Shown: piece after piece, positions 1-64,000 of the stretch
Layout: the number at the start of each line of letters is the position of its first letter
How positions within the stretch are numbered: the stretch's first letter is position 1
From: Bizionia argentinensis JUB59
Lineage (GTDB): Bacteria > Bacteroidota > Bacteroidia > Flavobacteriales > Flavobacteriaceae
Direction: 5' to 3'
NCBI RefSeq assembly: GCF_000224335.1
Contig: NZ_AFXZ01000038.1
Location: forward strand, 1-64,000
DNA length: 64,000 nt
Translations under genes and position numbers: made by a program
The notes under the pieces: generated by a model
The model's database searches: none
The model's input: only the letters and a program-made list of their open reading frames with translations
What the model was told of the DNA's origin: nothing

Positions 1-33
1 TCCTTACCTTTACCAACAGAACAACTAAAGTAA
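1..33 (+). CDS. Possible 3' end of a gene entering from the left
   Basis: Frame 1 is open from the first base to a TAA at 31-33, giving a ten-residue tail ending in EQLK. A terminator-like hairpin starts right after the stop, which is how a real gene end would look. Ten codons are too few to name a family or to exclude chance, so this is a weak call. Confidence 0.3.
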   Translation, partial: SLPLPTEQLK

Positions 34-35
34 CG

Positions 36-67
36 AAAACCGCTTCTAGTTAACTAGAGCGGTTTTT
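36..67 (+). terminator. Rho-independent terminator
   Basis: The inverted repeat AAAACCGCTTCTAGTT / AACTAGAGCGGTTTTT (one bulged base) ends in a T run. It probably ends a gene lying left of the window. Confidence 0.7.
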
Positions 68-478
68 CTATTTTATAATTCTTTCCTCTCCTATTAATAG
101 TTATGGAGCACTTAATTTACTCCAACCAAAAAGGATGATGATTCTACTCTAATCCTTTCCGATTATCTATAAGATTATCAAATTCTACAGATGGACGATT
201 AATATCATCATCCAAGTCGCCCCGCGGACAAATCATCTTACCAATCCGCTTCTATAGAAATTAATAAATTACTAAAAAGCAATGTCACTTTCGAGGTGAT
301 ATCTGATTAATATATACAAGGGTCTTTTAAAAAAACTATGGAATAAAGTGATTAAGCCAGTAGGACGGTCAGATTTATTTCGCCTAAATTTTTTTAGGAC
401 AGAATTGATTAAAAACCACCCTTTATGTATAGATAGCTAACTTAAAAAATAAAAGTTTTTTTTGAACTGTAAAAACAC
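68..478. other. Non-coding stretch, nothing recognised
   Basis: About 410 bases with many stops in all frames. The longest open stretch, ending near 309, is only about 30 codons with no start and no family resemblance. I see no tRNA, repeat array or strong hairpin. Confidence 0.5.
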
Positions 479-486
479 TACATTTG
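479..486 (+). promoter_or_regulatory. -7 promoter element
   Basis: TACATTTG fits the Bacteroidota -7 consensus TAnnTTTG and lies 24 bases before the ATG at 510. The -33 region is T-rich without a clean TTTG at the usual spacing. Confidence 0.5.
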
Positions 487-509
487 CAAACTCAAAATAA
501 AAGAGTAAA

Positions 510-1361
510 ATGACATCTAAACTTTTAATTACGGCCCTTTTTCTTGTAACCTTTCTTAATCTCCAAGAGGTTGTTGCACAAAACGATATTGCAGATTTAC
601 AAGAGGAAATAATCAATTTTGAAAATAAAATTAGTGCCAACGAAGAAATTTTATTGGGAGGGGTTTCTGCACTAAAACGAGAAAAAGAAGCCTTAAAGCA
701 ATTTAAAAATAGTAAATATGCCAATAGTGCACAAGTTAATAGAAAAGAAAAATTAGCTTCAAGCATGCAACAGAGGCTTACTAAACTAAACAGCCAAATT
801 GATTATTACAAAGAGGAATTAGGCTTTTTAGAAAAAAAATTAGCTAGGAAAATTAAAAGAAATCCAGAACTAGCACAAGAACTCACTCAAAACGCAGAGT
901 CAGCAGGAACAATATATGATGTAAACTCAAGCAGTGACGAAAACAAACTTCTTTTACAAAAACAAGTGCTGGAAGCTGCTCGTGAAAAACTAGACGACGC
1001 ACGTAAACAAAGAGAAATCGCTTATTTAAAAGAACAAGAAGCACTGCGTTTAGAAGAAGAAAAGCTAAATCTTTTAGGTCTTAAAATTAAAAACAAAGAA
1101 CAAAACATTAATAAGGAGAAGAACACGTTAATAAGTGACCTAGAAGATGATATTCTAATTAACGAAGAGATTTTAATTAGTGGTCAAGTTGGTTTAAGGA
1201 AAATGAAGAGCAAATTGGAAGAAGCAAAGCTAGAAACCAATGTGTCTAAAAAAAGTATAGAAAGAAAGGAAGCCATTATTTTTAATATTGAAGAACGTCT
1301 AAATAAAATTCAAGCAGAAATTGATGAAAAGCTACAAAAATTAAAAGAACTTAATACATAA
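510..1361 (+). CDS. Secreted coiled-coil protein with an internal repeat
   Basis: This 283-residue protein starts with a signal peptide (about residues 1-23, ending VVAQ) and is otherwise almost entirely charged heptad-rich coiled coil. Two related segments are visible: one starting near residue 43 (NEEILLGG) and one near 218 (NEEILISG), each followed by an Arg/Lys-rich helix and a block ending in RL-K-Q/EI. This suggests an internal duplication. I recognise no enzymatic motif. It is preceded by a good -7 element and followed by a degenerate region, so it is probably monocistronic. A periplasmic structural or adaptor role is possible, but the function is unknown. Confidence 0.75.
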   Translation: MTSKLLITALFLVTFLNLQEVVAQNDIADLQEEIINFENKISANEEILLGGVSALKREKEALKQFKNSKYANSAQVNRKEKLASSMQQRLTKLNSQIDYYKEELGFLEKKLARKIKRNPELAQELTQNAESAGTIYDVNSSSDENKLLLQKQVLEAAREKLDDARKQREIAYLKEQEALRLEEEKLNLLGLKIKNKEQNINKEKNTLISDLEDDILINEEILISGQVGLRKMKSKLEEAKLETNVSKKSIERKEAIIFNIEERLNKIQAEIDEKLQKLKELNT

Positions 1362-1474
1362 ATGAAAAGGCCATTAAGTAACGAAATAAGTGCCATTCCA
1401 AGAGCGTACTAAACGTTTAAAAAAAAGAGGATAAAACCAAGTATTGAGCCTGCAAACAAAAAGTACAGTATTAG

Positions 1475-2400
1475 TTAAGCAGCATATTTATAATTAATTT
1501 TCAGGTTATTATATTCTTCAATTGCCATGTAATTGAGTGTTGAGTACCTTCTCTTTGTATTGTATCAATGTTTAATATATTTAAAGATTTTTCTTCCCAT
1601 TTCCTTTTTGGTTATTAGTGTTTCCATAAATGAGTTCAGAATTTAAGGACTTTTAGAAGTTTTCCGCCACTGCGTTATCCCAAACCCAACAGTTCCGTTT
1701 TAGTCATGATTCGTGAAACGTTATAAGCAGTAAGCTTATTATTTGCATATTGAACGCCGCGATCAGAATGAAAGATTAGTTCTTTGCTATTTCTATGGTT
1801 TTTAATAGCCATACGCCATGCAGGTAAAGTTATCTGAATTGATGTTTTATAACGTTTTCCATAAGCAGTTAGTTATGTTTAGAATCGGTGGCAGCTCTAA
1901 ATTTTTTATTCAACTTTTTGCGTAACCCTATTTTTCATTTATTTAACGACTGAAATCCGCGATACTTTATAGTTTCTTTTACAGCTCCATGGCAACTCTG
2001 AGACTATCGTAAAGCTGTTTATATTCAAAATAGACCTGGTTAATGAACTTTTTATTTTGTTCTTTCCATAAGCTTGCTACTCGCAGAAGGTCGTTTACTT
2101 TTATAATAACAACAAAAATTTTTCTCTAGAACTTTACATATTTTATCAATCGGAAAAATAGTTTACTTGTTGTTTATGAAAACATATTTAATCGATTCGT
2201 CTTTGAAAAAATGCTTATTGCTTTTTCTAATATACAATGATCTAGCTTAAAATTATTTAGTTACTTATATAAAAGCGATACCTAGTTTTCTTGTTAGTTC
2301 TGACAGGTTTTCCTGACTTTGCTTAATTCTACAAATTGTAGTTTAAAAGTTGCATAATGTTTCTGTCGCTATTGTTCATAAATTAAATGAAAATATTTAT
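1475..2400 (-). pseudogene. Eroded IS3-family transposase (orfA and orfB remnants)
   Basis: Minus-strand translation gives broken pieces in the order of an IS3 (IS150-like) element. From high to low coordinate they are an OrfA-like LSELTRKLGIAF (about 2310), an OrfB start with DKICKVLE (about 2150), VYFEYKQLYDSLRVAMEL (about 2000-2050), KFRAATDSKHN (about 1870-1900), PAWRMAIKN and FHSDRGVQYAN (about 1740-1830), WDNAVAENF (about 1670), and a C-terminal YSTLNYMAIEEYNNLK ending at 1475. Stops and frame changes interrupt it. The stretch that should carry the first catalytic Asp (the DITY region) is missing between the DSKHN and PAWRMA pieces. The element is therefore inactive. Its exact ends and terminal repeats were not found. 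Confidence 0.8.
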
Positions 2401-2512
2401 GCCGAACCTGTACTCTCCGCTAAATTAGCGAGTCCAGTTTGATACCATATGTAAAACTTATGTGTTTTAAATGGGAATAACTTAAAATGGTGGACCAGTT
2501 TTTCCAATTGGC

Positions 2513-2677
2513 AGATAAGAAAATTACGCTCTTAACCAATTAGAAAAAGCTATTTGCGATCGTGGTGTAGTTGGTCACGGTTGGGTGTTTGCTATTTATT
2601 CTGGAAAATTAATTGGTTTAGAAACAGACTTTGTTAAATACTTGGAAGATATTCATGAAATTTATCATTTAAATTAA
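2513..2677 (+). pseudogene. C-terminal stump resembling a beta-carbonic anhydrase
   Basis: An open stretch of about 54 codons without a start, following an in-frame TAA, contains GHGWVFAIYSGKLIGL and ends DIHEIYHLN before TAA. The HGWVxxxxxGxL pattern followed by a short acidic helix is what I know from the C-terminus of beta-carbonic anhydrases. The zinc-ligand core is absent. It is probably the tail of a gene lost by rearrangement next to the IS3 scar. The identification rests on this short segment only. Confidence 0.4.
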
Positions 2678-2740
2678 ATAGTATCTGATCGGGAATATTG
2701 CCAAAATAGAATTTTTCTTTCCCATCATAGACTAAATAGA

Positions 2741-2774
2741 AAAACCGCTTCAAATTAAATTGAAGCGGTTTTTT
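2741..2774 (+). terminator. Rho-independent terminator
   Basis: The 13-bp perfect stem AAAACCGCTTCAA / TTGAAGCGGTTTT has a six-base loop and a T run. It lies after the carbonic-anhydrase-like stump, so it probably belonged to that lost gene. It resembles the terminator at 36-67. Confidence 0.85.
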
Positions 2775-3219
2775 AATGGGCTAATTTCTAATACTTAATT
2801 ACTCTGTTATTGCAATAAGCCATAAACAAATTCAGGATGTCCACGTTCTCCGAGATCGGTTGTTAACGCCTAAAATTTCAGTTTTATAATTATAAAACCC
2901 TATTTACCACATCACTTTCCTGTTTTTGGCAGATAGTTCTATCTGGTAATATTGGCTTTAATCAATTGTTATATTAAGCAGGTTGCATTTTCACTTTTTA
3001 ATCTAAAAGGAATGAACATAAATTATGTATAAAATAAAACGCATAAATATTTTTATTTAGACTCATTCTGTATAGATTTGCTGAAAATCCATATAATTAT
3101 TTTAATTCAGTCTAAATAAGGATAATTATCTTAATGAATTTTTAAAGTTAACAATGAAACACTGAGCCGCAACCACACTTTAATGCTAGCATGCATTTGT
3201 AAAATAAAAATGAACAACT
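2775..3219. other. Intergenic region before the ankyrin gene
   Basis: About 445 AT-rich bases with no convincing gene. I see no insertion sequence motif here, and no clean TAnnTTTG element directly before the gene at 3220. Confidence 0.4.
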
Positions 3220-4695
3220 ATGAATATTAAAGCAGTACTAATCACTTTAACACTTGTTTTAAGCTTACAGAGCTTTGCGCAAGATAATGTGTTTTTAAAT
3301 CGAGAGTTTTGGAAGGAAAAACCATCTATTAAGGATGTGGATGCTCAAATTAAAGCTGGACATGATATTACCGAGGCAAACGGCGGTAATTTTGATGGGG
3401 TCGTTTACGCTATTCTCCAGAATGCCCCGAATGAAACCATTAAATATATTCAATCCATAAAAGGAAATGATGTCAATAAATTAACGCATGATGGCCGAAC
3501 CTATATTTTCTGGGCCGCTAATATAGGGAACACAGAAATTATGGGGTATCTCTTAAAAAAAGGCGCCAAAACTGACATAACAGATGATAAAGGTAGTAGC
3601 ATTTTAAATTTCGCAGCCGGTTCTGGACAAGCCAATACTGAAGTGTATGATATGCTTCTGGAAAATGGTGCTAATTTAATTAAAGATTTAACACCTTACG
3701 GAGCAAACGCCTTATTATTGGCAGCACCTTATGATGTGGACTTTAAATTGATTGAATATTTTACATCTAAAGGAATCGATATTCACAGTGTGGATGCTAA
3801 TGGCAACGGAATTTTTAATTACGCAGCTAAACAAGGTAATACCGAGTTACTAGAATACTTACTTAAAAGAAATGTTAAACCAACGGATCAAGCATTCATG
3901 TTTGCGGCACAGGGAACTCGTGGGCATACCAACGAGTTTAAGGTTTATAAATATTTAGAAAATGTAGGATTAAACCCTAATGTTACGGCTAAAGACGGTC
4001 AAACGCCACTACATATTTTAGGTGCCAGAAGTAAGAATGTAGAATTGATTAGCTATTTTATTGATAATGGTGTTAATGTTAATCAAGCAGATACTAATGG
4101 GAATACCGCTTTAATTAATGCGGCTTACCGAAACAATTTAGATGTTATTTCCTTATTACTTAAACAGGTAGGAAACATTAATGCAATTAATAAAAAAGGC
4201 GAATCGGCTTTAGCTTTAGCGGTTAAAAATAACAGTGTTGATGTTGTTGATTTCTTAATTAGTAATAATGCTGATGTTGCAATTGTTGATGCCAACGGAA
4301 ATAATTTAGTGGCCTATGCTATCGAATCTTTTAAAGTGAAAAATCAAGACGATTTTGAAAAGAAAATCGAATTATTAAAAGTAAACGGATTAGATATTAG
4401 TAATCCGCAAGCAAATGGAAATTCATTATTTCATTTAGCGGTTCAAAAACAGGATTTAGCATTAGTGAAATGGGCAAACAACTATAAAGTAGATATTAAC
4501 CAAGAAAATAATGAAGGGAATACGGCATTGCATTTAGCAGCTTTGAGTGCTGAAAATTCGGAGGTTTTAGAATATTTAGTAGCAATAGGAGCTAAAAAAG
4601 AAACGGTAACGGAATTTGACGAAACGGCTTTCGATTTAGCGTCCGAAAATGAGATTTTAAAATCAAATCATATTAATATTAATTTTTTGAAGTAG
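3220..4695 (+). CDS. Secreted ankyrin-repeat protein
   Basis: A 491-residue protein with a signal peptide (cleavage likely after SFAQ, residue 21) followed by consecutive ankyrin repeats to the C-terminus. Clear units include GRTYIFWAANIGNTEIMGYLL, GQTPLHILGARSKNVELISYF, GNTALINAAYRNNLDVISLLL and GNTALHLAALSAENSEVLEYL. Ankyrin repeats mediate protein binding, and the signal peptide places it in the periplasm or envelope. It lies just upstream of and in line with the DUF2271 and PepSY-reductase genes, so I infer a scaffold or partner role in that set. The partner is unknown. Confidence 0.85.
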   Translation: MNIKAVLITLTLVLSLQSFAQDNVFLNREFWKEKPSIKDVDAQIKAGHDITEANGGNFDGVVYAILQNAPNETIKYIQSIKGNDVNKLTHDGRTYIFWAANIGNTEIMGYLLKKGAKTDITDDKGSSILNFAAGSGQANTEVYDMLLENGANLIKDLTPYGANALLLAAPYDVDFKLIEYFTSKGIDIHSVDANGNGIFNYAAKQGNTELLEYLLKRNVKPTDQAFMFAAQGTRGHTNEFKVYKYLENVGLNPNVTAKDGQTPLHILGARSKNVELISYFIDNGVNVNQADTNGNTALINAAYRNNLDVISLLLKQVGNINAINKKGESALALAVKNNSVDVVDFLISNNADVAIVDANGNNLVAYAIESFKVKNQDDFEKKIELLKVNGLDISNPQANGNSLFHLAVQKQDLALVKWANNYKVDINQENNEGNTALHLAALSAENSEVLEYLVAIGAKKETVTEFDETAFDLASENEILKSNHININFLK

Positions 4696-4754
4696 TTAAT
4701 TAAATACCTGTGAAATTCTAATCGATTAAACAGGTTTTATCAAAATTAGAAACC

Positions 4755-5237
4755 ATGAAAATAAAACAAATACTGCTTGTTAGCTTTATAACATTAGGAC
4801 TTTTATCCTTTACAACCATTGCAGAATCTACCAAATATAAATGTATGATTCAAATGACGAATTATACAGGTGAAGCGGCTTATGTGGTTATTTCATTAAT
4901 TAACCCAGACGGCGAATACGAAAAAACACTTTACGTGCAAGGCGATGATAGCGAATGGTATCATGATGTTACTGACTGGTGGAAATTTTACGGTAAAAAA
5001 CGCAATAATCTAGACGCTATTACCGGTGCAACCGTTGCTGGCGGATCTAGAACCATTAATGTGATTGATATAGACGACTCTAAAATAGACGCCGGTTACA
5101 GCATTCGTTTTGAAACGGCTGTAGAGGATCAGGAATATTACACCAAGGATGTAGAGTTTCCTTTAACATCAGAAAACGTAAAAAGTAAGAAAGAAGGTAG
5201 CGGATTTATTCGTTATGTCCGGATGATGCCGAATTAG
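4755..5237 (+). CDS. DUF2271 family periplasmic protein
   Basis: A 160-residue protein with a signal peptide (about residues 1-23). The body looks like the DUF2271 beta-sandwich: an early YTGEAAYVVISLINPDGEYEKTL-type strand pair, an aromatic DWW, then DAITGATVAGG, and a C-terminal GFIRYVRMMPN. The TGAT element resembles the site that ApbE modifies with FMN in RnfG/NqrC-type proteins. Whether this protein is flavinylated is inference. It lies between the ankyrin gene (59-base gap) and the PepSY-flavodoxin-reductase gene (70-base gap), which suggests a periplasmic redox partner. No ApbE gene is in the window. Confidence 0.7.
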   Translation: MKIKQILLVSFITLGLLSFTTIAESTKYKCMIQMTNYTGEAAYVVISLINPDGEYEKTLYVQGDDSEWYHDVTDWWKFYGKKRNNLDAITGATVAGGSRTINVIDIDDSKIDAGYSIRFETAVEDQEYYTKDVEFPLTSENVKSKKEGSGFIRYVRMMPN

Positions 5238-5307
5238 GGAGCGCGAGAATATAGTAGAAAATATAGAATAGAGATAAAAGAAAGAACTGATTAAAGTTTA
5301 AAAAATT

Positions 5308-7500
5308 ATGACCATTTCAATCTGGAGATATAGTCACCTTGCGTTGGCTGTATCTTCTTTTGCTTTTATTCTTTTAGCTTCCATTACGGGGATCATTCTC
5401 GCGTTTCAGCCAATTTCTGAACAAATTCAACCTTATAAATCAGCCGATTTTGAAACGGCTACTATTGCTGAAACCCTTTCTACCCTTAAAAAATCATATT
5501 CAGAAATTATAGACCTTCAAATTGATGCTAACGATTTTGTTTTAGCATCTGTTATTACCGAAAATGGCGAAAGTAAAACCGGCTATATAAATCCTAAAAC
5601 AGCTCAATTTCTTGGAAATAAAATAGAGGTTTCACCATTTTTTCAATGGGTGACGAACTTCCATAGATCGCTATTTTTAAAAAGCACGGGTCGCTTTTTG
5701 GTTGGTTTGTGTTCGTTTTTATTATTTCTAATTGCTGTTTCGGGTTCCGTACTTATTCTGAAGCGCCAACGCAGTTTTAAAAAGTTCTTTTCAAAAATTG
5801 TTAATGAAAATTTTAATCAATATTGGCATATTGTTTTAGGGCGATTATCCTTAATCCCAATTATCATCATCACCATTACCGGTGTTTATTTATCGTTGGA
5901 GAAATTCAATTTATTACCAACGTACAATACATCCCATAATATTAACTATGATGCGATTTCCGAATCACCACAATTAGAGCTTCATAATTTTCCTGTTTTT
6001 AAAAACACGAAACTATCCGAAGTTAAATTCATAGAATTCCCATTTTCTGATGATGTTGAAGATTATTTCACGATAGCTTTACAAAATCGAGAAATAGTGG
6101 TTAATCAATTTACAGGTGAAATTTTAAGCGAATTTAATTATCCACTCGTTACATTTTACTCCGAGTTAAGTCTGAATTTACACACTGGCAAAGGCAGTAT
6201 TTTATGGTCGCTTATTCTGGCAATTGCCACAGCTAATATTTTGTTTTTTATCTATTCCGGTTTTGCTATGACTTTAAAACGTAGGAAAGCTAAATTGAAA
6301 AACAAATTCAAAAAAGACGTTTGTGATTATGTTATTTTAGTAGGTTCGGAAAACGGTAGCACTTTGCCATTTGCGAATGTATTGCATGAACAACTATTGC
6401 ATGCTGGTAAAAAATCCTATATAACAGAAATGAATAATTATACCACTTTTATCCAAGCGGAACATATAATTATTCTAACAGCAACCTATGGTTTAGGCGA
6501 TCCACCAACCAATGCCAATAGGTTTTTGGAGCTTTTAAAAACCACCAAGCAATCGGAAACTATAAGTTATTCTGTAGTTGGTTTTGGGTCTTACGCTTAT
6601 CCGGATTTCTGTAAATTCGCTTTGGATGTAGATAGTGCTATTCAACTTCATTTTAAACAATTTTTACCCGTTTTTACTATTAATGATAAATCGGTTGACG
6701 CTTTTAAACAGTGGACAAACGCTTGGACAGAAAAAATGCAGGTGCCCGTTAAAATTGCCGAAGATAAACTAACTAGCAAACCACGATTAACCAACTCATT
6801 AACAGTTATACATAAAACCGAAGTTATCAATAATCCAGATAGTACGTTTTTATTGACCTTAAAAGCGAAAAAAGCCAAACGTTTTGTTTCTGGCGATTTA
6901 CTCGCCATTTATCCAGCTAACGATTATCGCGAGCGTTTGTATTCTATTGGAAAAGTAGATGGTAATATTCAATTAAGTGTCAAGTATTATGACACAGGAT
7001 TAGGCTCTAATTTTTTAAATGGTTTTGATTTGGGCGACACCTTTAAAGCTCGGATTATCAATAATGCTGCGTTTCATTTTCCAAAAAAAGCTGCGAATGT
7101 GGTTATGATAGCTAATGGAACCGGTATTGCGCCATTTTTAGGCATGTTGGATGCGAATATTAAGCGAAAAAATGTGCATTTGTATTTTGGTTTGCGCACC
7201 AAACAATCTCTGGAACTATACAATTCACAATTAGAAAGCTATTTACAATCGGGTAAGTTATCACGATTAGAAATGGCATTTTCACGTGAAATAGAAAGCA
7301 GCTATGTGCAAGATTTATTATTGAAAGATGAGGTTTTTATAGCAAAAAGACTTAAAAACAAAGGTGTTTTAATGATTTGTGGCTCTTTAACTATGCAAAA
7401 CGGCGTGCTAACAATTTTAGAAACTATTTGTAAAAAGTATCAATTAGAAGCTTTAAGTTTATATCAGAAAAACGGTCAAATTCAAACGGATTGTTATTAA
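5308..7500 (+). CDS. PepSY membrane / flavodoxin / ferredoxin-reductase fusion oxidoreductase
   Basis: A 730-residue fusion. Residues 1-330 form a PepSY-associated membrane region with helices near 11-33, 128-152, 178-197 and 298-322. Histidines at 10, 119, 174 and 292 near the membrane faces could ligate haem. Residues about 338-480 are flavodoxin-like (VGSENGSTLPFANVL, then TYGLGDPPTNA). Residues about 490-730 are a sulfite-reductase-type FAD/NADPH module (RLYSIG, NGTGIAPFLGML, a YFGLRT element, CGS near the end). The fusion should move electrons from NADPH through FAD and FMN across the membrane, probably for ferric-siderophore or other periplasmic reduction. Its stop overlaps the convergent cvpA stop by three bases. 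Confidence 0.85.
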   Translation: MTISIWRYSHLALAVSSFAFILLASITGIILAFQPISEQIQPYKSADFETATIAETLSTLKKSYSEIIDLQIDANDFVLASVITENGESKTGYINPKTAQFLGNKIEVSPFFQWVTNFHRSLFLKSTGRFLVGLCSFLLFLIAVSGSVLILKRQRSFKKFFSKIVNENFNQYWHIVLGRLSLIPIIIITITGVYLSLEKFNLLPTYNTSHNINYDAISESPQLELHNFPVFKNTKLSEVKFIEFPFSDDVEDYFTIALQNREIVVNQFTGEILSEFNYPLVTFYSELSLNLHTGKGSILWSLILAIATANILFFIYSGFAMTLKRRKAKLKNKFKKDVCDYVILVGSENGSTLPFANVLHEQLLHAGKKSYITEMNNYTTFIQAEHIIILTATYGLGDPPTNANRFLELLKTTKQSETISYSVVGFGSYAYPDFCKFALDVDSAIQLHFKQFLPVFTINDKSVDAFKQWTNAWTEKMQVPVKIAEDKLTSKPRLTNSLTVIHKTEVINNPDSTFLLTLKAKKAKRFVSGDLLAIYPANDYRERLYSIGKVDGNIQLSVKYYDTGLGSNFLNGFDLGDTFKARIINNAAFHFPKKAANVVMIANGTGIAPFLGMLDANIKRKNVHLYFGLRTKQSLELYNSQLESYLQSGKLSRLEMAFSREIESSYVQDLLLKDEVFIAKRLKNKGVLMICGSLTMQNGVLTILETICKKYQLEALSLYQKNGQIQTDCY

Positions 7501-8066
7501 ATTCCAGGAATTGTAAATGAGTTGTTTGTTTCGGCTTCGGTATCTTTATTCGTATTTTCTTTATCGTCCTCACTTTCATCTTCAGTGGATTTAATCACAA
7601 AAGGAAAAATCATAGGTGCCAAGGATTTTACGGGTTCGTAAAGCGTAGCATCTTTAGTGTGTTCTTCATCTACAAATGTTAGCGTGGTGTTCATAGCATC
7701 AAAAATATTGAGAAGTACACTTAAAATTAATGCCATTTTCATAGCGCCAAAAAGTGCGCCTAATAACTTGTTTAAAATGCCTAACGCTGCAAAATCGGCT
7801 AGTTTGGTTAAGGCTTTTCCGGCTAAAGAAATTACTAAAACTATTACAATAAAGGTAATAGCAAAAGCAACGATATTTAGCGTTTTTTCATCCCATTCTA
7901 CATAGCTAATTAGCATTTCGGCCGTGTAAAAACTAAAGTGAATAGCACCATAAATTCCAGCAACCAAAGCGACCAAAGATGCAATTTCAACAAAAAAACC
8001 TTTTAGAAAACCTCGCACGAGTCCGAAACCCAATAGGGCCACTAAAATGATATCAATTACGGTCAT
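7497..8066 (-). CDS. cvpA: CvpA family membrane protein
   Basis: A 189-residue protein with four hydrophobic segments in the CvpA arrangement: an N-terminal helix beginning MTVIDIILVALLGFGLVRGF, a GIYGAIHFSF segment, AITFIVIVLVISL, and KLLGALFGAMKMAL. The last 40 residues form an acidic, low-complexity cytoplasmic-type tail. CvpA-like proteins were linked to colicin V production in E. coli and occur widely as envelope proteins of uncertain role. The gene is divergent from the 8162 gene and convergent with the PepSY fusion. Confidence 0.8.
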   Translation of the reverse strand: MTVIDIILVALLGFGLVRGFLKGFFVEIASLVALVAGIYGAIHFSFYTAEMLISYVEWDEKTLNIVAFAITFIVIVLVISLAGKALTKLADFAALGILNKLLGALFGAMKMALILSVLLNIFDAMNTTLTFVDEEHTKDATLYEPVKSLAPMIFPFVIKSTEDESEDDKENTNKDTEAETNNSFTIPGI

Positions 8067-8096
8067 ATTCCAATATGAATTTCGACAAATATAAAG

Positions 8097-8104
8097 TAAC
8101 TTTG
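8097..8104 (+). promoter_or_regulatory. -7 promoter element for the 8162 gene
   Basis: TAACTTTG matches TAnnTTTG, and a TATG (3 of 4 to TTTG) lies 19 bases upstream at 8074-8077. The expected start of transcription is about 50 bases before the ATG at 8162. Confidence 0.6.
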
Positions 8105-8161
8105 CGACAATTATATTTTAAGTTAAACGAAAAATACACCTGCTTTTAGCAGTAACTATAT

Positions 8162-8518
8162 ATGGCTAGAGACGAACAATTAAAAGAACGATGGAATCAA
8201 GTGGTAGAAAAGCTTTCTGATCAGTTTGCAGATGGTGATAAACTAGATTTGGATGCTATTATATATTTAATAGGTGTTCAAGAGCTTGGTCAGTTAGATA
8301 GAAAATTTAAAAAAGATCACAAATTAGACTTAATGCATATTGCTATATGCAGATTATTAGAGCCTTATGGTTACTACGAATTTGATTATTTTGATGATGA
8401 TAAATGGCCACATTATAAAATAAAAGAGCAATTACCAACCTTAAAAGCGGGCGAACAAAGTGTCTTGATGAAAGAAGCTATTGTAAGTTATTTTATGGAA
8501 GCTGAGTATATAAAATAA
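8162..8518 (+). CDS. Conserved small hypothetical protein
   Basis: A 118-residue soluble protein, largely helical and acidic, with no signal peptide or membrane segment. Notable features are LDAIIYLIGVQELGQ, MHIAICRLLEPYGYYEFDYFDDDKWPHY and a C-terminal LMKEAIVSYF helix. I recall similar small proteins beside pheS in Bacteroidota, but I know no function. It ends 35 bases before pheS and reads in the same direction. Confidence 0.75.
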   Translation: MARDEQLKERWNQVVEKLSDQFADGDKLDLDAIIYLIGVQELGQLDRKFKKDHKLDLMHIAICRLLEPYGYYEFDYFDDDKWPHYKIKEQLPTLKAGEQSVLMKEAIVSYFMEAEYIK

Positions 8519-8525
8519 GAATTAT

Positions 8526-8533
8526 TAAATTTG
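8526..8533 (+). promoter_or_regulatory. -7 promoter element for pheS
   Basis: TAAATTTG matches TAnnTTTG and sits 20 bases before the pheS ATG. The -33 position is poor, so pheS may also be read from the promoter of the upstream gene. Confidence 0.5.
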
Positions 8534-8553
8534 CAGTCATTTTCAATGATATC

Positions 8554-9570
8554 ATGATAGATAAGATAAAAGAATTAATTGCTGAAGCTGAAGCATTTCA
8601 AGCAACATCCAAAGACGAAGTCGAAGCGTTTCGAATTAAATACCTCGGAAAAAAAGGGGTGCTTAATGATTATTTTAAGGAGTTTAAAAATGTCGCTAAC
8701 GATCAGAAAAAAGAATTTGGTCAGGTTATAAATGCGCTTAAAAATACAGCCGAAGAAAAGGTTTCTACTTTAAAGGAAGAATTGGAGAGTAAAGAGATAG
8801 AAGGCGTTTACAATGATTTATCACGCCCTGGTGAACCTATTCAGATTGGTGCCAGACACCCTATTTCAATAGTAAAAAATCAGATAATTGATATTTTTTC
8901 GCGTATTGGTTTTAATGTAAGTGAAGGCCCAGAAATTGAAGACGATTGGCATAACTTTACAGCATTAAACTTGCCAGAATACCATCCGGCACGCGATATG
9001 CAGGATACATTTTTTATTCAAAAAGATCCAGATATTTTATTACGCACACATACCAGTTCGGTGCAAGTGCGTTATATGGAAAATAATAAACCACCAATTA
9101 GAACTATTTCTCCGGGAAGAGTTTTTAGAAACGAGGCTATTTCCTCGCGTTCCCACTGTTTTTTTCATCAAGTAGAAGGTTTATACATTGATAAAGACGT
9201 TAGTTTTGCCGATTTAAAACAAACGCTACAATATTTCACAACAGAAATGTTTGGGAAATCTAAAATACGTTTGCGTCCATCCTATTTCCCATTTACCGAG
9301 CCTAGCGCAGAAGTGGATGTGTATTGGGGATTAGAAACGGAAACTGATCACCGTATCACCAAAGGAACAGGTTGGTTAGAAATTATGGGTTGTGGAATGG
9401 TAGATCCAAATGTATTAGAAAACTGCGGAATTGACTCTAAAGAATATTCTGGTTTCGCCTTCGGAATGGGAATCGATCGTATTGCTATGCTATTACATCA
9501 AATTGGCGATATCCGTTTGTTAAGTGAAAATGATGTGCGTTTTTTAGAGCAGTTTAAATCTGCTTTGTAA
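8554..9570 (+). CDS. pheS: Phenylalanine--tRNA ligase alpha subunit
   Basis: A 338-residue protein of standard PheS length, starting with the helical tRNA-binding coiled coil (residues 1-85). The class II aminoacyl-tRNA synthetase core follows. Motif 2 region is at about 180-210 (SPGRVFRNEAISSRSHCFFHQVEG), with the PheS-typical FTEPSAEVDV and GWLEIMGCGMVDPNVL. Motif 3 is FGMGIDRIAMLLHQIGDIR. It works as part of the alpha2-beta2 enzyme that charges tRNA-Phe in the cytoplasm. pheT is not next to it in this window. A terminator follows at 9595. Confidence 0.97.
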   Translation: MIDKIKELIAEAEAFQATSKDEVEAFRIKYLGKKGVLNDYFKEFKNVANDQKKEFGQVINALKNTAEEKVSTLKEELESKEIEGVYNDLSRPGEPIQIGARHPISIVKNQIIDIFSRIGFNVSEGPEIEDDWHNFTALNLPEYHPARDMQDTFFIQKDPDILLRTHTSSVQVRYMENNKPPIRTISPGRVFRNEAISSRSHCFFHQVEGLYIDKDVSFADLKQTLQYFTTEMFGKSKIRLRPSYFPFTEPSAEVDVYWGLETETDHRITKGTGWLEIMGCGMVDPNVLENCGIDSKEYSGFAFGMGIDRIAMLLHQIGDIRLLSENDVRFLEQFKSAL

Positions 9571-9594
9571 GCACAATACAGAATTATATAGTTT

Positions 9595-9618
9595 AAGCCG
9601 ATTTGATATCGGCTTTTA
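9595..9618 (+). terminator. Rho-independent terminator of pheS
   Basis: The stem AAGCCGAT / ATCGGCTT with a five-base loop is followed by a T-rich run, 25 bases after the pheS stop. Confidence 0.75.
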
Positions 9619-9643
9619 TTTTTAACATTTTTTTAACTTCGTT

Positions 9644-9677
9644 TAGTTCGGAATTATTCGAACTAGACTTATTTTTG
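9644..9677 (+). promoter_or_regulatory. Promoter with overlapping palindromic operator of the efflux operon
   Basis: A -7 element TATTTTTG lies at 9670-9677, and TTCG (3 of 4 to TTTG) lies exactly 19 bases upstream. The -33 element is inside a perfect 7-bp inverted repeat TAGTTCG (9644-9650) and CGAACTA (9659-9665) with an 8-base spacer. A dimeric repressor bound here would block the promoter. The first gene of the operon encodes a GbsR/MarR-type regulator, so autoregulation is the natural inference. Confidence 0.65.
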
Positions 9678-9694
9678 CACTCTTATATTTAGAA

Positions 9695-10192
9695 ATGGAA
9701 AAGAAGTTAAAAGAAAAGAAATACCAGCTAGTAGAAAAGCTGGGCGTTCATTTTGAACACTCGGAGCAGTTAGCGCCGGTTGGTGCTCGTATTTTGGCTT
9801 TTATTATTTTAACAGGAAAGGCCGGCGTAACTTTTGAAGATTTAGTAACCGATTTATGTGCTAGTAAAAGTACCATATCTACGCATTTAAACCATTTACA
9901 AGATATTCACAAAATTCTCTATTTCACTAAAATGGGTGATCGAAAAAAATATTTTGTGGTTAATTCAGATACCTTAAGACAAAGTATCGATGAGATGGTT
10001 TCCAAATGGGAAATGGAAAAAGAACTCCATGTTGAAGTGGCCGAATATAAAAAGGAAATTAACGGTTTGGATACTTCAAATCCATCCTTTGAATTTGATT
10101 TAACCTATCACGAAAATTATATAAACTATTTAAATCTAGCTATGGCTTCTATGAAGGATCTAAAATCCAGAGTAGCAGCAATGAAATCTTAA
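9695..10192 (+). CDS. GbsR/MarR-type transcriptional regulator
   Basis: A 165-residue protein with a winged helix at about residues 28-85 (VTFEDLVTDLCASKSTISTHLNHL is the helix-turn-helix, then a wing with MGDRKKYFVV). A coiled C-terminal dimerisation region follows. The early VGARILAFIILTG is typical of GbsR-like proteins. The gene is first in an operon with an RND pump and stops 13 bases before the adaptor gene. It probably represses the operon through the palindrome at 9644-9665. The inducer is unknown. Confidence 0.85.
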   Translation: MEKKLKEKKYQLVEKLGVHFEHSEQLAPVGARILAFIILTGKAGVTFEDLVTDLCASKSTISTHLNHLQDIHKILYFTKMGDRKKYFVVNSDTLRQSIDEMVSKWEMEKELHVEVAEYKKEINGLDTSNPSFEFDLTYHENYINYLNLAMASMKDLKSRVAAMKS

Positions 10193-10205
10193 AGATAACC
10201 GTAAA

Positions 10206-11327
10206 ATGAAAAAAAACACATTCAGTATTCTTATACCTTGTGCACTAGTTTTTGCACTATTTAGTTGTGGAGATAAACAAGAAGCACAACAACAGGCACG
10301 TCCAGCAATGCCCTATCCTGTTATTGAAGTTTCAAAGCAAACTGTTACGACACATGATAATTTTCCTGCTAGTATAGAAGGCGAGGTGAATAGTGAGGTA
10401 AGACCAAAAATTTCCGGTTATATTAAAGAGGTTTTAGTGCATGAAGGTCAGGCTGTAAAACAAGGCCAATCACTTTTTAGATTAGAAACACAATCTTTAA
10501 GTCAGGATGCACAAGCAGCAAAAGCGAGTGTAAATGCGGCACAGGTTGAGGTAAATAAATTAAAGCCATTAGTAGATAAAAACATTATTAGTAGTGTGCA
10601 ATTAGAAACTGCTAATGCTAAATTGTTGCAAGCTCAAAGCGCTTATAATAGTATTGGTGCTAATATTGATTATGCTAATGTAAAAAGCCCAGTAGATGGT
10701 TTTGTTGGTTCTATTAACTTTAGAAAAGGCTCTTTAGTAAGTTCTCAAGATCCAATGCCGTTAACAAGTGTATCTTCTATTGATAACGTTTACGCTTATT
10801 TTTCTATGAACGAAAAAGCGTTTATTTCTTTTATAGCAGATGCAAAAGGTGAAACGTCTAAAGAAAAATTAGAGCAATTTCCAGATTTGAAATTAGAATT
10901 AGCCAACGGTAAACTATATGAGAAGTCTGGTAAAATTGAAACCATAGCAGGCGATATTAATGCCCAAACCGGAACGATTACGTTTCGTGCCAAATTTGAT
11001 AACAAAGGTGGTGTGCTTCGTAATGGAAGTAGTGGAACAATTTTAGTGCCAAAAACATATGAAAATGTTTTGGTAATTCCAGCCGAATCTACTTTTGAAA
11101 GACAAGGGAAAAGCTTTGTTTATGAGGTTTTAAATGATTCATTAGCGGCTAAACCAGTAACTATTTTAAAATCTTCTAATCGTATTTATATAATTGAAGA
11201 TGGTCTAAAAGATGGTGAAATTATTTTAGCTAAAGGACTCAATAAAGTGAGCCCTGGAATGAAAATCAAACCGATGAAAAAACCATTAGACAGTATTATT
11301 AACTCATTTGAGACTGTATTTAAATAA
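10206..11327 (+). CDS. RND efflux periplasmic adaptor lipoprotein
   Basis: A 373-residue HlyD/AcrA-type membrane fusion protein with a lipobox (LFSCG, Cys21). The biotinyl-lipoyl-like half motifs flank a short alpha-hairpin: GYIKEVLVHEGQAVKQGQSL near residue 75 and SPVDGFVGSINFRKGSLV near residue 165. Beta-barrel and membrane-proximal domains follow. It links the inner-membrane pump to the outer-membrane channel. The next gene, the pump, starts nine bases after its stop. Confidence 0.92.
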   Translation: MKKNTFSILIPCALVFALFSCGDKQEAQQQARPAMPYPVIEVSKQTVTTHDNFPASIEGEVNSEVRPKISGYIKEVLVHEGQAVKQGQSLFRLETQSLSQDAQAAKASVNAAQVEVNKLKPLVDKNIISSVQLETANAKLLQAQSAYNSIGANIDYANVKSPVDGFVGSINFRKGSLVSSQDPMPLTSVSSIDNVYAYFSMNEKAFISFIADAKGETSKEKLEQFPDLKLELANGKLYEKSGKIETIAGDINAQTGTITFRAKFDNKGGVLRNGSSGTILVPKTYENVLVIPAESTFERQGKSFVYEVLNDSLAAKPVTILKSSNRIYIIEDGLKDGEIILAKGLNKVSPGMKIKPMKKPLDSIINSFETVFK

Positions 11328-11336
11328 GAACTAATT

Positions 11337-14300
11337 ATGATTAAGAAATTCATTGAGAGACCCGTTCTATCTACGGTTATTTCCATTATAATTGTTATTC
11401 TCGGTATTATAGGACTGCTTCAATTGCCAGTCACACAATACCCAGATATTGCACCACCAACAGTTCAAGTAAGCGCGTCTTACCCTGGAGCGAATGCTGA
11501 AACCATTCTAGAAAGTGTTGTTGTTCCTATTGAGGAACAAATTAACGGTGTGGAAGGGATGACCTATATCACCTCTACCGCTAGTAACTCGGGTAGTGCC
11601 TCTATTCAAATTTTCTTTGAACAAGGTTATGATGCCGATATTGCTGCAGTAAACGTACAAAATAGGGTAGCGCGAGCAAATGCTTTATTACCTGCCGAAG
11701 TTATTCGTGCTGGTGTAATTACGCAAAAACAACAGAACTCGGCTTTATTATTTGCCGCGGTTTTTTCAACAAACCCAGATTTTGATGATACTTATATTCA
11801 AAACTATTTGAATATAAATATTAAACCAGAAATTCAGCGTATTAACGGTGTTGGAGCTTTAAACGTTTTTGGCGCCAAGGATTATTCCATGCGTATTTGG
11901 TTAGATCCAGATAAAATGGCCGCTTATAAAATTGAGCCACGTGAGGTAACCCAAGCTATTAACGAACAAAGTTTAGAAGCAGCTGCTGGTTCATTTGGAC
12001 AAAATAGTGGTGAAGCTTTTGAGTATGTTGTAAAATATAAAGGACGTTATAAGGAAGCGAAAGAATACGAAGATATCGTTATTAAAGCTTTAGGTAATGG
12101 TCAGTTTTTACGTGTTAAAGATGTAGCTAAAGTAGAATTGGATGCCTTTTCGTATTCATCAATTTCGAAAACTAATGGAAATGCGGCAGTTAACTTTGGG
12201 GTTTTTCAAACACCAGGTTCAAACGCTCAAGAAATTATTGAAGATATCTATCTTAAATTAGACGAGCTGAAAGCGGATTTCCCTGAAGGGATGGACTATA
12301 TTATTAACTATGATACCAACAAGTTCTTAACGGCTTCCGTTGATAAGGTAGTGAATACCTTATTAGAGGCGTTTTTATTAGTGTTCTTGGTGGTGTTTAT
12401 ATTCTTACAAGACTTTAAGTCCACATTAATTCCGGCAATTGCCGTGCCTGTATCCATTATTGGTACGTTCTTTTTCTTGAATATGTTGGGGTATTCTATA
12501 AACCTATTAACGCTATTCGCATTAATTCTAGCTATTGGTATTGTGGTGGATGATGCCATTGTGGTCGTAGAAGCCGTTCACGCCAAATTGGAGGATGGTT
12601 ATACCGATGCAAAAGAAGCATCTATTTCTGCCATGAGTGAAATTACAGGGGCAATTATTTCTATTACCTTGGTAATGATGGCCGTGTTTATACCGATTAC
12701 GTTTATTAAAGGCCCATCAGGAGTTTTCTACGAACAGTTTGGTGTAACCTTAATGATTGCTATATTTATTTCGGCAGTGAACGCCTTAACTTTAACACCA
12801 GCTTTATGTGCTATTTTCTTAAAACCACATAACAAGGATGATGAGAAGAAGAAAAAACGAACATGGTTACAACGTTTTTACGATGCTTTTAACGCAGGAT
12901 TTAATGCTACAACAGCAAAATATGCGTTATCTGTAGGCTTTTTAATTAGACATAAATGGATCACCTTTATTATATTAGGTGTTAGTGTTTTTGGAATTAT
13001 TGCAGCCGATAAAGTAATTCCAACAGGATTTGTTCCTTCGGAAGATAGAGGTATTGTCTTTATGAACGCGGAATTACCACCGGGATCATCTTTAGACCGT
13101 ACGTTTGAAGTGAATAGACAATTAGAAGAAGCCATTAAAGATATTGATGGTATAAAAGGTGTTTCATTAATTAGTGGACAAAACTTTTTCTCTGGTGCCG
13201 GTAGCTCAAATGCCATGGGCTTTATTATTCTTGATGGATGGGATGAACGTGATACAGATGCAACCGCAGTAAATGCTATTATTGGACAGTTGTTTCAAAA
13301 AGCAGCTATGATTCCGGATGCTAATATTATCTTTTTTACGCCGCCTAGTGTACCTGGTTTTGGTAGTGCAGATGGTTTTGAGATGCGATTAATGGATAGA
13401 AACGCGAGACCGTTAACGGAGCTTGATAATACTGCAAACGATTTTGTGCAGTTATTGAATCAAAAGCCTGAAATTGGTTTTGCTTCAAATTCATTTAGTA
13501 CTAATTTCCCACAATTACAATTAGATATTAATGCTGAACGCGCTAAAGAAGCTGGTATTTCTACTAGTACTATTTTATCAGCGCTTCAAGGTTATATCGG
13601 TGGTAATTATGTGGCCGACTTTAGTAGGTATGGTAAACAATTCCGTGTATTTATTCAAGCTTTACCAGAGGATAGAGTGGATGAGTCTAGTTTAAATAGT
13701 ATGATGGTTAAAACACCTAGTGGTAAAATGACGCCAATCTCACAATATGTATCGTTTAAACGTGTATATGGTCCGCAAACGGTGAATCGTTTTAACTTGT
13801 TTAATGCTGTTACTGTCAATGGTTCCGCAAAACCAGGATATAGTTCTGGTGATGCTATTAGAGCTATTAACGAAGTGGCAGAAGCTAATTTGCCAGAAGG
13901 ATATTCAATTGCTTATTCAGGTATTACACGTGAAGAGATTGCATCTGCAGGACAATCTACGGTGATATTTATGATTAGTATTTTGTTTGTGTTCTTCTTA
14001 TTAGCGGCACAATATGAAAGTTACCTGTTGCCTTTGGTGGTTATTTTATCATTGCCAATTGGTGTAGCTGGTGCATATTTGACAACCTATTTAACAGGAT
14101 TGGAAAATAACATTTACTTCCAGATTGCCTTAATTATGCTACTTGGATTACTAGCCAAAAACGCCATTTTAATTGTGGAGTTTGCTATCCAACGTCGTCA
14201 ACAAGGATTATCTATTGTCGATTCGGCTATTGATGGAGCCAAAGTTCGTTTACGACCAATTTTAATGACATCGTTTGCCTTTATTTTAGGTATTACACCA

Positions 14301-14486
14301 TTAATGTTAGCAAAAGGCGTAGGTGCTGTGGGTAATAACTCTATTGGTACTGGTGCTGTTGGAGGTTTATTAGTAGGAACTGTAGTTGGGGTATTTGTTA
14401 TTCCGGTACTGTTTGTTATGTTCCAATGGTTACAAGAAAAAGTGTCAGGCGCTCCCGTAGTCGAAAATAAAGAAATTAAAGAATAA
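11337..14486 (+). CDS. RND multidrug efflux pump, HAE1 family
   Basis: A 1049-residue inner-membrane permease of standard AcrB length. It starts MIKKFIERPVLSTVISIIIV, has the TQYPDIAPPTVQVSASYPGA segment typical of HAE1 pumps, and two large periplasmic loops. The membrane Asp pair of the proton relay is visible in GIVVDDAIVVVEAV (about residues 403-405). The second helix group carries LLAKNAILIVEFA. It should export hydrophobic or amphipathic compounds by proton antiport. The substrate is not evident, and there is no sign that it serves the pigment cluster 10 kb away. Confidence 0.95.
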   Translation: MIKKFIERPVLSTVISIIIVILGIIGLLQLPVTQYPDIAPPTVQVSASYPGANAETILESVVVPIEEQINGVEGMTYITSTASNSGSASIQIFFEQGYDADIAAVNVQNRVARANALLPAEVIRAGVITQKQQNSALLFAAVFSTNPDFDDTYIQNYLNINIKPEIQRINGVGALNVFGAKDYSMRIWLDPDKMAAYKIEPREVTQAINEQSLEAAAGSFGQNSGEAFEYVVKYKGRYKEAKEYEDIVIKALGNGQFLRVKDVAKVELDAFSYSSISKTNGNAAVNFGVFQTPGSNAQEIIEDIYLKLDELKADFPEGMDYIINYDTNKFLTASVDKVVNTLLEAFLLVFLVVFIFLQDFKSTLIPAIAVPVSIIGTFFFLNMLGYSINLLTLFALILAIGIVVDDAIVVVEAVHAKLEDGYTDAKEASISAMSEITGAIISITLVMMAVFIPITFIKGPSGVFYEQFGVTLMIAIFISAVNALTLTPALCAIFLKPHNKDDEKKKKRTWLQRFYDAFNAGFNATTAKYALSVGFLIRHKWITFIILGVSVFGIIAADKVIPTGFVPSEDRGIVFMNAELPPGSSLDRTFEVNRQLEEAIKDIDGIKGVSLISGQNFFSGAGSSNAMGFIILDGWDERDTDATAVNAIIGQLFQKAAMIPDANIIFFTPPSVPGFGSADGFEMRLMDRNARPLTELDNTANDFVQLLNQKPEIGFASNSFSTNFPQLQLDINAERAKEAGISTSTILSALQGYIGGNYVADFSRYGKQFRVFIQALPEDRVDESSLNSMMVKTPSGKMTPISQYVSFKRVYGPQTVNRFNLFNAVTVNGSAKPGYSSGDAIRAINEVAEANLPEGYSIAYSGITREEIASAGQSTVIFMISILFVFFLLAAQYESYLLPLVVILSLPIGVAGAYLTTYLTGLENNIYFQIALIMLLGLLAKNAILIVEFAIQRRQQGLSIVDSAIDGAKVRLRPILMTSFAFILGITPLMLAKGVGAVGNNSIGTGAVGGLLVGTVVGVFVIPVLFVMFQWLQEKVSGAPVVENKEIKE

Positions 14487-14491
14487 TAAGA

Positions 14492-15904
14492 ATGAAAGCA
14501 ATTTTAAATAAAAAATGGATTTCTAGGGTTATGGTTTTTGCATTGCTAGCCATAACCATGCAAAGCTGTTTGGTTTCAAAAGATTACGAACGTCCCGCTT
14601 TAGAAGATGAAACGGAAAATTTATACAGAACGGATGAATTGGCTACAGACTCAATGTCTATGGCCGATGTGTCCTGGAAAAACGTCTTTACAGATCCGTA
14701 TTTAACGCAATATATTGAAGAAGGTTTACAGAATAACATTGATATTCGTATCGCCATTCAACAAATTATTGCTGGTGAGGCGTATTTAAAACAAGGTAAA
14801 GCAGGCTATTTACCAACTTTGAGTGCTGGTGCTTCTGTAGCGCATCAAGAACCGTCTAAAAACAGTCAGTTTGGTGGTAGCGGAAGTTTGGATCAGTATG
14901 AAGCGGTAGCAAGTTTAACCTGGGAAGCTGATATCTGGGGGAAAATTCGCAGTAATAAACGAGCTTTTCAAGCTGGGTACTTAAAAAGTATTGCGGCGCA
15001 TCAAGCGGTGAAAACCCGATTGATTGAAAATATTGCAACAACCTATTATACATTGGTTGCTTTGGACGCGCAGTTAGAAATAACGCTAGAAACCATTGAA
15101 TCTCGTAATAGTAGTGTGGAAACTATCCAAGCATTAAAAGATGCCGGTCAAGTAACACAGGTTGCCGTAGATCAGAATGTGGCACAGTATAATAATGCGC
15201 GTGCACTCCAAATTGATATTGAACGTCAGATTTTTAAAACAGAAAATGCCTTAAGTATTTTATTGGCAAAACAGCCACAATCTTTCGAGCGCAGCAAGTT
15301 AGACGAACAGGAAATTACCACTGAAATGAAAATCGGTATCCCTTACGTTTTATTGCGTAACCGACCAGATGTAATGGCTGCTGAAAACGATTTCATCCAA
15401 GCTTTTGAGCTGACTAACGTTGCGAATGCTAATTTTTACCCATCATTAACATTGAGTGCTTCAGGCGGATTTCAAAGTTTAGAGTTTAATAATTGGTTTG
15501 ATACCAATTCACTTTTCTCAAACATCATTGGCGGTTTAACACAGCCTATTTTTAATCAGCGAAAAGTTAGAACGCAATACGAAGTATCTAAAGCGCAACA
15601 AGAACAAGCGCTTTTAAACTTTAAATACACCCTATTAGTTGCAGGTAAAGAAGTGTCGGATGCGTTATACGATTACCAAGCAGAAGCTGATAAGTTCGAG
15701 TTTAGAGAAAACGAAGTAGAAGCGTTGCGTAGTGCCGAAACTAATTCTGAAACCTTATTAGATAATGGGTATGCCAATTATTTAGATTTATTAACGGCCA
15801 GACAAAGCGCATTAACTGCTGAATTAAATAGTATTAACAACAAATTAGATCAATTATTATCTGTTGTTAATTTCTATAAAGCCCTAGGTGGTGGTTGGAA
15901 ATAA
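14492..15904 (+). CDS. TolC/NodT-type outer-membrane efflux lipoprotein
   Basis: A 470-residue protein with a lipobox (TMQSC, Cys26) and the duplicated helical architecture of NodT/OprM factors. Visible landmarks are SWKNVFTDPYL, ASLTWEADIWGKIRS, VALDAQLEITLETIESR, LLRNRPDVMAAENDF and the C-terminal NYLDLLTARQSAL. It forms the outer-membrane exit duct of the tripartite system with the two preceding genes. It starts five bases after the pump stop, so all are one transcript. Confidence 0.94.
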   Translation: MKAILNKKWISRVMVFALLAITMQSCLVSKDYERPALEDETENLYRTDELATDSMSMADVSWKNVFTDPYLTQYIEEGLQNNIDIRIAIQQIIAGEAYLKQGKAGYLPTLSAGASVAHQEPSKNSQFGGSGSLDQYEAVASLTWEADIWGKIRSNKRAFQAGYLKSIAAHQAVKTRLIENIATTYYTLVALDAQLEITLETIESRNSSVETIQALKDAGQVTQVAVDQNVAQYNNARALQIDIERQIFKTENALSILLAKQPQSFERSKLDEQEITTEMKIGIPYVLLRNRPDVMAAENDFIQAFELTNVANANFYPSLTLSASGGFQSLEFNNWFDTNSLFSNIIGGLTQPIFNQRKVRTQYEVSKAQQEQALLNFKYTLLVAGKEVSDALYDYQAEADKFEFRENEVEALRSAETNSETLLDNGYANYLDLLTARQSALTAELNSINNKLDQLLSVVNFYKALGGGWK

Positions 15905-15922
15905 TAGGTTTCTGTTAATGTT

Positions 15923-16516
15923 ATGACCCGCAAGCAAGACATTCTAGAGAGTTCCATTGCTAACTTTACCAAGTTTGGCAGCAAACGGTTTACTTTAGAT
16001 GATTTAGCGGCACAATTAGGTATATCAAAAAAAACGATTTACCAGTATTTTGATGGTAAAGAAACATTAGTAGCAGAAAGTTTAAGCTATTTGTTAGATA
16101 AGTATCTTGTAGAGATTCAAGGAATTCAAGAAGATTTGGATTTAGATGCTATCGAAAAAGTCATTACAATTTATAAACGTGGGTTTGAATATTTAAAATA
16201 TTTCAAGCCCGCGTTTTTATTTGGTATTAAAAAATATTACCCCAAAGCCGATAAGGTTTTCACTAGTTTTTCTGAAAAGTTGGTAAATAATGTTATCTAT
16301 AATCTCCTTTTAGAAGCAGAAAACGAAGGTTGTATAAAAACCGATGTTGATATTGCTTTAACTTCCAAACTCTATATGTCGCGTGTGGACAATGTGGCAT
16401 TTAAAGACGATAGTTTATTTGAAGCATACGATTTATCCACTGTTTTAAACCACCTTATTATTTATAATCTTCGCGGTATTACAGTTTCTAGTTATTCTAA
16501 CACTTTCTTTGAATAG
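15923..16516 (+). CDS. TetR family regulator
   Basis: A 197-residue protein with an N-terminal TetR helix-turn-helix (FTLDDLAAQLGISKKTIYQYFDGKETLV, residues about 23-50) and a variable helical ligand domain. It starts 18 bases after the efflux outer-membrane gene in the same direction, so it is the last gene of the efflux operon. The operon thus carries a regulator of a different family at each end. This one may respond to a pump substrate or act elsewhere; the sequence does not decide. Confidence 0.88.
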   Translation: MTRKQDILESSIANFTKFGSKRFTLDDLAAQLGISKKTIYQYFDGKETLVAESLSYLLDKYLVEIQGIQEDLDLDAIEKVITIYKRGFEYLKYFKPAFLFGIKKYYPKADKVFTSFSEKLVNNVIYNLLLEAENEGCIKTDVDIALTSKLYMSRVDNVAFKDDSLFEAYDLSTVLNHLIIYNLRGITVSSYSNTFFE

Positions 16517-16521
16517 TTTTA

Positions 16522-16529
16522 TATTTTTG
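16522..16529 (+). promoter_or_regulatory. -7 promoter element
   Basis: TATTTTTG fits TAnnTTTG and lies 70 bases before the ATG at 16599. No good -33 element is at the usual spacing. Confidence 0.4.
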
Positions 16530-16598
16530 CATTTGTAGAATGTCGGATGTAATAATTCGGCTTAAAATTTAAATGCGCCACAATGCAATTTACAGCAC

Positions 16599-16994
16599 AT
16601 GAAAAAAGATATTATAATCCCAAAAGTAGAAGGTGTTTATTTAGCCATTGTAAATGAGTACAATGATCTCTACAAAACGCAAGATTGGAACGTCTACATC
16701 ATTAATGATAAGAACGTGGATTTAGACCTGGTAATTATTGTTACCAATGGTTATTCTGAAGATAAAATGACCTCCATATTTCGTAAAAAAATAGACAAGC
16801 TACCAGCTAAGAGTTACGTTAAAATTGAATGGATACAAGAAGATCTATTCGCTCTAAACAACCAGTTTAAAGTCAGTTTTTTCGAAGGCAATGCCATGTT
16901 TGATAAAACATATCTGTTTAGAAAAAATACGATTAATTTGAAAGCTTTGCGGGATATTCCTTTAATGGATGTAAAAGGGGTTTTGGTTAAGTAG
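16599..16994 (+). CDS. Conserved hypothetical protein (not PheS)
   Basis: A 131-residue soluble protein with alternating beta strands (VEGVYLAIV, WNVYIINDKN, DLDLVIIVTNGY) and a central KSYVKIEWIQED, ending with LKALRDIPLMDVKGVLVK. I recall close relatives in flavobacterial genomes labelled phenylalanyl-tRNA synthetase subunit alpha, but none of the class II synthetase motifs is present. The true pheS of this genome is at 8554. The function is unknown. An interspersed palindrome follows the gene. Confidence 0.75.
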   Translation: MKKDIIIPKVEGVYLAIVNEYNDLYKTQDWNVYIINDKNVDLDLVIIVTNGYSEDKMTSIFRKKIDKLPAKSYVKIEWIQEDLFALNNQFKVSFFEGNAMFDKTYLFRKNTINLKALRDIPLMDVKGVLVK

Positions 16995-17005
16995 CTGTTG
17001 CCCGT

Positions 17006-17045
17006 ATTCCTGCCTGCCAGCCGTTAGGAATACGTAAGCAGGAAT
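17006..17045. repeat. Interspersed palindromic repeat
   Basis: ATTCCTGC (17006-17013) and GCAGGAAT (17038-17045) form a perfect 8-bp inverted repeat. The right half contains TACGTAAGCAGGAA, which recurs in inverted orientation at 40001-40014. This is the type of short intergenic palindrome scattered through flavobacterial chromosomes. Confidence 0.65.
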
Positions 17046-17193
17046 CTTATAGTACAATTGAAAAATATCGGATTTGGTTTCGTTACTATTTTTGCTTTAA
17101 TTAAACTCTTTAATGCAACAAGAAAATAAAAGACGAATTTATAACTTTTATAGCTAACATTAGTTAGCTAAAATATTGAAAAAAGCGTTTCCC

Positions 17194-17760
17194 ATGAAGT
17201 ATAACCTTTCTAATATGATGTGTTTAGACATTTATTTATCGTCTTTGTCGGACAAAGAATATAAAATAATAAAGCCCGAAATTAAACCGTCGAAAGCTAA
17301 ACCCATGCCATTGTTGAGTTGGGATATTTTCAGTCAGCACTATTTTAACACACTAAAGAATTTGAAAATAGAAGGTGATATTGAAATGGTTAAAGCATTT
17401 GGTGAAAAAGCGAAATGGAAAAACGAGATCGATTCTATTTTTAAGGATCAATATTTTGAAGCCTTAATTATCACAGATGTAGAGCAGAATATACTATGGG
17501 TTAATGAAGGCTTCACGGAAATGACAGGGTACTCTAAAACATTTGCATTAAATAAAAAACCTCATTTTTTACAAGGCATCAATACTTCAACAACGACAAA
17601 ACAAAAAATTAGGGAGAATTTAAGTGATTTAAAGCCATTTACTGGAATTATAACAAATTACCGAAAAGATAATTCGCCTTACGAGTGCGAGGTTAAAATC
17701 ATTCCAATGTATAGCGAAAATGTAACGCACTTTTTAGCACTAGAAAGAAAGGTAGGATAA
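17194..17760 (+). CDS. LOV-like PAS domain protein without the photoactive Cys
   Basis: I start at the ATG at 17194 (188 residues); a TTG at 17176 would add six. The N-terminal 65 residues are unassigned, then one PAS domain fills the rest. The PAS follows the LOV pattern closely: a GFTEMTGYSK helix, then HFLQG, KIRENL, NYRKDNSPYECEVKIIPMY, and a final THFLALERKV strand. In LOV domains the segment before FLQG reads NCR with the flavin-binding Cys; here it is KPH, so no cysteinyl adduct can form. There is no output domain. It may bind flavin without the classic photocycle, or another ligand. Confidence 0.75.
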   Translation: MKYNLSNMMCLDIYLSSLSDKEYKIIKPEIKPSKAKPMPLLSWDIFSQHYFNTLKNLKIEGDIEMVKAFGEKAKWKNEIDSIFKDQYFEALIITDVEQNILWVNEGFTEMTGYSKTFALNKKPHFLQGINTSTTTKQKIRENLSDLKPFTGIITNYRKDNSPYECEVKIIPMYSENVTHFLALERKVG

Positions 17761-17806
17761 GTATATAGAGGGTTTTCAAATTCAGCTACTGATTAACCAA
17801 TTCCTA

Positions 17807-17821
17807 TTCAGTCAAGCTGAA
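17807..17821. repeat. Short palindrome of the TTCAG-CTGAA type
   Basis: TTCAG, a five-base loop and CTGAA lie in the intergenic region before the acetyltransferase. It resembles a worn copy of the intergenic palindromes of this group. Too short to be sure. Confidence 0.35.
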
Positions 17822-17864
17822 GTCGTACATAACATTTGATCATAACCAGCAAACCGCATTAATA

Positions 17865-18320
17865 ATGACCTTCAGAAAAGCAACAGAAAAAGACCTTCCA
17901 TCAATTATTGAAATGATGGCTGACGATATACTCGGAAAGAAAAGAGAAAACTTCCAAAATCCTTTGCCTACTGAATATGTAAAAGCCTTTAAAATAATAG
18001 ATTCTGACGAGAATCAAGAGCTAATTGTTGTAGAAAATGAAAGTTTTGAAGTCATTGGAACTTTACAATTAACTTTCATTCAATATCTGAATTATAGCGG
18101 AGGCATTAGAGCACAAATAGAATCTGTAATAATTAGAAAAGATAAAAGAGGACTCGGAATTGGAAAAAACATGTTTGAATGGGCTATAAATAGAGCTAAA
18201 GAAAAGAATGCCCATTTGTTGCAATTAACGTCTGATAAACAAAGACCCAGAGCCATTAAATTTTACGAAGATTTAGGGTTTACAGCAACTCATGAAGGAA
18301 TGAAAATGCACTTTTATTAA
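17865..18320 (+). CDS. GNAT family N-acetyltransferase
   Basis: A 151-residue single-domain GNAT enzyme. It begins with TFRKATEKDLPSIIEMM. The acetyl-CoA binding motif A is KRGLGIGKNMFEWAINRA near residues 103-120, and motif B is RAIKFYEDLGF followed by a final beta strand. It should transfer an acetyl group from acetyl-CoA to an amine of unknown substrate in the cytoplasm. It stands alone between intergenic gaps. Confidence 0.88.
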   Translation: MTFRKATEKDLPSIIEMMADDILGKKRENFQNPLPTEYVKAFKIIDSDENQELIVVENESFEVIGTLQLTFIQYLNYSGGIRAQIESVIIRKDKRGLGIGKNMFEWAINRAKEKNAHLLQLTSDKQRPRAIKFYEDLGFTATHEGMKMHFY

Positions 18321-18787
18321 AAATCCCTCTTGCAATTGCATAAGTATATTGCCGTTTCTAATAATTTCAGTAGCTTTTTTAGTTTTTGTTTTAATTAAAA
18401 TGATATAATCGGTGAGCTACAAAGCCGTTATTTATACTCATTCATTCTTACGCCTAAATTAGTTTCCAAAAAATCCCCAAATTTGTTATTTATCACAATT
18501 CAGAAGTAATCAATTTCATAATAATTGCTTATTTTGTTACGCAATTAAAAAAGTGAGTGTTTGGTGCTTACCATCTGGTTAGGCCAGATCGCAATTTTCG
18601 CATTCTGCAAAAAAACCGCTAGAATTAACTCGTGGTTTTTAGGATAAAAGCAGCTGTAAAAAATACGGACCCCTCGAATATATAATAGTTAATCGGATAC
18701 ATTCAAATCAAACCAAAAAAAACAACAGAACTATTCTATATAATTGCGACTTAAAAAGCAGTTATGTATGGACAGATTTAAAAGAAA
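18321..18787. other. Intergenic region with one weak hairpin
   Basis: About 467 bases without a gene. The only structure I see is AAAAACCGC (18611-18619) facing GTGGTTTTT (18632-18640), a 9-bp stem with one G-T pair and a T run, perhaps a terminator far from any gene end. I found no recognisable riboswitch or tRNA. Confidence 0.4.
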
Positions 18788-20275
18788 ATGCGCATGAACT
18801 TAACTATTGAAAATATTTTATTAATTGGCTCTTTATTACTTTTCGTGAGCATTGTTGTAGGAAAAACATCTTATAAATTTGGTGTTCCGACCTTATTACT
18901 GTTTTTGGGAATTGGCATGTTAGTAGGTTCTGATGGTATTGGAGATATTTATTTTAACGACCCCGAACGCGCGCAATTTATAGGTATTGTTTCCCTTAAT
19001 TTTATTTTGTTTTCTGGTGGTCTAGATACGAGTTGGAAAGCTGTAAAACCCATTCTCTGGGAAGGGCTTGTTTTATCAACTGTGGGTGTTTTGCTTACGG
19101 CCGTTACGCTTGGTGTTTTTGTTTGGTATGTAACAGACTTCACTATTTACGAAAGTATGTTATTAGGCTCTATTGTGTCATCAACAGATGCAGCAGCAGT
19201 GTTTTCTATTCTGCGTTCAAAGAGTCTTGCCTTAAAAAAGAATTTAAGGCCCACATTGGAGCTGGAAAGCGGTAGTAATGATCCTATGGCTTACGTACTT
19301 ACCATTGCGTTTTTAACCTTGGTAATTAATCAAGATTTAAGCTTATGGTCCATTATTCCCTTTTTTCTTCAACAAATGGTTATTGGCGCCATTGCTGGTT
19401 TAGTCTTAGGACGATTTAGTAAATTTATTATTAACAAAATCAAATTGGGTTTTGAAGGGCTTTATCCAGTTCTGGTAATCGCTTTAATGTTCATAACGTT
19501 TTCTGCAACCGACTTTGTAGGCGGAAATGGATTCCTTGCTATTTACATTTGTGCGGTTTATTTGGGTAATCAAGATCTGATACACAAAAGAGCTATCCTC
19601 CAGTTTTTCGATGGAATGGCTTGGCTCATGCAAATTGTTCTGTTTCTTACTTTAGGGTTACTAGTATATCCTTCCGAAATCGTCCCATATCTAGGTATTG
19701 GACTCCTTATTTCTTTATTTCTAATTTTAGTTGCTAGGCCTGTTAGTGTTCTAATAAGCTTGATGTTTTTTAAAATGAAATTAAGGAGGCGTTTTTATAT
19801 TTCATGGGTTGGCTTAAGAGGTGCCGTTCCAATAGTATTTGCTACCTATCCACTTTTGGCTGGCATTGATAAAGCAGATATGATTTTCAATATCGTATTT
19901 TTTATTTCGGTTACTTCTATCCTGATTCAAGGAACTACCTTGTCGATTGTGGCTAAATGGTTGAAGGTTGGCGTACCTGAAAAATCTAAAAAAGTCAATG
20001 AAATTGATCTTCTCCTTTCTAATCTCCCTAAAGCTTCCATGCAGGAATTCGAAATTACATCGGATTATTGGGCGGTAAATAAGCGAATAGTAGATTTAGA
20101 TTTTCCGGCCTCGGCATTTATAATAATGATTAAGCGTAATGGAACCTATTTACGACCAGGCGGTTCAACAGTAATAGAAGTCAATGATATTTTAATGGTT
20201 ATTGCAGACAGTCAAGAAGATTTTATTGCAGTAAATGGTTCTCTTAATAAAAAGGCTGTTAAACAAAAAGGGTGA
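18788..20275 (+). CDS. CPA1-type potassium/proton antiporter (CvrA/NhaP2-like)
   Basis: A 495-residue protein. Residues 1-390 form about 12 membrane helices of a Na+/H+ exchanger fold, with the early LLFLGIGMLVGSDGIG, the ion-site region VSSTDAAAVFSILRS and LESGSNDPMAYVL (about 130-165), and WVGLRGAVPIVFATYPL near 350. Residues 410-490 form a cytoplasmic TrkA-C-like domain (ITSDYWAVNKRIVDLDFP to VNDILMVIADSQEDF). The combination is typical of NhaP2/CvrA K+/H+ antiporters that regulate cell K+ and volume. A second in-frame ATG at 18794 could be the true start. Confidence 0.9.
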   Translation: MRMNLTIENILLIGSLLLFVSIVVGKTSYKFGVPTLLLFLGIGMLVGSDGIGDIYFNDPERAQFIGIVSLNFILFSGGLDTSWKAVKPILWEGLVLSTVGVLLTAVTLGVFVWYVTDFTIYESMLLGSIVSSTDAAAVFSILRSKSLALKKNLRPTLELESGSNDPMAYVLTIAFLTLVINQDLSLWSIIPFFLQQMVIGAIAGLVLGRFSKFIINKIKLGFEGLYPVLVIALMFITFSATDFVGGNGFLAIYICAVYLGNQDLIHKRAILQFFDGMAWLMQIVLFLTLGLLVYPSEIVPYLGIGLLISLFLILVARPVSVLISLMFFKMKLRRRFYISWVGLRGAVPIVFATYPLLAGIDKADMIFNIVFFISVTSILIQGTTLSIVAKWLKVGVPEKSKKVNEIDLLLSNLPKASMQEFEITSDYWAVNKRIVDLDFPASAFIIMIKRNGTYLRPGGSTVIEVNDILMVIADSQEDFIAVNGSLNKKAVKQKG

Positions 20276-20510
20276 TTTCTAAATAGAAAAAAGATGCTAC
20301 ACACTGTTTTTTACTAGAATATCTCATGATTTAGTACTCTTGTTTTAAGCTGTTCAGTTTATTTGTTTGTGTTCATATTTTTTAAACTATAAGCCGAAAA
20401 CTACCCTCCTTTGAAATAGTTAAATGGGGGCTTTTTCTTATGAGATTAGCTACGCTGAATCTTCGCTTTCTTGTTTTCGCTTTCCTATTGTTTGGTAGAC
20501 AGGAGTTAGG

Positions 20511-21506
20511 TTAATCCAACTTATCCGTCAACTTCTTAAATACCTTTTTAGCATCCTTGCCTTCATATAAAACGGCATATACAGCATCGATAATCGGTGT
20601 TTTTGCTTGGTGCTCTTCATTAAGAAGGTGCGCACTTTTGGCAGCATAATAGCCTTCGGCGACCATATTCATTTCCATCTGTGCGGATTTTACGGTGTAG
20701 CCTTTCCCAATCATATTCCCAAACATGCGATTTCTAGAAAACACGGAATAACCCGTTACTAGTAAATCTCCTAGATACGCGGAGTCATTAATGTTACGTT
20801 TCATTTTATGCATTTTCTTAATAAAACGCTTCATCTCCCGAATGGCATTACTCATCAAAACACTTTGGAAATTATCACCATAACCCAAACCATGAGCTAT
20901 TCCGGCCGCAATGGCATAAATATTTTTAAGCATTACAGCATATTCAGTACCAATAATGTCATCACTAATTTTAGTTTTTATATAATCGCTGGATAATTTA
21001 TCGGCAATTTCTGATGCTTTTTCGGCATCAGCACAAGAAATGGTTAGATAGGATAAACGCTCCAAAGCAACCTCTTCCGCATGACAAGGTCCCGCAATAA
21101 CCGCAATATTTTCAAACGGAATATTGTAAATATCATGAAAATGCTCGCCAACCAGCAAACCGGATTCAGGAATAATACCTTTTACAGCCGAAACAATAAT
21201 TTTTTGAGAAACATCAACTGTTAATTTTTCCAACTCAGTAAACATAAAAGCAGAAGGCACAGCAAAAATGAGCACATCGGCATATTCTGCTATCTCGTTA
21301 ATATCATTACTTAATTTCAGTTGTTCTATTTTAAACTCTACCGAACTTAAATAACTTGGATTATGATTTTCCTTAAGTAAATGCTCTTTGGTGTACACAC
21401 TGCGCATATACCAACCCACTTCTTCTAAATTTTCGGAAAGCATTTTTACAATAGCGGTTGCCCAACTTCCAGATCCGAAAACAGCATACTTTAAAGGTTT
21501 ATTCAT
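20511..21506 (-). CDS. gpsA: Glycerol-3-phosphate dehydrogenase [NAD(P)+]
   Basis: A 331-residue protein of standard GpsA length. The N-terminal Rossmann motif is FGSGSWATAIVKML (residues 9-22). The central SAVKGIIPESGLLVGEHF and VIAGPCHAEEVA, the catalytic-Lys segment MLKNIYAIAAGIAHGLGYGDNFQS, and DLLVTGYSVFSRNRMFG are diagnostic. It reduces dihydroxyacetone phosphate to sn-glycerol-3-phosphate for phospholipid synthesis. It is monocistronic, with a -7 element upstream at 21530-21537. Confidence 0.96.
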   Translation of the reverse strand: MNKPLKYAVFGSGSWATAIVKMLSENLEEVGWYMRSVYTKEHLLKENHNPSYLSSVEFKIEQLKLSNDINEIAEYADVLIFAVPSAFMFTELEKLTVDVSQKIIVSAVKGIIPESGLLVGEHFHDIYNIPFENIAVIAGPCHAEEVALERLSYLTISCADAEKASEIADKLSSDYIKTKISDDIIGTEYAVMLKNIYAIAAGIAHGLGYGDNFQSVLMSNAIREMKRFIKKMHKMKRNINDSAYLGDLLVTGYSVFSRNRMFGNMIGKGYTVKSAQMEMNMVAEGYYAAKSAHLLNEEHQAKTPIIDAVYAVLYEGKDAKKVFKKLTDKLD

Positions 21507-21529
21507 AACTTTTATAGACTTTAGAAAAT

Positions 21530-21537
21530 CAAAAATA
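21530..21537 (-). promoter_or_regulatory. -7 promoter element of gpsA
   Basis: Read on the minus strand this is TATTTTTG, matching TAnnTTTG, 24 bases before the gpsA ATG. Confidence 0.5.
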
Positions 21538-21696
21538 CATAAAATTTTGTGCTTTTGCGAAATTCGTTTGCTTCGCTTTTATCATTTTGGCACGTCTTTT
21601 GAATTCCAAGTATTAATAACTTTAAAATGATTGACTTATAAAATGAGCATGTAAAAGCTTTTATTTGTCAAAAAAATGATTATTAGCGAACGGCAC

Positions 21697-21714
21697 CTGC
21701 CTACTTTGAGGCAG
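21697..21714. repeat. Intergenic palindrome CTGCCT-N6-AGGCAG
   Basis: A perfect 6-bp inverted repeat with the core ACTTTG between gpsA and the next lipoprotein gene. It resembles another family of small flavobacterial interspersed palindromes. Only this copy is seen in the window. Confidence 0.4.
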
Positions 21715-21747
21715 ATGTGACAATTTAAAAATAATAAAAACGAACAC

Positions 21748-22695
21748 ATGAAAACTATAAAACTACTTGTCGCATTTGTAATTACTGCTACACTATTTAC
21801 GGCATGTTATACCGATGAAATTATTGTAGATAATTATAACCCAACACCTGGGCCTTCAATTTCTGTTAATCAGTTATTGAATCGTTATGAACTTTGGTAT
21901 GTGGATATCAATGAAACCGTTGGGTATAACCAAACTGCATTTTTACAAATAGCATTTACTGTATCTTTTAGAAATGGTAAATTATTTGCTAATAATAATT
22001 TGGTAGGATTTGGCGATCAAGGTAATGGTTTCGGTATTCAAACCGGAACTTATGATGCTTATAGCAATGTTCTGGACGTGTATCACCTTGTGGATGGATA
22101 CCAGAGCTTTGATGTGTTCCAAATAAACAAGAACACTATTGAGTTATACAACCCTAATAACGATACCTCGTACTTCTTAAAAGGCTACCAACGTAGTAAT
22201 TTTGATTACGATTATGTTTTTAATGACAATATTCATTATTTCTTACAAGAATATGAAGCTTGGGAAAAAACATATACCAGTCCAACAGGAATTCCAAATG
22301 CCTTTGATGATGAAAACTATTTACAATTTTTATCAGGTGGTAATGATTCTGAATTTAGAAGCTCACAAGATGTTTCTATTTATAACCTTAATAATATTCT
22401 TTGGGATTATACTGGGCTTTACGGCGTAGGAAATATAAATGGAGATCATACTTTAAAAACATTGACTTTGGATTATGATTATTTTAGTAACGAGTATTTT
22501 GAATTGCGCGTAATAAACGATGCTAGAATAGAATTATATCAAACATCGTCTAGAACCGTTTATGAATTTACAGGAAGAGGTTATATTCAGTTTATGAAAA
22601 ATGCCCAAGGCAAACAAAGTAATCAGGTTAAAAGTCGAAAATTTAAAGGAGAAAAACAAGACAACCCACGAGAATCGACTCGTGAAACCATATAG
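21748..22695 (+). CDS. Hypothetical lipoprotein
   Basis: A 315-residue protein with a lipobox (LFTAC, Cys20). The body has two similar halves: NQLLNRYELWYVDINET near residue 47 and HYFLQEYEAWEKTYTSP near residue 168, each followed by strands that include FLQIAFTVSF or NYLQFLSGG. This suggests a duplicated lipocalin-like or nicotinic domain. The last 30 residues are very basic (KSRKFKGEKQDNPRESTRE). I know no function. It is probably anchored to the outer membrane and stands alone. Confidence 0.75.
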   Translation: MKTIKLLVAFVITATLFTACYTDEIIVDNYNPTPGPSISVNQLLNRYELWYVDINETVGYNQTAFLQIAFTVSFRNGKLFANNNLVGFGDQGNGFGIQTGTYDAYSNVLDVYHLVDGYQSFDVFQINKNTIELYNPNNDTSYFLKGYQRSNFDYDYVFNDNIHYFLQEYEAWEKTYTSPTGIPNAFDDENYLQFLSGGNDSEFRSSQDVSIYNLNNILWDYTGLYGVGNINGDHTLKTLTLDYDYFSNEYFELRVINDARIELYQTSSRTVYEFTGRGYIQFMKNAQGKQSNQVKSRKFKGEKQDNPRESTRETI

Positions 22696-22854
22696 TTGAA
22701 TTAGTTAGTTTAGTGTTCAAGAAACTGTTTGATGAGAAATTGTCAAGCAGTTCTTTTTTGTTAAAAAACTCAAAATTTGAGTAAATAGCATGGAGAAATT
22801 TTGTAATTTAAGGCTTCGAAAAATCAATTATTAACACTAAAAAAATAAACAATT

Positions 22855-23358
22855 ATGGGATTATTTTCATTTATTAAAAACGCAGGTGCTAAAGTTTTTG
22901 GAATCGGAAAAACAGATGCAGAAGAAGCAGCCGAAGCTAAGGCAGATGCTTCAGCAGCCAAGTTGAGTCGTGAAAAAGCAGCAGCAAGCCGATTAGAAGA
23001 AACAGTTTCCGATTTAAAGTTAAAGGCTGAAAATCTAAAAGTAACTATTGATGGTGAAAAAGCGACTATTAGTGGTATGGCTCATGATCAAGCAACACGT
23101 GAAAAAATTATATTAGTTGTTGGAAATTCAAACGGTATCTCATCGGTTGATGATCAAATGACGGTAGAGCATAAGGAGCCAGAAGCACAATTTCACACCG
23201 TAGTGAGTGGAGATACTTTAGGTAAAATAGCCAAGAAATTCTACGGAAATGCCACAAAATACCCTGTAATTTTTGAAGCTAATAAGCCAATGTTAAGTCA
23301 TCCAGATAAAATTTATCCAGGTCAGGTATTGCGTATTCCAGCAGAGGATAAAGCTTAA
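22855..23358 (+). CDS. kbp: Kbp-like BON and LysM domain protein
   Basis: A 167-residue protein with no signal peptide. The start [16 protein letters not shown], a BON domain at about 55-105 ([18 protein letters not shown] to [14 protein letters not shown]) and a LysM domain at about 112-165 ([19 protein letters not shown] to [21 protein letters not shown]) match E. coli Kbp (YgaU), a cytoplasmic potassium-binding protein. It has about 18 extra Ala/Glu-rich residues after the first segment. It lies 2.6 kb from the antiporter, with other genes between, so linkage is only suggestive. A terminator follows. Confidence 0.88.
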
Positions 23359-23380
23359 AAGCACACAATAAATATAAAGG

Positions 23381-23408
23381 AAGCCAACTATAAGAGTTGG
23401 CTTTTTTT
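23381..23408 (+). terminator. Rho-independent terminator of the Kbp-like gene
   Basis: The 9-bp perfect stem AAGCCAACT / AGTTGGCTT with a five-base loop is followed by seven Ts. Confidence 0.85.
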
Positions 23409-23419
23409 ATGGCTTAAAC

Positions 23420-23839
23420 TTATAATTTTAATTTGTAGTATTTTTCTTCTGAAGGATTTACAGCATCTAAAAACGATTCCAATTCAACCAAGGAATTTTC
23501 ATCAATTAAATGCGCTTTAATAACGAGCGTTTTCCCGGTGGTTTTTAGAGTATAACCATTACCAGTTTTTTCAACATGAGTGATATCTTTAAGCAAAATC
23601 TTTTTAATCAATAAACCGTTTTTTCTAATAAATTTATCTGTAATGGTTACATACTGATATGAAATATCCCAAATAAACTGCGTTAAATATAAAGTGGCTG
23701 CTAATAAAAAACCAAAATTATACCAGTTAATGGAGTAGTTTTCCCATAAGGCTAAAACGGCCAATGCAATCCAAAAAAGAGCCATGAACAAGTTAATGTA
23801 CAATCTTTTTTTCTTGTATTTGATGGTTAAATCTGCCAT
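23420..23839 (-). CDS. Small PH-like membrane protein, copy 3 of a tandem triplet
   Basis: A 139-residue protein starting MADLTIKYKKKRLYINLF. Two membrane helices (about 14-33 and 40-60) are followed by a beta-rich domain: YVTITDKFIRKNG, KKILLKDITHVEKTGNGYTLKT, LVIKAHLIDENSLVELESFL. This looks like a bacterial PH-type domain on a membrane anchor. It is a paralogue of the two genes upstream, 16 bases away. The function is unknown. Position at the tail of the pigment cluster may be coincidental. Confidence 0.75.
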   Translation of the reverse strand: MADLTIKYKKKRLYINLFMALFWIALAVLALWENYSINWYNFGFLLAATLYLTQFIWDISYQYVTITDKFIRKNGLLIKKILLKDITHVEKTGNGYTLKTTGKTLVIKAHLIDENSLVELESFLDAVNPSEEKYYKLKL

Positions 23840-23855
23840 ATAAAAATTAATAAGT

Positions 23856-24263
23856 TTAAATCGAATTTTCTTCTGGAATATCTATATTGCTAAAATAAGA
23901 CTCTAATGAAGCCAAGGAATCTTTATGAACTAAGGCTGTTTTGATAACCAAGTTTTTATCGATAGTTTTAAAGGTATATTCATCCGCGAATTTTTTAAAA
24001 TGTGTTATATCCTTCAAAAGTAATTTCTTTCCGAATAGGAAGTTTTCTTTAATGGAATCTTCGGTAAGCGTTAGATAATGATACTTATAATTCCAAAAGG
24101 CTATTCCTATATATAATAGACCAATTAATATATAGCCTATTCTCATTAAACGAACATGATCATCTTCCCAAATACTAAAAGTAGCTAACCCTGCCAATCC
24201 TGCTCCAAGAAACAGGTAGAGGTATAATCTTTTTTTATTGAATTTTATGATCAAGTCTTCCAT
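23856..24263 (-). CDS. Small PH-like membrane protein, copy 2 of a tandem triplet
   Basis: A 135-residue protein of the same layout as its neighbours: start MEDLIIKFNKKRLYLYLF, two helices, then YLTLTEDSIKENFLFGKKLLLKDITHFKK and LVIKTALVHKDSLASLESYF. The KKLLLKDITH block is nearly identical across the three copies. It lies 17 bases after copy 1 and 16 bases before copy 3, so they should be one transcript. Confidence 0.75.
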   Translation of the reverse strand: MEDLIIKFNKKRLYLYLFLGAGLAGLATFSIWEDDHVRLMRIGYILIGLLYIGIAFWNYKYHYLTLTEDSIKENFLFGKKLLLKDITHFKKFADEYTFKTIDKNLVIKTALVHKDSLASLESYFSNIDIPEENSI

Positions 24264-24280
24264 GTTTTAAAAGTGTAAAT

Positions 24281-24688
24281 TTAAATCGTTTTCACTTCTT
24301 GAGTTTCCAAAGTACCCATAAAAAATAGTAGTTCAATTAACGAATCTTCAGCAATGAGATTTGTTTTAATAACAAGTTCTTTGTCAGCAGTGTTTATGGC
24401 ATAATTGCCTTTAATCTTTTTTACATGGATAATATCTTGCATCAAAATTTTTTTGCCAAATAGGAAATTCTCTTTAATAAAATTCTCTGTCATGGTTAGA
24501 TATTGATATTTTAAATTCCAAATAACCATGCCAACCTGAATAGTTCCGACGGCTATAATTATAATCCGAGACCAGCGTATTCCATCTGAACTCCATAAGC
24601 CATATGCACCCAATGCTATCCACAAACACCCAATGAACAAATTGATATACTGTCTCTTTTTTTGGTATTTAATAATTAAGTCTGCCAT
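24281..24688 (-). CDS. Small PH-like membrane protein, copy 1 of a tandem triplet
   Basis: I place the start at the ATG at 24688 (135 residues, MADLIIKYQKKRQYINLF), because this aligns with both paralogues and lies 22 bases after the AMP ligase stop. An upstream in-frame codon at 24733 would lie inside that gene. Two membrane helices are followed by the shared YLTMTENFIKENFLFGKKILMQDIIHVKK block. It reads on from the AMP ligase gene, so it may share its transcript. Confidence 0.75.
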   Translation of the reverse strand: MADLIIKYQKKRQYINLFIGCLWIALGAYGLWSSDGIRWSRIIIIAVGTIQVGMVIWNLKYQYLTMTENFIKENFLFGKKILMQDIIHVKKIKGNYAINTADKELVIKTNLIAEDSLIELLFFMGTLETQEVKTI

Positions 24689-24710
24689 ATTGGAAGTAAA
24701 TTGTTTATTC

Positions 24711-26006
24711 TTAATCTGTTGGACGTTTATCAATGACCATAACCGGTTTTCTACTCATAGCTGGAAACTGTAATTTTTGGATGACTTTTTTATCATGAAA
24801 TTCAATTTTAGGTGCCACGCGTAATTTGGCTCTAAAGTGATCTTTAATATTGTGAAGTAATTTTTCGGTTGGCGTATCTGTGGCTATTTTTATGCAAATT
24901 TCATCCGTTCCAATACTGTTGTGTGAAATTTCAATAACATAACTATTAACGTCGTTAAAGTTGTTGAGAATATTATCCATTGCTGGCGGATATAATGTGG
25001 TGCCTTTGTATTTAATCATTTGTTTTTTACGGCCAACAACAGGGCCTAATCGCATTGTAGTTCTACCGCAAGTACATGGCCCGTGATGTTCTTGAACCAT
25101 GTCGCCTGTTTTAAAGCGTAAAAGTGGCATGCCTTCAATACCCAAAGTCGTGATTGTTAATTCGCCAACTTGTCCAGTTTCAACTGGATTTTCGGCTTCA
25201 TCCAATATTTCAGTAATAATTAATTCCGGATGATGATGACCACCTTGTTGCGCCTCACATTCATTAAAGGCCGTGTTCATTTCGGTTGATGCATAGGTTG
25301 AGTAAAGCTGAATATCCCATTCATCAGTAATTTTTTGAGATAATGTATTAGGCGAAAAGTCTTGATTCCGCAAGGGCTCACCAATACAAATAGCGCCTTT
25401 TACACCCGATTTATTAATATCAATATCAAGCTGTTTAGCATATTCAATCAACTTTAATAAAAATGACGGCACAACAATTAAATATGTCGGTTTGAATTTT
25501 ATAATAGAATCCCATTGTAATTCTGGAATACCAGCACCAACGCGAATAATACCAGCTCCTAGTTTGCGTGCGCCTAAAAAGTAGGCTAAACCTGCCATAA
25601 AGCGCCTGTCGATCGTTGTCATGAGTTGCATGACATCATTTGCAGTAACGCCGGTACAGGCAAAGGACAAGGCTTCATTATAAGCCAAACGATCTAAATC
25701 ACTATCCGTTAATGCGAAGGTTACAGGATCGCCTAAAGTTCCAGAAGTCGTAACATAATCAATAATTTGATTTCTTGGAACACATAAAAATTCATTATTA
25801 TAAGCTTGTAGCTGATCTTTAGATGTGGTTGGTATTCGTGTTAAGTCTTCCAATGTCTTTATGGAAGAAATGTCAATATTTTTCTTTTTAAAAACTTGCT
25901 GATAATAGCTTGAGTTATCTTGTAAATAACCTAATAACGTTTGAAGTTTTTCTTCTTGAAATGATTTTATGGCTTCCGGGGATGCTTTTTCAATTTCTGG
26001 AATCAT
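24711..26006 (-). CDS. Phenylacetate-CoA-ligase-like AMP ligase of the pigment cluster
   Basis: A 431-residue ANL-superfamily enzyme of PaaK type. The P-loop-like YVTTSGTLGDPVTFALT lies near residue 85, the adenine motif YSTYASTEMNTAFNE near 238, FKTGDMV near 298 and a CxCGR element (CTCGR) near 311; the small C-terminal domain follows. In flexirubin-type clusters this ligase is expected to activate a cinnamate-type starter (p-coumarate) for loading on an ACP. It lies at the far end of the cluster from the lyase. It has its own -7 element upstream. Confidence 0.88.
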   Translation of the reverse strand: MIPEIEKASPEAIKSFQEEKLQTLLGYLQDNSSYYQQVFKKKNIDISSIKTLEDLTRIPTTSKDQLQAYNNEFLCVPRNQIIDYVTTSGTLGDPVTFALTDSDLDRLAYNEALSFACTGVTANDVMQLMTTIDRRFMAGLAYFLGARKLGAGIIRVGAGIPELQWDSIIKFKPTYLIVVPSFLLKLIEYAKQLDIDINKSGVKGAICIGEPLRNQDFSPNTLSQKITDEWDIQLYSTYASTEMNTAFNECEAQQGGHHHPELIITEILDEAENPVETGQVGELTITTLGIEGMPLLRFKTGDMVQEHHGPCTCGRTTMRLGPVVGRKKQMIKYKGTTLYPPAMDNILNNFNDVNSYVIEISHNSIGTDEICIKIATDTPTEKLLHNIKDHFRAKLRVAPKIEFHDKKVIQKLQFPAMSRKPVMVIDKRPTD

Positions 26007-26031
26007 AAGTAGATATGCCTTTGTTAGTGCT

Positions 26032-26039
26032 CAAATGTA
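26032..26039 (-). promoter_or_regulatory. -7 promoter element of the AMP ligase
   Basis: On the minus strand it reads TACATTTG, matching TAnnTTTG, 26 bases before the ATG. The 104-base gap to the C45 gene is one of the largest gaps in the cluster, so a separate transcript from here is plausible. Confidence 0.45.
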
Positions 26040-26110
26040 ACTAAAACAAGGTAGTTAGCCCATAATTATAGTACAAATTAATTAGTAATTATATATTAAT
26101 TTCCGATAAA

Positions 26111-27775
26111 CTAGTTCAATTTCCGTTGTGTTTTTTTTATGTATTTGGAAAGGGTTTCTTTATCTGGAACAGTTGTAATTTCTTTGCTTTGCGCTTTTTC
26201 AAATGCCTGTAAAGCCGCTTCATAGTAGCGATGTTCGTAATTGTATTTGCCTACCAAATAGTAGGCTTGCCAATAGTTGGGGTTACTTTTAATAAGTTGA
26301 ATAAGAACTTGAGGTTCTACATGATTTTTGTTTGAAATAGCTTTGGAAATCTTCCTACTTAAAACCCGATATTTTTCATAATCTAAATAGGCTTGTGTAA
26401 ATTGAAACGGATCGGCTTCGATAGTCAAATCTTCATTATGAAACGATTTTGCTGCAATATCTGAAGCTTCTTCCTTGAAAATTTCATTCAAATTATAAGC
26501 TACAAAAGCGCCTAATTGATACGGATTAGCGGAAACCCAAACCAATCCTTGCTCGGGCTTAAAAACGACACCATGATGTGCTAATAACTGATTTAAGGCT
26601 TTCTCGTTGCCGAATCCAATGGCTTTGTCATCCAAACCGTCTTTGTTTCTTAAAATAGAAACAGCTTTTTTAACGTTCAATTTTGGTGTTTCAGAAAGCA
26701 ATTCTTCCATACGCTCATATCGGTATTGCGAATGACTTTCTGCTATTTGTTTGAGGTTGTTTTCATCCGCTGCATAGGCATCACTCTGAAAGTGATTGGA
26801 GCAAATAAGCTGACTGGAATTTTCAACTTTAAAGACTCCAAAATTGTTAGGCGAGACTTCAATAGTAATAGCGCGCTTGTCATTTGCGCTTCCAATTAAA
26901 ATAGATTCGGAAACAAATACTTGGCGCTTTTTGGCAATAGCAATCGCTTCATCAATATTAGATGCGTATTGCAATATTTCTCGTGTTAAAATAGAAATTG
27001 GGGTTTTGGCAACCATAGGCACATCGGATTTTCCTGCATTTATAGTTACTGTTAATCCTTGATCATTCATTCCGGAAACTACGCCCATCATTCCTGCCCA
27101 AGTAACGGACATAAAGTTATAACCCTGCGTTGGTTTTATAAAAGCAATAATTTTATTTTCCGCAAACTCATCACCGGCATAAAAGTCGAAATTTCTTCCA
27201 ATAATTAAATCACCATCTTCAGTTTTATCACCCCAAGCGGCAAACGACGAACAACCCACAAGTGCCAAATCCTGCAAGGCATGACCAATATCGTGCGCAC
27301 TGTGAAAATAGAGGAGTCGTAAATAGTCTTCGGCAACATAATCATAAGTGTCGCCTGCGTATTTTGAAACGCCTAATATTTCACTTTTATATTCCTCGGG
27401 AACATGTAAATGCATTTTGCGGTTATAAAATGCCAATAGTTTTCTTAAAAGGTATTGCTTGGTTTTCGATGGTACAAATTCCTCCACTTTACTTAATAAA
27501 GCATGTTCTTGAACAGCCATTAATTCTTGGCCTAAACTGCCAACTTGTAAGCCTATTTGATAAGGATCGCCAGAAACGTATAATTCCCATTGGCCATATT
27601 TGTTTTTGGTTAATAAACCGTTATTGGTGGTAAATGTGGTATCAGAAATTTTAATACGTTCGGGAATACGCTGATTATAAATGGAAATATCAGGAGTATC
27701 ATGCAACGATTTTTTAACGCCACAAGACGACAGAATCAAAGTGAAAACGAGTGTTTTCCAAAAAGAATTCGACAT
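26111..27775 (-). CDS. C45-like Ntn acyltransferase/hydrolase lipoprotein with TPR-like tail
   Basis: A 554-residue protein with a lipobox (LSSCG, Cys18). The peptidase C45 / acyl-CoA:6-aminopenicillanate acyltransferase-like region has the expected new N-terminal nucleophile at Cys175 (ALVGCSSFAAWG), followed by GDLIIGRNFDFY, VTWAGMMGVVSGMNDQGLTVTIN and VSESILIGSAN. A C-terminal TPR-like part has NPNYWQAYYLVGKYNYEHRYYEAAL. Family members self-cleave and then hydrolyse or transfer acyl-amide or ester groups. The lipid anchor places it in the periplasm. Its ATG overlaps the stop of the FAD oxidoreductase by one base (TAATG). An acyl-tailoring or ester role on the pigment is inference. Confidence 0.8.
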   Translation of the reverse strand: MSNSFWKTLVFTLILSSCGVKKSLHDTPDISIYNQRIPERIKISDTTFTTNNGLLTKNKYGQWELYVSGDPYQIGLQVGSLGQELMAVQEHALLSKVEEFVPSKTKQYLLRKLLAFYNRKMHLHVPEEYKSEILGVSKYAGDTYDYVAEDYLRLLYFHSAHDIGHALQDLALVGCSSFAAWGDKTEDGDLIIGRNFDFYAGDEFAENKIIAFIKPTQGYNFMSVTWAGMMGVVSGMNDQGLTVTINAGKSDVPMVAKTPISILTREILQYASNIDEAIAIAKKRQVFVSESILIGSANDKRAITIEVSPNNFGVFKVENSSQLICSNHFQSDAYAADENNLKQIAESHSQYRYERMEELLSETPKLNVKKAVSILRNKDGLDDKAIGFGNEKALNQLLAHHGVVFKPEQGLVWVSANPYQLGAFVAYNLNEIFKEEASDIAAKSFHNEDLTIEADPFQFTQAYLDYEKYRVLSRKISKAISNKNHVEPQVLIQLIKSNPNYWQAYYLVGKYNYEHRYYEAALQAFEKAQSKEITTVPDKETLSKYIKKTQRKLN

Positions 27776-29316
27776 TAATTTTCTGGTTTTTCAGGTTGAT
27801 TGGCGGCAATAATTTTTTCTAATAAATAGTCTTGCCCTAATAATTCGGAACAGGTTATAACACCACTAATAGTAACACCTAAAATACCATGCATATTTAA
27901 ACTCTGACCTGTAAACAACAGGTTGTCTATTTTGGTTTTAGGCGAAATAAAGGATTGCATAGATTTGTCTACATCTTTAGCGTAACCATACATGGATCCA
28001 CGATTAGTGGCAATATAATCGCGATACGACAATGGTGATGAAGTATAATAACTTTGTATACAATCGCGAATATTAGGAAACTTCTTCTCCAATTGGTCTA
28101 TAATAATCTCCGCTTTTTCCTTTTTAAAAGCTTCGTAGGTTTGCCCACGTTCATTTTTCTGTGCCACCGTGTTAAATGTACCAGACCAAGGTTCCACCTC
28201 ATCAAAATGCATATAGGTCATAATGGTAATATTGTCTCCATAAACGGCATGATCCTTCTTAATTCCCATAGAAAGCATGTAGCTTTCTGGCCAGCTTTCT
28301 TGAGTGTAATGTTGGGCATTCCAAACGGCATCTCGTGTTTTAAAATGGTAATAATTTTTATTAATATATTTAAAGCTATCTGGTTTTAAAACAATATATA
28401 AACTGAAAGCCGAAATGGTACTTTCTATGCCTTGGATTCTATTAGTATAGGATTTTCTGAAGTGTTCTTTTCCTACTAAATCAAGCGTAATTTTAGGCTC
28501 AATATTAGAAATAAACGTATCGCCATCAATCCGATTTTCGTTTGTGCAAACTGCGGATTTGATTTTGCCATTTTCACACTCTAAATTTTTAACTTCATGA
28601 TATTTATAAACTTCACCTCCATGTTTTTTTAACTGTTTAATGAGCAGTTTTGTTATCTGACTCCCGCCATTTATACAACGATAGGCACTTTGTATATAGG
28701 AGTTAACGGAAAGTGAATGTACATAAAAAGGTGTTTTGTAGCCATCGCCAGCATAAAGAAAATTAGAGCCAGCCAAAACAGCTTGTAAGCGTTTATTAGT
28801 TGTTATCGATTCTAAAAACGACTTAACTTGCAACGTGAACACACCATCAGCATAAGGTCTGCCCGGTTTTAAACGATATAAGGGGAACTTATCACAGGTT
28901 TCTTTAATTTTTTCGCAATAGGTAGTAATTGCAGCCGCTTCTTCGGGGAAATCTTTAATTAATTCGGTTTTAAAACGGTCAAAACCTTGCGCGTATGGAT
29001 AGGTTTTTTCATCATCATCAAAACTAATCACATCAAAACTATCTTCATCCATTTTTTTTAGGACTAAATCATCCATAATTCCTAAATAATTGAAATACTG
29101 GTATAGGTTTTCGCCTTTGCTTAAACTTCCGATATAATGCACACCGGTATCAAAGATGGATTTGTCTCGTGCAAAAGTTTGCAGGTTTCCACCAAACTGC
29201 TGATTCTTTTCTAAAACACAAACGCTAAAGCCTTCTTTAGCCAGAATTACAGCCGAAACCAGACCGCCTAATCCGCTGCCAACAATAACAATATCATAAT
29301 GTGCTTTTGGTTTCAA
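27775..29316 (-). CDS. CrtI/RetSat-like FAD oxidoreductase
   Basis: A 513-residue NAD(P)/FAD-dependent enzyme of the phytoene desaturase / retinol saturase group. The dinucleotide motif IVGSGLGGLVSAVILAKEG (residues 10-28) is followed by GGNLQTF. A typical C-terminal FAD motif is LLFTGQSLNMHGILGVTISG. The start codon is TTG at 29316, because a shorter form would lose the FAD motif. Since carotenoid genes such as crtB are absent, it probably oxidises or isomerises the polyene or another cluster intermediate. Flexirubin-type clusters often carry such a gene. The exact reaction is unknown. Confidence 0.82.
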   Translation of the reverse strand: MKPKAHYDIVIVGSGLGGLVSAVILAKEGFSVCVLEKNQQFGGNLQTFARDKSIFDTGVHYIGSLSKGENLYQYFNYLGIMDDLVLKKMDEDSFDVISFDDDEKTYPYAQGFDRFKTELIKDFPEEAAAITTYCEKIKETCDKFPLYRLKPGRPYADGVFTLQVKSFLESITTNKRLQAVLAGSNFLYAGDGYKTPFYVHSLSVNSYIQSAYRCINGGSQITKLLIKQLKKHGGEVYKYHEVKNLECENGKIKSAVCTNENRIDGDTFISNIEPKITLDLVGKEHFRKSYTNRIQGIESTISAFSLYIVLKPDSFKYINKNYYHFKTRDAVWNAQHYTQESWPESYMLSMGIKKDHAVYGDNITIMTYMHFDEVEPWSGTFNTVAQKNERGQTYEAFKKEKAEIIIDQLEKKFPNIRDCIQSYYTSSPLSYRDYIATNRGSMYGYAKDVDKSMQSFISPKTKIDNLLFTGQSLNMHGILGVTISGVITCSELLGQDYLLEKIIAANQPEKPEN

Positions 29317-29317
29317 A

Positions 29318-32300
29318 TTAGCTTTTTGTTAAAACGGTTAAATTCGAATCTTGATGGGTTATTTTATAATCCCCATTTTCGAAAAATGACAAATAAGTTT
29401 CTATGGATTCGAAAAGTAACACAATACGCGATGCATTTTGAGCTTTTAATGTTTCAATGCTAGGGCTTGTTAACGTATTTGAGTTAATAATGATGGTATT
29501 ATGCTGTTTTTCAAAAGCATCTTTAAAGGTTTCAGCGACTTCAATTTTATAATGATTATTGGTGATGAAACTATTTTCAACTAATTGTCTGGAGGCTAAA
29601 TTGATTATAAAACTAGTAATGCTTCTACTTGGACTATCTAGCGCCAGAAGGAAATCCAATTGACCGTAGGTATTTGAAATATGTAAAATCGTTTCAGCAG
29701 TATCTAACGTATCTAATAAATATTTATAGGTGTCTTGATGTCTATTCAGATCCGTTTTTATGGTGTGGTATAAGTCCTGGCCTTTGTAACGATAATCCTC
29801 CAAAACCATAGGATGGAAATAGGCTGCACCTTCATGGGCTGTTCTGAAATTCTTAAATTCAGATTTAAAATTTTGACTGATAATTTTAGTGCGTTCGCGA
29901 GCTGAATCCCCGAAGCTTCTATTACTATAGGCGATTCGATCTAATATTTTAATCGATATTTCACCCCGTTTAATTACAAAGTTTCCTTTCGGTAAAGTTT
30001 CAGAATATCCATGAATCATTATAGGAACAATATCTAATTTAAATTGTTCAGCTAAAAAGAAAGCTCCTTTATGAAAGCGCTTCATTTTATGTGTGTAAGA
30101 ACGTGTTCCTTCGGGGAAAGCCATTAACGAATAACCTTGATCTACTTTTTTCTGTAAATGTGAAACGCCTTTTTCAATGCCGCTAGAAACGGGGTAGAAA
30201 CCAGCTAATTTGACTGCTCTGCCAAAAATTGGTGAGTTGTAAACCCAGTCGTTTACTAGGAAAATAATCTTCGGACTCAACATACCAATTACCAAAATAT
30301 CTAGAAACGATGTGTGGTTAGCAATTATAACAGCTTGTTTTTTAAAGGTCTCATTATTAGGGTTAATAATCGTTATTTTTACAAATGGGTAGGAATCTAA
30401 AACTGATTTCATAAACTTGGACATCAATCGGTGAAACCAATGCATTTTTTTCTTCATACTAATAGGAACCAATTTTATAACAACCGTTCCAAATAGTGCT
30501 AATAATAAACCTCCAAGTCCATAGTAAGTAAAGGAAATGCAAGAAAAAATAAAGTATATAACAGGAGCTGGTCTGTTGGTTTTACTCCCAATAAAGAACT
30601 TGAAAAACAACGGTTGAAGCACAAATGAAATGCATAAAGCCGAAAGAATACCAATAATAGACACCAATGAAATACTAAAAAGCGCAGGGTGTTTAGCGAA
30701 AATTAAAACGCCAACGCCAAAAATTGTGGTAATGACTGATAAGATAATTGATGTTTTATGAGTCGGCAATACACGTTCGCCTGTTTTTAATTCATGCATT
30801 AATCCGTTGGTAATAAAAATGCTATAGTCAATACCTAATCCGAAAATAAAGGTGGAAATAATAATATTGAAAATATTAAATTCAACACCTGTTAAACCCA
30901 TAATTCCAATGGTTAATAACCAGGTTAAAGCAATTGGTAAAACCGTAACAAGCGTTAAAGAAACACTGCGATAAAAAAGTAATAATAAGACTAAAACAAC
31001 TAAAAACGAATAACCAACCAACCGATTAAAATCATTTTTTAAGCCACCTAAAAAGGTTTCGTTCATCTGTTTCCTGTCTATAACCAAGGTTTGTGCTTGC
31101 TCTTTAAACGTTTCAACTAAAGCCTCCGTTTGGGTGTCTTTTACCTTAACTAAAGAGGTAACGGTTGAAAAACCGTCTGTTTCACTTATATAGTCTTCAA
31201 TTGAAACCGTGTTTAAAGCTTTAAAGTCCTCAAGATTTAAAGTGTGGAAATCAGTTTCTAAAAGTTTGTAAAACTGCTGAAACGTGCTCTGTTTAAAACC
31301 AAATGTGTTTCCACTAGTAATAAGCGCTTGTTTGGTTAATGAAACAGTTTCTGGTTGCCAGAAATTTTGCCAAGCATCTAAATGAGTTTGCTGCTGGTTT
31401 TCCGATTGTACCAAAGCTCCAATAGAACTAAAATTAATTATTTTATCTTCAGCTTTCAGCCTTTGTAGGTTGGAGAAAATCTTATCATTTACAAGAATAG
31501 CTTCTTGCGTATTGGAACCATAAGCCGCTAAATACACCGATTTAGAACTGATATTTGTCAACGCATCCAAACGTTTTTGAGCATCTAGGAGCTCTTGTGG
31601 TTCGTAGTTTAATTGTGAAATATCATTGTTGAAACCCGCCTTATTATAAGTGAATAAACTAACTACAAATAGAATGACCAAACCGCCGATAAGCCATTTG
31701 TTTCTATGAAATGGATATTGCGCAGCACTATCTAAAATAGTTTTCTTTTGAAGTGATTTTTCCTTATATCTGTAAACCTGTGGAATAAAAATTAATGAAA
31801 ACACCGAAGCTCCTAAAACACTAATAGCGGCAAAAATCCCTAAATCCTGAAGGGCTTGCGATTTTAAAAATAGCAAACATAAAAAAGCTAGAGCAGTTGT
31901 TAAGCTACTCATTAAAATGGGTTTGGTTATTTCTTGATACAGTTCTTTTATATTGTTATTGCTCCTAATATGAGTCAAAATATGCAAGGCGTAATCTAAC
32001 GTGATTCCCAATAAAACCGATCCAATTCCTAATGATATCGCTGAAATATTTGTACGAATTACAAATAACATGGCAACCGCTAATAAGGCGCCAAAAGCAG
32101 TTGGTGTAAATAAAATTAATGGAATAGAAATGTTCCTGTAAAACGCAATCAATATCAAAAGTAAAACACTCATGGCAATGCTAACGGTGATCTGGATGTC
32201 CCGTTTTATTTGCTGGGCATTGGCAACAGCAACTAATGCACCGCCAAAATACTCGCTAGTGACAGCGTCTTTAAACGACGCATTTAAGTCGTCTCTTAAC

Positions 32301-33001
32301 TTGTAAAGTTGTTCGGCAAAAAGAGCATTTTCCGATGTTTCACTGGATTTGTGTGTAGGCGAAATAAACAACAATAGGTGCTGTTTATCTTTGCTTAATA
32401 AAAAGCCATTTTCTATAACAAAAGCATCACCAAAACTCAATTGTTGTAATTTCTTGAGGGCTACAAAAGACAAACCTAAAGGATCCCGTAAAATAGTTTC
32501 TTTGGCCACAAAACCTGAAGGTGAAATAAGCGTTTTATAATGTGCTTTGGTAATAGCTTGAATGCTATCCGAATTTAGTTTTGATTGAATATTTTGGTAA
32601 TCGGTAGCATCTAAAAAAAGCGGTAAATTATTATAAACAAAGTCTAATGTATTTAAAACCGTTTCATCTGGAATTTGACCTTGAATTTTGGTGTAATAGG
32701 GTTCCGAGTGTTTTTCTAAACTGTCAATATACTGGGTTGCGTATTGGGTTAAATCATCAACTGACGCGCCAGATTCTCGAGTAATATTTACGATAATCTT
32801 ATCCGCGAAATTAACGGTTTTCATTACTTTTTGCGCATCTTTATTTTCGCTACTCGTAGGGATAAGTTTGGTAATATCTTCTTCAAAATTAATATTTGAT
32901 GCCAAGAAAACGAGTCCCAATACCAAAACAAGCAAGCCTAGAAATCCGATTAATTTCCTAGAAGCAATCCAAAGATATATATGATAAAAAAAATCAGTCA
33001 T
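29318..33001 (-). CDS. MMPL/RND exporter fused to a 1-acyl-glycerol-phosphate-type acyltransferase
   Basis: The start is the ATG at 33001, which overlaps the stop of the glycosyltransferase gene (ATGACTGA); this gives about 1227 residues. Residues 1-800 form an MMPL-type permease with two repeats of about six helices and large periplasmic loops. Residues about 870-1060 form a PlsC-like domain with HTSFLD (HX4D, about residue 896) and FPEGTRS. The last 150 residues are separate and look Rossmann-like (ILHISNTYGQLDFLLALDS), perhaps a degenerate methyltransferase fold. MMPL-type exporters are standard in aryl polyene clusters. It probably moves an acylated pigment or lipid intermediate across the inner membrane. 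Confidence 0.85.
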   Translation of the reverse strand: MTDFFYHIYLWIASRKLIGFLGLLVLVLGLVFLASNINFEEDITKLIPTSSENKDAQKVMKTVNFADKIIVNITRESGASVDDLTQYATQYIDSLEKHSEPYYTKIQGQIPDETVLNTLDFVYNNLPLFLDATDYQNIQSKLNSDSIQAITKAHYKTLISPSGFVAKETILRDPLGLSFVALKKLQQLSFGDAFVIENGFLLSKDKQHLLLFISPTHKSSETSENALFAEQLYKLRDDLNASFKDAVTSEYFGGALVAVANAQQIKRDIQITVSIAMSVLLLILIAFYRNISIPLILFTPTAFGALLAVAMLFVIRTNISAISLGIGSVLLGITLDYALHILTHIRSNNNIKELYQEITKPILMSSLTTALAFLCLLFLKSQALQDLGIFAAISVLGASVFSLIFIPQVYRYKEKSLQKKTILDSAAQYPFHRNKWLIGGLVILFVVSLFTYNKAGFNNDISQLNYEPQELLDAQKRLDALTNISSKSVYLAAYGSNTQEAILVNDKIFSNLQRLKAEDKIINFSSIGALVQSENQQQTHLDAWQNFWQPETVSLTKQALITSGNTFGFKQSTFQQFYKLLETDFHTLNLEDFKALNTVSIEDYISETDGFSTVTSLVKVKDTQTEALVETFKEQAQTLVIDRKQMNETFLGGLKNDFNRLVGYSFLVVLVLLLLFYRSVSLTLVTVLPIALTWLLTIGIMGLTGVEFNIFNIIISTFIFGLGIDYSIFITNGLMHELKTGERVLPTHKTSIILSVITTIFGVGVLIFAKHPALFSISLVSIIGILSALCISFVLQPLFFKFFIGSKTNRPAPVIYFIFSCISFTYYGLGGLLLALFGTVVIKLVPISMKKKMHWFHRLMSKFMKSVLDSYPFVKITIINPNNETFKKQAVIIANHTSFLDILVIGMLSPKIIFLVNDWVYNSPIFGRAVKLAGFYPVSSGIEKGVSHLQKKVDQGYSLMAFPEGTRSYTHKMKRFHKGAFFLAEQFKLDIVPIMIHGYSETLPKGNFVIKRGEISIKILDRIAYSNRSFGDSARERTKIISQNFKSEFKNFRTAHEGAAYFHPMVLEDYRYKGQDLYHTIKTDLNRHQDTYKYLLDTLDTAETILHISNTYGQLDFLLALDSPSRSITSFIINLASRQLVENSFITNNHYKIEVAETFKDAFEKQHNTIIINSNTLTSPSIETLKAQNASRIVLLFESIETYLSFFENGDYKITHQDSNLTVLTKS

Positions 33002-34190
33002 GTTGTAATACGCCTTTCTTTTTTTTAATAATGCTGAAGAAAAAATAGGCAACCACACCAAATAGTATGGCGCCAAGTATTGCCAAGGCAAAACTTCCCA
33101 CAATATACGTTTTAAGATGTTTAAAGACCTCGAAATTGTCCATCAAATCGGTTACGGAATAAGAAATGGGCTCTTGAAAAATAATCTGACCTAATTCCAA
33201 ACTCGCATAAATTATAAACGGAATAAAGGGCGGTAAACTAACATTTGAAAAGGCAAAAGTGATGGTTTTATTTAGTTTTAAAAAGATGGACAAGGCAATG
33301 GCTAAAACCGTATGAAGTCCCCAGAGAGGTGAAAACCCAATGAACACACCCAAGGCAACAGATAGCGCTTTCTTCTTTGGCGAATCGCTACTGCCTAAAA
33401 AGTCCTCGATAAAAAATCGTTTAAAGCCTTTTTTTTTAATATTTCGGAATAGTTGTCTCGGCTTATAATAGATCAGGGTTAAAAAAACCAACCAAAAATT
33501 TAAAATGCTGATACGCGTAAAATCTTGAAATGGTCGGAAGTGCGATACACGTTCGGTTTCATCATAAAGCACTTGAATCGGGATGTTTTTTACGTCCACA
33601 TCTTTCCATGCAGATTTTACAATCACTTCAATTTCGAATTCGAATTTGGTGGTGTAAAACTTCAGGTTTTTAAGAACATTTAATGGGTATAATCGAAAAC
33701 CAGATTGCGTATCGGTGAGTTTTATGCCCGTTTCAAACCAAAACCAAAAGTTTGAAAATTTATTCCCAAAACTACTTTTCCCAGGAACACCTTCCTGTTT
33801 CATATTTCGAGCGCCAATAATTAATAACTCTTTTGTAGGATGGACCTCTAAATCATTTATAAAACTTGGAATATCATTCGGGAAATGTTGGCCATCAGAA
33901 TCAATAGTTAAGGCAAATTCATACCCTAATGAAATGGCATGTTCAAAACCTCTGCGTAAGGCAAAACCTTTTCCTTTATTTTCAGGGAAATGTATTTGCT
34001 GAATTTCAGGATAATTTTCAAGAATTTGTGCGGTTGTGTCGCTAGATCCGTCATTAATAATAATAATGTTATTGGTAAAGCCCAAAACACCGTCAACCAC
34101 ACGTTTTAACGTATGTTGATTATTATACGTGGGTATAATAACACAAACGTTTAAGTCATTGATTTTTTGTGTGATAGGTTGGTTTAGCAA
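32994..34190 (-). CDS. Family 2 glycosyltransferase fused to a DUF2062 membrane domain
   Basis: A 398-residue protein starting at TTG (34190), directly after an in-frame stop; no ATG precedes the catalytic domain. Residues 12-240 are a GT-A glycosyltransferase (CVIIPTYNNQHTLKRV, the acceptor loop IINDGSSD and the DSD at 97-99 in TIDSDGQHFP). Residues about 265-395 are a DUF2062 membrane region (LSVALGVFIGFSPLWGLHTVL). Aryl polyene clusters often have a glycosyltransferase/acyltransferase next to the MMPL exporter. A role in attaching a sugar or a dolichol-type carrier is inference. Confidence 0.85.
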   Translation of the reverse strand: MLNQPITQKINDLNVCVIIPTYNNQHTLKRVVDGVLGFTNNIIIINDGSSDTTAQILENYPEIQQIHFPENKGKGFALRRGFEHAISLGYEFALTIDSDGQHFPNDIPSFINDLEVHPTKELLIIGARNMKQEGVPGKSSFGNKFSNFWFWFETGIKLTDTQSGFRLYPLNVLKNLKFYTTKFEFEIEVIVKSAWKDVDVKNIPIQVLYDETERVSHFRPFQDFTRISILNFWLVFLTLIYYKPRQLFRNIKKKGFKRFFIEDFLGSSDSPKKKALSVALGVFIGFSPLWGLHTVLAIALSIFLKLNKTITFAFSNVSLPPFIPFIIYASLELGQIIFQEPISYSVTDLMDNFEVFKHLKTYIVGSFALAILGAILFGVVAYFFFSIIKKKKGVLQHD

Positions 34191-34208
34191 TTATAAGGCC
34201 TTTTGGTA

Positions 34209-34706
34209 TTAGCGACCGGAAAATACTGATTTTTCTTCAGAAGTAAAGCTATCAGAATGTAAAATATAATCTTTAATATGGTTTTTAAGCTGGGTCGATT
34301 TAATGTACGGAAGTTGCGTTAATATAAAAGCTTTATCGCGATCAATATCAGCTTTATATTTTAAAAGTTTAGGCGTATTTTCTTGAATGCCTAGTCTTAT
34401 AAAACGTGATTCAATATTATTAGGTTCCGTTTCAATAGCGAATTCAATATAACTAACACCTTCAATAAAACCGGTTTTCTTATCTTTTAATGTTTTGGCG
34501 TTTCTGGCTTTTAAAGCTATGGCAGCACCTTTGTAAGCTACTAATTCCATATCTTCAGTTCTAGTTACCGATTGCATAGAATTAAAAAAATCATCAACTT
34601 TTTCGGGGTTTTGTGCCGCTTCTTTATAGGCTATACGCACTTGATCCAAATCTAGTGATTGCAGATTAGAAAATAGGATTAAGATACTTATTAGCAGGTA
34701 TTTCAT
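34209..34706 (-). CDS. Small secreted hypothetical protein of the pigment cluster
   Basis: A 165-residue protein with a signal peptide (about residues 1-17, LFSNLQS). The rest is helical with TPR-like spacing (YKGAAIALKARNAKTLKDKKTGFIEGV, then FIRLGIQENTPKLLKYK). It lies five bases after the dehydratase-like gene stop and 18 bases before the glycosyltransferase gene. I cannot name it further. Its position suggests an envelope partner of the export genes. Confidence 0.75.
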   Translation of the reverse strand: MKYLLISILILFSNLQSLDLDQVRIAYKEAAQNPEKVDDFFNSMQSVTRTEDMELVAYKGAAIALKARNAKTLKDKKTGFIEGVSYIEFAIETEPNNIESRFIRLGIQENTPKLLKYKADIDRDKAFILTQLPYIKSTQLKNHIKDYILHSDSFTSEEKSVFSGR

Positions 34707-34711
34707 GGTGT

Positions 34712-35077
34712 TTAAATTACTTTGTAATTTATAGACAATTTTAATGCCACAATATCCGTAAACTTTGTGATATTTTTAACACGGAATCCTGTTTCTGTTT
34801 CTGAAATGTCCAGTGATAACTCTAGATCTGGTGTTTTTTCAGGGTTAATTATGGCCATAAACTTCACGTTACTAGCTGATGCCATAAAGAGTTTTTTTGA
34901 AAGTATTTGTTCCGAAAGCTCTTTAATAATCTGCATCATGCAAACACCTGGCGTTACTGGATTTCCTGGAAAATGACCTTTAAAAACGGCATGATCTTTA
35001 TTGATTTTGATATTGGCAACCGCTTTTCCATCGTCGTGTTCTAAGGTCTTTATGGTGTAAAAGTCTTTAATTAACAT
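34712..35077 (-). CDS. Hotdog-fold 3-hydroxyacyl-ACP dehydratase, His-only half site
   Basis: A 121-residue FabA/FabZ-like hotdog protein. It has the motif KGHFPGNPVTPGVCMMQ (residues 33-49) with catalytic His35, but the residue that should be the catalytic Glu or Asp is Gln49. In FabZ and FabA the active site pairs His from one subunit with the acid from the other. The two other hotdog proteins of the cluster (46952 and 47404) keep the Glu but lack the HFPG His. A mixed dimer is the simple inference. It corresponds to ApeI in position and type. Confidence 0.85.
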   Translation of the reverse strand: MLIKDFYTIKTLEHDDGKAVANIKINKDHAVFKGHFPGNPVTPGVCMMQIIKELSEQILSKKLFMASASNVKFMAIINPEKTPDLELSLDISETETGFRVKNITKFTDIVALKLSINYKVI

Positions 35078-35083
35078 GGCTAA

Positions 35084-35689
35084 TTATTTTTTTGTCAAGT
35101 TAAATTGATAATTGATACCCAATTGGAAAACAGTATTAAATTGATTTTGGGTTTCATATAATTCAGATTCGAAACTATTAAATGTCCCAGAATATACATC
35201 AATAAACCCACGTTTATATCGCGCTTCGAAAGATAGCCCATTTTTTAGCTCTAGCCCAAAACCAAAAGAAAAATTAAGGTCTACAAAAGTAGCATCATTT
35301 CCATGGTTATCACCTCTGTTTGCAAAACCAATTAGTGTATCGTCGATATCAAAATCAATTCCAGGTGTTACCGATAAATAGAAGCCAAGATCTGGCGCTA
35401 CAAAAAACTTATTGCTAACGGCAAGCGTAATATATTCGATATAAATCGTATTATTTCCCCTTGTTTTACCGCCTTGATTGGAATATCCTAATTCTGGCTG
35501 TAAGGCGTACAATTCAGAAAAACGAACCTGATAAATAAGACCTAAGTACAAATTGGTTTTAACATCCATATCAGCATTTGTTAAATTTGAAATATTTGCG
35601 CCCGCACGTAAACCGATGCCTTTTTTGTTTTGAGAAAAGGTTAAATTCATCACTAGTAAAAACAGTAAAGTGACTAGTAGATTTTTCAT
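35084..35689 (-). CDS. PorT-like outer-membrane beta-barrel protein
   Basis: A 201-residue protein with a signal peptide (about 1-20, NLTFSQ). Alternating amphipathic strands follow: GIGLRAGANISNLT, NLYLGLIYQVRF, ALQPELGYSNQGGK, FYLSVTPGIDFD, LNFSFGFGLEL, and a terminal FQLGINYQFNLTKK. This is the small PorT-type barrel common in Bacteroidota. It sits between the lipoprotein and the hotdog gene in the cluster, suggesting a part in placing the pigment in the outer membrane. That role is inference. Confidence 0.8.
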   Translation of the reverse strand: MKNLLVTLLFLLVMNLTFSQNKKGIGLRAGANISNLTNADMDVKTNLYLGLIYQVRFSELYALQPELGYSNQGGKTRGNNTIYIEYITLAVSNKFFVAPDLGFYLSVTPGIDFDIDDTLIGFANRGDNHGNDATFVDLNFSFGFGLELKNGLSFEARYKRGFIDVYSGTFNSFESELYETQNQFNTVFQLGINYQFNLTKK

Positions 35690-35695
35690 GAGAGT

Positions 35696-36301
35696 TTAAT
35701 ATATTGATTTAAGTGTAATTTCTAACTTAATGTTGCTGTGAATAATACTAATGTTGTGCGCAATATTATTACTAATATCTGAAAATAAAAACTGAACTTT
35801 TTCTTTTAGGCTACCAGTTCTAACAATTTTATTTAACTGTTTAGAAACGTAATAATAGTGTTTTTTATTAAGAATACTGGTCTGAAAGACTTGGTTATTC
35901 TCAATTGTAAAGCTTTTGTTTACCAATGAATTTTCCTGAACCAAAGCTGTAAAATCTCGTTTCAGGATATTAATGAGTAATTTTTTATCCAGTTGCTCTA
36001 AAATATAATTGACCTTAAAATCGGTTTTTGTAATAGAGAAGTCGAATAGCTTTTTGCCCATTTCCGAAGTGAAAACTACACGATGATTTCCTTGGTCAAT
36101 CTTTTTAACGATTAATAAGCCCCCAAAATGATTATCATAAACATCAATTGCTGCTTTATAAACGTAATCTTGATTTACATCTGAGAAATAAGAATTAGTA
36201 ATGGTGTTAAGTGTTGTGTTTTGAAGAATTAGTTCTTGTTTTTTGGGGTAAGAAGCACAATTAACAATAAGGAAAAAACAACTAATGATTAAATAACGCA
36301 T
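35696..36301 (-). CDS. Small lipoprotein, possibly ApeN/DUF3261-like
   Basis: A 201-residue protein with a lipobox (LIVNC, Cys15). The segment AAIDVYDNHFGGLLIVKKI followed by HRVVFTSEMGKKLFDF and a later LNKKHYYY resembles the DUF3261 lipoproteins of aryl polyene clusters (ApeN), but I judge this by eye. It overlaps the LolA-like gene downstream end by 20 bases. LolA-like carrier plus small lipoprotein is the usual pairing in these clusters, probably replicating the LolA/LolB step for the pigment. Confidence 0.7.
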   Translation of the reverse strand: MRYLIISCFFLIVNCASYPKKQELILQNTTLNTITNSYFSDVNQDYVYKAAIDVYDNHFGGLLIVKKIDQGNHRVVFTSEMGKKLFDFSITKTDFKVNYILEQLDKKLLINILKRDFTALVQENSLVNKSFTIENNQVFQTSILNKKHYYYVSKQLNKIVRTGSLKEKVQFLFSDISNNIAHNISIIHSNIKLEITLKSIY

Positions 36302-36899
36302 CGGAAACCGGGTTGTTTAAGACTTTATTATTAAAAATAATTTTAGTATAATCGCCAGAGGGCTCAATCATTTTTACAATTTCAACATCACCCTCAGCAT
36401 TAAAGGTTAAATGAAAAGCCGTAATAAATGCTGCTGACTTTTTATCTTTAGGCTTAAAATAAACCAAGCTGTTTTCACCCGATTTGTAATATTCTATATT
36501 GAATTCTTCCGCATCAAACATGTCACCTTTAACACTGTTTATAATAAGACTATTTAGCTGCTTAAAAAGTTTACTTGCACTCATATCAATGTTGCTTTTC
36601 TTGCCTTCATCATTAATATAAAGTTGGTCATCTTTAAAGATAACCGAATAAGTAAAAGGTTCTGTATATGACCATTTTATCAAGTCTGGGGCTTTAAAAT
36701 ATAAGTTGCCTTTGGTTATAATATCATTCGATAAAAAATCCATGTGTTTGTATTGCGTGAATTGGCTAGTAATAGTTTTTGTGGTTTTAGCTTGTTGCTT
36801 TACCAAATTTTTTAAAGTCAGTGCTTCTGCAGAATTCATGGGCTTTTGTGCCTGAATAGTTGATATAAAGATGAAACAAAATATAAAAATATTACGCAT
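36282..36899 (-). CDS. LolA-like outer-membrane lipoprotein carrier
   Basis: I start at the ATG at 36899 (205 residues); it overlaps the deacetylase stop (ATGCGTAA) and gives a clean signal peptide (MRNIFIFCFIFISTIQAQ). An upstream start would fall inside that gene. The body shows the LolA pattern: TSQFTQYKHMDFLSNDIITKG, GNLYFKAPDLIKWSYTEPF, then DDQLYIND and a late VEIVKMIEPSGDYTKIIFNN. LolA-type proteins carry hydrophobic molecules across the periplasm. Cluster location suggests it carries the pigment or a lipidated intermediate, as proposed for ApeL. Confidence 0.85.
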   Translation of the reverse strand: MRNIFIFCFIFISTIQAQKPMNSAEALTLKNLVKQQAKTTKTITSQFTQYKHMDFLSNDIITKGNLYFKAPDLIKWSYTEPFTYSVIFKDDQLYINDEGKKSNIDMSASKLFKQLNSLIINSVKGDMFDAEEFNIEYYKSGENSLVYFKPKDKKSAAFITAFHLTFNAEGDVEIVKMIEPSGDYTKIIFNNKVLNNPVSDALFNH

Positions 36900-37668
36900 A
36901 TGCTTTAATTTTAAATAAGGTGTCAATCGCAACGGATTGAAATTTATTATCATGTAAAAATAGCAATAACTGTTCCAAAACCCTAACTGATTTATCACTA
37001 GTGTCGTGCAGTAAAATTATATCGCCTGAATTTATATTTTTGGTTACACGTTTCAAGATACTTAAATCAGATAAATTAGTGGTGTCTAACGAACGCTTGT
37101 TCCAACCAATAGTGGTTAGATTGAGATTATTAACCGCCTGGCGAATCCTTGGATTAGTAACCCCGAAAGCCGGACGAAATAGTTTAGGTTGTAACCCGCT
37201 AAACTGTTTTATAATAGTATTGGTTTTTAATAATTCAGCTTGTACCTTTTCCGTTTTAAAAAATCCAAAAGTGTTGGCGTGGGAGTAGGTGTGGTTACCA
37301 ATGGTATGTCCTTCAGCCAGAATTTGCTTAAATAATTTGGGATGTGCTTCAATGTGTTTCCCTATACAGAAAAATGTTGCTTTGGCTTTATATTGCTTAA
37401 GTAACGCTAAAACTTGTGGCGTAAATTCTGGATTTGGGCCATCATCAAAAGTAATGGCTATATTATTTATGTTTGCGTTTTTATTCGCATTTAAAATTTT
37501 AATATGATAATGCCAACTTACTAGCCCAGAGCCGAATGCTGTTAGCGTAAACCAACTGAAAAACAATAGAACAAACCACCAAATGCTAATAGGATTTATT
37601 AGAAAAGCGATTAATAAACCTAAAAAGATAACAATTGATATTAGATTTACCGATTTAAAATTTAACAT
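36892..37668 (-). CDS. Polysaccharide deacetylase (NodB) family protein
   Basis: A 258-residue protein with two N-terminal membrane helices (about 8-30 and 30-50). A NodB homology domain follows with TFDDGPNPEFTPQVL (Asp-Asp metal motif near residue 75), the second motif HTIGNHTYSHAN (H-T-x-S-H) and a late LHDTS. It should remove an N-acetyl group from a sugar or amide, facing the periplasm. With the glycosyltransferase this suggests sugar decoration in the cluster. Substrate unknown. It overlaps the KS-like gene stop by seven bases (ATGTTAA). Confidence 0.85.
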   Translation of the reverse strand: MLNFKSVNLISIVIFLGLLIAFLINPISIWWFVLLFFSWFTLTAFGSGLVSWHYHIKILNANKNANINNIAITFDDGPNPEFTPQVLALLKQYKAKATFFCIGKHIEAHPKLFKQILAEGHTIGNHTYSHANTFGFFKTEKVQAELLKTNTIIKQFSGLQPKLFRPAFGVTNPRIRQAVNNLNLTTIGWNKRSLDTTNLSDLSILKRVTKNINSGDIILLHDTSDKSVRVLEQLLLFLHDNKFQSVAIDTLFKIKAYA

Positions 37669-38726
37669 TGGCGAAGTAATGTGAAACTATGATTTTCTCC
37701 ACGATACTGGTTATATAAAAGTATGGTTTTATACTGAGAAGGTATTATAGCATTCAACTGAAAGGTTTCAGGCACCGTTTTTGTCTTTAAAATATTGGCG
37801 GCTAATAACAAGCCAAATGAGGAAGCGGTATAACATTCACCAATCCAAGGTTTATAAACCATTTGTTGGGTATTTTTAAAGTCGCCTGAAGTTAATGTAT
37901 TATAATATATATCGAATTCCTCATCCCCGTTATTGCCTAAAATGAGTGTATCTATTTCAGATACATTGAGGTTGTGTTCTTTTAAAAATTCACGTGCTTT
38001 ATCTGTAATTGAATCTACTTCTAAAGTATTATAAATTTCTAATCCGTCTACCACGGCCAAAGTAGAATCTTGTTTTTCATTCGAAACGACGAAAAAATTG
38101 GCTCCCTCACCAAAAATCGCACCTTTGGTATTTGTCTCTAATAATTCAGCACTTTCTACCGGTTCTTTTTTAATGTGGTTTATAGTTTTGTTGAGTAATA
38201 CGGTATGTTTAGCCAATTCATCAACACCTCCAATTAAGATGTTTTTAGCTTCGTTTAATTCCAATTGTAGTTTAGCATCTAATAGTGCAGATTCAAATGA
38301 ATTACTCCCATGAACATATGTGAAATTATAACCTTTACATTGAATTTCCAACGCAATTTGTCCACCAACCGTGTTGTGTGTGGATTGTATAAATGGTGTT
38401 GGTGTTAAATATTGTTCGTCATTATCAATAATGGCACTTAAAAACTTTTCAGAATCATGTAAACAGCCCATTCCTGTTCCTGTTATAATGGCATCTACGT
38501 TATTTAAATTAGCTTTTTGTAAGGCTAATTTAGAAGCAACAATTCCCATTTTAACACCTTTTGCCATACGTCGGGCAGCAGCTGGAGGAATAAAATCTTT
38601 ATAAATTGGATTTATCGCCGGAATGGTTGTGTCATTATAAGAAATGATATCCTTTAGAAAACTTGAATCATATTCTGTGTTTTGAGCAGAAACGGAACCA
38701 AAACTATTTATATAAACCTTTTCCAT
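37662..38726 (-). CDS. Ketosynthase-like protein without active-site Cys (chain-length-factor type)
   Basis: I start at the ATG at 38726, which shares its A with the stop of the neighbouring ketosynthase (TAATG); this gives 354 residues. The thiolase fold is recognisable (AARRMAKGVKMGIVASKLAL, IITGTGMGCLHDSEKF, TPFIQSTHNTVGGQIAL), but the nucleophile region reads TYVHGSNSFESA, so Cys is replaced (Ser141 or Gly140). The NAHGT and GHT histidine motifs are also absent. It should not condense by itself. Placed directly after an intact ketosynthase, it looks like the CLF-like partner of a KS:CLF pair. Confidence 0.82.
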   Translation of the reverse strand: MEKVYINSFGSVSAQNTEYDSSFLKDIISYNDTTIPAINPIYKDFIPPAAARRMAKGVKMGIVASKLALQKANLNNVDAIITGTGMGCLHDSEKFLSAIIDNDEQYLTPTPFIQSTHNTVGGQIALEIQCKGYNFTYVHGSNSFESALLDAKLQLELNEAKNILIGGVDELAKHTVLLNKTINHIKKEPVESAELLETNTKGAIFGEGANFFVVSNEKQDSTLAVVDGLEIYNTLEVDSITDKAREFLKEHNLNVSEIDTLILGNNGDEEFDIYYNTLTSGDFKNTQQMVYKPWIGECYTASSFGLLLAANILKTKTVPETFQLNAIIPSQYKTILLYNQYRGENHSFTLLRQC

Positions 38727-39928
38727 TACTCTTTTTTTGAAAATATAACAGTTGAACAATTTCCGCCAAATCCAAATGAATTAGACATGACCGTTTTAAG
38801 GGCTTTTTCTTTTAATTTTAATTGGGGTGTTATTGAAAATTCCTGCATTTGTGTTTTAAAGTTCAAATTCGGGAAAATAACATTATTTTGAAGCGCCAAA
38901 ATAGCATAAACTGCTTCTATACCACCAGCAGCAGCCAATGTGTGTCCGGTATAAGCTTTGGTGGAGCTAAATTCTGGAGCTTTCTCGCCAAAAACACGAA
39001 TAATGGCACGGCCTTCCGATAAATCGTTATTGCCGGTTGCGGTTCCGTGAGCATTTATATAATCTATATCCTCTGGTTTATAATTGGCTATTTCAAGCGC
39101 TTTTTCCATAGCTAAAGTGGCGCCGTCACCATTTTCAGATGAAGCAGTCTGATGAAACGCATCGTTAGCATTTCCGTAGCCTTTTACATAAGCTAAAACG
39201 GTTTTGTTTTCTGCTTTTACAACGTGATCTGATTCTAAAACCAAATAAGCGGCAGCTTCACCTAAATTTAACCCTTTACGATTGTCATCAAAAGGTGCAT
39301 TGTAGGTATCTGATAAAATCATTAGCGTTTTAAAACCGTTGATGGTAAATTTGGACATACAATCCGTGCCGCCAACAACCACACGATCCAGTTTTCCAGC
39401 TTTAATTAAGCGTGCGCCGAGCATAATAGCATTGGCAGCGGATGAACAAGCTGTACTAATTGTTGTTACCAAGCTTTCTTCAATACCCAATTGTTGGGCT
39501 ATTTTTTGTGTTGAGTCGCCAGCATTATGACCAGCAATATATTTTTGTACGTTTTCGTCTTCTAAATATTGGTAATAATACTTTTCGGTCATATCCATAC
39601 CACCAACGCTGGTTGCAGAAATTAACCCTGTTTTATAGGCTGAAATATCTGTTATTCCCGCATGTTTAACGGCTTCTTTTGCTGCTATTGCACCAAGAAA
39701 CGCTGTTCGCGAGTAATTGTTTTCTGGAGTTAAATTTAAAAGTGATTCTAATTCTTGATTGGTATAAGCAATTTCACCAACCATAATATCATTTTCATGA
39801 ATGGTATCAATTTTAGAAACACGGGAAATCCCTATTCTTTCGTTAATAAGTGCGTGATAATTTTCTGCAACATTGTTTCCAATGGCGGAAATTATTCCCA
39901 TTCCAGTAATTGCAATACCTTTACTCAT
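38726..39928 (-). CDS. FabF-type beta-ketoacyl-ACP synthase
   Basis: A 400-residue KAS II-type enzyme with a complete Cys-His-His triad: Cys161 in STACSSAAN, His294 in NAHGTATGN and His329 in YTGHTLAAAGG. It should extend ACP-bound chains with malonyl units. Its partner is probably the Cys-less ketosynthase-like protein translated directly after it. It is one of three Cys-containing KAS I/II-type enzymes in the cluster. The gap to the upstream ACP gene contains an interspersed palindrome. Confidence 0.92.
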   Translation of the reverse strand: MSKGIAITGMGIISAIGNNVAENYHALINERIGISRVSKIDTIHENDIMVGEIAYTNQELESLLNLTPENNYSRTAFLGAIAAKEAVKHAGITDISAYKTGLISATSVGGMDMTEKYYYQYLEDENVQKYIAGHNAGDSTQKIAQQLGIEESLVTTISTACSSAANAIMLGARLIKAGKLDRVVVGGTDCMSKFTINGFKTLMILSDTYNAPFDDNRKGLNLGEAAAYLVLESDHVVKAENKTVLAYVKGYGNANDAFHQTASSENGDGATLAMEKALEIANYKPEDIDYINAHGTATGNNDLSEGRAIIRVFGEKAPEFSSTKAYTGHTLAAAGGIEAVYAILALQNNVIFPNLNFKTQMQEFSITPQLKLKEKALKTVMSNSFGFGGNCSTVIFSKKE

Positions 39929-40000
39929 ACTTACTCTTTGTGCCTGCTAAATGAATGATCGGTAAATTAATAATTTTACGGATACCCTCTAGCTATGAGG

Positions 40001-40018
40001 TTCCTGCTTACGTAGGAA
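40001..40018. repeat. Interspersed palindromic repeat inside the pigment operon
   Basis: TTCCT (40001-40005) and AGGAA (40014-40018) bound the repeat. On the minus strand it contains TACGTAAGCAGGAA, also found on the plus strand at 17031-17044. It lies in the 94-base gap between an ACP gene and a ketosynthase gene. Confidence 0.6.
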
Positions 40019-40022
40019 TTTA

Positions 40023-40280
40023 TTATTTAGATCTGTGTTCTGTAATGTATGTAGCCATGGTTTTAACCGACTCAAAAATGTGTTTACCTTCTTTTGGGTC
40101 GGTTAATTTAATACCATAGTTTTTATCTAGCATGACAATCAGCTCTAAAGCATCAATAGAATCCAATCCTAAACCATCGCCGAAAAGCATATCATCATCG
40201 CCAATATCTGTAATAGTCATATCTTCAAGATTTAATTGTTCAATAATATTTTCTTTTAATTCTTGTTTTAGTGCTTCCAT
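40023..40280 (-). CDS. Acyl carrier protein
   Basis: An 85-residue acidic helical ACP. The phosphopantetheine attachment Ser is Ser41 in GLGLDSIDALEL. It starts one base after the stop of the truncated ketosynthase-like gene. It is one of two ACPs in the cluster; with neighbouring ketosynthase genes it probably carries the growing aryl polyene chain. The loading 4'-phosphopantetheinyl transferase is not evident in the window. Confidence 0.92.
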   Translation of the reverse strand: MEALKQELKENIIEQLNLEDMTITDIGDDDMLFGDGLGLDSIDALELIVMLDKNYGIKLTDPKEGKHIFESVKTMATYITEHRSK

Positions 40281-40281
40281 A

Positions 40282-40899
40282 TTATGTGTTATATAATGTT
40301 TTTATATGTTTTTTATTGTGTTTTATTTTTCCGTTTTTAGATACTAAATATAGAAATGCTTCGTAATGGTTTTCATCAAAATCAACCCAACCACAAAGTA
40401 CTTGTTCTGCTTTATTTAAATCCAATAAACTATTGGTGTAAGTAGCTAAAAGGTCAGCATTTAAGCCGTCAAATATAAAAAAACTATTTTCGGAAAACAG
40501 CTTATATTTAATACTTATCTCCCCAAGGCAAATGTTTGGTAATGTATATACAAAAACCGCTGGGCTCGGGAAATAATTACTTTTATCTTGAATAGCTTCC
40601 TGATGTAAACGGTCAGTATCTAAACTGGACGCTCTGTTAGAAAATACCAAAGCAATATTATTCTCTATTTCGGTATTTAAGGCTTCATTTTTAAGCAGAA
40701 TATCAGCGGCTAAAAATGCCAGTTTACTCAAGTTATCCATTTTAAAAAATTTGGGATACTTGGTTTGTTCTGCTTTATATACGCTTTTAATAAAGTCCGT
40801 AAACCCTTCAGAATCATCATGAAATACAACATTCCCATTTAAAGAAACCGTTTGTTTCTTAATTTGGCAATAGGACGTTATGTAGTAATTGGGCTTCAT
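40282..40899 (-). CDS. Truncated ketosynthase-like protein (ApeC-like)
   Basis: A 205-residue protein that resembles the N-terminal half of a ketosynthase: IALVFSNRASSLDTDRLHQEAI, then SPAVFVYTLPNICLGEISIKYKLF. The following segment, where the nucleophile would be, reads SENSFFIFDGLN and has no Cys. About half of a normal ketosynthase is absent. Such short Cys-less proteins are typical of aryl polyene and flexirubin clusters and are thought to pair with an active ketosynthase. The frame is intact and tightly packed between the ACP and methyltransferase genes, so it is not a random pseudogene. Confidence 0.72.
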   Translation of the reverse strand: MKPNYYITSYCQIKKQTVSLNGNVVFHDDSEGFTDFIKSVYKAEQTKYPKFFKMDNLSKLAFLAADILLKNEALNTEIENNIALVFSNRASSLDTDRLHQEAIQDKSNYFPSPAVFVYTLPNICLGEISIKYKLFSENSFFIFDGLNADLLATYTNSLLDLNKAEQVLCGWVDFDENHYEAFLYLVSKNGKIKHNKKHIKTLYNT

Positions 40900-40901
40900 A
40901 A

Positions 40902-41963
40902 TTACTTTTTCTTACAAGCAAAAATAGTATGATATTCGCCAATAGCGCGGTCTTCTATTAATTCTAATCCGGCTTGATCTATCAATTTTATTAAAACGGT
41001 TGAAGGATACATTTTACTATTTCCATTGGCCATTACCGTAAAATAAAGGGATGTTGCTTCCAATATAAATTTGGCATTATCAAAACGCTGTCTATCGGTA
41101 AACGTTTCCATAATAAGTACTTCGCCATTATCATTGACTGCTGCTGCACAGGCTTTCAAAATAACCAAAATTTCTTCTTCAGAAAAGCAATCTAAAAATT
41201 GACTCATCCAAATGGCATCTGCACCAACTGGTAATTGCGGATTTTCCGACAACCAATCTATTTTATGATGAGTTACACGATCTTTAAACCCTGCAAGTTC
41301 TATGTTTTTCAATGCGATTTGTAATTGCCCTGGTAAATCAACCATTTTTATAGAAACAGAGTCGCTGTATTTGTTTCCGGCAATGGTGAACTTCCCAGTA
41401 TTGGCACCCACATCATAAATGGATTTTGGGTTATTTCTGAAAACAAATTCTAAAGCTTCTTGAAATACTTCATCAGAATAATGATGATCAAATTCAAACC
41501 ACGCTTTTTGTACTTTTGGCTGTAAAACCGAAAGACCTTGATAAATAGTTTCCCAATCTCCAAGCTCTTTTAATCCAGCAGGTTTTCCAGTTTCAATGGC
41601 TTCTGTTAAATGAAATAAGCCTTTGTAACAAACCTCTTGAGTGAAATTAATGTTGACATCAACTGTTCTATCAAAAGCTAAAAAATAACCTGTTGTAGTC
41701 AGTTCAAAACATTTATTTTTGTCTTTGTCAACGATGTTATAGCTTTCAGCAATTTCTAATAAAACGCCAACGCCATAAGTGCTTATTTCTAATTCTTTTG
41801 AAATACCTTCTAATGAAATACCGCCTTTTTTGCGATGTTGAAAAATTAAGTCAAAAATGCCTAATTTTCTTAATGCAACTACCGCTTGAAAAACAAAAGG
41901 AGCAAAGGCAATTTTTTCGGCTTCTTGAACAGCATCAATAGCCCTAATAGATTTTTTTGACAT
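40902..41963 (-). CDS. SAM-dependent methyltransferase
   Basis: A 353-residue class I methyltransferase of the small-molecule O-methyltransferase type. An N-terminal winged-helix dimerisation part (LRKLGIFDLIFQHRKKGGISLEGISKEL) is followed by SAM motif I SIYDVGANTGKF near residue 180, then VDLPGQL and ADAIWMSQFLDCFSEEEILVIL. It could methylate a hydroxyl or carbon of the aryl head or resorcinol. Flexirubin-type aryl heads are often C-methylated. The sequence does not fix the acceptor. Confidence 0.85.
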   Translation of the reverse strand: MSKKSIRAIDAVQEAEKIAFAPFVFQAVVALRKLGIFDLIFQHRKKGGISLEGISKELEISTYGVGVLLEIAESYNIVDKDKNKCFELTTTGYFLAFDRTVDVNINFTQEVCYKGLFHLTEAIETGKPAGLKELGDWETIYQGLSVLQPKVQKAWFEFDHHYSDEVFQEALEFVFRNNPKSIYDVGANTGKFTIAGNKYSDSVSIKMVDLPGQLQIALKNIELAGFKDRVTHHKIDWLSENPQLPVGADAIWMSQFLDCFSEEEILVILKACAAAVNDNGEVLIMETFTDRQRFDNAKFILEATSLYFTVMANGNSKMYPSTVLIKLIDQAGLELIEDRAIGEYHTIFACKKK

Positions 41964-41966
41964 AAT

Positions 41967-43118
41967 TTATAGTGTATTTTTTTTAAAGATAACTGCCGTG
42001 TTGCAGCCTCCAAAACCAGATGCGGTTTTAAGAAACGTGTGTAACGATTTATTTTTTTGTGTGCTTTTTATAATATTTAAAGGTTGGGAAACACCTAATG
42101 TTTCAAAGCCTTTACTAGTATACAATGTGTTATTAAAAAGGCTATGCATGCCTATAATAGTTTCCAACAGACCTGATGCACCAAGCGTATGGCCAAAATA
42201 GCCTTTTAAACTATTTAATGGTACGTTTTGCAATTCAGAACGATTGAAAGCAATTGCTTCCATTTCGTCATTAAAGGCTGTGGCGGTTCCGTGCGCTGAA
42301 ATATAATCGATTTCCGAAGGTTTCAATTTCGCTTGTTTTAGTGCTAATTGAATGCTTCTATATAAACCTTCGCCCGTTCTCGAAGGTCCTGAAATATGGT
42401 TGGCGTCGTTACATGAACTCTCGCCTGCTATTTCTACGGATTCTGGAGCTAAATGATTCGTGCTGTTTGTAACTAATGCAGTTGCCGAAACTTCTCCAAT
42501 ATTAATACCGGTTCTGTTTTCATCATAAGGTTTGCAAAGTTCGCCGCTCAACGCTTGAAAAGAGTTGAAACCTGATAAAATAAACGGACTCACAACATCG
42601 CCACTAACTACAAAAACATGATCGTAAGTGTCTTGTTGGATAAATCGTTTGGCAACAGCGATTGCTAAAATACCAGAAACACAAGCATTGGATATTATAA
42701 TAGCATCATTTTTAAAGTCGAAAAAATCACGAATAGTATTTCCTAATGTTGCTAAATAAGCGCGTTCTGGTGGAAATGGATTTTCACTATCCAAAGCATC
42801 TACATTGCCTTTTGTAGTTGATATAATAAGTCCGACGCGATCATTGAATTCTATTTTAGAGTCTGAAATAACCGAATGTAATGATGTAATCATCATTTTT
42901 TCCAATCTCGTAAAGGCTCCTTTTGGATCTAATTTTTGAAATTCTTCTTCTAGTTTTTCAGAACTTATTAAGGCGGAATAAAATGGATTTGGGAGAATAG
43001 ACTCATCATGAATTCTCTCTAACCCCGAGATTTCATTCTGAATATTTTCCACAACAAATTCGCTTGTAAAACCTAAAGCAGAAACAATATTATTATAAGA
43101 AACATAAACTTTATTCAT
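41967..43118 (-). CDS. Beta-ketoacyl-ACP synthase
   Basis: A 383-residue KAS I/II-type enzyme with Cys146 (SNACVSGIL), His276 (SAHGTATAFND) and His310 (GYFGHTLGASG), so it is catalytically complete. It is shorter than FabF and begins MNKVYVSYNNIVSALGF. Its ATG overlaps the thioesterase stop by eight bases (ATGAATAA), in line with translational coupling. Together with the other synthases it builds the polyene or the resorcinol precursor. Which chain it serves is not decided by sequence. Confidence 0.9.
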   Translation of the reverse strand: MNKVYVSYNNIVSALGFTSEFVVENIQNEISGLERIHDESILPNPFYSALISSEKLEEEFQKLDPKGAFTRLEKMMITSLHSVISDSKIEFNDRVGLIISTTKGNVDALDSENPFPPERAYLATLGNTIRDFFDFKNDAIIISNACVSGILAIAVAKRFIQQDTYDHVFVVSGDVVSPFILSGFNSFQALSGELCKPYDENRTGINIGEVSATALVTNSTNHLAPESVEIAGESSCNDANHISGPSRTGEGLYRSIQLALKQAKLKPSEIDYISAHGTATAFNDEMEAIAFNRSELQNVPLNSLKGYFGHTLGASGLLETIIGMHSLFNNTLYTSKGFETLGVSQPLNIIKSTQKNKSLHTFLKTASGFGGCNTAVIFKKNTL

Positions 43119-43563
43119 CTAATAAACCTACTTTTTGTTTCCAAGCTTTAAAAAAAGGTGGGATATTTAAAAATAAGTCACCCTCTCCAATTTTATCGAC
43201 AAATACTTGTGTGGTTTCTCCGGTGCAAACCAAGTCCTGATTTTGATTGTAAATTTCGTAACGAAACACCATTTTAGCGGCTGGAGTATCCATATAAATA
43301 GTTTTTACGGTGGCAATATCGCCATAGCGCAATGGCAGTTTATGATCCGTACTGGATTTTACAATAGGTGTGGCAAAACCGAATGTTTTTTGGTCTAAAT
43401 AGGAAATTCCATGTTTTCTTCCGAAGGCCTCGCGACCATCTTCAAAATATTGAATATAGTTGCCATGCCAAACAATTCCTAATGGATCTGTTTCTACAAA
43501 ACGCACACGAACTTCGCTAGTATGAATAATTTCTTTGTATTTAGACGGCATTCTTTTTTTCAT
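43111..43563 (-). CDS. 4HBT-type acyl thioesterase
   Basis: A 150-residue hotdog thioesterase of the YbgC / 4-hydroxybenzoyl-CoA type. The active motif is RVRFVETDPLGIVWHGNYIQYFEDGREAF, with the typical Asp and HGNY. The start may be the ATG at 43563 or the one at 43551; both overlap the ABC permease end. It corresponds to ApeK in type. It could release the finished chain or edit stalled ACP intermediates. Confidence 0.88.
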   Translation of the reverse strand: MKKRMPSKYKEIIHTSEVRVRFVETDPLGIVWHGNYIQYFEDGREAFGRKHGISYLDQKTFGFATPIVKSSTDHKLPLRYGDIATVKTIYMDTPAAKMVFRYEIYNQNQDLVCTGETTQVFVDKIGEGDLFLNIPPFFKAWKQKVGLLDE

Positions 43564-44809
43564 TATAAATAATTGCTATTAAAGTTGTTACTATAAAAAA
43601 CAAGAACAACATACTAATTTCAGGTAATATATCTGTAAATGACCCATTTCGTAAAAACACATCGTAAAACCCATTTAATCCCCAATTCATTGGTGAAATA
43701 TGTGATAAGGTTTGCATTACTTTTGGCATTACAAAAACAGGAACCCAAACGCCACCTAATGCGGCAAGGATAACGACAAAAGTAGCACCAAATGGAGCCG
43801 ACTGTTCTTGAGTTTTTGCTATAGTTCCTAATAATAACCCTAATCCAATTGCTGCTAATCCTGCAAAGGTAGCGACTACAAATAGTAAAGGAATTCTCCC
43901 TGAAATATCTAATGTTGGTAAACCAATTGCTGGAAATAAGAAAACACCTACGGATAGCATCAGTACAAACTGAATTAAGCAAACGACTAAATAAACTAAT
44001 GTTTTTCCACCCAAAACGGTGGCATAAGAAACGGGGTTTGTTCGTAGACGTACAAATGTACCTTGACTTTTTTCTTTAACAATATTAATGGATAACGGCA
44101 CAATAATAAAGAAAATGGCAAAAAGTGTCCAAGCTGGTACATTGTGTTGTACTGAATTTGGAATCATTTCTTTGTCATTGTCTGTCGGTAAAATCTCTTT
44201 AAAGGTTATAAAAGTGTCTGTTTCAAAAATAACCTCACTTGGATCGTCTGAAATTTGTTCTTGAAAGGCCTTATAAATAGATTGTGTTTCAATTTTTGAA
44301 ATCATTTTATCAATCCCATTTTTAACAGAGCTTTTAAAGGTGAGCTGGGTGGCAGGATCAAAATACAGTGTAACCTCTTTACCTTCTATTTCTGGTTTTT
44401 CGGTTGATTGGGTAGTGTCTTCTAAACCAAATTGAGCAATAATACCATCGACGTTTTGGCTAACTTTTTGTTCCAAACTAGTCGATAAATTTTTGGGAAT
44501 AATAATAGCCAATTGATATTTTCCTTTAAAAACTAAATCGCGAGCCGTGGTTTCATCTGTTTGGGTAATAACTTCAAAGGAACCTGATTCCTGGAGACCT
44601 TTTAAAATAACTTCAGAAACACTTCCATGATCGTAATCCACAACTAAAATAGGGATTTGACTATCGGTAACCGTTTTAAAAGTGCTGTCCTGAATGAGGG
44701 TTATGGTTATAATTAATATCAATGGCATGACAAAAAGTATGGCAATACCACCAAAATCTCGAATGAGTAATAAAAACTCCTTGTATGTAGAAGCCCAAAG
44801 TTTATGCAT
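43541..44809 (-). CDS. ABC-2 type transporter permease
   Basis: I start at the ATG at 44809, overlapping the ATPase stop (ATGCATAA); a GTG at 44815 is an alternative. About 422 residues. An N-terminal helix near residue 20-40 is followed by a large extracytoplasmic domain (about 50-230). Five helices follow from about 235 (WTLFAIFFIIVPLSINIVKEKSQGTFVRLR is the ABC-2 signature) to the end. It pairs with the ATPase encoded upstream. An exporter inside the cluster suggests movement of the pigment or a lipid precursor. Confidence 0.9.
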   Translation of the reverse strand: MHKLWASTYKEFLLLIRDFGGIAILFVMPLILIITITLIQDSTFKTVTDSQIPILVVDYDHGSVSEVILKGLQESGSFEVITQTDETTARDLVFKGKYQLAIIIPKNLSTSLEQKVSQNVDGIIAQFGLEDTTQSTEKPEIEGKEVTLYFDPATQLTFKSSVKNGIDKMISKIETQSIYKAFQEQISDDPSEVIFETDTFITFKEILPTDNDKEMIPNSVQHNVPAWTLFAIFFIIVPLSINIVKEKSQGTFVRLRTNPVSYATVLGGKTLVYLVVCLIQFVLMLSVGVFLFPAIGLPTLDISGRIPLLFVVATFAGLAAIGLGLLLGTIAKTQEQSAPFGATFVVILAALGGVWVPVFVMPKVMQTLSHISPMNWGLNGFYDVFLRNGSFTDILPEISMLFLFFIVTTLIAIIYNEKKNAV

Positions 44810-45545
44810 GATCACGTAGGGCTTTTCCGGTTATATCTATAAATACATCTTCGAGGTTGTGTGCTCCAGAATGTTGCGCAATAAGTGTTTCAGGTTTTCC
44901 TGTTACCACTAATTTTCCATGATCAATAATAGCAACACGTGTGCAAAATGTTTCGGCTTCATTAAGGTGGTGGGAGGTATAAATAATGGTCGTTCCTTGT
45001 TTGTTAAGTTCCTGTAGAAACTCGATAATAACGTTTTTGGATTGTACATCTACGCCAACTGTTGGTTCATCTAGGAAAAGTATTTTGGGATTATGCAGTA
45101 CGCTTGCAATTAAATTAATCCTACGTTTCATACCTCCAGAAAAAGTATCTATTTTTTTATGAGCAAAGGCTAACAAACCTAAATGTTCTAATGCTGTATT
45201 GATTTTATCCTCTAAAATTTTTCCTTTTAAACCGTACATACTACCAAAGTATTTAAGGTTTTCAAAAGCCGTTAACGACGGGTATAAAGCATATTCTTGA
45301 GGAACAATCCCGATAATTTGCTTCAGCTGATTTTTATTTTTTTGATAGGTTAAGCCCGCAATGGAAAAGTTGCCAGAGGTTGGTTTTATTAACGAGCATA
45401 AAATGGAAATTAAAGTCGTTTTTCCAGCGCCGTTAGGTCCTAATAAACCAAAAATTTCTTTTTCAGCAATGGACAAGTCAAGGTTAGACAACGAAAAATT
45501 ATCGGCACCTTTATATTTTTTGGATATTTGCTGAATATCAATCAC
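44802..45545 (-). CDS. ABC transporter ATP-binding protein
   Basis: A 247-residue ATPase. Walker A is GLLGPNGAGKTTLI (about residues 34-47), the Q-loop is GIVPQEYALYPSLTAFENL, the signature is FSGGMKRRINL, Walker B is ILFLDEPTVGVD, and the switch His is in TSHHLNEAE. It is of the ABCA/drug-exporter type that pairs with ABC-2 permeases. It lies directly upstream of its permease and one base after the BtrH-like gene start region. Confidence 0.93.
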   Translation of the reverse strand: MIDIQQISKKYKGADNFSLSNLDLSIAEKEIFGLLGPNGAGKTTLISILCSLIKPTSGNFSIAGLTYQKNKNQLKQIIGIVPQEYALYPSLTAFENLKYFGSMYGLKGKILEDKINTALEHLGLLAFAHKKIDTFSGGMKRRINLIASVLHNPKILFLDEPTVGVDVQSKNVIIEFLQELNKQGTTIIYTSHHLNEAETFCTRVAIIDHGKLVVTGKPETLIAQHSGAHNLEDVFIDITGKALRDHA

Positions 45546-46544
45546 TTATTTTATAGCTTTTTTTAATGATTTAAAGAATACTTTTTCTTTATCTGCAATA
45601 ACTTCTAATTGGCTGGCTACATTGTTGTAGGCATCTGTTTTAGCACTTCGATTTTTATAAATCCGGGAAGCATCTAAAGCGAAATCTCGCCATAAATCGC
45701 CAATAATAGTCATTTCTTTTGATAATTCAGCTAATTTCTGGTTATTCAATACACCGCTTGATTCTTGTAAAAATGCAGCAAAAATATAGCGAAATCCACC
45801 ACCGCCAGTTCCAATTTCTTCTTGCATACGCACCACTTGCCCTAAATAGTGATTCGCTTTTTTAACACCGTGTTTTTTTGGCCACTTTCGGATTAATTTT
45901 GCTACATGACGCATTCCTTTTACGCCTAAAACTGGCATAGGCGCTAACATATCGCGGCACGTGTGTTTAATACCTTTTACAATGGCTTTTTCAATATCCA
46001 ATGATTCTGGAAAAGCAATTGGGTAATACATATGGCCTTTAGGCGCAAAAGGACCTTTGGCAAAACGAACTCTTTCAAGCGCTTTAGCTGTTAACGTCGT
46101 TACCGTTTCCATAACGGGATCACTTATTAAATATGTATTGTCTTCTTTTCCGTAAACGATGAGGTTATGTGCATTAAAATGAAAGCGGTATTCATCAGGG
46201 AAATATGATAAATTATAAACGCCTACTTGTAAACCTACTGGATTATCGTTTTCTAAATTTGCATCTAAACGCGCTTTAGCGTCCTCAGGGTTTTTAAACT
46301 TTTCACGCTTAATATCAATTCCAACACGTTTTGCAAAACGCTTAAATATAAAACCAGGCATAGCTCGGTAAGTTAGAGCAGGTGCGTGGTTGACTTTTAA
46401 AAATGGTATATAACAAAATAGTAAGCCAGAACCAATACCAAAGGCCATGGGTTCGCTGATTTCGAAGCCGTGATGCTTCATTAAATTGGATATCACACCG
46501 TTTTCGCAATGAGCTGTTTGATGATGTGTGAAATTAATTTCCAT
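45546..46544 (-). CDS. BtrH N-terminal domain protein, candidate acyl-ACP transferase
   Basis: A 332-residue protein. Residues 1-145 have a papain-like layout as in BtrH and C39 proteases: Cys13 (HCENGVISNLM), His126 (FNAHNLIVYG) and Asp142 (LISDPV). The C-terminal half is helical with MLAPMPVLGVKGMRHVAKLIRKWPKK. BtrH moves an acyl group from a carrier protein to an aminoglycoside, so this is a good candidate for joining the ACP-bound polyene to the resorcinol as an ester. That is inference. It overlaps the upstream 136-residue gene by 11 bases. Confidence 0.8.
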   Translation of the reverse strand: MEINFTHHQTAHCENGVISNLMKHHGFEISEPMAFGIGSGLLFCYIPFLKVNHAPALTYRAMPGFIFKRFAKRVGIDIKREKFKNPEDAKARLDANLENDNPVGLQVGVYNLSYFPDEYRFHFNAHNLIVYGKEDNTYLISDPVMETVTTLTAKALERVRFAKGPFAPKGHMYYPIAFPESLDIEKAIVKGIKHTCRDMLAPMPVLGVKGMRHVAKLIRKWPKKHGVKKANHYLGQVVRMQEEIGTGGGGFRYIFAAFLQESSGVLNNQKLAELSKEMTIIGDLWRDFALDASRIYKNRSAKTDAYNNVASQLEVIADKEKVFFKSLKKAIK

Positions 46545-46944
46545 GCTTGGTAATATCTTTTAATTGTTCCAAAGAAATATCAAAAGCATCTGCATACTTT
46601 TGAAGTGTTTTTCGTGGAAGGCGTTTGAAAATGGAAGGCTTAAAATTCCGTTTTACTTGACAAGACCACATATTCACATAACTAGCTAATATAGAAGGAT
46701 CCATTTTATGGTATTCCATATAATATTCAATTGGGCTTGTTTCGTTATTTAAAACACGTTTTCTTGCAGCCTCAATCCGTTCGTTTATCTCTTCAATGGC
46801 TTGACTTAAGGCAATCGTTTTCGGTTTCCAACCCGAACTATTAACAGTCGTATAGCTGCCATTTTCATCAACAGCGTAACATAACTCTTTCATTTTTGCT
46901 GTTTCCAAATTACTGGTGTCTTGTGGAACTTCGTCTTTTTTCAT
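46534..46944 (-). CDS. Small hypothetical protein of the pigment cluster
   Basis: A 136-residue soluble protein, charged and helical, with YAVDENGSYTTVNSSGWKPKTIALSQAIEEINERIEAAR and a C-terminal RLPRKTLQKYADAFDISLEQL. I recall such a gene beside the BtrH-like gene in other flavobacterial pigment clusters, but no function. The 11-base overlap with the BtrH-like gene suggests coupled translation and perhaps a complex. Confidence 0.75.
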   Translation of the reverse strand: MKKDEVPQDTSNLETAKMKELCYAVDENGSYTTVNSSGWKPKTIALSQAIEEINERIEAARKRVLNNETSPIEYYMEYHKMDPSILASYVNMWSCQVKRNFKPSIFKRLPRKTLQKYADAFDISLEQLKDITKHGN

Positions 46945-46951
46945 GCTGAAG

Positions 46952-47404
46952 TTATTTAAGTTCTTGAATAACTAAATTAAGCTCACAAGATAGTAATTCT
47001 ACATCTTCCATGGTAATGATACACGTTAAGGTACAAATGCTGTATTCGTCGGTATCAAAACGTGATTGCAAGGTGGCATTTGTTTTTATTTTACTACCAA
47101 CTTTCGGGCAAAAATGAAGCGTTACTTTTTTTATAGCACTAATAAATCCAATCAATTTTGTGCCTTCACCTTCCAGATCATCTTCGTTAAAAAAACTCTT
47201 TCCCACAATAGATGAACAGGTTTGAGCAGCATTTTCTACCAAACCAACTTCATTAAAAAAGCCGTTATCATTAAAAATACAATCTGGTTTTATAGTAAAG
47301 GAAGTGGTAACGTGAGAATCGTCAATACTCAATACATCATCTACCATTAAAAAAGGCGGACGATGTGGTAAAAATTTAGCGATATCAAGGTGACTAAAAT
47401 CCAT
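46952..47404 (-). CDS. Hotdog dehydratase-like protein, Glu-only half site (ApeP-type) A
   Basis: A 150-residue FabZ-like hotdog protein. It starts with the FabZ-like FLPHRPPFLMVDDVL. The second helix is GLVENAAQTCSS with Glu57 at the catalytic acid position. The HFPG motif that should carry His is replaced by NDNGFFNEVGLVEN. So the site is the reverse of the 34712 hotdog protein, which has His but no acid. I infer a heterodimeric dehydratase. Its stop is directly before the next gene in the cluster. Confidence 0.82.
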   Translation of the reverse strand: MDFSHLDIAKFLPHRPPFLMVDDVLSIDDSHVTTSFTIKPDCIFNDNGFFNEVGLVENAAQTCSSIVGKSFFNEDDLEGEGTKLIGFISAIKKVTLHFCPKVGSKIKTNATLQSRFDTDEYSICTLTCIITMEDVELLSCELNLVIQELK

Positions 47405-47835
47405 TAGCTAGCTATAACAGTTTTCATTTCGCCTTTGGCTATTTCTTGTTGTGCTTCATTAAAGACCTGAATCTCGACCATTGTTACACCCATAAATTCA
47501 TGGAGAATGGTAACATGGGTTGAAATGATTTCATGTAGTTTAGGAAGTTTTTCAATTTTTATCGACTTTATCGACCCAATATAACCGACTGGTGGTGCTT
47601 CATTTTTTAAATAAAAATCGTATCCCGTATGTAAAGCAACGGATTGTGCCATGTTTTCTACCAATCCAGCTTCTGTTAAAACCGTATTTTCGACAAAAAT
47701 ATTAGTTTCTAAAATTTTAAACTTTGAAACTAATTGTTCTGCTGAAAATTTTACCAAAGTATCCACCATAACAAACGGTGTTTTTTGAGGAATTAAATGT
47801 GTGATATCGGTTATAGGTAGTGTCTGTGTGGTCAT
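47404..47835 (-). CDS. Hotdog dehydratase-like protein, Glu-only half site (ApeP-type) B
   Basis: A 143-residue hotdog protein, paralogue of the next gene downstream. It has IPQKTPFVMVDTLV at the start and Glu60 in EAGLVENMAQSVALHTG. Like its paralogue it has no HFPG His. Its stop and the paralogue ATG share one base. Having two Glu-only partners for one His-only protein may give separate dehydratases for the polyene and the resorcinol branches; this is a hypothesis. Confidence 0.8.
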   Translation of the reverse strand: MTTQTLPITDITHLIPQKTPFVMVDTLVKFSAEQLVSKFKILETNIFVENTVLTEAGLVENMAQSVALHTGYDFYLKNEAPPVGYIGSIKSIKIEKLPKLHEIISTHVTILHEFMGVTMVEIQVFNEAQQEIAKGEMKTVIAS

Positions 47836-47839
47836 TTTT

Positions 47840-48973
47840 TTAACAAACAGTTAAAAGTGAGTAGGCATATGAGAAACGCGAGCTTTCAGGAACAGATAAT
47901 AATATTTTATCGCCTTTTTTTAATTTTCCTGATTTTGCAAGTTCTTCAACCATTAAGTAAATAGAGGCTGATCCTACATTTCCTACTTTACTTAAATTCA
48001 TGAACCATTTTTCCCAAGGAATTTCAACATCGTTTTCTACCATTTCCTGGTAAAGTCTGTCTTTGAAATAGTCGGAAGAAATATGTGGTAAATAATGATC
48101 TATATCGCTTGGTTTTAAACCGTGCTTGTTAATAGCTTTCTTTAAACTGTCCACCCCTTTTTTAAGAATGTTGGCACTTAATAATTTTACATCTTGTTTC
48201 AATGCAAACAGTGACTTTTCACTCCATTCGTTTGTTTTATATTCACTCCATGGCTTTAAAAAACCATTTTCTAACTTATCACCGCCGGCGTACATACAAA
48301 CTTCTAATTCGTGTGCATACGAGTAGCCTTCCATCCATTCTATACGTAATGGCATATCGCCTTTTGGTTTGTCTTCTAATAAAAAGGCTCCCGCACCATC
48401 TGAAAGCATCCAGCGTAAAAAATCTTTGTTAAAAGCCAAGATTGGATTGTCTTCTAAAGCTTCCAATGATTTTAATTCATCTTCAAAAATATGTCCTTTC
48501 ATCCAAGTGGATAAACGTTCGGATCCTGTTGTAACCGCATTTTTTGTTTGCCCAGATTTTATAGACATAAAACCATATTTTAGGGCATTCATACCTGAAC
48601 AACAAGCACCAGAAGGGGAGTTTATTTCTAAATTATCGGCGTCTAAAAATCCATGAACCATAGCAGCATGCGATGGTAATATTTGGTCTGGACTCGTAGT
48701 TCCACATGATAATAATTCAATATCTGAAGCTTTAAAGTTTTCGTCTAACAAATTGCCAATAGCTTCTTTAACTAACTGTGCGTTGTTATGTGTTACATTT
48801 CCTTCCTCATCTAATGCGTAATAACGTGTTTTAATTTTATTATTTCGCAATACAATACGACGTCCTTTAGACGATTTCCCGTTAATAACGCCTAGTTTTT
48901 CTTCCATTTCATCATTGCTAATGGGACGATTTGGTAAAAACTTTGCTATTCTTGTAATATAAACTTCCTTCAT
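47840..48973 (-). CDS. darB: DarB-type 3-oxoacyl-ACP synthase III (dialkylresorcinol)
   Basis: A 377-residue KAS III-like enzyme with nucleophile Cys124 in SGACCSGMNALKYG, His in HYLPHISSDYF and Asn in KVGNVGSASIYL. The long start region (RRIVLRNNKIKTRYYA) and the DarA gene right upstream identify it as DarB. DarB makes the carbon-carbon bond that leads to the cyclohexanedione precursor of dialkylresorcinols. It is one base away from darA. Confidence 0.92.
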   Translation of the reverse strand: MKEVYITRIAKFLPNRPISNDEMEEKLGVINGKSSKGRRIVLRNNKIKTRYYALDEEGNVTHNNAQLVKEAIGNLLDENFKASDIELLSCGTTSPDQILPSHAAMVHGFLDADNLEINSPSGACCSGMNALKYGFMSIKSGQTKNAVTTGSERLSTWMKGHIFEDELKSLEALEDNPILAFNKDFLRWMLSDGAGAFLLEDKPKGDMPLRIEWMEGYSYAHELEVCMYAGGDKLENGFLKPWSEYKTNEWSEKSLFALKQDVKLLSANILKKGVDSLKKAINKHGLKPSDIDHYLPHISSDYFKDRLYQEMVENDVEIPWEKWFMNLSKVGNVGSASIYLMVEELAKSGKLKKGDKILLSVPESSRFSYAYSLLTVC

Positions 48974-48974
48974 T

Positions 48975-49910
48975 TTAAAGTTCCTTTTCTTTTATTAAAA
49001 CAGATTGGTAATATACTTTTTCTTTTTTTATTTGGCTATAAAAAGGTAAATATGTCAATAGAAATAAGATGAAAACTATTGGCGAAAGTAGCCAAATTGC
49101 CGTTACTAAATAAACATTAAACATTTTAATTAAAGTACGTCTTTTAGCAGTGTTTTTCTCACTTTTTTTGGTGATAAAAGTAGACCATTTTGTGAATAGC
49201 ATATTGGCTCGCTTGTCTGTGGTTACTAAAAACGATTTCACCTTTACGGCATTTTTTTCTAACAAGTTGTCCTGTAGTTTCTTATAGTCGTTTTCATGTA
49301 GGTGTTTAGAAATAATAGTTCCGAACTTGGACGAATCATCTATATCTTCTTGAGAAACCCCAGGTTTCGGGAAAATTCCTAAATAGCGTGTTTTAATACC
49401 TGTAAACATCCAATGTACGATGGTTATAACACTTACATGATTAATATTTCTGTCAACCAAAACAATGTTTCCTACTAAATTGGCATTCAGGTTTTTAAGC
49501 TTTCGTTTTAGTTTTTCTTGAGCCATAATCCACATGTTTCTACAACCAATAATAGTGATAACGGGTGTGTTTTCTAGAAGTTTTTTAGCTTCAGGAGTAG
49601 CCAGAAAAGAGGTGGTTGGCAAAGATGCCGTTAAATACCAAACTGAATAACCAAATAGAATTAAATCGTATTTTTTGTTTAAAATAGATTCAGAAATGGG
49701 TTTGATTTTTTGTGGTTCTTCACGAAAAGTTTCTGGAAAAACACCAAAGAAGTCTTTCTTACTTTTCCATGGAAACGGAAAAGGCTCTTCCATTTCAATA
49801 TTTAAATAGGTAAAAGTTGTTAGATCGTTTTGCATGGTTGAAACGATATTTCTTACAATTTCGGTTAATTGTCCCGATTGTGAATAATGTATAACTAATA
49901 CCTGTTTCAT
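48975..49910 (-). CDS. darA: DarA-type dialkylresorcinol condensing/aromatising enzyme
   Basis: A 311-residue protein starting with a flavodoxin-like segment (VLVIHYSQSGQLTEIVRNI), then FPFPWKSKKDFFGVFPETF and SVWYLTASLPTTSFLA. It ends with a membrane helix (AIWLLSPIVFILFLLTYLPF). This is the DarA layout of flexirubin and dialkylresorcinol clusters. DarA is described as the enzyme that aromatises the DarB product; the flavodoxin part suggests FMN. Adjacent darB supports the call. Confidence 0.93.
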   Translation of the reverse strand: MKQVLVIHYSQSGQLTEIVRNIVSTMQNDLTTFTYLNIEMEEPFPFPWKSKKDFFGVFPETFREEPQKIKPISESILNKKYDLILFGYSVWYLTASLPTTSFLATPEAKKLLENTPVITIIGCRNMWIMAQEKLKRKLKNLNANLVGNIVLVDRNINHVSVITIVHWMFTGIKTRYLGIFPKPGVSQEDIDDSSKFGTIISKHLHENDYKKLQDNLLEKNAVKVKSFLVTTDKRANMLFTKWSTFITKKSEKNTAKRRTLIKMFNVYLVTAIWLLSPIVFILFLLTYLPFYSQIKKEKVYYQSVLIKEKEL

Positions 49911-49911
49911 T

Positions 49912-50796
49912 TTATTTATTTTTTGAATCCCAAAAGTCGAAATAATTAAACCATTGTAACGGATGTTTTTCTAACATCAAAGAGACACTTTCGGTAAATT
50001 CTTTTAAAATACCTTGTGCATCACGATGTTTTGCTTCCGATCGTCTCGCGTATAAATGGTAGTGTTTTTTTGTTTCTTTCATGACATAAACAAACAATAC
50101 TGGCACATTTAATCGAGATGCTAACATAAACGGGCCTGCTGGAAATTTAGCTGATTCTCCTAATAAAGTTTCTGTAAGAAATTTGGTATCCTTCGTATAA
50201 CGATCGCCCGTTATACAAACAATTTCATTTCTGGCCAATGCCGCATTGACTTCGAAAATATGTGATAAATCGTCTTTTATAATAATCAGATTGATATTCG
50301 ATTTTTCTCGAACACTATCCAGATAATTTTTGATGTCTGTATGCTCTACATCGGTTGTTAATAAACTAATGGATGCGTTATCTTCTAATTGGTTGAAGAA
50401 ATATTCTGATATTTCAAAGTTACCTACGTGTGCACTAATTAATATGCCGCCTTTTTTTTCTTTAAGCGTTTCGGTAATGGTTTCTCCACCATCAAATTCG
50501 TAAGTAAATTTGTTGCTTAAATTAGTTGATATTGCAATTTTATCGAGAATGGTTTGTCCAAAAACATAGTAACTGTTGTAAATACTTCTATAACTTTTAA
50601 AAGTAGTGTAGTTTAAGCGGTTTTTATAATAATAGAAAATAGCTTTAGTACTATCTTTTGAAAAGAAAAAGAAATATGCAGCTACAAAATAAAGCACAAA
50701 ATAGGCTGTATTCATTCCTAAATGCTTCATGGAAAAAACAAATATTTTATATCCAAGAACGGTTCCCCTCGATTTTCCTTGCCATTCTGTAGCCAT
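49912..50796 (-). CDS. LPLAT family acyltransferase (LpxL/HtrB-like, ApeD-type)
   Basis: A 294-residue protein with an N-terminal membrane helix (about 27-48) and the lipid A acyltransferase-like core. The motif GGILISAHVGNFEISEYFF (about 135-153) holds the usual H-x4-E pattern; later segments are CITGDRYTKDTKFLTETLLG and AKFPAGPFMLASRLNVPVLFVYVM. Such acyltransferases are standard in aryl polyene clusters. It may link the acyl chain to a lipid or to the resorcinol. It starts 16 bases after the ACP stop. Confidence 0.87.
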   Translation of the reverse strand: MATEWQGKSRGTVLGYKIFVFSMKHLGMNTAYFVLYFVAAYFFFFSKDSTKAIFYYYKNRLNYTTFKSYRSIYNSYYVFGQTILDKIAISTNLSNKFTYEFDGGETITETLKEKKGGILISAHVGNFEISEYFFNQLEDNASISLLTTDVEHTDIKNYLDSVREKSNINLIIIKDDLSHIFEVNAALARNEIVCITGDRYTKDTKFLTETLLGESAKFPAGPFMLASRLNVPVLFVYVMKETKKHYHLYARRSEAKHRDAQGILKEFTESVSLMLEKHPLQWFNYFDFWDSKNK

Positions 50797-50811
50797 AAGA
50801 ACTGGTATGCT

Positions 50812-51054
50812 TTAACTTAACTTGCGCTCAATTAGGTTATAAAAATCTTGAAGTGTTTTAACGTAAACAAAGTCCTCGCCAACTAATTTTACACTAAAAT
50901 TAGATTCGACAGCAACAACAAGATCTACAAAATCTAAACTATCAAGTTCTAACGTGTTCTTAAGGTTTGCTTCTGGAGAAATATCATCGCTTTCAACTTC
51001 AAACTCATCAATAAGAAAGTCGTTTATTTTTTCAATAATAACTTCTTTTGTCAT
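50812..51054 (-). CDS. Acyl carrier protein
   Basis: An 80-residue ACP with attachment Ser39 in LELDSLDFVDLV. It lies between an LPLAT acyltransferase gene and a ketosynthase gene, which suggests a separate chain from the ACP at 40023. Of the two, this one is nearer to darA/darB and fabG. Confidence 0.93.
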   Translation of the reverse strand: MTKEVIIEKINDFLIDEFEVESDDISPEANLKNTLELDSLDFVDLVVAVESNFSVKLVGEDFVYVKTLQDFYNLIERKLS

Positions 51055-51064
51055 TTCTACGCAA

Positions 51065-52276
51065 TTATTTTTTTATAATTAAAGCTGAATTTGTTCCGCC
51101 AAACCCAAACGAATTCGACAAAAATACATCAAATTTTTTGTTTAACGTTTTGTTAACTAAATTTAATTTGCTTGCAGCCTCGTCGGGCGCTTCCAAATTA
51201 ATATTAGGTGCAATAAAATCATTTTGCATCATTAAAATAGAATACAAAACTTCACTTGCTCCAGCCATCCAACATTCATGACCGGTCATGGATTTAGTAG
51301 AACTCACATATGGACCATTTTCACCAAAAACTTCCAATATGGCAAGTGCCTCATTGGCGTCCCCAACAGGTGTTGAGGTAGCATGTGCATTAACATATTC
51401 AATGTCTGAAGCCTTAATGTTAGCTTGTTTAATAGCCATTTTCATAGCGCGTGCAGGACCATCAATATTAGGTGTTGAAATATGTTCACCATTTGAGGAA
51501 AATCCATACCCAATTAGTTCACCATAAATAGTTGCGCCACGTTTAATTGCAGATTCATAAGTTTCTAGTACCAATGTAGCTGCGCCACCGCTTGGTATTA
51601 AACCATCACGACTTTTATCAAATGGTCGCGAAGCTTGTTTTGGATTCTCATTTACAGAAAAAACACCTAAACCATCAAAACTACCCATGGCAATAGCATT
51701 TATTTCTTGAGCGCCACCACAAATAATATAGTCTTGAAGGCCACTTTTAATTAGTTGATATGCCATTCCAATAGAATGGGATCCACTAGCACAGGCCGCA
51801 CTAATGGTGAAATTAATGCCACGCAATTTAAAAATAGTCGATAAATTCATGGTGACCGACGAATTCATGCTTTGAAATATAGCTCCAGAGCCCACTAATG
51901 TCGTGTCCTTCTTTTCACGGATTTTATCAACAGCTTCCACTACTGATTTTGCAGTACTATCATTTCCGTATAATATACCAACTTCGTTTTGATCTAAAAA
52001 ATCTTGATTGATTTTTGCATTTTTAAGAGCTTCTAGCGTGGCTACATAAGCATATTCACCTTCTTCCCCTAAACTGATTCGCTGTCTGCGCGATAATAAA
52101 CTTTTAAGATTGGGTTTTTTAACCATTCCAGTTAGTGATGAGCGGAAGCCAAAAGCTTTTCGTTCATCATCGGATATAATACCAGAATCACCATTAAATA
52201 ACGATTGTTTTACTTCTTCTAAATTCTCTCCTATACAGGAATAAATTCCCATTCCTGTAATTACAACTCTCCTCAT
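51065..52276 (-). CDS. Beta-ketoacyl-ACP synthase
   Basis: A 403-residue KAS I/II-type enzyme with Cys162 (SAACASGSHS), His298 (NAHATSTPVGD) and His333 (MTGHECWMAGA). The NAHATST and GHECWMAGASE forms are those of FabB-like synthases. Catalytically complete. It sits between fabG and an ACP gene, the usual arrangement of an elongation module, corresponding to ApeR or ApeO in the aryl polyene naming. Confidence 0.92.
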   Translation of the reverse strand: MRRVVITGMGIYSCIGENLEEVKQSLFNGDSGIISDDERKAFGFRSSLTGMVKKPNLKSLLSRRQRISLGEEGEYAYVATLEALKNAKINQDFLDQNEVGILYGNDSTAKSVVEAVDKIREKKDTTLVGSGAIFQSMNSSVTMNLSTIFKLRGINFTISAACASGSHSIGMAYQLIKSGLQDYIICGGAQEINAIAMGSFDGLGVFSVNENPKQASRPFDKSRDGLIPSGGAATLVLETYESAIKRGATIYGELIGYGFSSNGEHISTPNIDGPARAMKMAIKQANIKASDIEYVNAHATSTPVGDANEALAILEVFGENGPYVSSTKSMTGHECWMAGASEVLYSILMMQNDFIAPNINLEAPDEAASKLNLVNKTLNKKFDVFLSNSFGFGGTNSALIIKK

Positions 52277-52287
52277 CTGTAAAACGT

Positions 52288-53019
52288 TTAAGAGTAAATA
52301 CCTCCATTAATATTTAAAACTTCGCCGGTAATATATGATGCTTTTTTTGAAGCTAAAAATGATACAGCATAAGCTACTTCCTCTGGTTCACCAAAACGGT
52401 TTACTGGAATCATGCTTTTTAGTTCTTTCTCATCCAAGTTTGCCGTCATATCCGACTTTATAAAGCCAGGAGCCACTGCATTTACCGTAATTTTTCGTTT
52501 AGCAACTTCTTGTGCTAGAGCCTTGGTTGCGGCAACTAAAGCGCCTTTTGCCGCAGAATAATTGGTTTGTCCGGCCGTTCCCTTAACACCAGAAACCGAG
52601 GCAACATTAATAATACGTCCGTACCGATTACGTAACATTTTTTGAATTAAATGATTAGTAACATTGTAAAAGCCATGCAAGGACGTGTTTACAACATCAT
52701 GCCAGTCTTCCGCAGGCATCCACATAAACAAGCCGTCTTTAGTAATTCCGGCGTTATTAACCAGAACTTCAATAAGTGCCTCTTTGTTTTGTTCTTGCCA
52801 GGTGTTCAATGCTGTTTTTACTTGTTCGGCATTGGCAACATTAAACTGAATAATTTCAGCTGTATTTCCTAAAGCTTCAATATCTTTTTTTGTCTCTAAA
52901 GCTGCTGTTTCGTTGCTATTATAATTTATTAAAATATGGTAGTCTGAATCTTGAGCTAATTGTTTGCAAATTGCTTTTCCAATTCCTCTAGAACCACCGG
53001 TTACTAAAGCACATTTCAT
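52288..53019 (-). CDS. fabG: 3-oxoacyl-ACP reductase
   Basis: A 243-residue short-chain dehydrogenase with TGGSRGIGKAI (residues 7-17), NNAG (88-91) and the catalytic Ser141-Tyr154-Lys158 set (INVASVSG, TNYSAAK). The end region ITGEVLNINGGIYS is typical of FabG. It reduces the beta-keto group of the ACP-bound chain with NADPH. Placed in the cluster, it is the ApeQ equivalent rather than the housekeeping FabG. Confidence 0.93.
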   Translation of the reverse strand: MKCALVTGGSRGIGKAICKQLAQDSDYHILINYNSNETAALETKKDIEALGNTAEIIQFNVANAEQVKTALNTWQEQNKEALIEVLVNNAGITKDGLFMWMPAEDWHDVVNTSLHGFYNVTNHLIQKMLRNRYGRIINVASVSGVKGTAGQTNYSAAKGALVAATKALAQEVAKRKITVNAVAPGFIKSDMTANLDEKELKSMIPVNRFGEPEEVAYAVSFLASKKASYITGEVLNINGGIYS

Positions 53020-53060
53020 GTAAGTGTATTTTTTGGCTGGTTTGGTTAGTTTACTATGAA

Positions 53061-54188
53061 TTAATTAAATAATTCTAAATGTTTAAACCATAAATTATTT
53101 AATGGTTCTCCTTTTGGATTGATAAATGTCCATGATTTTTTCTTTTTTACACGAGCAAGGCCATCAATAAACCCTTTTGGATTATTTTTTTGAAAGATAG
53201 AAAAACCACCTGCAGTAATGTCATAATTATCATCAATTACTAAATTACCTTGAATATTAATAAAACCCCAGTCTTTTTTGAGTTTTACAGGAGCTAATCC
53301 ATCACTTCCAAAAATCTCAGCATCTTTGTACTGAAATGGAATGATCACTTTACCTGTGTCATCAATATAACCCCATTCTTTACCATTGTAAACAGGCGCT
53401 AATCCGTTGCTAAAGGCACGGGCTTTATCAAAGGTTGGTTCAATTATCCATACACCTTTGGTATTAATAAATCCTAATTTACCCTCTTTTTTAGCATAGG
53501 TATACTCTGAATTTCTTGAAAAATCCCAGATTTTTTCTGCACCGGGAACTTCTCTAAATTTTCCGTTAACAATAAGTCCTTGGCGATCGCCGATATTGGC
53601 TACAATATTATTGTTGTAAGCATTGCTAACACCATCATATTCTGTTTTAACAACATACTTTCCGCTAGCATCAACTAATCCCCATTTATCATTTTCTTGT
53701 ACTTTGGCCGATCCATTTTCGAAATTAAAAACTTTGGTAAATTTCGGTTCTACTACAACTTCACCTTTTGTGTTTATAAAACCAACACCCGAATCTTTTC
53801 TAATAATGGCATAACCATTTTCAAAATCGTACATCTTATCGGTTACAACATCTTTTAAAACCTGCTCGCCTTTTTTATTAATATAAATCCACTCTTTATC
53901 TTTTAAAACAATGGCTATTCCAGAATCAAAAGCTTTGGTTTTATCAAATTGAGGTTCAATAACCCATTCACCATTTCTGTTAATAAAACCCCATTCTTTC
54001 TTATTAAGTGTAGCTTCAGCTAGATCATCGGAGAAATTTTTAGCTTCTTTAAATTGTGGTTTTATATGCCAGTCTCCCGTTTTTGAAATATAACCGAAAT
54101 CGCCATCTTCGTTGGCTAAAGCTAATTCTTGTGCTTGAATGGAAAAACCTAAAAATAGGAGGATAATAAAGTATGCTGCTGTTCTCAT
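53061..54188 (-). CDS. Secreted WG-repeat protein
   Basis: I start at the ATG at 54188 (375 residues), which gives a clear signal peptide (residues 1-20, GFSIQAQ); upstream codons lie inside the lyase gene end. The rest is at least ten WG/beta-leaf repeats of the form GFINxxGxWVIEPQFDKAxxFxxGLAxV. Such repeats are thought to bind proteins or ligands. The gene is between the lyase and fabG on the same strand, so it is part of the operon. Its role in pigment formation is unknown. Confidence 0.88.
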   Translation of the reverse strand: MRTAAYFIILLFLGFSIQAQELALANEDGDFGYISKTGDWHIKPQFKEAKNFSDDLAEATLNKKEWGFINRNGEWVIEPQFDKTKAFDSGIAIVLKDKEWIYINKKGEQVLKDVVTDKMYDFENGYAIIRKDSGVGFINTKGEVVVEPKFTKVFNFENGSAKVQENDKWGLVDASGKYVVKTEYDGVSNAYNNNIVANIGDRQGLIVNGKFREVPGAEKIWDFSRNSEYTYAKKEGKLGFINTKGVWIIEPTFDKARAFSNGLAPVYNGKEWGYIDDTGKVIIPFQYKDAEIFGSDGLAPVKLKKDWGFINIQGNLVIDDNYDITAGGFSIFQKNNPKGFIDGLARVKKKKSWTFINPKGEPLNNLWFKHLELFN

Positions 54189-54204
54189 GATTAAAAAATT
54201 TAGA

Positions 54205-55731
54205 TTATAGTTTATTTTTAATGATAAAGTCCTTAACAAGGTTAACATAAGGATACATAATCACGTCTTCAGTAAAAATAGGAACTATTTCTCGAATTTC
54301 ATCATACATCTTTTTTGTTTTTGAAGATATATGATCTTGAACTTCAAGATATTCAATGGCTTGTATAATTGTTATAAGCTCGATAGCAACAACCTCAAAG
54401 GAATTTTCTACAACTTTTTTAGTAATTAAAGCTGAATTGGTTCCCATGCTAACAATGTCTTGATTATCATTGTTATTGGGGATGCTATGCACATACATTG
54501 GGTTGGAAAGCATTTGATTTTCGGCTGTTGTTGAAGTAGCTGTAAATTGAACACCTTGCATTCCGAAGTTTAAACCAAGCTTACCTAGATTTACAAATGG
54601 CGGAAGCATTTCGTTTAATCGTGAATTTAATAAATAATTTAATTGTCTTTCTGATAGCATACTCATTTTTGCCACTACAATTTTCAGCTTATCCATTTCC
54701 AGGGATACATAATCGCCGTGAAAATTCCCACCATGATAGACATGTTTTTTCTCAACATCTACAATAGGATTGTCGTTTGCGGAATTTACTTCTTCAATTA
54801 AAATATTTTCAACAGAATTTAGCGTGTCTAAAACAGGGCCAAGAATCTGCGGTACACAACGTAAGGAATAATATTCCTGCACCTTTTCTTTAAAAACAGA
54901 CACATCTTCATTTTTACTGTATAAATGATGTTCTCTTTTACGCGTTAATTTACTATCTATTAAGTGTTTACGCATACTTTCTGCAATTAGGCGCTGTCCA
55001 ATATGGCGTTTAGATTGGTTTAATTCAAACGATAAATGATCGTCATAAGCCTTAACTATTTCGTTAATAGCTGCCGAGCAACCCGTAACCCAATCAAGTA
55101 ATTGTCGGGTATAAATAGTGTTTACAATACCAATGCCAGTCATGACCGATGTGCCGTTCATTAAAGCTAAACCTTCGCGTAATTCGACGGAAATAGGTTT
55201 TAAGTTTTCGATTTTAAAAACATCTTTTGTGTCTTTGCGCTCGCCTTTATAAAATACTTCACCTTCGCCAATTAGTACTAATGCTAAATGAGCAAGTTGT
55301 ACCAAATCGCCACTAGCGCCAACTCCACCATGTTCATAAATTAATGGTGTAATGTTACGATTTATAAGTTCGGTCATTAAAGTAATTACCGAAACGTGAA
55401 CGCCAGAATGACCTAATGAAAGTGTATTTAATCGGGCCAACATGGCTGCTTTGACATACATTGGAGCCAACGGTTGTCCGGTGCCAGAGGCATGACTCCT
55501 AATTAAATTATATTGCAGTTGAATGCGTTCTGAATCTTCAATTTTATATTGTGCCATCGGACCAAAGCCCGTATTAACGCCATAAATGACTTTGTTTTCT
55601 GAAAATTTCTTTAAAAAATTAAAGCTATTTTCAACTGTTTTTAGAACGGTATTCTCTATTTGAATAGGTTCATTTTTAAAGACTACTTTGTAAAAATCTT
55701 CTATTCCTAACTGTCCGTTAAATTTGTGCAT
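54205..55731 (-). CDS. Tyrosine ammonia-lyase (MIO family)
   Basis: A 508-residue aromatic amino acid lyase. The MIO prosthetic group forms from Ala139-Ser140-Gly141 (GGVGASGDLVQLAH), and the catalytic Tyr50 is in IYGVNTGFGPMA. The selectivity region reads LIRSHASGTG, and the whole sequence closely follows the flavobacterial TAL I remember from Flavobacterium johnsoniae. It should convert tyrosine to p-coumarate, the starter of flexirubin-type pigments. It is the first gene of the long minus-strand cluster. A hutH function is less likely, as no hut genes are here. Confidence 0.92.
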   Translation of the reverse strand: MHKFNGQLGIEDFYKVVFKNEPIQIENTVLKTVENSFNFLKKFSENKVIYGVNTGFGPMAQYKIEDSERIQLQYNLIRSHASGTGQPLAPMYVKAAMLARLNTLSLGHSGVHVSVITLMTELINRNITPLIYEHGGVGASGDLVQLAHLALVLIGEGEVFYKGERKDTKDVFKIENLKPISVELREGLALMNGTSVMTGIGIVNTIYTRQLLDWVTGCSAAINEIVKAYDDHLSFELNQSKRHIGQRLIAESMRKHLIDSKLTRKREHHLYSKNEDVSVFKEKVQEYYSLRCVPQILGPVLDTLNSVENILIEEVNSANDNPIVDVEKKHVYHGGNFHGDYVSLEMDKLKIVVAKMSMLSERQLNYLLNSRLNEMLPPFVNLGKLGLNFGMQGVQFTATSTTAENQMLSNPMYVHSIPNNNDNQDIVSMGTNSALITKKVVENSFEVVAIELITIIQAIEYLEVQDHISSKTKKMYDEIREIVPIFTEDVIMYPYVNLVKDFIIKNKL

Positions 55732-55766
55732 CTAAATTATAATATTTTTTTCAATAACTTTGTGGT

Positions 55767-55791
55767 AATAACTAATACTAAAGTAGTTATT
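55767..55791. promoter_or_regulatory. Inverted repeat in the divergent lyase/halogenase promoter region
   Basis: AATAACTA (55767-55774) and TAGTTATT (55784-55791) form a perfect 8-bp inverted repeat with a 9-base spacer, midway in the 85-base space between the two divergent genes. It is well placed to control both. No regulator gene is in the cluster, so the binding protein is unknown. Confidence 0.5.
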
Positions 55792-55816
55792 TTGGACTGC
55801 AAATTTATAATAATTA

Positions 55817-57082
55817 ATGAATAATACTACTATGGGTACTAAGGATGTGAAAGTAGATGTTTTAATTATAGGCGCCGGCCCTTCGGGTTGCGTTGCTTCT
55901 GCTTACTTAAATGGACAAGGATTAAAAGTAAAAGTAGTTGAAAAAAGTACATTTCCACGGTTTGTAATAGGCGAGAGCTTGCTGCCGCGTTGTATGGAAC
56001 ATTTTGAAGAAGTGGGTTTATTAGATGCTTTAAAATCAGGTGGTTTTGAAATTAAAAATGGTGCTCGATTTTTACGCGATGACATTGTTTGTAATTTTGA
56101 TTTCAGCGATAAACATACTAAAGGTTGGGATTGGACCTGGCAAGTGCCTCGTGCTGATTTTGACAATATTTTAGCCAAGGAAATTAAAAAAATGGGAGTG
56201 GATCTTTCTTTTGAACATGAAGTTGTAGATGTAAATATTGATGATGAAGGTATATCGACTACAACTATAAATGATGGCGAAGGGAATCCATATAAAGTAG
56301 AAGCTAAATTTATCATAGATTCTAGTGGATATGGTCGTGTTTTACCGCGTTTGTTAGGTTTAGATAAGCCCTCCAGCATTCCAGAGCATTCGTCTATTTT
56401 CGGGCATGTTAAAGATATTAATAGACCGGAAGGGGAAGAAGGAACCATGATTACTTTTGATGTGCTTGATAAAGATACTTGGTTTTGGGTTATTCCTTTT
56501 TCTAATGGCGATACGAGTTTGGGTTTTGTTGGTACAAATGAATTTATCGATTCTTTTGAAGGCGATACTTCAGAGCGTTTAAAAACGATGTTTAAACATT
56601 CAGACTATTATTATGAGCGCTTTAAAGATGCGCCTTTGTTATTCGAACCTAAAAGTATTAGAAACTACTCCAAAGCAGTTACCAAATTTTATGGAAAAGG
56701 TTTTGCATTAACAGGAAATAGTGCCGAATTTTTAGATCCTGTATTTTCATCAGGTGTAACATTTGCTACGGAATCTGCTTTATTATCATCTAAATTAATT
56801 ACAAGACAGTTTAAAGGTGAAATGGTTGACTGGGAGGTGGAATATTCCGATTACATAAAAGCTGGAGTAGATGTGTTTGCAACCTATGTGAAAGAGTGGT
56901 ACACGGGGAATTTACAAACCTTATTTTTCCACAGGCCAGAAAATCCAGAAGTAAAACGTCAAATATGTGCTGTTTTGGCGGGGTATGTTTGGGATGAAAC
57001 GAATCCGTTTGTTACCAAACACAAGCGTATTATAAAAACACTTGCGCATCTTATCAATATGGAAAAAGAAAAAACGAATTAA
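55817..57082 (+). CDS. Flavin-dependent halogenase / monooxygenase of the pigment cluster
   Basis: A 421-residue FAD enzyme of the tryptophan-halogenase superfamily. It shows GAGPSG (19-24), GES (52-54), a Lys at 80 in FEIKNGARF at the place of the halogenase catalytic Lys, and WFWVIP (222-227), which fits the WxWxIP halogenase signature. FAD motif 2 is FALTGNSAEFLDPVFSSG. It could chlorinate or hydroxylate the aryl head or resorcinol; flexirubins are known in chlorinated form. It is divergent from the lyase. A second ATG at 55832 is a possible start. A terminator follows. Confidence 0.88.
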   Translation: MNNTTMGTKDVKVDVLIIGAGPSGCVASAYLNGQGLKVKVVEKSTFPRFVIGESLLPRCMEHFEEVGLLDALKSGGFEIKNGARFLRDDIVCNFDFSDKHTKGWDWTWQVPRADFDNILAKEIKKMGVDLSFEHEVVDVNIDDEGISTTTINDGEGNPYKVEAKFIIDSSGYGRVLPRLLGLDKPSSIPEHSSIFGHVKDINRPEGEEGTMITFDVLDKDTWFWVIPFSNGDTSLGFVGTNEFIDSFEGDTSERLKTMFKHSDYYYERFKDAPLLFEPKSIRNYSKAVTKFYGKGFALTGNSAEFLDPVFSSGVTFATESALLSSKLITRQFKGEMVDWEVEYSDYIKAGVDVFATYVKEWYTGNLQTLFFHRPENPEVKRQICAVLAGYVWDETNPFVTKHKRIIKTLAHLINMEKEKTN

Positions 57083-57089
57083 TTAAAAA

Positions 57090-57121
57090 CGGCCCCAAAA
57101 GTTAGTTACTTATTGGGGCCG
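57090..57121. terminator. Bidirectional terminator
   Basis: The stem GGCCCCAA / TTGGGGCC (with one flanking C-G pair) has a 14-base loop, between the halogenase stop and the convergent gene at 57150. Confidence 0.7.
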
Positions 57122-57149
57122 GTTATTTATAAACAAAAAATACTGAAAT

Positions 57150-57752
57150 TTATTTTGTTTTTTTATACATGTCTTTAACTAACGCTCTAGCAAAAATGAT
57201 ATAAGCATCAGCAATTCGTTGACCCGAATTAAAATCAAAACCACCATTACCTTCGCCTTCAATTCTTGTGTAGTTTACAGAGAAAATTATGTTTTCTGGG
57301 CTATCGTTTTTATAAACACTTAAAGTAACTTCAATTTTAGAGTTTTTTCTAACAATACCAACGTTATAACCAGAATACATTAAGGTTGTGTGAACTTTCA
57401 TTGTGTATTCAGCACTTTCCAGATTTTTGTCAACTTTTACTAAATTATTTTTATATCTGTCATTGAACGTTTCAATAAATCTTGGTTCGTAGAAATTTTC
57501 TCTATCTGAAAACCATAATTCTTTAAATTCTTCTCCCTTACCAGCTTCTTTTTCTTCTCTTTTAGACATTTTATCTTCTAAAAAGTCCTCTTCAGAATCG
57601 AATTTAGGAATTTCTAAATTAGAATAATCAAAGACCAAGTTGTATTCAGTGATGCCTTTTAAATTTGACCAATCTCCTTCTTGAACTTTTGCCTTTTGAG
57701 AAAAGATGGCAGACGAGGAAATTAGAACTGCAAATAATAGTAATTTTTTCAT
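57150..57752 (-). CDS. Secreted hypothetical protein
   Basis: A 200-residue protein with a signal peptide (about 1-18, SAIFSQ). A central region is rich in Glu/Lys (EDFLEDKMSKREEKEAGKGEEF), then AEYTMKVHTTLMYSGYNVG, a strand pair IEVTLSVYKN, IIFSVNYTR, and a C-terminal helix GQRIADAYIIFARALVKDMYKK. I recall similar proteins in Bacteroidota with no known function. A -7 element is upstream. It is beyond the terminator, so it is not part of the pigment cluster. Confidence 0.75.
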   Translation of the reverse strand: MKKLLLFAVLISSSAIFSQKAKVQEGDWSNLKGITEYNLVFDYSNLEIPKFDSEEDFLEDKMSKREEKEAGKGEEFKELWFSDRENFYEPRFIETFNDRYKNNLVKVDKNLESAEYTMKVHTTLMYSGYNVGIVRKNSKIEVTLSVYKNDSPENIIFSVNYTRIEGEGNGGFDFNSGQRIADAYIIFARALVKDMYKKTK

Positions 57753-57777
57753 AAAATTTATTTTATTGATTTGGAGT

Positions 57778-57785
57778 CAAATATA
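57778..57785 (-). promoter_or_regulatory. -7 promoter element
   Basis: On the minus strand it reads TATATTTG, matching TAnnTTTG, 26 bases before the ATG of the 57150 gene. Confidence 0.55.
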
Positions 57786-57990
57786 AAATTTCTAACTTAA
57801 TATTGTAGGAATAATATTTATTTAATGTCGTTAAATAAATGGGAATTGCGAATACCGCAATAACCTTTACTGCTTCCAGGATTTCATAAGGCTAGATTAC
57901 AGTATAGTAGTGGTATCCCAAAGCAAATAATTGAGAGAAATGTTTAAAAGAAAAAGCAGTTATAATTAAAAGTGCTCGGTTCTGTTTTTT

Positions 57991-58950
57991 TTAGTCGGCT
58001 TCTTTTTTGGCTGCCTTTAAGTTTGTCAGCATATCATTGGTAATATCATCTAAAGAAAACTCATGTTTCCAGTTCCAATCTTGGCGTGCATGACTAGCGT
58101 CAATACTGCTTGGCCATGAATCGGCAATTTCTTGACGAAAATCTGGATTGTATTCAATAGTGAAATCGCTTAAATGCTTTTTAATAGAAGCCACCACATC
58201 TTTAGGCGTAAAACTAATGGCTGATAAGTTATAAGAAGAACGGATTTTAATAGATTCTGCCGGTGCTTCCATAATTTGAACCGTTGCTTTAATGGCATCG
58301 TCCATATACATCATTGGAAGTTCGGTGTTTTCAGATAGGAAGCAATCGTAATGATTATCGGCAAGAGCTTTGTGATAAATATCTACAGCGTAATCTGTTG
58401 TGCCACCACCAGGTAAAGTTTTCCAAGAAATAATACCAGGATAGCGAATACTTCTTACATCAACATCGTATTTATTAAAGTAATATTCACACCAACGCTC
58501 ACCAACTTGTTTGGTAATTCCATAAACAGTAGAAGGTTCCATAATAGTGTATTGTGGGGTATCTACTTTAGGTGTCGTTGGACCGTAAACTGCAATACTT
58601 GAAGGCCAAAACACTTTTTTTATCTGTCCGTTTTTGGCTAAATCCAAGACATTAAAAAGCGTACTCATGTTTAAATCCCAAGCTTTCATCGGGAATTTTT
58701 CACCTGTAGCGCTTAACATAGCAGCCATTAGGTAAACGGTGTTAATATTATATTTTTCAATGCAAACTTTTAGAGCAGTAGAATCTTGAGCATCTAAAAT
58801 TTCAAAAAGACCTGAATTAACAATATCTAAATTTCCGTAACTAATATCACTGGCAACAACTTGATCGTCGCCATGAATTTCACGTAATTTATGAGTTAGT
58901 TCTGATCCGATTTGGCCACAAGCGCCAATAATTAAGATTTTAGACTTCAT
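57991..58950 (-). CDS. Epimerase-type NAD-dependent L-threonine dehydrogenase
   Basis: A 319-residue extended short-chain dehydrogenase. The NAD motif GACGQIGSELTHKL is at residues 8-21. The catalytic Tyr-Lys pair is in STVYGITKQVGERW. Segments such as YPGIISWKTLPGGGTTDYAVDIYHKAL, FLSENTELPMMYMDDAI and EYNPDFRQEIADSWPSSIDASHARQDW are those of SDR-type threonine dehydrogenases. It oxidises threonine to 2-amino-3-ketobutyrate. It stands alone with its own -7 element. Confidence 0.9.
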   Translation of the reverse strand: MKSKILIIGACGQIGSELTHKLREIHGDDQVVASDISYGNLDIVNSGLFEILDAQDSTALKVCIEKYNINTVYLMAAMLSATGEKFPMKAWDLNMSTLFNVLDLAKNGQIKKVFWPSSIAVYGPTTPKVDTPQYTIMEPSTVYGITKQVGERWCEYYFNKYDVDVRSIRYPGIISWKTLPGGGTTDYAVDIYHKALADNHYDCFLSENTELPMMYMDDAIKATVQIMEAPAESIKIRSSYNLSAISFTPKDVVASIKKHLSDFTIEYNPDFRQEIADSWPSSIDASHARQDWNWKHEFSLDDITNDMLTNLKAAKKEAD

Positions 58951-58973
58951 GATAATGTTTTTGAAAAATTATT

Positions 58974-58981
58974 CAAAAATA
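58974..58981 (-). promoter_or_regulatory. -7 promoter element
   Basis: On the minus strand it reads TATTTTTG, matching TAnnTTTG, 24 bases before the ATG of the threonine dehydrogenase. Confidence 0.5.
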
Positions 58982-59076
58982 ACAAGAATTAACTGATGAA
59001 ATGATAAATTTAACTTAAAATAAAGTCTGTAAAATAAAGTATTATTACAATTGGTAGCTAAAAGCCACGAATACAA

Positions 59077-59084
59077 TATATTTG
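59077..59084 (+). promoter_or_regulatory. -7 promoter element that decides the next gene start
   Basis: TATATTTG matches TAnnTTTG, with TTG at 59051-59053 in the -33 zone (23-base spacing). Transcription would begin near 59091, downstream of the in-frame TTG at 59051, so the ATG at 59108 is the real start of the lipoprotein gene. Confidence 0.6.
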
Positions 59085-59107
59085 TAGTTCCAGTAAAAAG
59101 GATATAT

Positions 59108-59620
59108 ATGAAAAACCTCTATTTTATAGTAGCTTTATGCCTCTTATCTTGCAAAGATGCCGATCCAGAAACCAATTTAGAGCTTACAGATAATGCTATC
59201 AGCGAATTGATAACCAAAGAAGACGTTAAGGCTTTAAAGTACTCGGATTTTATGGTGGATGCTAAAGTTGAAAAAATTATTGGCAATTGGGCAAAATATG
59301 GTGAATTAAATATAATTATACAGGATTTAAAAACTGGTAACTTATCATTTTTTAAATCGAACACAGAAATTGTGGCGACCTTAAATAAAGAGCTTAAAGC
59401 TACTGTTCCAGAAGCTATAAATTCCTCGTTGATAGTGGCTAGAGTAATAGCTGTGGAAACTAAAATCTATAAATTAGAAAGTGCAGTAAATTTGTCTAAT
59501 CCAACTAAAGAGAGTATTTTAGAGCCATTAAAGGAATTGTTAGTAGCGTTCTCAAATTTAAACCTTCAAATGAATAAGCAATTGGAAAAGGAATCACAGC
59601 AGATTCAGAAGCCGCAATAA
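59108..59620 (+). CDS. Small hypothetical lipoprotein
   Basis: I start at the ATG at 59108 (170 residues), which gives a lipobox right away (CLLSC, Cys15). The remainder is helical with EDVKALKYSDFMVDAKVEKIIGNWAKYGELNIIIQDLKTG and a C-terminal amphipathic helix (LLVAFSNLNLQMNKQLEK). No family recognised. It stands alone 94 bases before the M13 peptidase gene. Confidence 0.72.
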   Translation: MKNLYFIVALCLLSCKDADPETNLELTDNAISELITKEDVKALKYSDFMVDAKVEKIIGNWAKYGELNIIIQDLKTGNLSFFKSNTEIVATLNKELKATVPEAINSSLIVARVIAVETKIYKLESAVNLSNPTKESILEPLKELLVAFSNLNLQMNKQLEKESQQIQKPQ

Positions 59621-59714
59621 TGCTTATTTTACTAATATTATGTTAATATCTGGTTATTTGGATTAACAAAAATCATTTATCAGTAAATTGTACCCTTAAT
59701 TAAACACTAAATTT

Positions 59715-61814
59715 ATGAATTCAAACTTTAAAAAAGCAACCTTGTTTAGCGCTGCAGCCTTTATGGGCTTAATGGCGTGTAAAAATGATGCTAAAGAAGA
59801 AGCTGTCGTCTTGGAAGATGAAGCCGTTCCAGGCATTAATTTGGCCTACATGAACACCGATGTAAAACCAAATGATGATTTCTTTAACTATGTAAATGGT
59901 ACGTGGTTAACAACAACTGAAATTCCTGATGATCAGGCGGTATGGGGAAGTTTCAATGAGCTTCGTAAAAAAACCGATGAAGATGCATTAAGCATTTTGG
60001 ATGCTGCTATGTCAGATAATAAAGACATGGAGAAAATTCAAGTTGCGCCAGGTTCAGATCAAGAAAAAGCAGTTTTCTTGTATCAAACTATCATGGACAC
60101 TGAAGGTCGTAACAAGCTGGGAATCGAACCAATCAAACCGTATTTAGCTAAAATTGCTGCTATTGAAAATATAGACGATTTACAAGCTTATATGATAGAA
60201 ATGGAGCCAATTGGCGGTGGTGGATTATACGGTTTTGGCGTAAGTTCTGATCCTAAAGATAGTAACAGAAATGTAGGCTATTTAGGTGGAGGAAGTACAG
60301 GTTTACCAGACCGTGATTATTATGTTAAGGACGATGCAGACTCTAAAGAAAAGCGTGAAAAGTATGTAGCACACATTACTAAAATGTTACAGTTTTTAGG
60401 TGAAACAGAAGCTGATGCAAATGCTGAAGCAAAACAAATTTTAGCCTTTGAAACGCGTTTAGCGGAAGCTAAAATGGATAAAGTAGACAGACGTGATGCT
60501 AGAAAACGTTATAACCCAAGATCTATTGAGCAGGTTCAAAAAATGGTGCCAGCCGTTAATTGGAAGGACTTTTTAAGCGGTATTGGTGTTAAAGAAATTG
60601 ACACAGTTATTGTTGGCGATTTAAATTACTTTAATCGTTTGCAAGAAGTTTTAGCTAAGAATGATGTAGACGATTGGAAAGCGTACTTACGCTGGAACGC
60701 ATTTAACGGTTCTGCCGGGAAATTAAGTACAGAATTGGAAGATGCAAGTTGGGAGTTTTATGGCCGTGAGTTAAATGGAGCTAAAACACAGCGCCCACGT
60801 AATGAACGTGCTTTAGGAACTTTAAATGGAACTGTTGGTGAAGCGTTAGGAAAACTATACGTGGACAAAATGTTTCCACCAGAAGCTAAAGTGAAAGCTG
60901 AAAAAATGATTCAGAATGTTATTTTGGCATTTGAACAACGTATTTCTAACTTGGAATGGATGAGTCCAGAAACCAAAGAAAAAGCGATTGAGAAATTAAA
61001 GTCAACAACTATTAAAATTGCATACCCAGATAAGTGGAAAGACTATTCAGCTTTGGAAATCAAAGGTGTTGAAAATGGTGGTTCTTACTTACAGAACTCT
61101 TTAAATGCAAGAGCATGGAACTTTAATAAGGATCTTGATAAATTAGGAAAACCTGTTGATAAGAGTGAATGGTACATGGCACCACAAGTTGTGAATGCTT
61201 ACTTTAATCCATCATTCAACGAAATTGTATTTCCAGCCGCTATTTTACAACCTCCTTTTTATAACTATCAAGCTGATGATGCTGTAAATTACGGTGGAAT
61301 TGGTGCTGTTATTGGACATGAAATTTCTCATAGTTTTGATGATTCAGGATCACGTTATGACAAAGATGGTAACTTAAATAACTGGTGGACAGATGCTGAT
61401 TTAGAGCAGTTTGAGTCTCTAGGAAATCAATTAGCTGATCAGTACAGTGCTATTGAAGTATTGCCAGAAATTCATATTAATGGGAAATTTACTTTAGGTG
61501 AAAATATCGGTGATTTAGGTGGTGTTTTAGCTGCTTATGACGCTTTACAATTAAGCTTTAAAGATGATGGTAGACCAGAAGATATTGACGGTTTTACAGC
61601 AGAACAAAGATTCTTTATGAGTTGGGCAACTGTTTGGAGAACTAAAATGCGTGATGATGCTTTAAAAACACGTATTAAAACAGATCCACATTCTCCAGGA
61701 ATGAATCGTGCAGTACAGCCTTTATTAAATATTGATGCTTTTTACGAAGCCTTCAATATTAAAGCAGGTGATAGCATGTATATTGCTCCGGAAGATCGTG
61801 TGAGAATCTGGTAA
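59715..61814 (+). CDS. M13 (neprilysin-like) metallopeptidase lipoprotein
   Basis: A 699-residue protein with a lipobox (LMACK, Cys22). The zinc motif HEISH is at about residue 535 (VIGHEISHSFDDSGS), and the third ligand Glu is in GENIGDLGG at about 596. The substrate motif NAYFNPSFNEIVFPAAILQ is just before. The C-terminus RVRIW is the usual M13 end without the disulphide Cys. It is an outer-membrane-anchored oligopeptidase. A strong terminator follows. Confidence 0.95.
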   Translation: MNSNFKKATLFSAAAFMGLMACKNDAKEEAVVLEDEAVPGINLAYMNTDVKPNDDFFNYVNGTWLTTTEIPDDQAVWGSFNELRKKTDEDALSILDAAMSDNKDMEKIQVAPGSDQEKAVFLYQTIMDTEGRNKLGIEPIKPYLAKIAAIENIDDLQAYMIEMEPIGGGGLYGFGVSSDPKDSNRNVGYLGGGSTGLPDRDYYVKDDADSKEKREKYVAHITKMLQFLGETEADANAEAKQILAFETRLAEAKMDKVDRRDARKRYNPRSIEQVQKMVPAVNWKDFLSGIGVKEIDTVIVGDLNYFNRLQEVLAKNDVDDWKAYLRWNAFNGSAGKLSTELEDASWEFYGRELNGAKTQRPRNERALGTLNGTVGEALGKLYVDKMFPPEAKVKAEKMIQNVILAFEQRISNLEWMSPETKEKAIEKLKSTTIKIAYPDKWKDYSALEIKGVENGGSYLQNSLNARAWNFNKDLDKLGKPVDKSEWYMAPQVVNAYFNPSFNEIVFPAAILQPPFYNYQADDAVNYGGIGAVIGHEISHSFDDSGSRYDKDGNLNNWWTDADLEQFESLGNQLADQYSAIEVLPEIHINGKFTLGENIGDLGGVLAAYDALQLSFKDDGRPEDIDGFTAEQRFFMSWATVWRTKMRDDALKTRIKTDPHSPGMNRAVQPLLNIDAFYEAFNIKAGDSMYIAPEDRVRIW

Positions 61815-61845
61815 GATTAAAACTATTAAATATTAGTACATATTT

Positions 61846-61876
61846 AAAAGCAGCTACATTTTGTAGCTGCTTTTTC
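61846..61876 (+). terminator. Rho-independent terminator of the M13 peptidase gene
   Basis: The 13-bp perfect stem AAAAGCAGCTACA / TGTAGCTGCTTTT with a three-base loop is followed by Ts. Confidence 0.88.
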
Positions 61877-62069
61877 TTTGGGTAAAAATAGGGTGTCAAA
61901 AAGAAAGTGTAAACACTGTATGCTAAATGATAAGTATCATAATGTAGCTCGGGCAGCCGTAAGCCATATGTTTTACAGCACCATTCTAATTTTAGCTAAA
62001 CATGTGTGAAAACTGATAAGGCCGCTTCATGAGCTTTCAGAGATAGGTCTTGTTATTAAGTTTAAACCA

Positions 62070-62107
62070 AAAAAAACATCAACCTCACAAAGTGAAATTG
62101 ATGTTTT
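62070..62107 (-). terminator. Rho-independent terminator of the TPR gene
   Basis: On the minus strand the stem AAAACATCAA / TTGATGTTTT is followed by a run of Ts, about 25 bases after the TPR gene stop. Confidence 0.7.
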
Positions 62108-62133
62108 AAAATATCGTAGATATCTAAAGTAAC

Positions 62134-62838
62134 TTATTCCTTAACTTTAGATTCGCTCTTCTGATTTATTAAAGCTTGCTTACTAATATCCGCTAATCTA
62201 AAATTAGGCGACATCTTTATCGCGTCATCTAAAAGCGCCAATGCCGCATCAAAATTGGTTTCTTTATTTTCGTTGTACTTGGTCAATGCTTTCAAGTATA
62301 AAAATGCTGCTTTTAATTTTACTTGATAAGGCTGCTGACTTTCGTAAAACGATTTCCCCATGGTATCTTTAGAATTTGTTAATCCGTATTCAATATAGGT
62401 ATTGGATTTTTCTAAATTATTAGTCTGCAAATACAGTTCAGCCAACTCATAAGCTATAGATGGATCTGGCGTACGTTTAAATAATTCTTCAAAATGTATG
62501 AGAGCTCGGTGTGGCTCATTTAAGCCTTTTAAAGACACGGCTTTAACTTCTACAGCTATATCCGAATCTGTTTGGTTGGCATCGATGCCAATAGTGTTTA
62601 AAGCTTGAACATGATTGCTTTCACTCATATAAACCATTGCTAATGTATCCTTGAGCGCCTTAGATTCGGTAGGTGATAAAATAACCAAATGTGTTAATCC
62701 ATTAACAATACCTTGGGTATCACCTTGAAGTTTCATTTGATTATAGTACGCACGATAATGCTCTAATAAGACCTGGTCAGATTGTGCTTGTGCCTGAAAT
62801 CCTAAAACACAGAGCACAATAATAAGTAGTTTTTTCAT
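62134..62838 (-). CDS. Secreted TPR-repeat protein
   Basis: A 234-residue protein with a signal peptide (about 1-18, FQAQAQ). Helical pairs of TPR type follow: VYMSESNHVQALNTIGI, LKGLNEPHRALIHFEELFKRTPDPSIAYELAELYLQTNNLEKSNTYIEYGL, and LALLDDAIKMSPNFRLADISKQAL. TPR proteins bind other proteins; here in the periplasm. Own -7 element (minus strand TAGTTTTG at 62862-62869). No partner is suggested by its neighbours. Confidence 0.82.
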   Translation of the reverse strand: MKKLLIIVLCVLGFQAQAQSDQVLLEHYRAYYNQMKLQGDTQGIVNGLTHLVILSPTESKALKDTLAMVYMSESNHVQALNTIGIDANQTDSDIAVEVKAVSLKGLNEPHRALIHFEELFKRTPDPSIAYELAELYLQTNNLEKSNTYIEYGLTNSKDTMGKSFYESQQPYQVKLKAAFLYLKALTKYNENKETNFDAALALLDDAIKMSPNFRLADISKQALINQKSESKVKE

Positions 62839-62861
62839 TTAGTTGATTGTTTTATCGGTTT

Positions 62862-62869
62862 CAAAACTA
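62862..62869 (-). promoter_or_regulatory. -7 promoter element of the TPR gene
   Basis: On the minus strand it reads TAGTTTTG, matching TAnnTTTG, 24 bases before the ATG. Confidence 0.5.
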
Positions 62870-62906
62870 TAAAAAATAGTGAACTATTGTCTTAAAACAT
62901 TCCTAA

Positions 62907-64000
62907 TTATTTAATAACGAAGGTTTTTTTAGTAATTATAGCATCATTCAAGACAAAAGGCTTCGGCATCATTTTGTTGTTTCTTTTAGGAATTGAAAAG
63001 TGCTCGTTTCTTAATAAATCATAAGTCGCTTCGTGAAACTGTAATATTATTTTTTGATTCTTCGGAAGCGTTAACCGCAGCTCCAATGGATCGTTATTCG
63101 ATATAAAATAAGTGAAAAGTCGATTGCCTAGTTTTGGTTGAAATACCTGTTCAGTTAATGCCGCTCTTTTTGATAAATTATCATCTATAATGTTATACGA
63201 AAACGAGTTTTGACTATCCGTGAAAACCTCAATACGTTTGGCTTGTCGATTAGATTTATAACGAATAACCATTTCGCGAGAACCACCAATAATAGTATCT
63301 GAAATAATACTTATGTCTGGTTTTGCTAATGCTTTTACAGGTGCTTCTTTGGTAAAGGTAAAGCCAGATTGGTATTTGCTATTAAATGTATTTTGATTTA
63401 AAATAGTACCATCATCAGGCTTATTACCAAAATAGGGTTTTGTATAACTATCAAAATGGTGATCATAAGTTGCCCAAACGGCAGAATTAGAATCTGTATC
63501 TAAAATGTAATTTAAACTGTTTGGCCTTGGTCTGTCTTCTGAAAAATTAGATTTTGTATGTGCCACAATTAAAAAGATTATGGTAAAGCCTAAAAACAGA
63601 CGGGTCAGCAATTTTTTATGTTTGAAAAAGCCAAAAACAGGAATCAATAAACCGAAGATTAAAACCACTAAAATACAACTCACAAAAAGAATTTTAAGCC
63701 CTAATCCAACGGGGAACATTTTTATAAACGGCGCCATAATGGTAATGACGGGGAAACTTAAAAGCGCTAATAAAATTAGGTTTGGTTTTTTCTGATTAAT
63801 TAATAAAAACAGACTTAGTAATCCAAAGAAAACAGGAATTATAAAAAAGCTAGCACCAGGAAGATAAAACGCTACAAGCGTACAAATAAGCAGCCAGAAA
63901 AACAGAGGTGCCACTAATAAACTCGCTATATTATTGGATTTATGAAGTTTTTGATAAATCCAGAAACATAAGGTTAAAGACAAGGAGGCAAAGGCCAAAA
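62907..64000 (-). CDS. Membrane and C-terminal part of an M28-type peptidase (partial)
   Basis: The reading frame is open to the window edge, so the N-terminus is missing. The visible 363 residues start with about seven hydrophobic helices (to about residue 147). A periplasmic beta-rich domain follows (SAVWATYDHHFDSYTKPYFG, VIRYKSNRQAKRIEVF). This layout is that of the C-terminal half of Bacteroidota M28 aminopeptidases related to the vacuolar membrane protease. The zinc-binding catalytic domain would lie beyond the window edge, so I cannot confirm activity. Confidence 0.7.
   Translation of the reverse strand, partial: LAFASLSLTLCFWIYQKLHKSNNIASLLVAPLFFWLLICTLVAFYLPGASFFIIPVFFGLLSLFLLINQKKPNLILLALLSFPVITIMAPFIKMFPVGLGLKILFVSCILVVLIFGLLIPVFGFFKHKKLLTRLFLGFTIIFLIVAHTKSNFSEDRPRPNSLNYILDTDSNSAVWATYDHHFDSYTKPYFGNKPDDGTILNQNTFNSKYQSGFTFTKEAPVKALAKPDISIISDTIIGGSREMVIRYKSNRQAKRIEVFTDSQNSFSYNIIDDNLSKRAALTEQVFQPKLGNRLFTYFISNNDPLELRLTLPKNQKIILQFHEATYDLLRNEHFSIPKRNNKMMPKPFVLNDAIITKKTFVIK

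Follow-up and report, generated by a model that had tools for sequence, protein, structure and literature searches.

Hotdog genes of a flexirubin cluster

The window, comprising 64,000 nucleotides of contig NZ_AFXZ01000038.1 from Bizionia argentinensis JUB59, contains three genes for small hotdog proteins, referred to here by their first coordinates, among the genes of a pigment cluster:

34712-35077, minus strand: His-only hotdog subunit, ApeI-like; 121 amino acids, with His35 of HFPG and Gln49 at the acid position
36282-36998, minus strand: lolA2 of flexirubin clusters (NF053544, 234.1 bits, cut-off 125)
40902-41963, minus strand: FlxJ-like methyltransferase (NF053543, 430 bits, below the cut-off of 560)
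43111-43563, minus strand: fourth hotdog protein, a thioesterase of the YbgC/FadM kind (TIGR00051, 76.5 bits, cut-off 68.7; PF13279, 54.6 bits, cut-off 25.5)
45546-46544, minus strand: darH (NF053550, 513.9 bits, cut-off 300)
46534-46944, minus strand: darG (NF053545, 200.3 bits, cut-off 170)
46952-47404, minus strand: second Glu-only hotdog subunit, ApeP-like, copy A; 150 amino acids, with Glu57 in GLVENAAQ and without HFPG
47404-47835, minus strand: first Glu-only hotdog subunit, ApeP-like, copy B; 143 amino acids, with Glu60 in GLVENMAQ and without HFPG; profile A1
47840-48973, minus strand: darB, dialkylresorcinol ketosynthase (NF053539, 675.3 bits, cut-off 550)
48975-49910, minus strand: flavodoxin-like protein beside darB (by eye)
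52288-53019, minus strand: flxB, ketoreductase (NF053542, 418.2 bits, cut-off 340)
54205-55731, minus strand: flxA, tyrosine ammonia-lyase (NF053541, 888.3 bits, cut-off 700)

Because the NCBIfam equivalogs FlxA, FlxB, DarG, DarH and LolA2 and the DarB model all matched above their cut-offs, the cluster was assigned to flexirubin; the FlxJ model matched below its own. The flavodoxin-like protein, for which the NCBIfam models gave nothing at 1e-10, is probably DarA, a name taken from its position; an open reading frame similar to it also adjoins DarB in genome G017, as judged by eye. The stop codon of 47404 and the start codon of 46952 share one base (junction TAATG), and copy B is separated from darB by 4 bases.

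The whole genome was found to have one His-only and two acid-only subunits, in addition to two ordinary FabZ domains that each have both His and Glu. The 43111 protein was considered as a fourth half site and rejected, being a thioesterase by both of its models and no dehydratase; the contig's third FabA-family gene (C33:69692-70141) was likewise rejected as a further His-only partner since it has both His and Glu. Nor are the three genes pseudogenes: all are intact, and dN/dS was about 0.09 for copy A, 0.09 for copy B and 0.07 for the His subunit, rough values from seven genomes of one genus in which dS exceeds 1.

Catalytic residues and family membership

The active site of FabZ and FabA is shared across the dimer. 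The preliminary description had proposed that the three window proteins hold complementary halves of such a site, and the translations bear out the residues that it named: 34712 has the HFPG His35 with Gln49 at His+14, and 46952 and 47404 have Glu57 and Glu60 respectively, with HFPG absent in both. These residues were invariant in the alignments of the three families (H35 and Q49 in 20/20 for 34712; E60 in 22/22 for 47404; E57 in 39/39 for 46952). In a wider set, all 78 acid subunits kept the Glu, as in ApeP-type proteins that have lost HFPG; the aligned His column of these 78 held Gly in 44, Asn in 19, Asp in 8 and others, with His in a single subunit, which we count against a mixed dimer. 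All 61 His subunits of this set kept the His, with Gln (53), Arg (3), Glu (3), Lys (1) or His (1) at position +14. A further 30 loci gave Glu in 60/60 acid subunits, 38 of these sequences being new as 11 of the 30 genomes were repeats, and 30 new His subunits had His and the +14 Gln in every case. The Bacteroidota totals are thus His in 91/91 His subunits, with Gln at +14 in 83 and a non-acidic residue in 88, and Glu in 116/116 acid subunits. Control FabZ domains, many of them closely related to one another, had both residues in 22/22. Given this conservation and the FabZ control, the split of the catalytic pair is not due to chance within the 96 genomes for which at least one of the two subunits was read.

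Two features of the His subunits also count against a mixed dimer. Glu is present at +14 in G360, G387 and G520, and by their sequence these subunits could act as FabZ-like homodimers. Moreover, the Gln at the acid position is conserved too strongly for mere loss to explain it.

The AlphaFold model of 34712 (pLDDT 93.7) had 6qsr_A as its top structural match in a second-look list (Z 16.4, rmsd 1.9, 111 aligned), followed by 3esi_A (Z 15.9, rmsd 2.1, 113 aligned); neither ApeI chain was among the best 50 Foldseek matches for the His subunit, both surfacing in the second look. An ApeI fold is therefore seen but is not specific, because FabZ (8ayd, Z 15.7) tied with 6qsr_A and 3esi within 1 Z unit. 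For 46952 (pLDDT 87.5), 6qsr_B was the closest PDB sequence (E 0.0024), but the model fits ordinary FabZ chains no less closely (Z 20.1, against 18.1 for 6qsr_B), which counts against the mixed dimer.

Profile matches placed 34712 in PF07977 (39.4 bits, cut-off 23). Its score with the ApeI-like family PF22818 (24.4 bits, E 3.6e-5) was below the curated cut-off of 28.5, and it has the HF-type His of ApeI-type proteins but Gln49 in place of their Asp at +14. With the ApeP-like family PF22817, 46952 scored 14.4 bits, below the curated cut-off of 27, and 47404 gave nothing up to E 1. Membership of FabZ (TIGR01750/NF000582) was rejected for all three chains, which scored 34.1/32.8, 25.8/27.1 and 20.7/25.2 bits against cut-offs of 155.15/113 and each have only one of the two catalytic residues; hydratase-2/HadB membership was rejected as the Asp and His motif is absent from all three.

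A candidate mixed dimer with two acid partners

In favour of a mixed dimer, the His and acid subunits co-occurred identically in 20/20 genomes of a phylum sample, in 66/66 Flavobacteriales genomes and in 39/42 genomes of a DarB-bearing class sample; one of these 39 had a partial acid subunit, and no His subunit was found in G294 and G417. Counting against the mixed dimer, the two genes adjoined in 0/41 genomes outside Flavobacteriales with both placed, of which 16 had both on one contig with a smallest gap of 4151 bases; in G802 the two genes are 130 bases apart.

It is very probable that these three proteins correspond, in the flexirubin pathway, to ApeI:ApeP, and that 34712 and either 47404 or 46952 form a hotdog heterodimer with one live site. 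From the residues, their conservation, the gene context and the predicted fold of two chains (34712 and 46952), all of which were established here, we infer how these subunits would pair, what activity they would have and on which substrate. As the sole His-only subunit found in the genome, 34712 would pair with 47404 or with its paralogue 46952. Each heterodimer would have two potential sites: a complete one, where His35 of 34712 meets Glu60 of 47404 or Glu57 of 46952, and a dead one, in which Gln49 faces no His. The complete site would dehydrate 3-hydroxyacyl-ACP while the aryl polyene chain grows. Homodimers of 34712, 46952 or 47404 each lack one catalytic residue and should therefore be inactive. 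The earlier claim of a mixed dimer accordingly holds for its complementary half sites, backed by conservation and by the solved relative ApeI:ApeP; the best reading of them is a mixed dimer that has a single active site, on a principle already known from ApeI:ApeP.

The number of acid subunits differed between groups. Flavobacteriales with the system had two per His subunit in 61 of 66 genomes; in 35 of the 61 (16 + 19) a profile identified the second copy as A, and in the remaining 26 it was counted only. By contrast, 42 of 45 DarB-bearing genomes outside this order had one; the 45 include G267, with two acid subunits, and also G290, whose acid subunit is partial and lies at the end of a contig, and G477, a 70% complete genome in which none was found; neither G290 nor G477 was taken as single-copy. 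Within Flavobacteriales, DarB was present in 61/61 two-copy and 2/5 single-copy genomes (G629 and G723; Fisher p 2.2e-4, with genomes treated as independent of kinship). DarB counts omit G257, G274, G414 and G456, whose DarB-like frames of 617-635 amino acids scored below the cut-off, and a weak match in G219; they include G404, where DarB is split across contig ends, and G605, where it reads as two pieces and contains a stop. Matches to LpxC-FabZ were set aside by frame length, their frames being about 470 amino acids long.

In 30/30 typed loci, copies A and B fall within a single locus spanning about 3.4 kb, and the same holds for a set of 16 genomes. In a tree of 78 acid subunits, copy A (16 rows) formed one clade with support of 100/100, whose stem is long at 1.46 changes per column, and copy B grouped with G118 and G267a; topology tests rejected neither a joint clade of A and B (p-AU 0.187) nor A with G267b (p-AU 0.349). 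The 46952 protein is a lineage-specific acid paralogue under purifying selection, with its catalytic Glu kept. It likeliest forms a second heterodimer with 34712 that prefers another chain length or carrier, a parallel to the pairing of HadA and HadC with HadB.

What the two acid subunits do can be read in several ways. Tentatively, the Flavobacteriales may have one His subunit with two swappable partners, 34712:47404 serving the polyene and 34712:46952 an alkyl enoyl-ACP or a DarB-linked second chain length; the acid partner would then select the substrate and the His subunit would stay constant. DarB needs an enoyl partner. The preliminary description had suggested two dehydratases, one per branch, with one acid subunit serving the polyene and the other the dialkylresorcinol by way of 2-enoyl-ACP for DarB; this lacks support as a general pattern, given that a single acid subunit accompanies DarB in 42/45 genomes beyond the order as well as in G629 and G723 within it, and we regard it as improbable. 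The presence of DarB in all two-copy Flavobacteriales favours such a division, although that count treats related genomes as independent, and outside the order the acid-subunit gene lies no more than 250 bases from darB in 29 of 43 genomes (taking the nearer DarB in G350, G372 and G399, which have two each). In G099, which has one acid subunit, a FabZ-like open reading frame that keeps both catalytic residues, His and Glu, also lies some 2.5 kb from DarB; in G017 and G238, however, the acid-subunit, His-subunit and FabZ profiles found nothing at E 0.01 in the 19 kb around DarB. In addition, DarA and DarB of Chitinophaga pinensis are described as sufficient for dialkylresorcinol formation in a heterologous host (PMC3992019), which also counts against one dehydratase per branch.

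It is also conceivable, if rather unlikely, that 47404 alone is the catalytic partner, while 46952 has a structural or regulatory role as a paralogue that binds 47404 or sits in a mixed oligomer and retains its Glu for folding or by descent. The one-base overlap of the two genes, their common locus in 30/30 typed loci, the long stem of copy A and the sufficiency of a single acid subunit in most DarB genomes outside Flavobacteriales are all in keeping with this; but loss of the Glu would be expected in a copy released from catalysis, and Glu57 is invariant in copy A (16/16, then 30/30 with 11 repeats included), where dN/dS is as low as in copy B. That the proteins are individually active or moonlighting as homodimers through other residues, or pair with the ordinary FabZ proteins, is highly improbable: two FabZ domains with His and Glu are indeed present in the genome, and B-type subunits often have a His beside the Glu (GLIEHMAQ) and at ALHTGY, but these extra His residues are not fixed (47404 reads GLVENMAQ and G057 reads ALFTGY) and the acid subunits co-occur with the His-only subunit.

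A catalytic pair split across two genes is easily misread as dead copies, and the split site gives a defined reason to expect no activity when FlxF or FlxS homologues are assayed singly. If the two acid subunits do choose substrates, they would provide a clean natural test of the hotdog dimer, in which one half site is kept and the other swapped.

Comparison with known dehydratases

FlxF and FlxS are named as the dehydratases of the C. pinensis flexirubin cluster (PMC3992019), and from their place in the gene order they are likely to be one acid and one His subunit. Two dehydratase genes are thus named there, compared with three here, and the source's text on the cluster does not mention half sites for either protein. 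A literature search, with most subscription papers outside its scope, returned nothing linking flexirubin with a heterodimer.

The window proteins resemble FabZ and FabA in the hotdog fold, the HFPG His and the acid position at +14; they differ from FabZ in having one catalytic residue each, whereas both are present per subunit in the 22 control domains.

The nearest parallel is the aryl polyene dehydratase ApeI:ApeP, which is described as a heterodimer (PDB 6QSR, 'The Dehydratase Heterocomplex ApeI:P from Xenorhabdus doucetiae'; PMC8041823, Acinetobacter baumannii). It likewise has two distinct hotdog subunits, with the His on the ApeI side and a Glu without HFPG on the ApeP side; E. coli ApeP reads LPGWFALELMAQ. 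The pathway is of the same kind, and the model of the His subunit is closest to 6qsr_A. Unlike the Bacteroidota subunit with its Gln, E. coli ApeI and 6qsr_A have Asp at +14, so the ApeI chain holds both catalytic residues; relatives of E. coli ApeI had Asp in 76/77 and Glu in 1/77, a figure that leans upwards because that Asp is part of one of the six patterns used to find the 77 loci. The window proteins also fall below both Pfam cut-offs, as distant counterparts, and Flavobacteriales differ in having two acid subunits.

In this last respect they resemble mycobacterial FAS-II, where HadA and HadC are described as alternative partners of a common subunit, HadB, with HadAB and HadBC acting at different stages of elongation (PMC7005898); one shared subunit and two partners would similarly give two heterodimeric dehydratases here. 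HadB is described with a hydratase-2 motif (PMC7005898), that is, Asp and His in one chain, whereas the flexirubin proteins have no such motif and carry their residues on different subunits. Compared with the known ApeI:ApeP pair, the second Glu-bearing subunit is the novel part of the flexirubin system.

Hotdog genes of the flexirubin cluster

NCBIfam models mark the window as a flexirubin gene cluster, and the three small hotdog ORFs are present in it exactly as the preliminary description listed them. A FlxJ-like methyltransferase scored under its model's cut-off.

Features of the cluster (window coordinates; Flx, Dar and LolA2 assignments are from NCBIfam models, over cut-off; residues were read directly from the sequence)
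34712, His subunit, His35 and Gln49, same strand as the darB/acid-subunit block
36282, LolA2
45546, DarH
46534, DarG
46952, acid subunit copy A, Glu57, HFPG absent
47404, acid subunit copy B, Glu60, HFPG absent
47840, DarB
52288, FlxB
54205, FlxA

The gene order is darB, 47404, 46952, darG, with successive gaps of 4, -1 and 7 bases, and the His-subunit gene lies approximately 12 kb from this block. Between them, the product of 37662-38759 is ketosynthase-like and that of 40282-40899 is a protein of 205 amino acids with only a weak match to FabF (E 0.047); no recognisable active-site Cys motif was found in either protein, and they are possible chain-length-factor-like parts.

Conservation of the catalytic pair

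In FabZ and FabA the active site is built across the dimer. Sequences were drawn from a phylum sample (247 genomes), a class sample (325 genomes, of which the DarB-matching part was used, adding 46 new genomes) and an order sample of Flavobacteriales (326 genomes). The Glu is kept in 78/78 acid subunits, whose His column in a joint alignment with four FabZ sequences holds Gly (44), Asn (19), Asp (8), Gln (2) and singles, including one His. Reciprocally, the His is kept in 61/61 His subunits, with Gln (53), Arg (3), Glu (3), Lys (1) or His (1) at the acid position (His+14); the Glu variants belong to G360, G387 and G520, all from a single family. A further 30 order-sample loci had Glu in every copy A and every copy B (30/30 each), 11 of their genomes being repeats, and another 30 loci added 30 new His subunits, all with His and Gln; the non-redundant totals, with one count per genome, are 116 acid subunits and 91 His subunits. 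FabZ domains had His and Glu together in 22/22; this control set came from a family search and from the homology searches already used, was picked by a motif that required the His but not the Glu, and contains many closely related rows. Each family thus retains one residue of the pair and drops the other, the pattern expected if the dimer has only one complete site. The lost acid position is nevertheless non-random, being mostly Gln, a residue that may act structurally within the dead site.

Acid-subunit number and DarB

At a threshold of E 1e-13, an acid subunit was found in 66 of the 326 order-sample genomes, 61 with two copies and five with one, each of the 66 with one His subunit. DarB is present in all 61 two-copy genomes (16 + 45, with one broken DarB among the 45) and in two of the five single-copy genomes (G629 and G723), and was not found in the single-copy genomes G118, G802 and G684 (Fisher's exact p 2.2e-4, which ignores the relatedness of the genomes). 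At G605:C1:3280892-3282020 (genome:contig:positions) DarB is in two pieces with an internal TGA, and the adjoining dehydratase subunits are without stops. In G802 (C17:168163-169039) the acid- and His-subunit genes are 130 bases apart, the closest such pair seen in any genome read; DarB was not found in this one.

Some DarB-like matches (425-444 bits) lie in frames of 616-635 amino acids, approximately 240 longer than DarB; neither a His nor an acid subunit was found in G274, G414 or G456.

Longer DarB-like frames
G182:C12:543156
G257:C15:120692
G267:C8:2631
G274:C103:10580
G414:C40:9032
G456:C32:50872

The proposal that the two acid subunits define one dehydratase per branch did not prove general: 42 of the 45 DarB-bearing genomes outside Flavobacteriales have a single acid subunit, and the other three have two (G267), a fragment (G290) or none (G477, 70% complete). 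DarB takes an enoyl partner, and its surroundings were examined for dehydratases in G017, G238 and G099 of the 45. The 19 kb around DarB in G017 and G238 gave no match at E 0.01 to the acid-subunit, His-subunit or FabZ profiles. G099 has, approximately 2.5 kb from DarB, a FabZ-like ORF of the ordinary kind, carrying His as well as Glu (G099:C44:190960-191442; positions 961-1443 of the excised locus L203), so a whole FabZ could serve the resorcinol branch there. According to PMC3992019, heterologous expression of just the C. pinensis genes darB and darA yielded the resorcinol.

The G099 ORF (HFVGNPVTPGVIITE) resembles a FabZ-like gene past the end of the window (HFKNNPVTPGVILTE), where a second small polyketide-like cluster lies at G000:C33:67566-72702 of the source genome (L004:5567-10703).

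Parts of the second cluster
KS, a FabZ-like protein with His and Glu, and an enoyl reductase-like SDR
DpgA-like ketosynthase, 183.9 bits against a cut-off of 425
methyltransferase and phosphopantetheinyl transferase, recognised by eye only

Outside the order, the acid-subunit gene is within 250 bases of darB in 29/43 genomes and the His-subunit gene in 0/41, 12 of the 41 having both on one contig. This points to an acid subunit somehow tied to DarB even when it is the sole copy, which may reflect either function or operon history.

Copy A and known heterodimeric dehydratases

Copy A forms one well-supported clade on a long stem, and a tree test did not reject a single duplication yielding A and B. 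Among seven genomes of a single genus, in which dS exceeds 1, median dN/dS is approximately 0.09 for both copy A and copy B, and 0.07 for the His subunit; the Glu is present in every copy A read. From these sequences we take copy A to be a working second acid subunit, which would most likely pair with the same His subunit as a second heterodimer.

A one-site heterodimer is already published for aryl polyenes (PMC8041823, on Acinetobacter baumannii), and PDB entry 6QSR bears the title 'The Dehydratase Heterocomplex ApeI:P from Xenorhabdus doucetiae'. The His-subunit model (pLDDT 93.7) is closest in fold to the solved ApeI-kind chains 6qsr_A (Z 16.4) and 3esi_A (Z 15.9), with FabZ tied (Z 15.7). 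The copy A model (pLDDT 87.5) matches the FabZ fold (Z 20.1) and 6qsr_B (Z 18.1), the latter being its best PDB match by sequence alone (E 0.0024). The window's proteins missed the cut-offs of the ApeI-like and ApeP-like Pfam families (PF22818 and PF22817), and we therefore call them flexirubin counterparts rather than ApeI and ApeP. E. coli ApeI and 6qsr_A retain their own acid, whereas the Bacteroidota His subunit has Gln in 83/91. Loci found with E. coli ApeI had an acid in 77/77 (Asp 76, Glu 1), a set biased toward Asp because one of the six search patterns includes it; nearly all are from Enterobacterales, with seven from Pseudoalteromonas and one titled Chryseobacterium. The last (L217; CACSKA010000004.1, Chryseobacterium sp. 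18061) has an ApeI that shares 75% identity with the E. coli protein and is unlike the Flavobacteriales His subunits examined, and is likely a contaminated or mislabelled record.

Flavobacteriales further differ from ApeI:ApeP in usually having two acid subunits. The closest known case of a shared subunit is HadB, which pairs with HadA or HadC for early and late elongation (PMC7005898), but HadB, as described there, carries the two catalytic residues together within a hydratase-2 motif.
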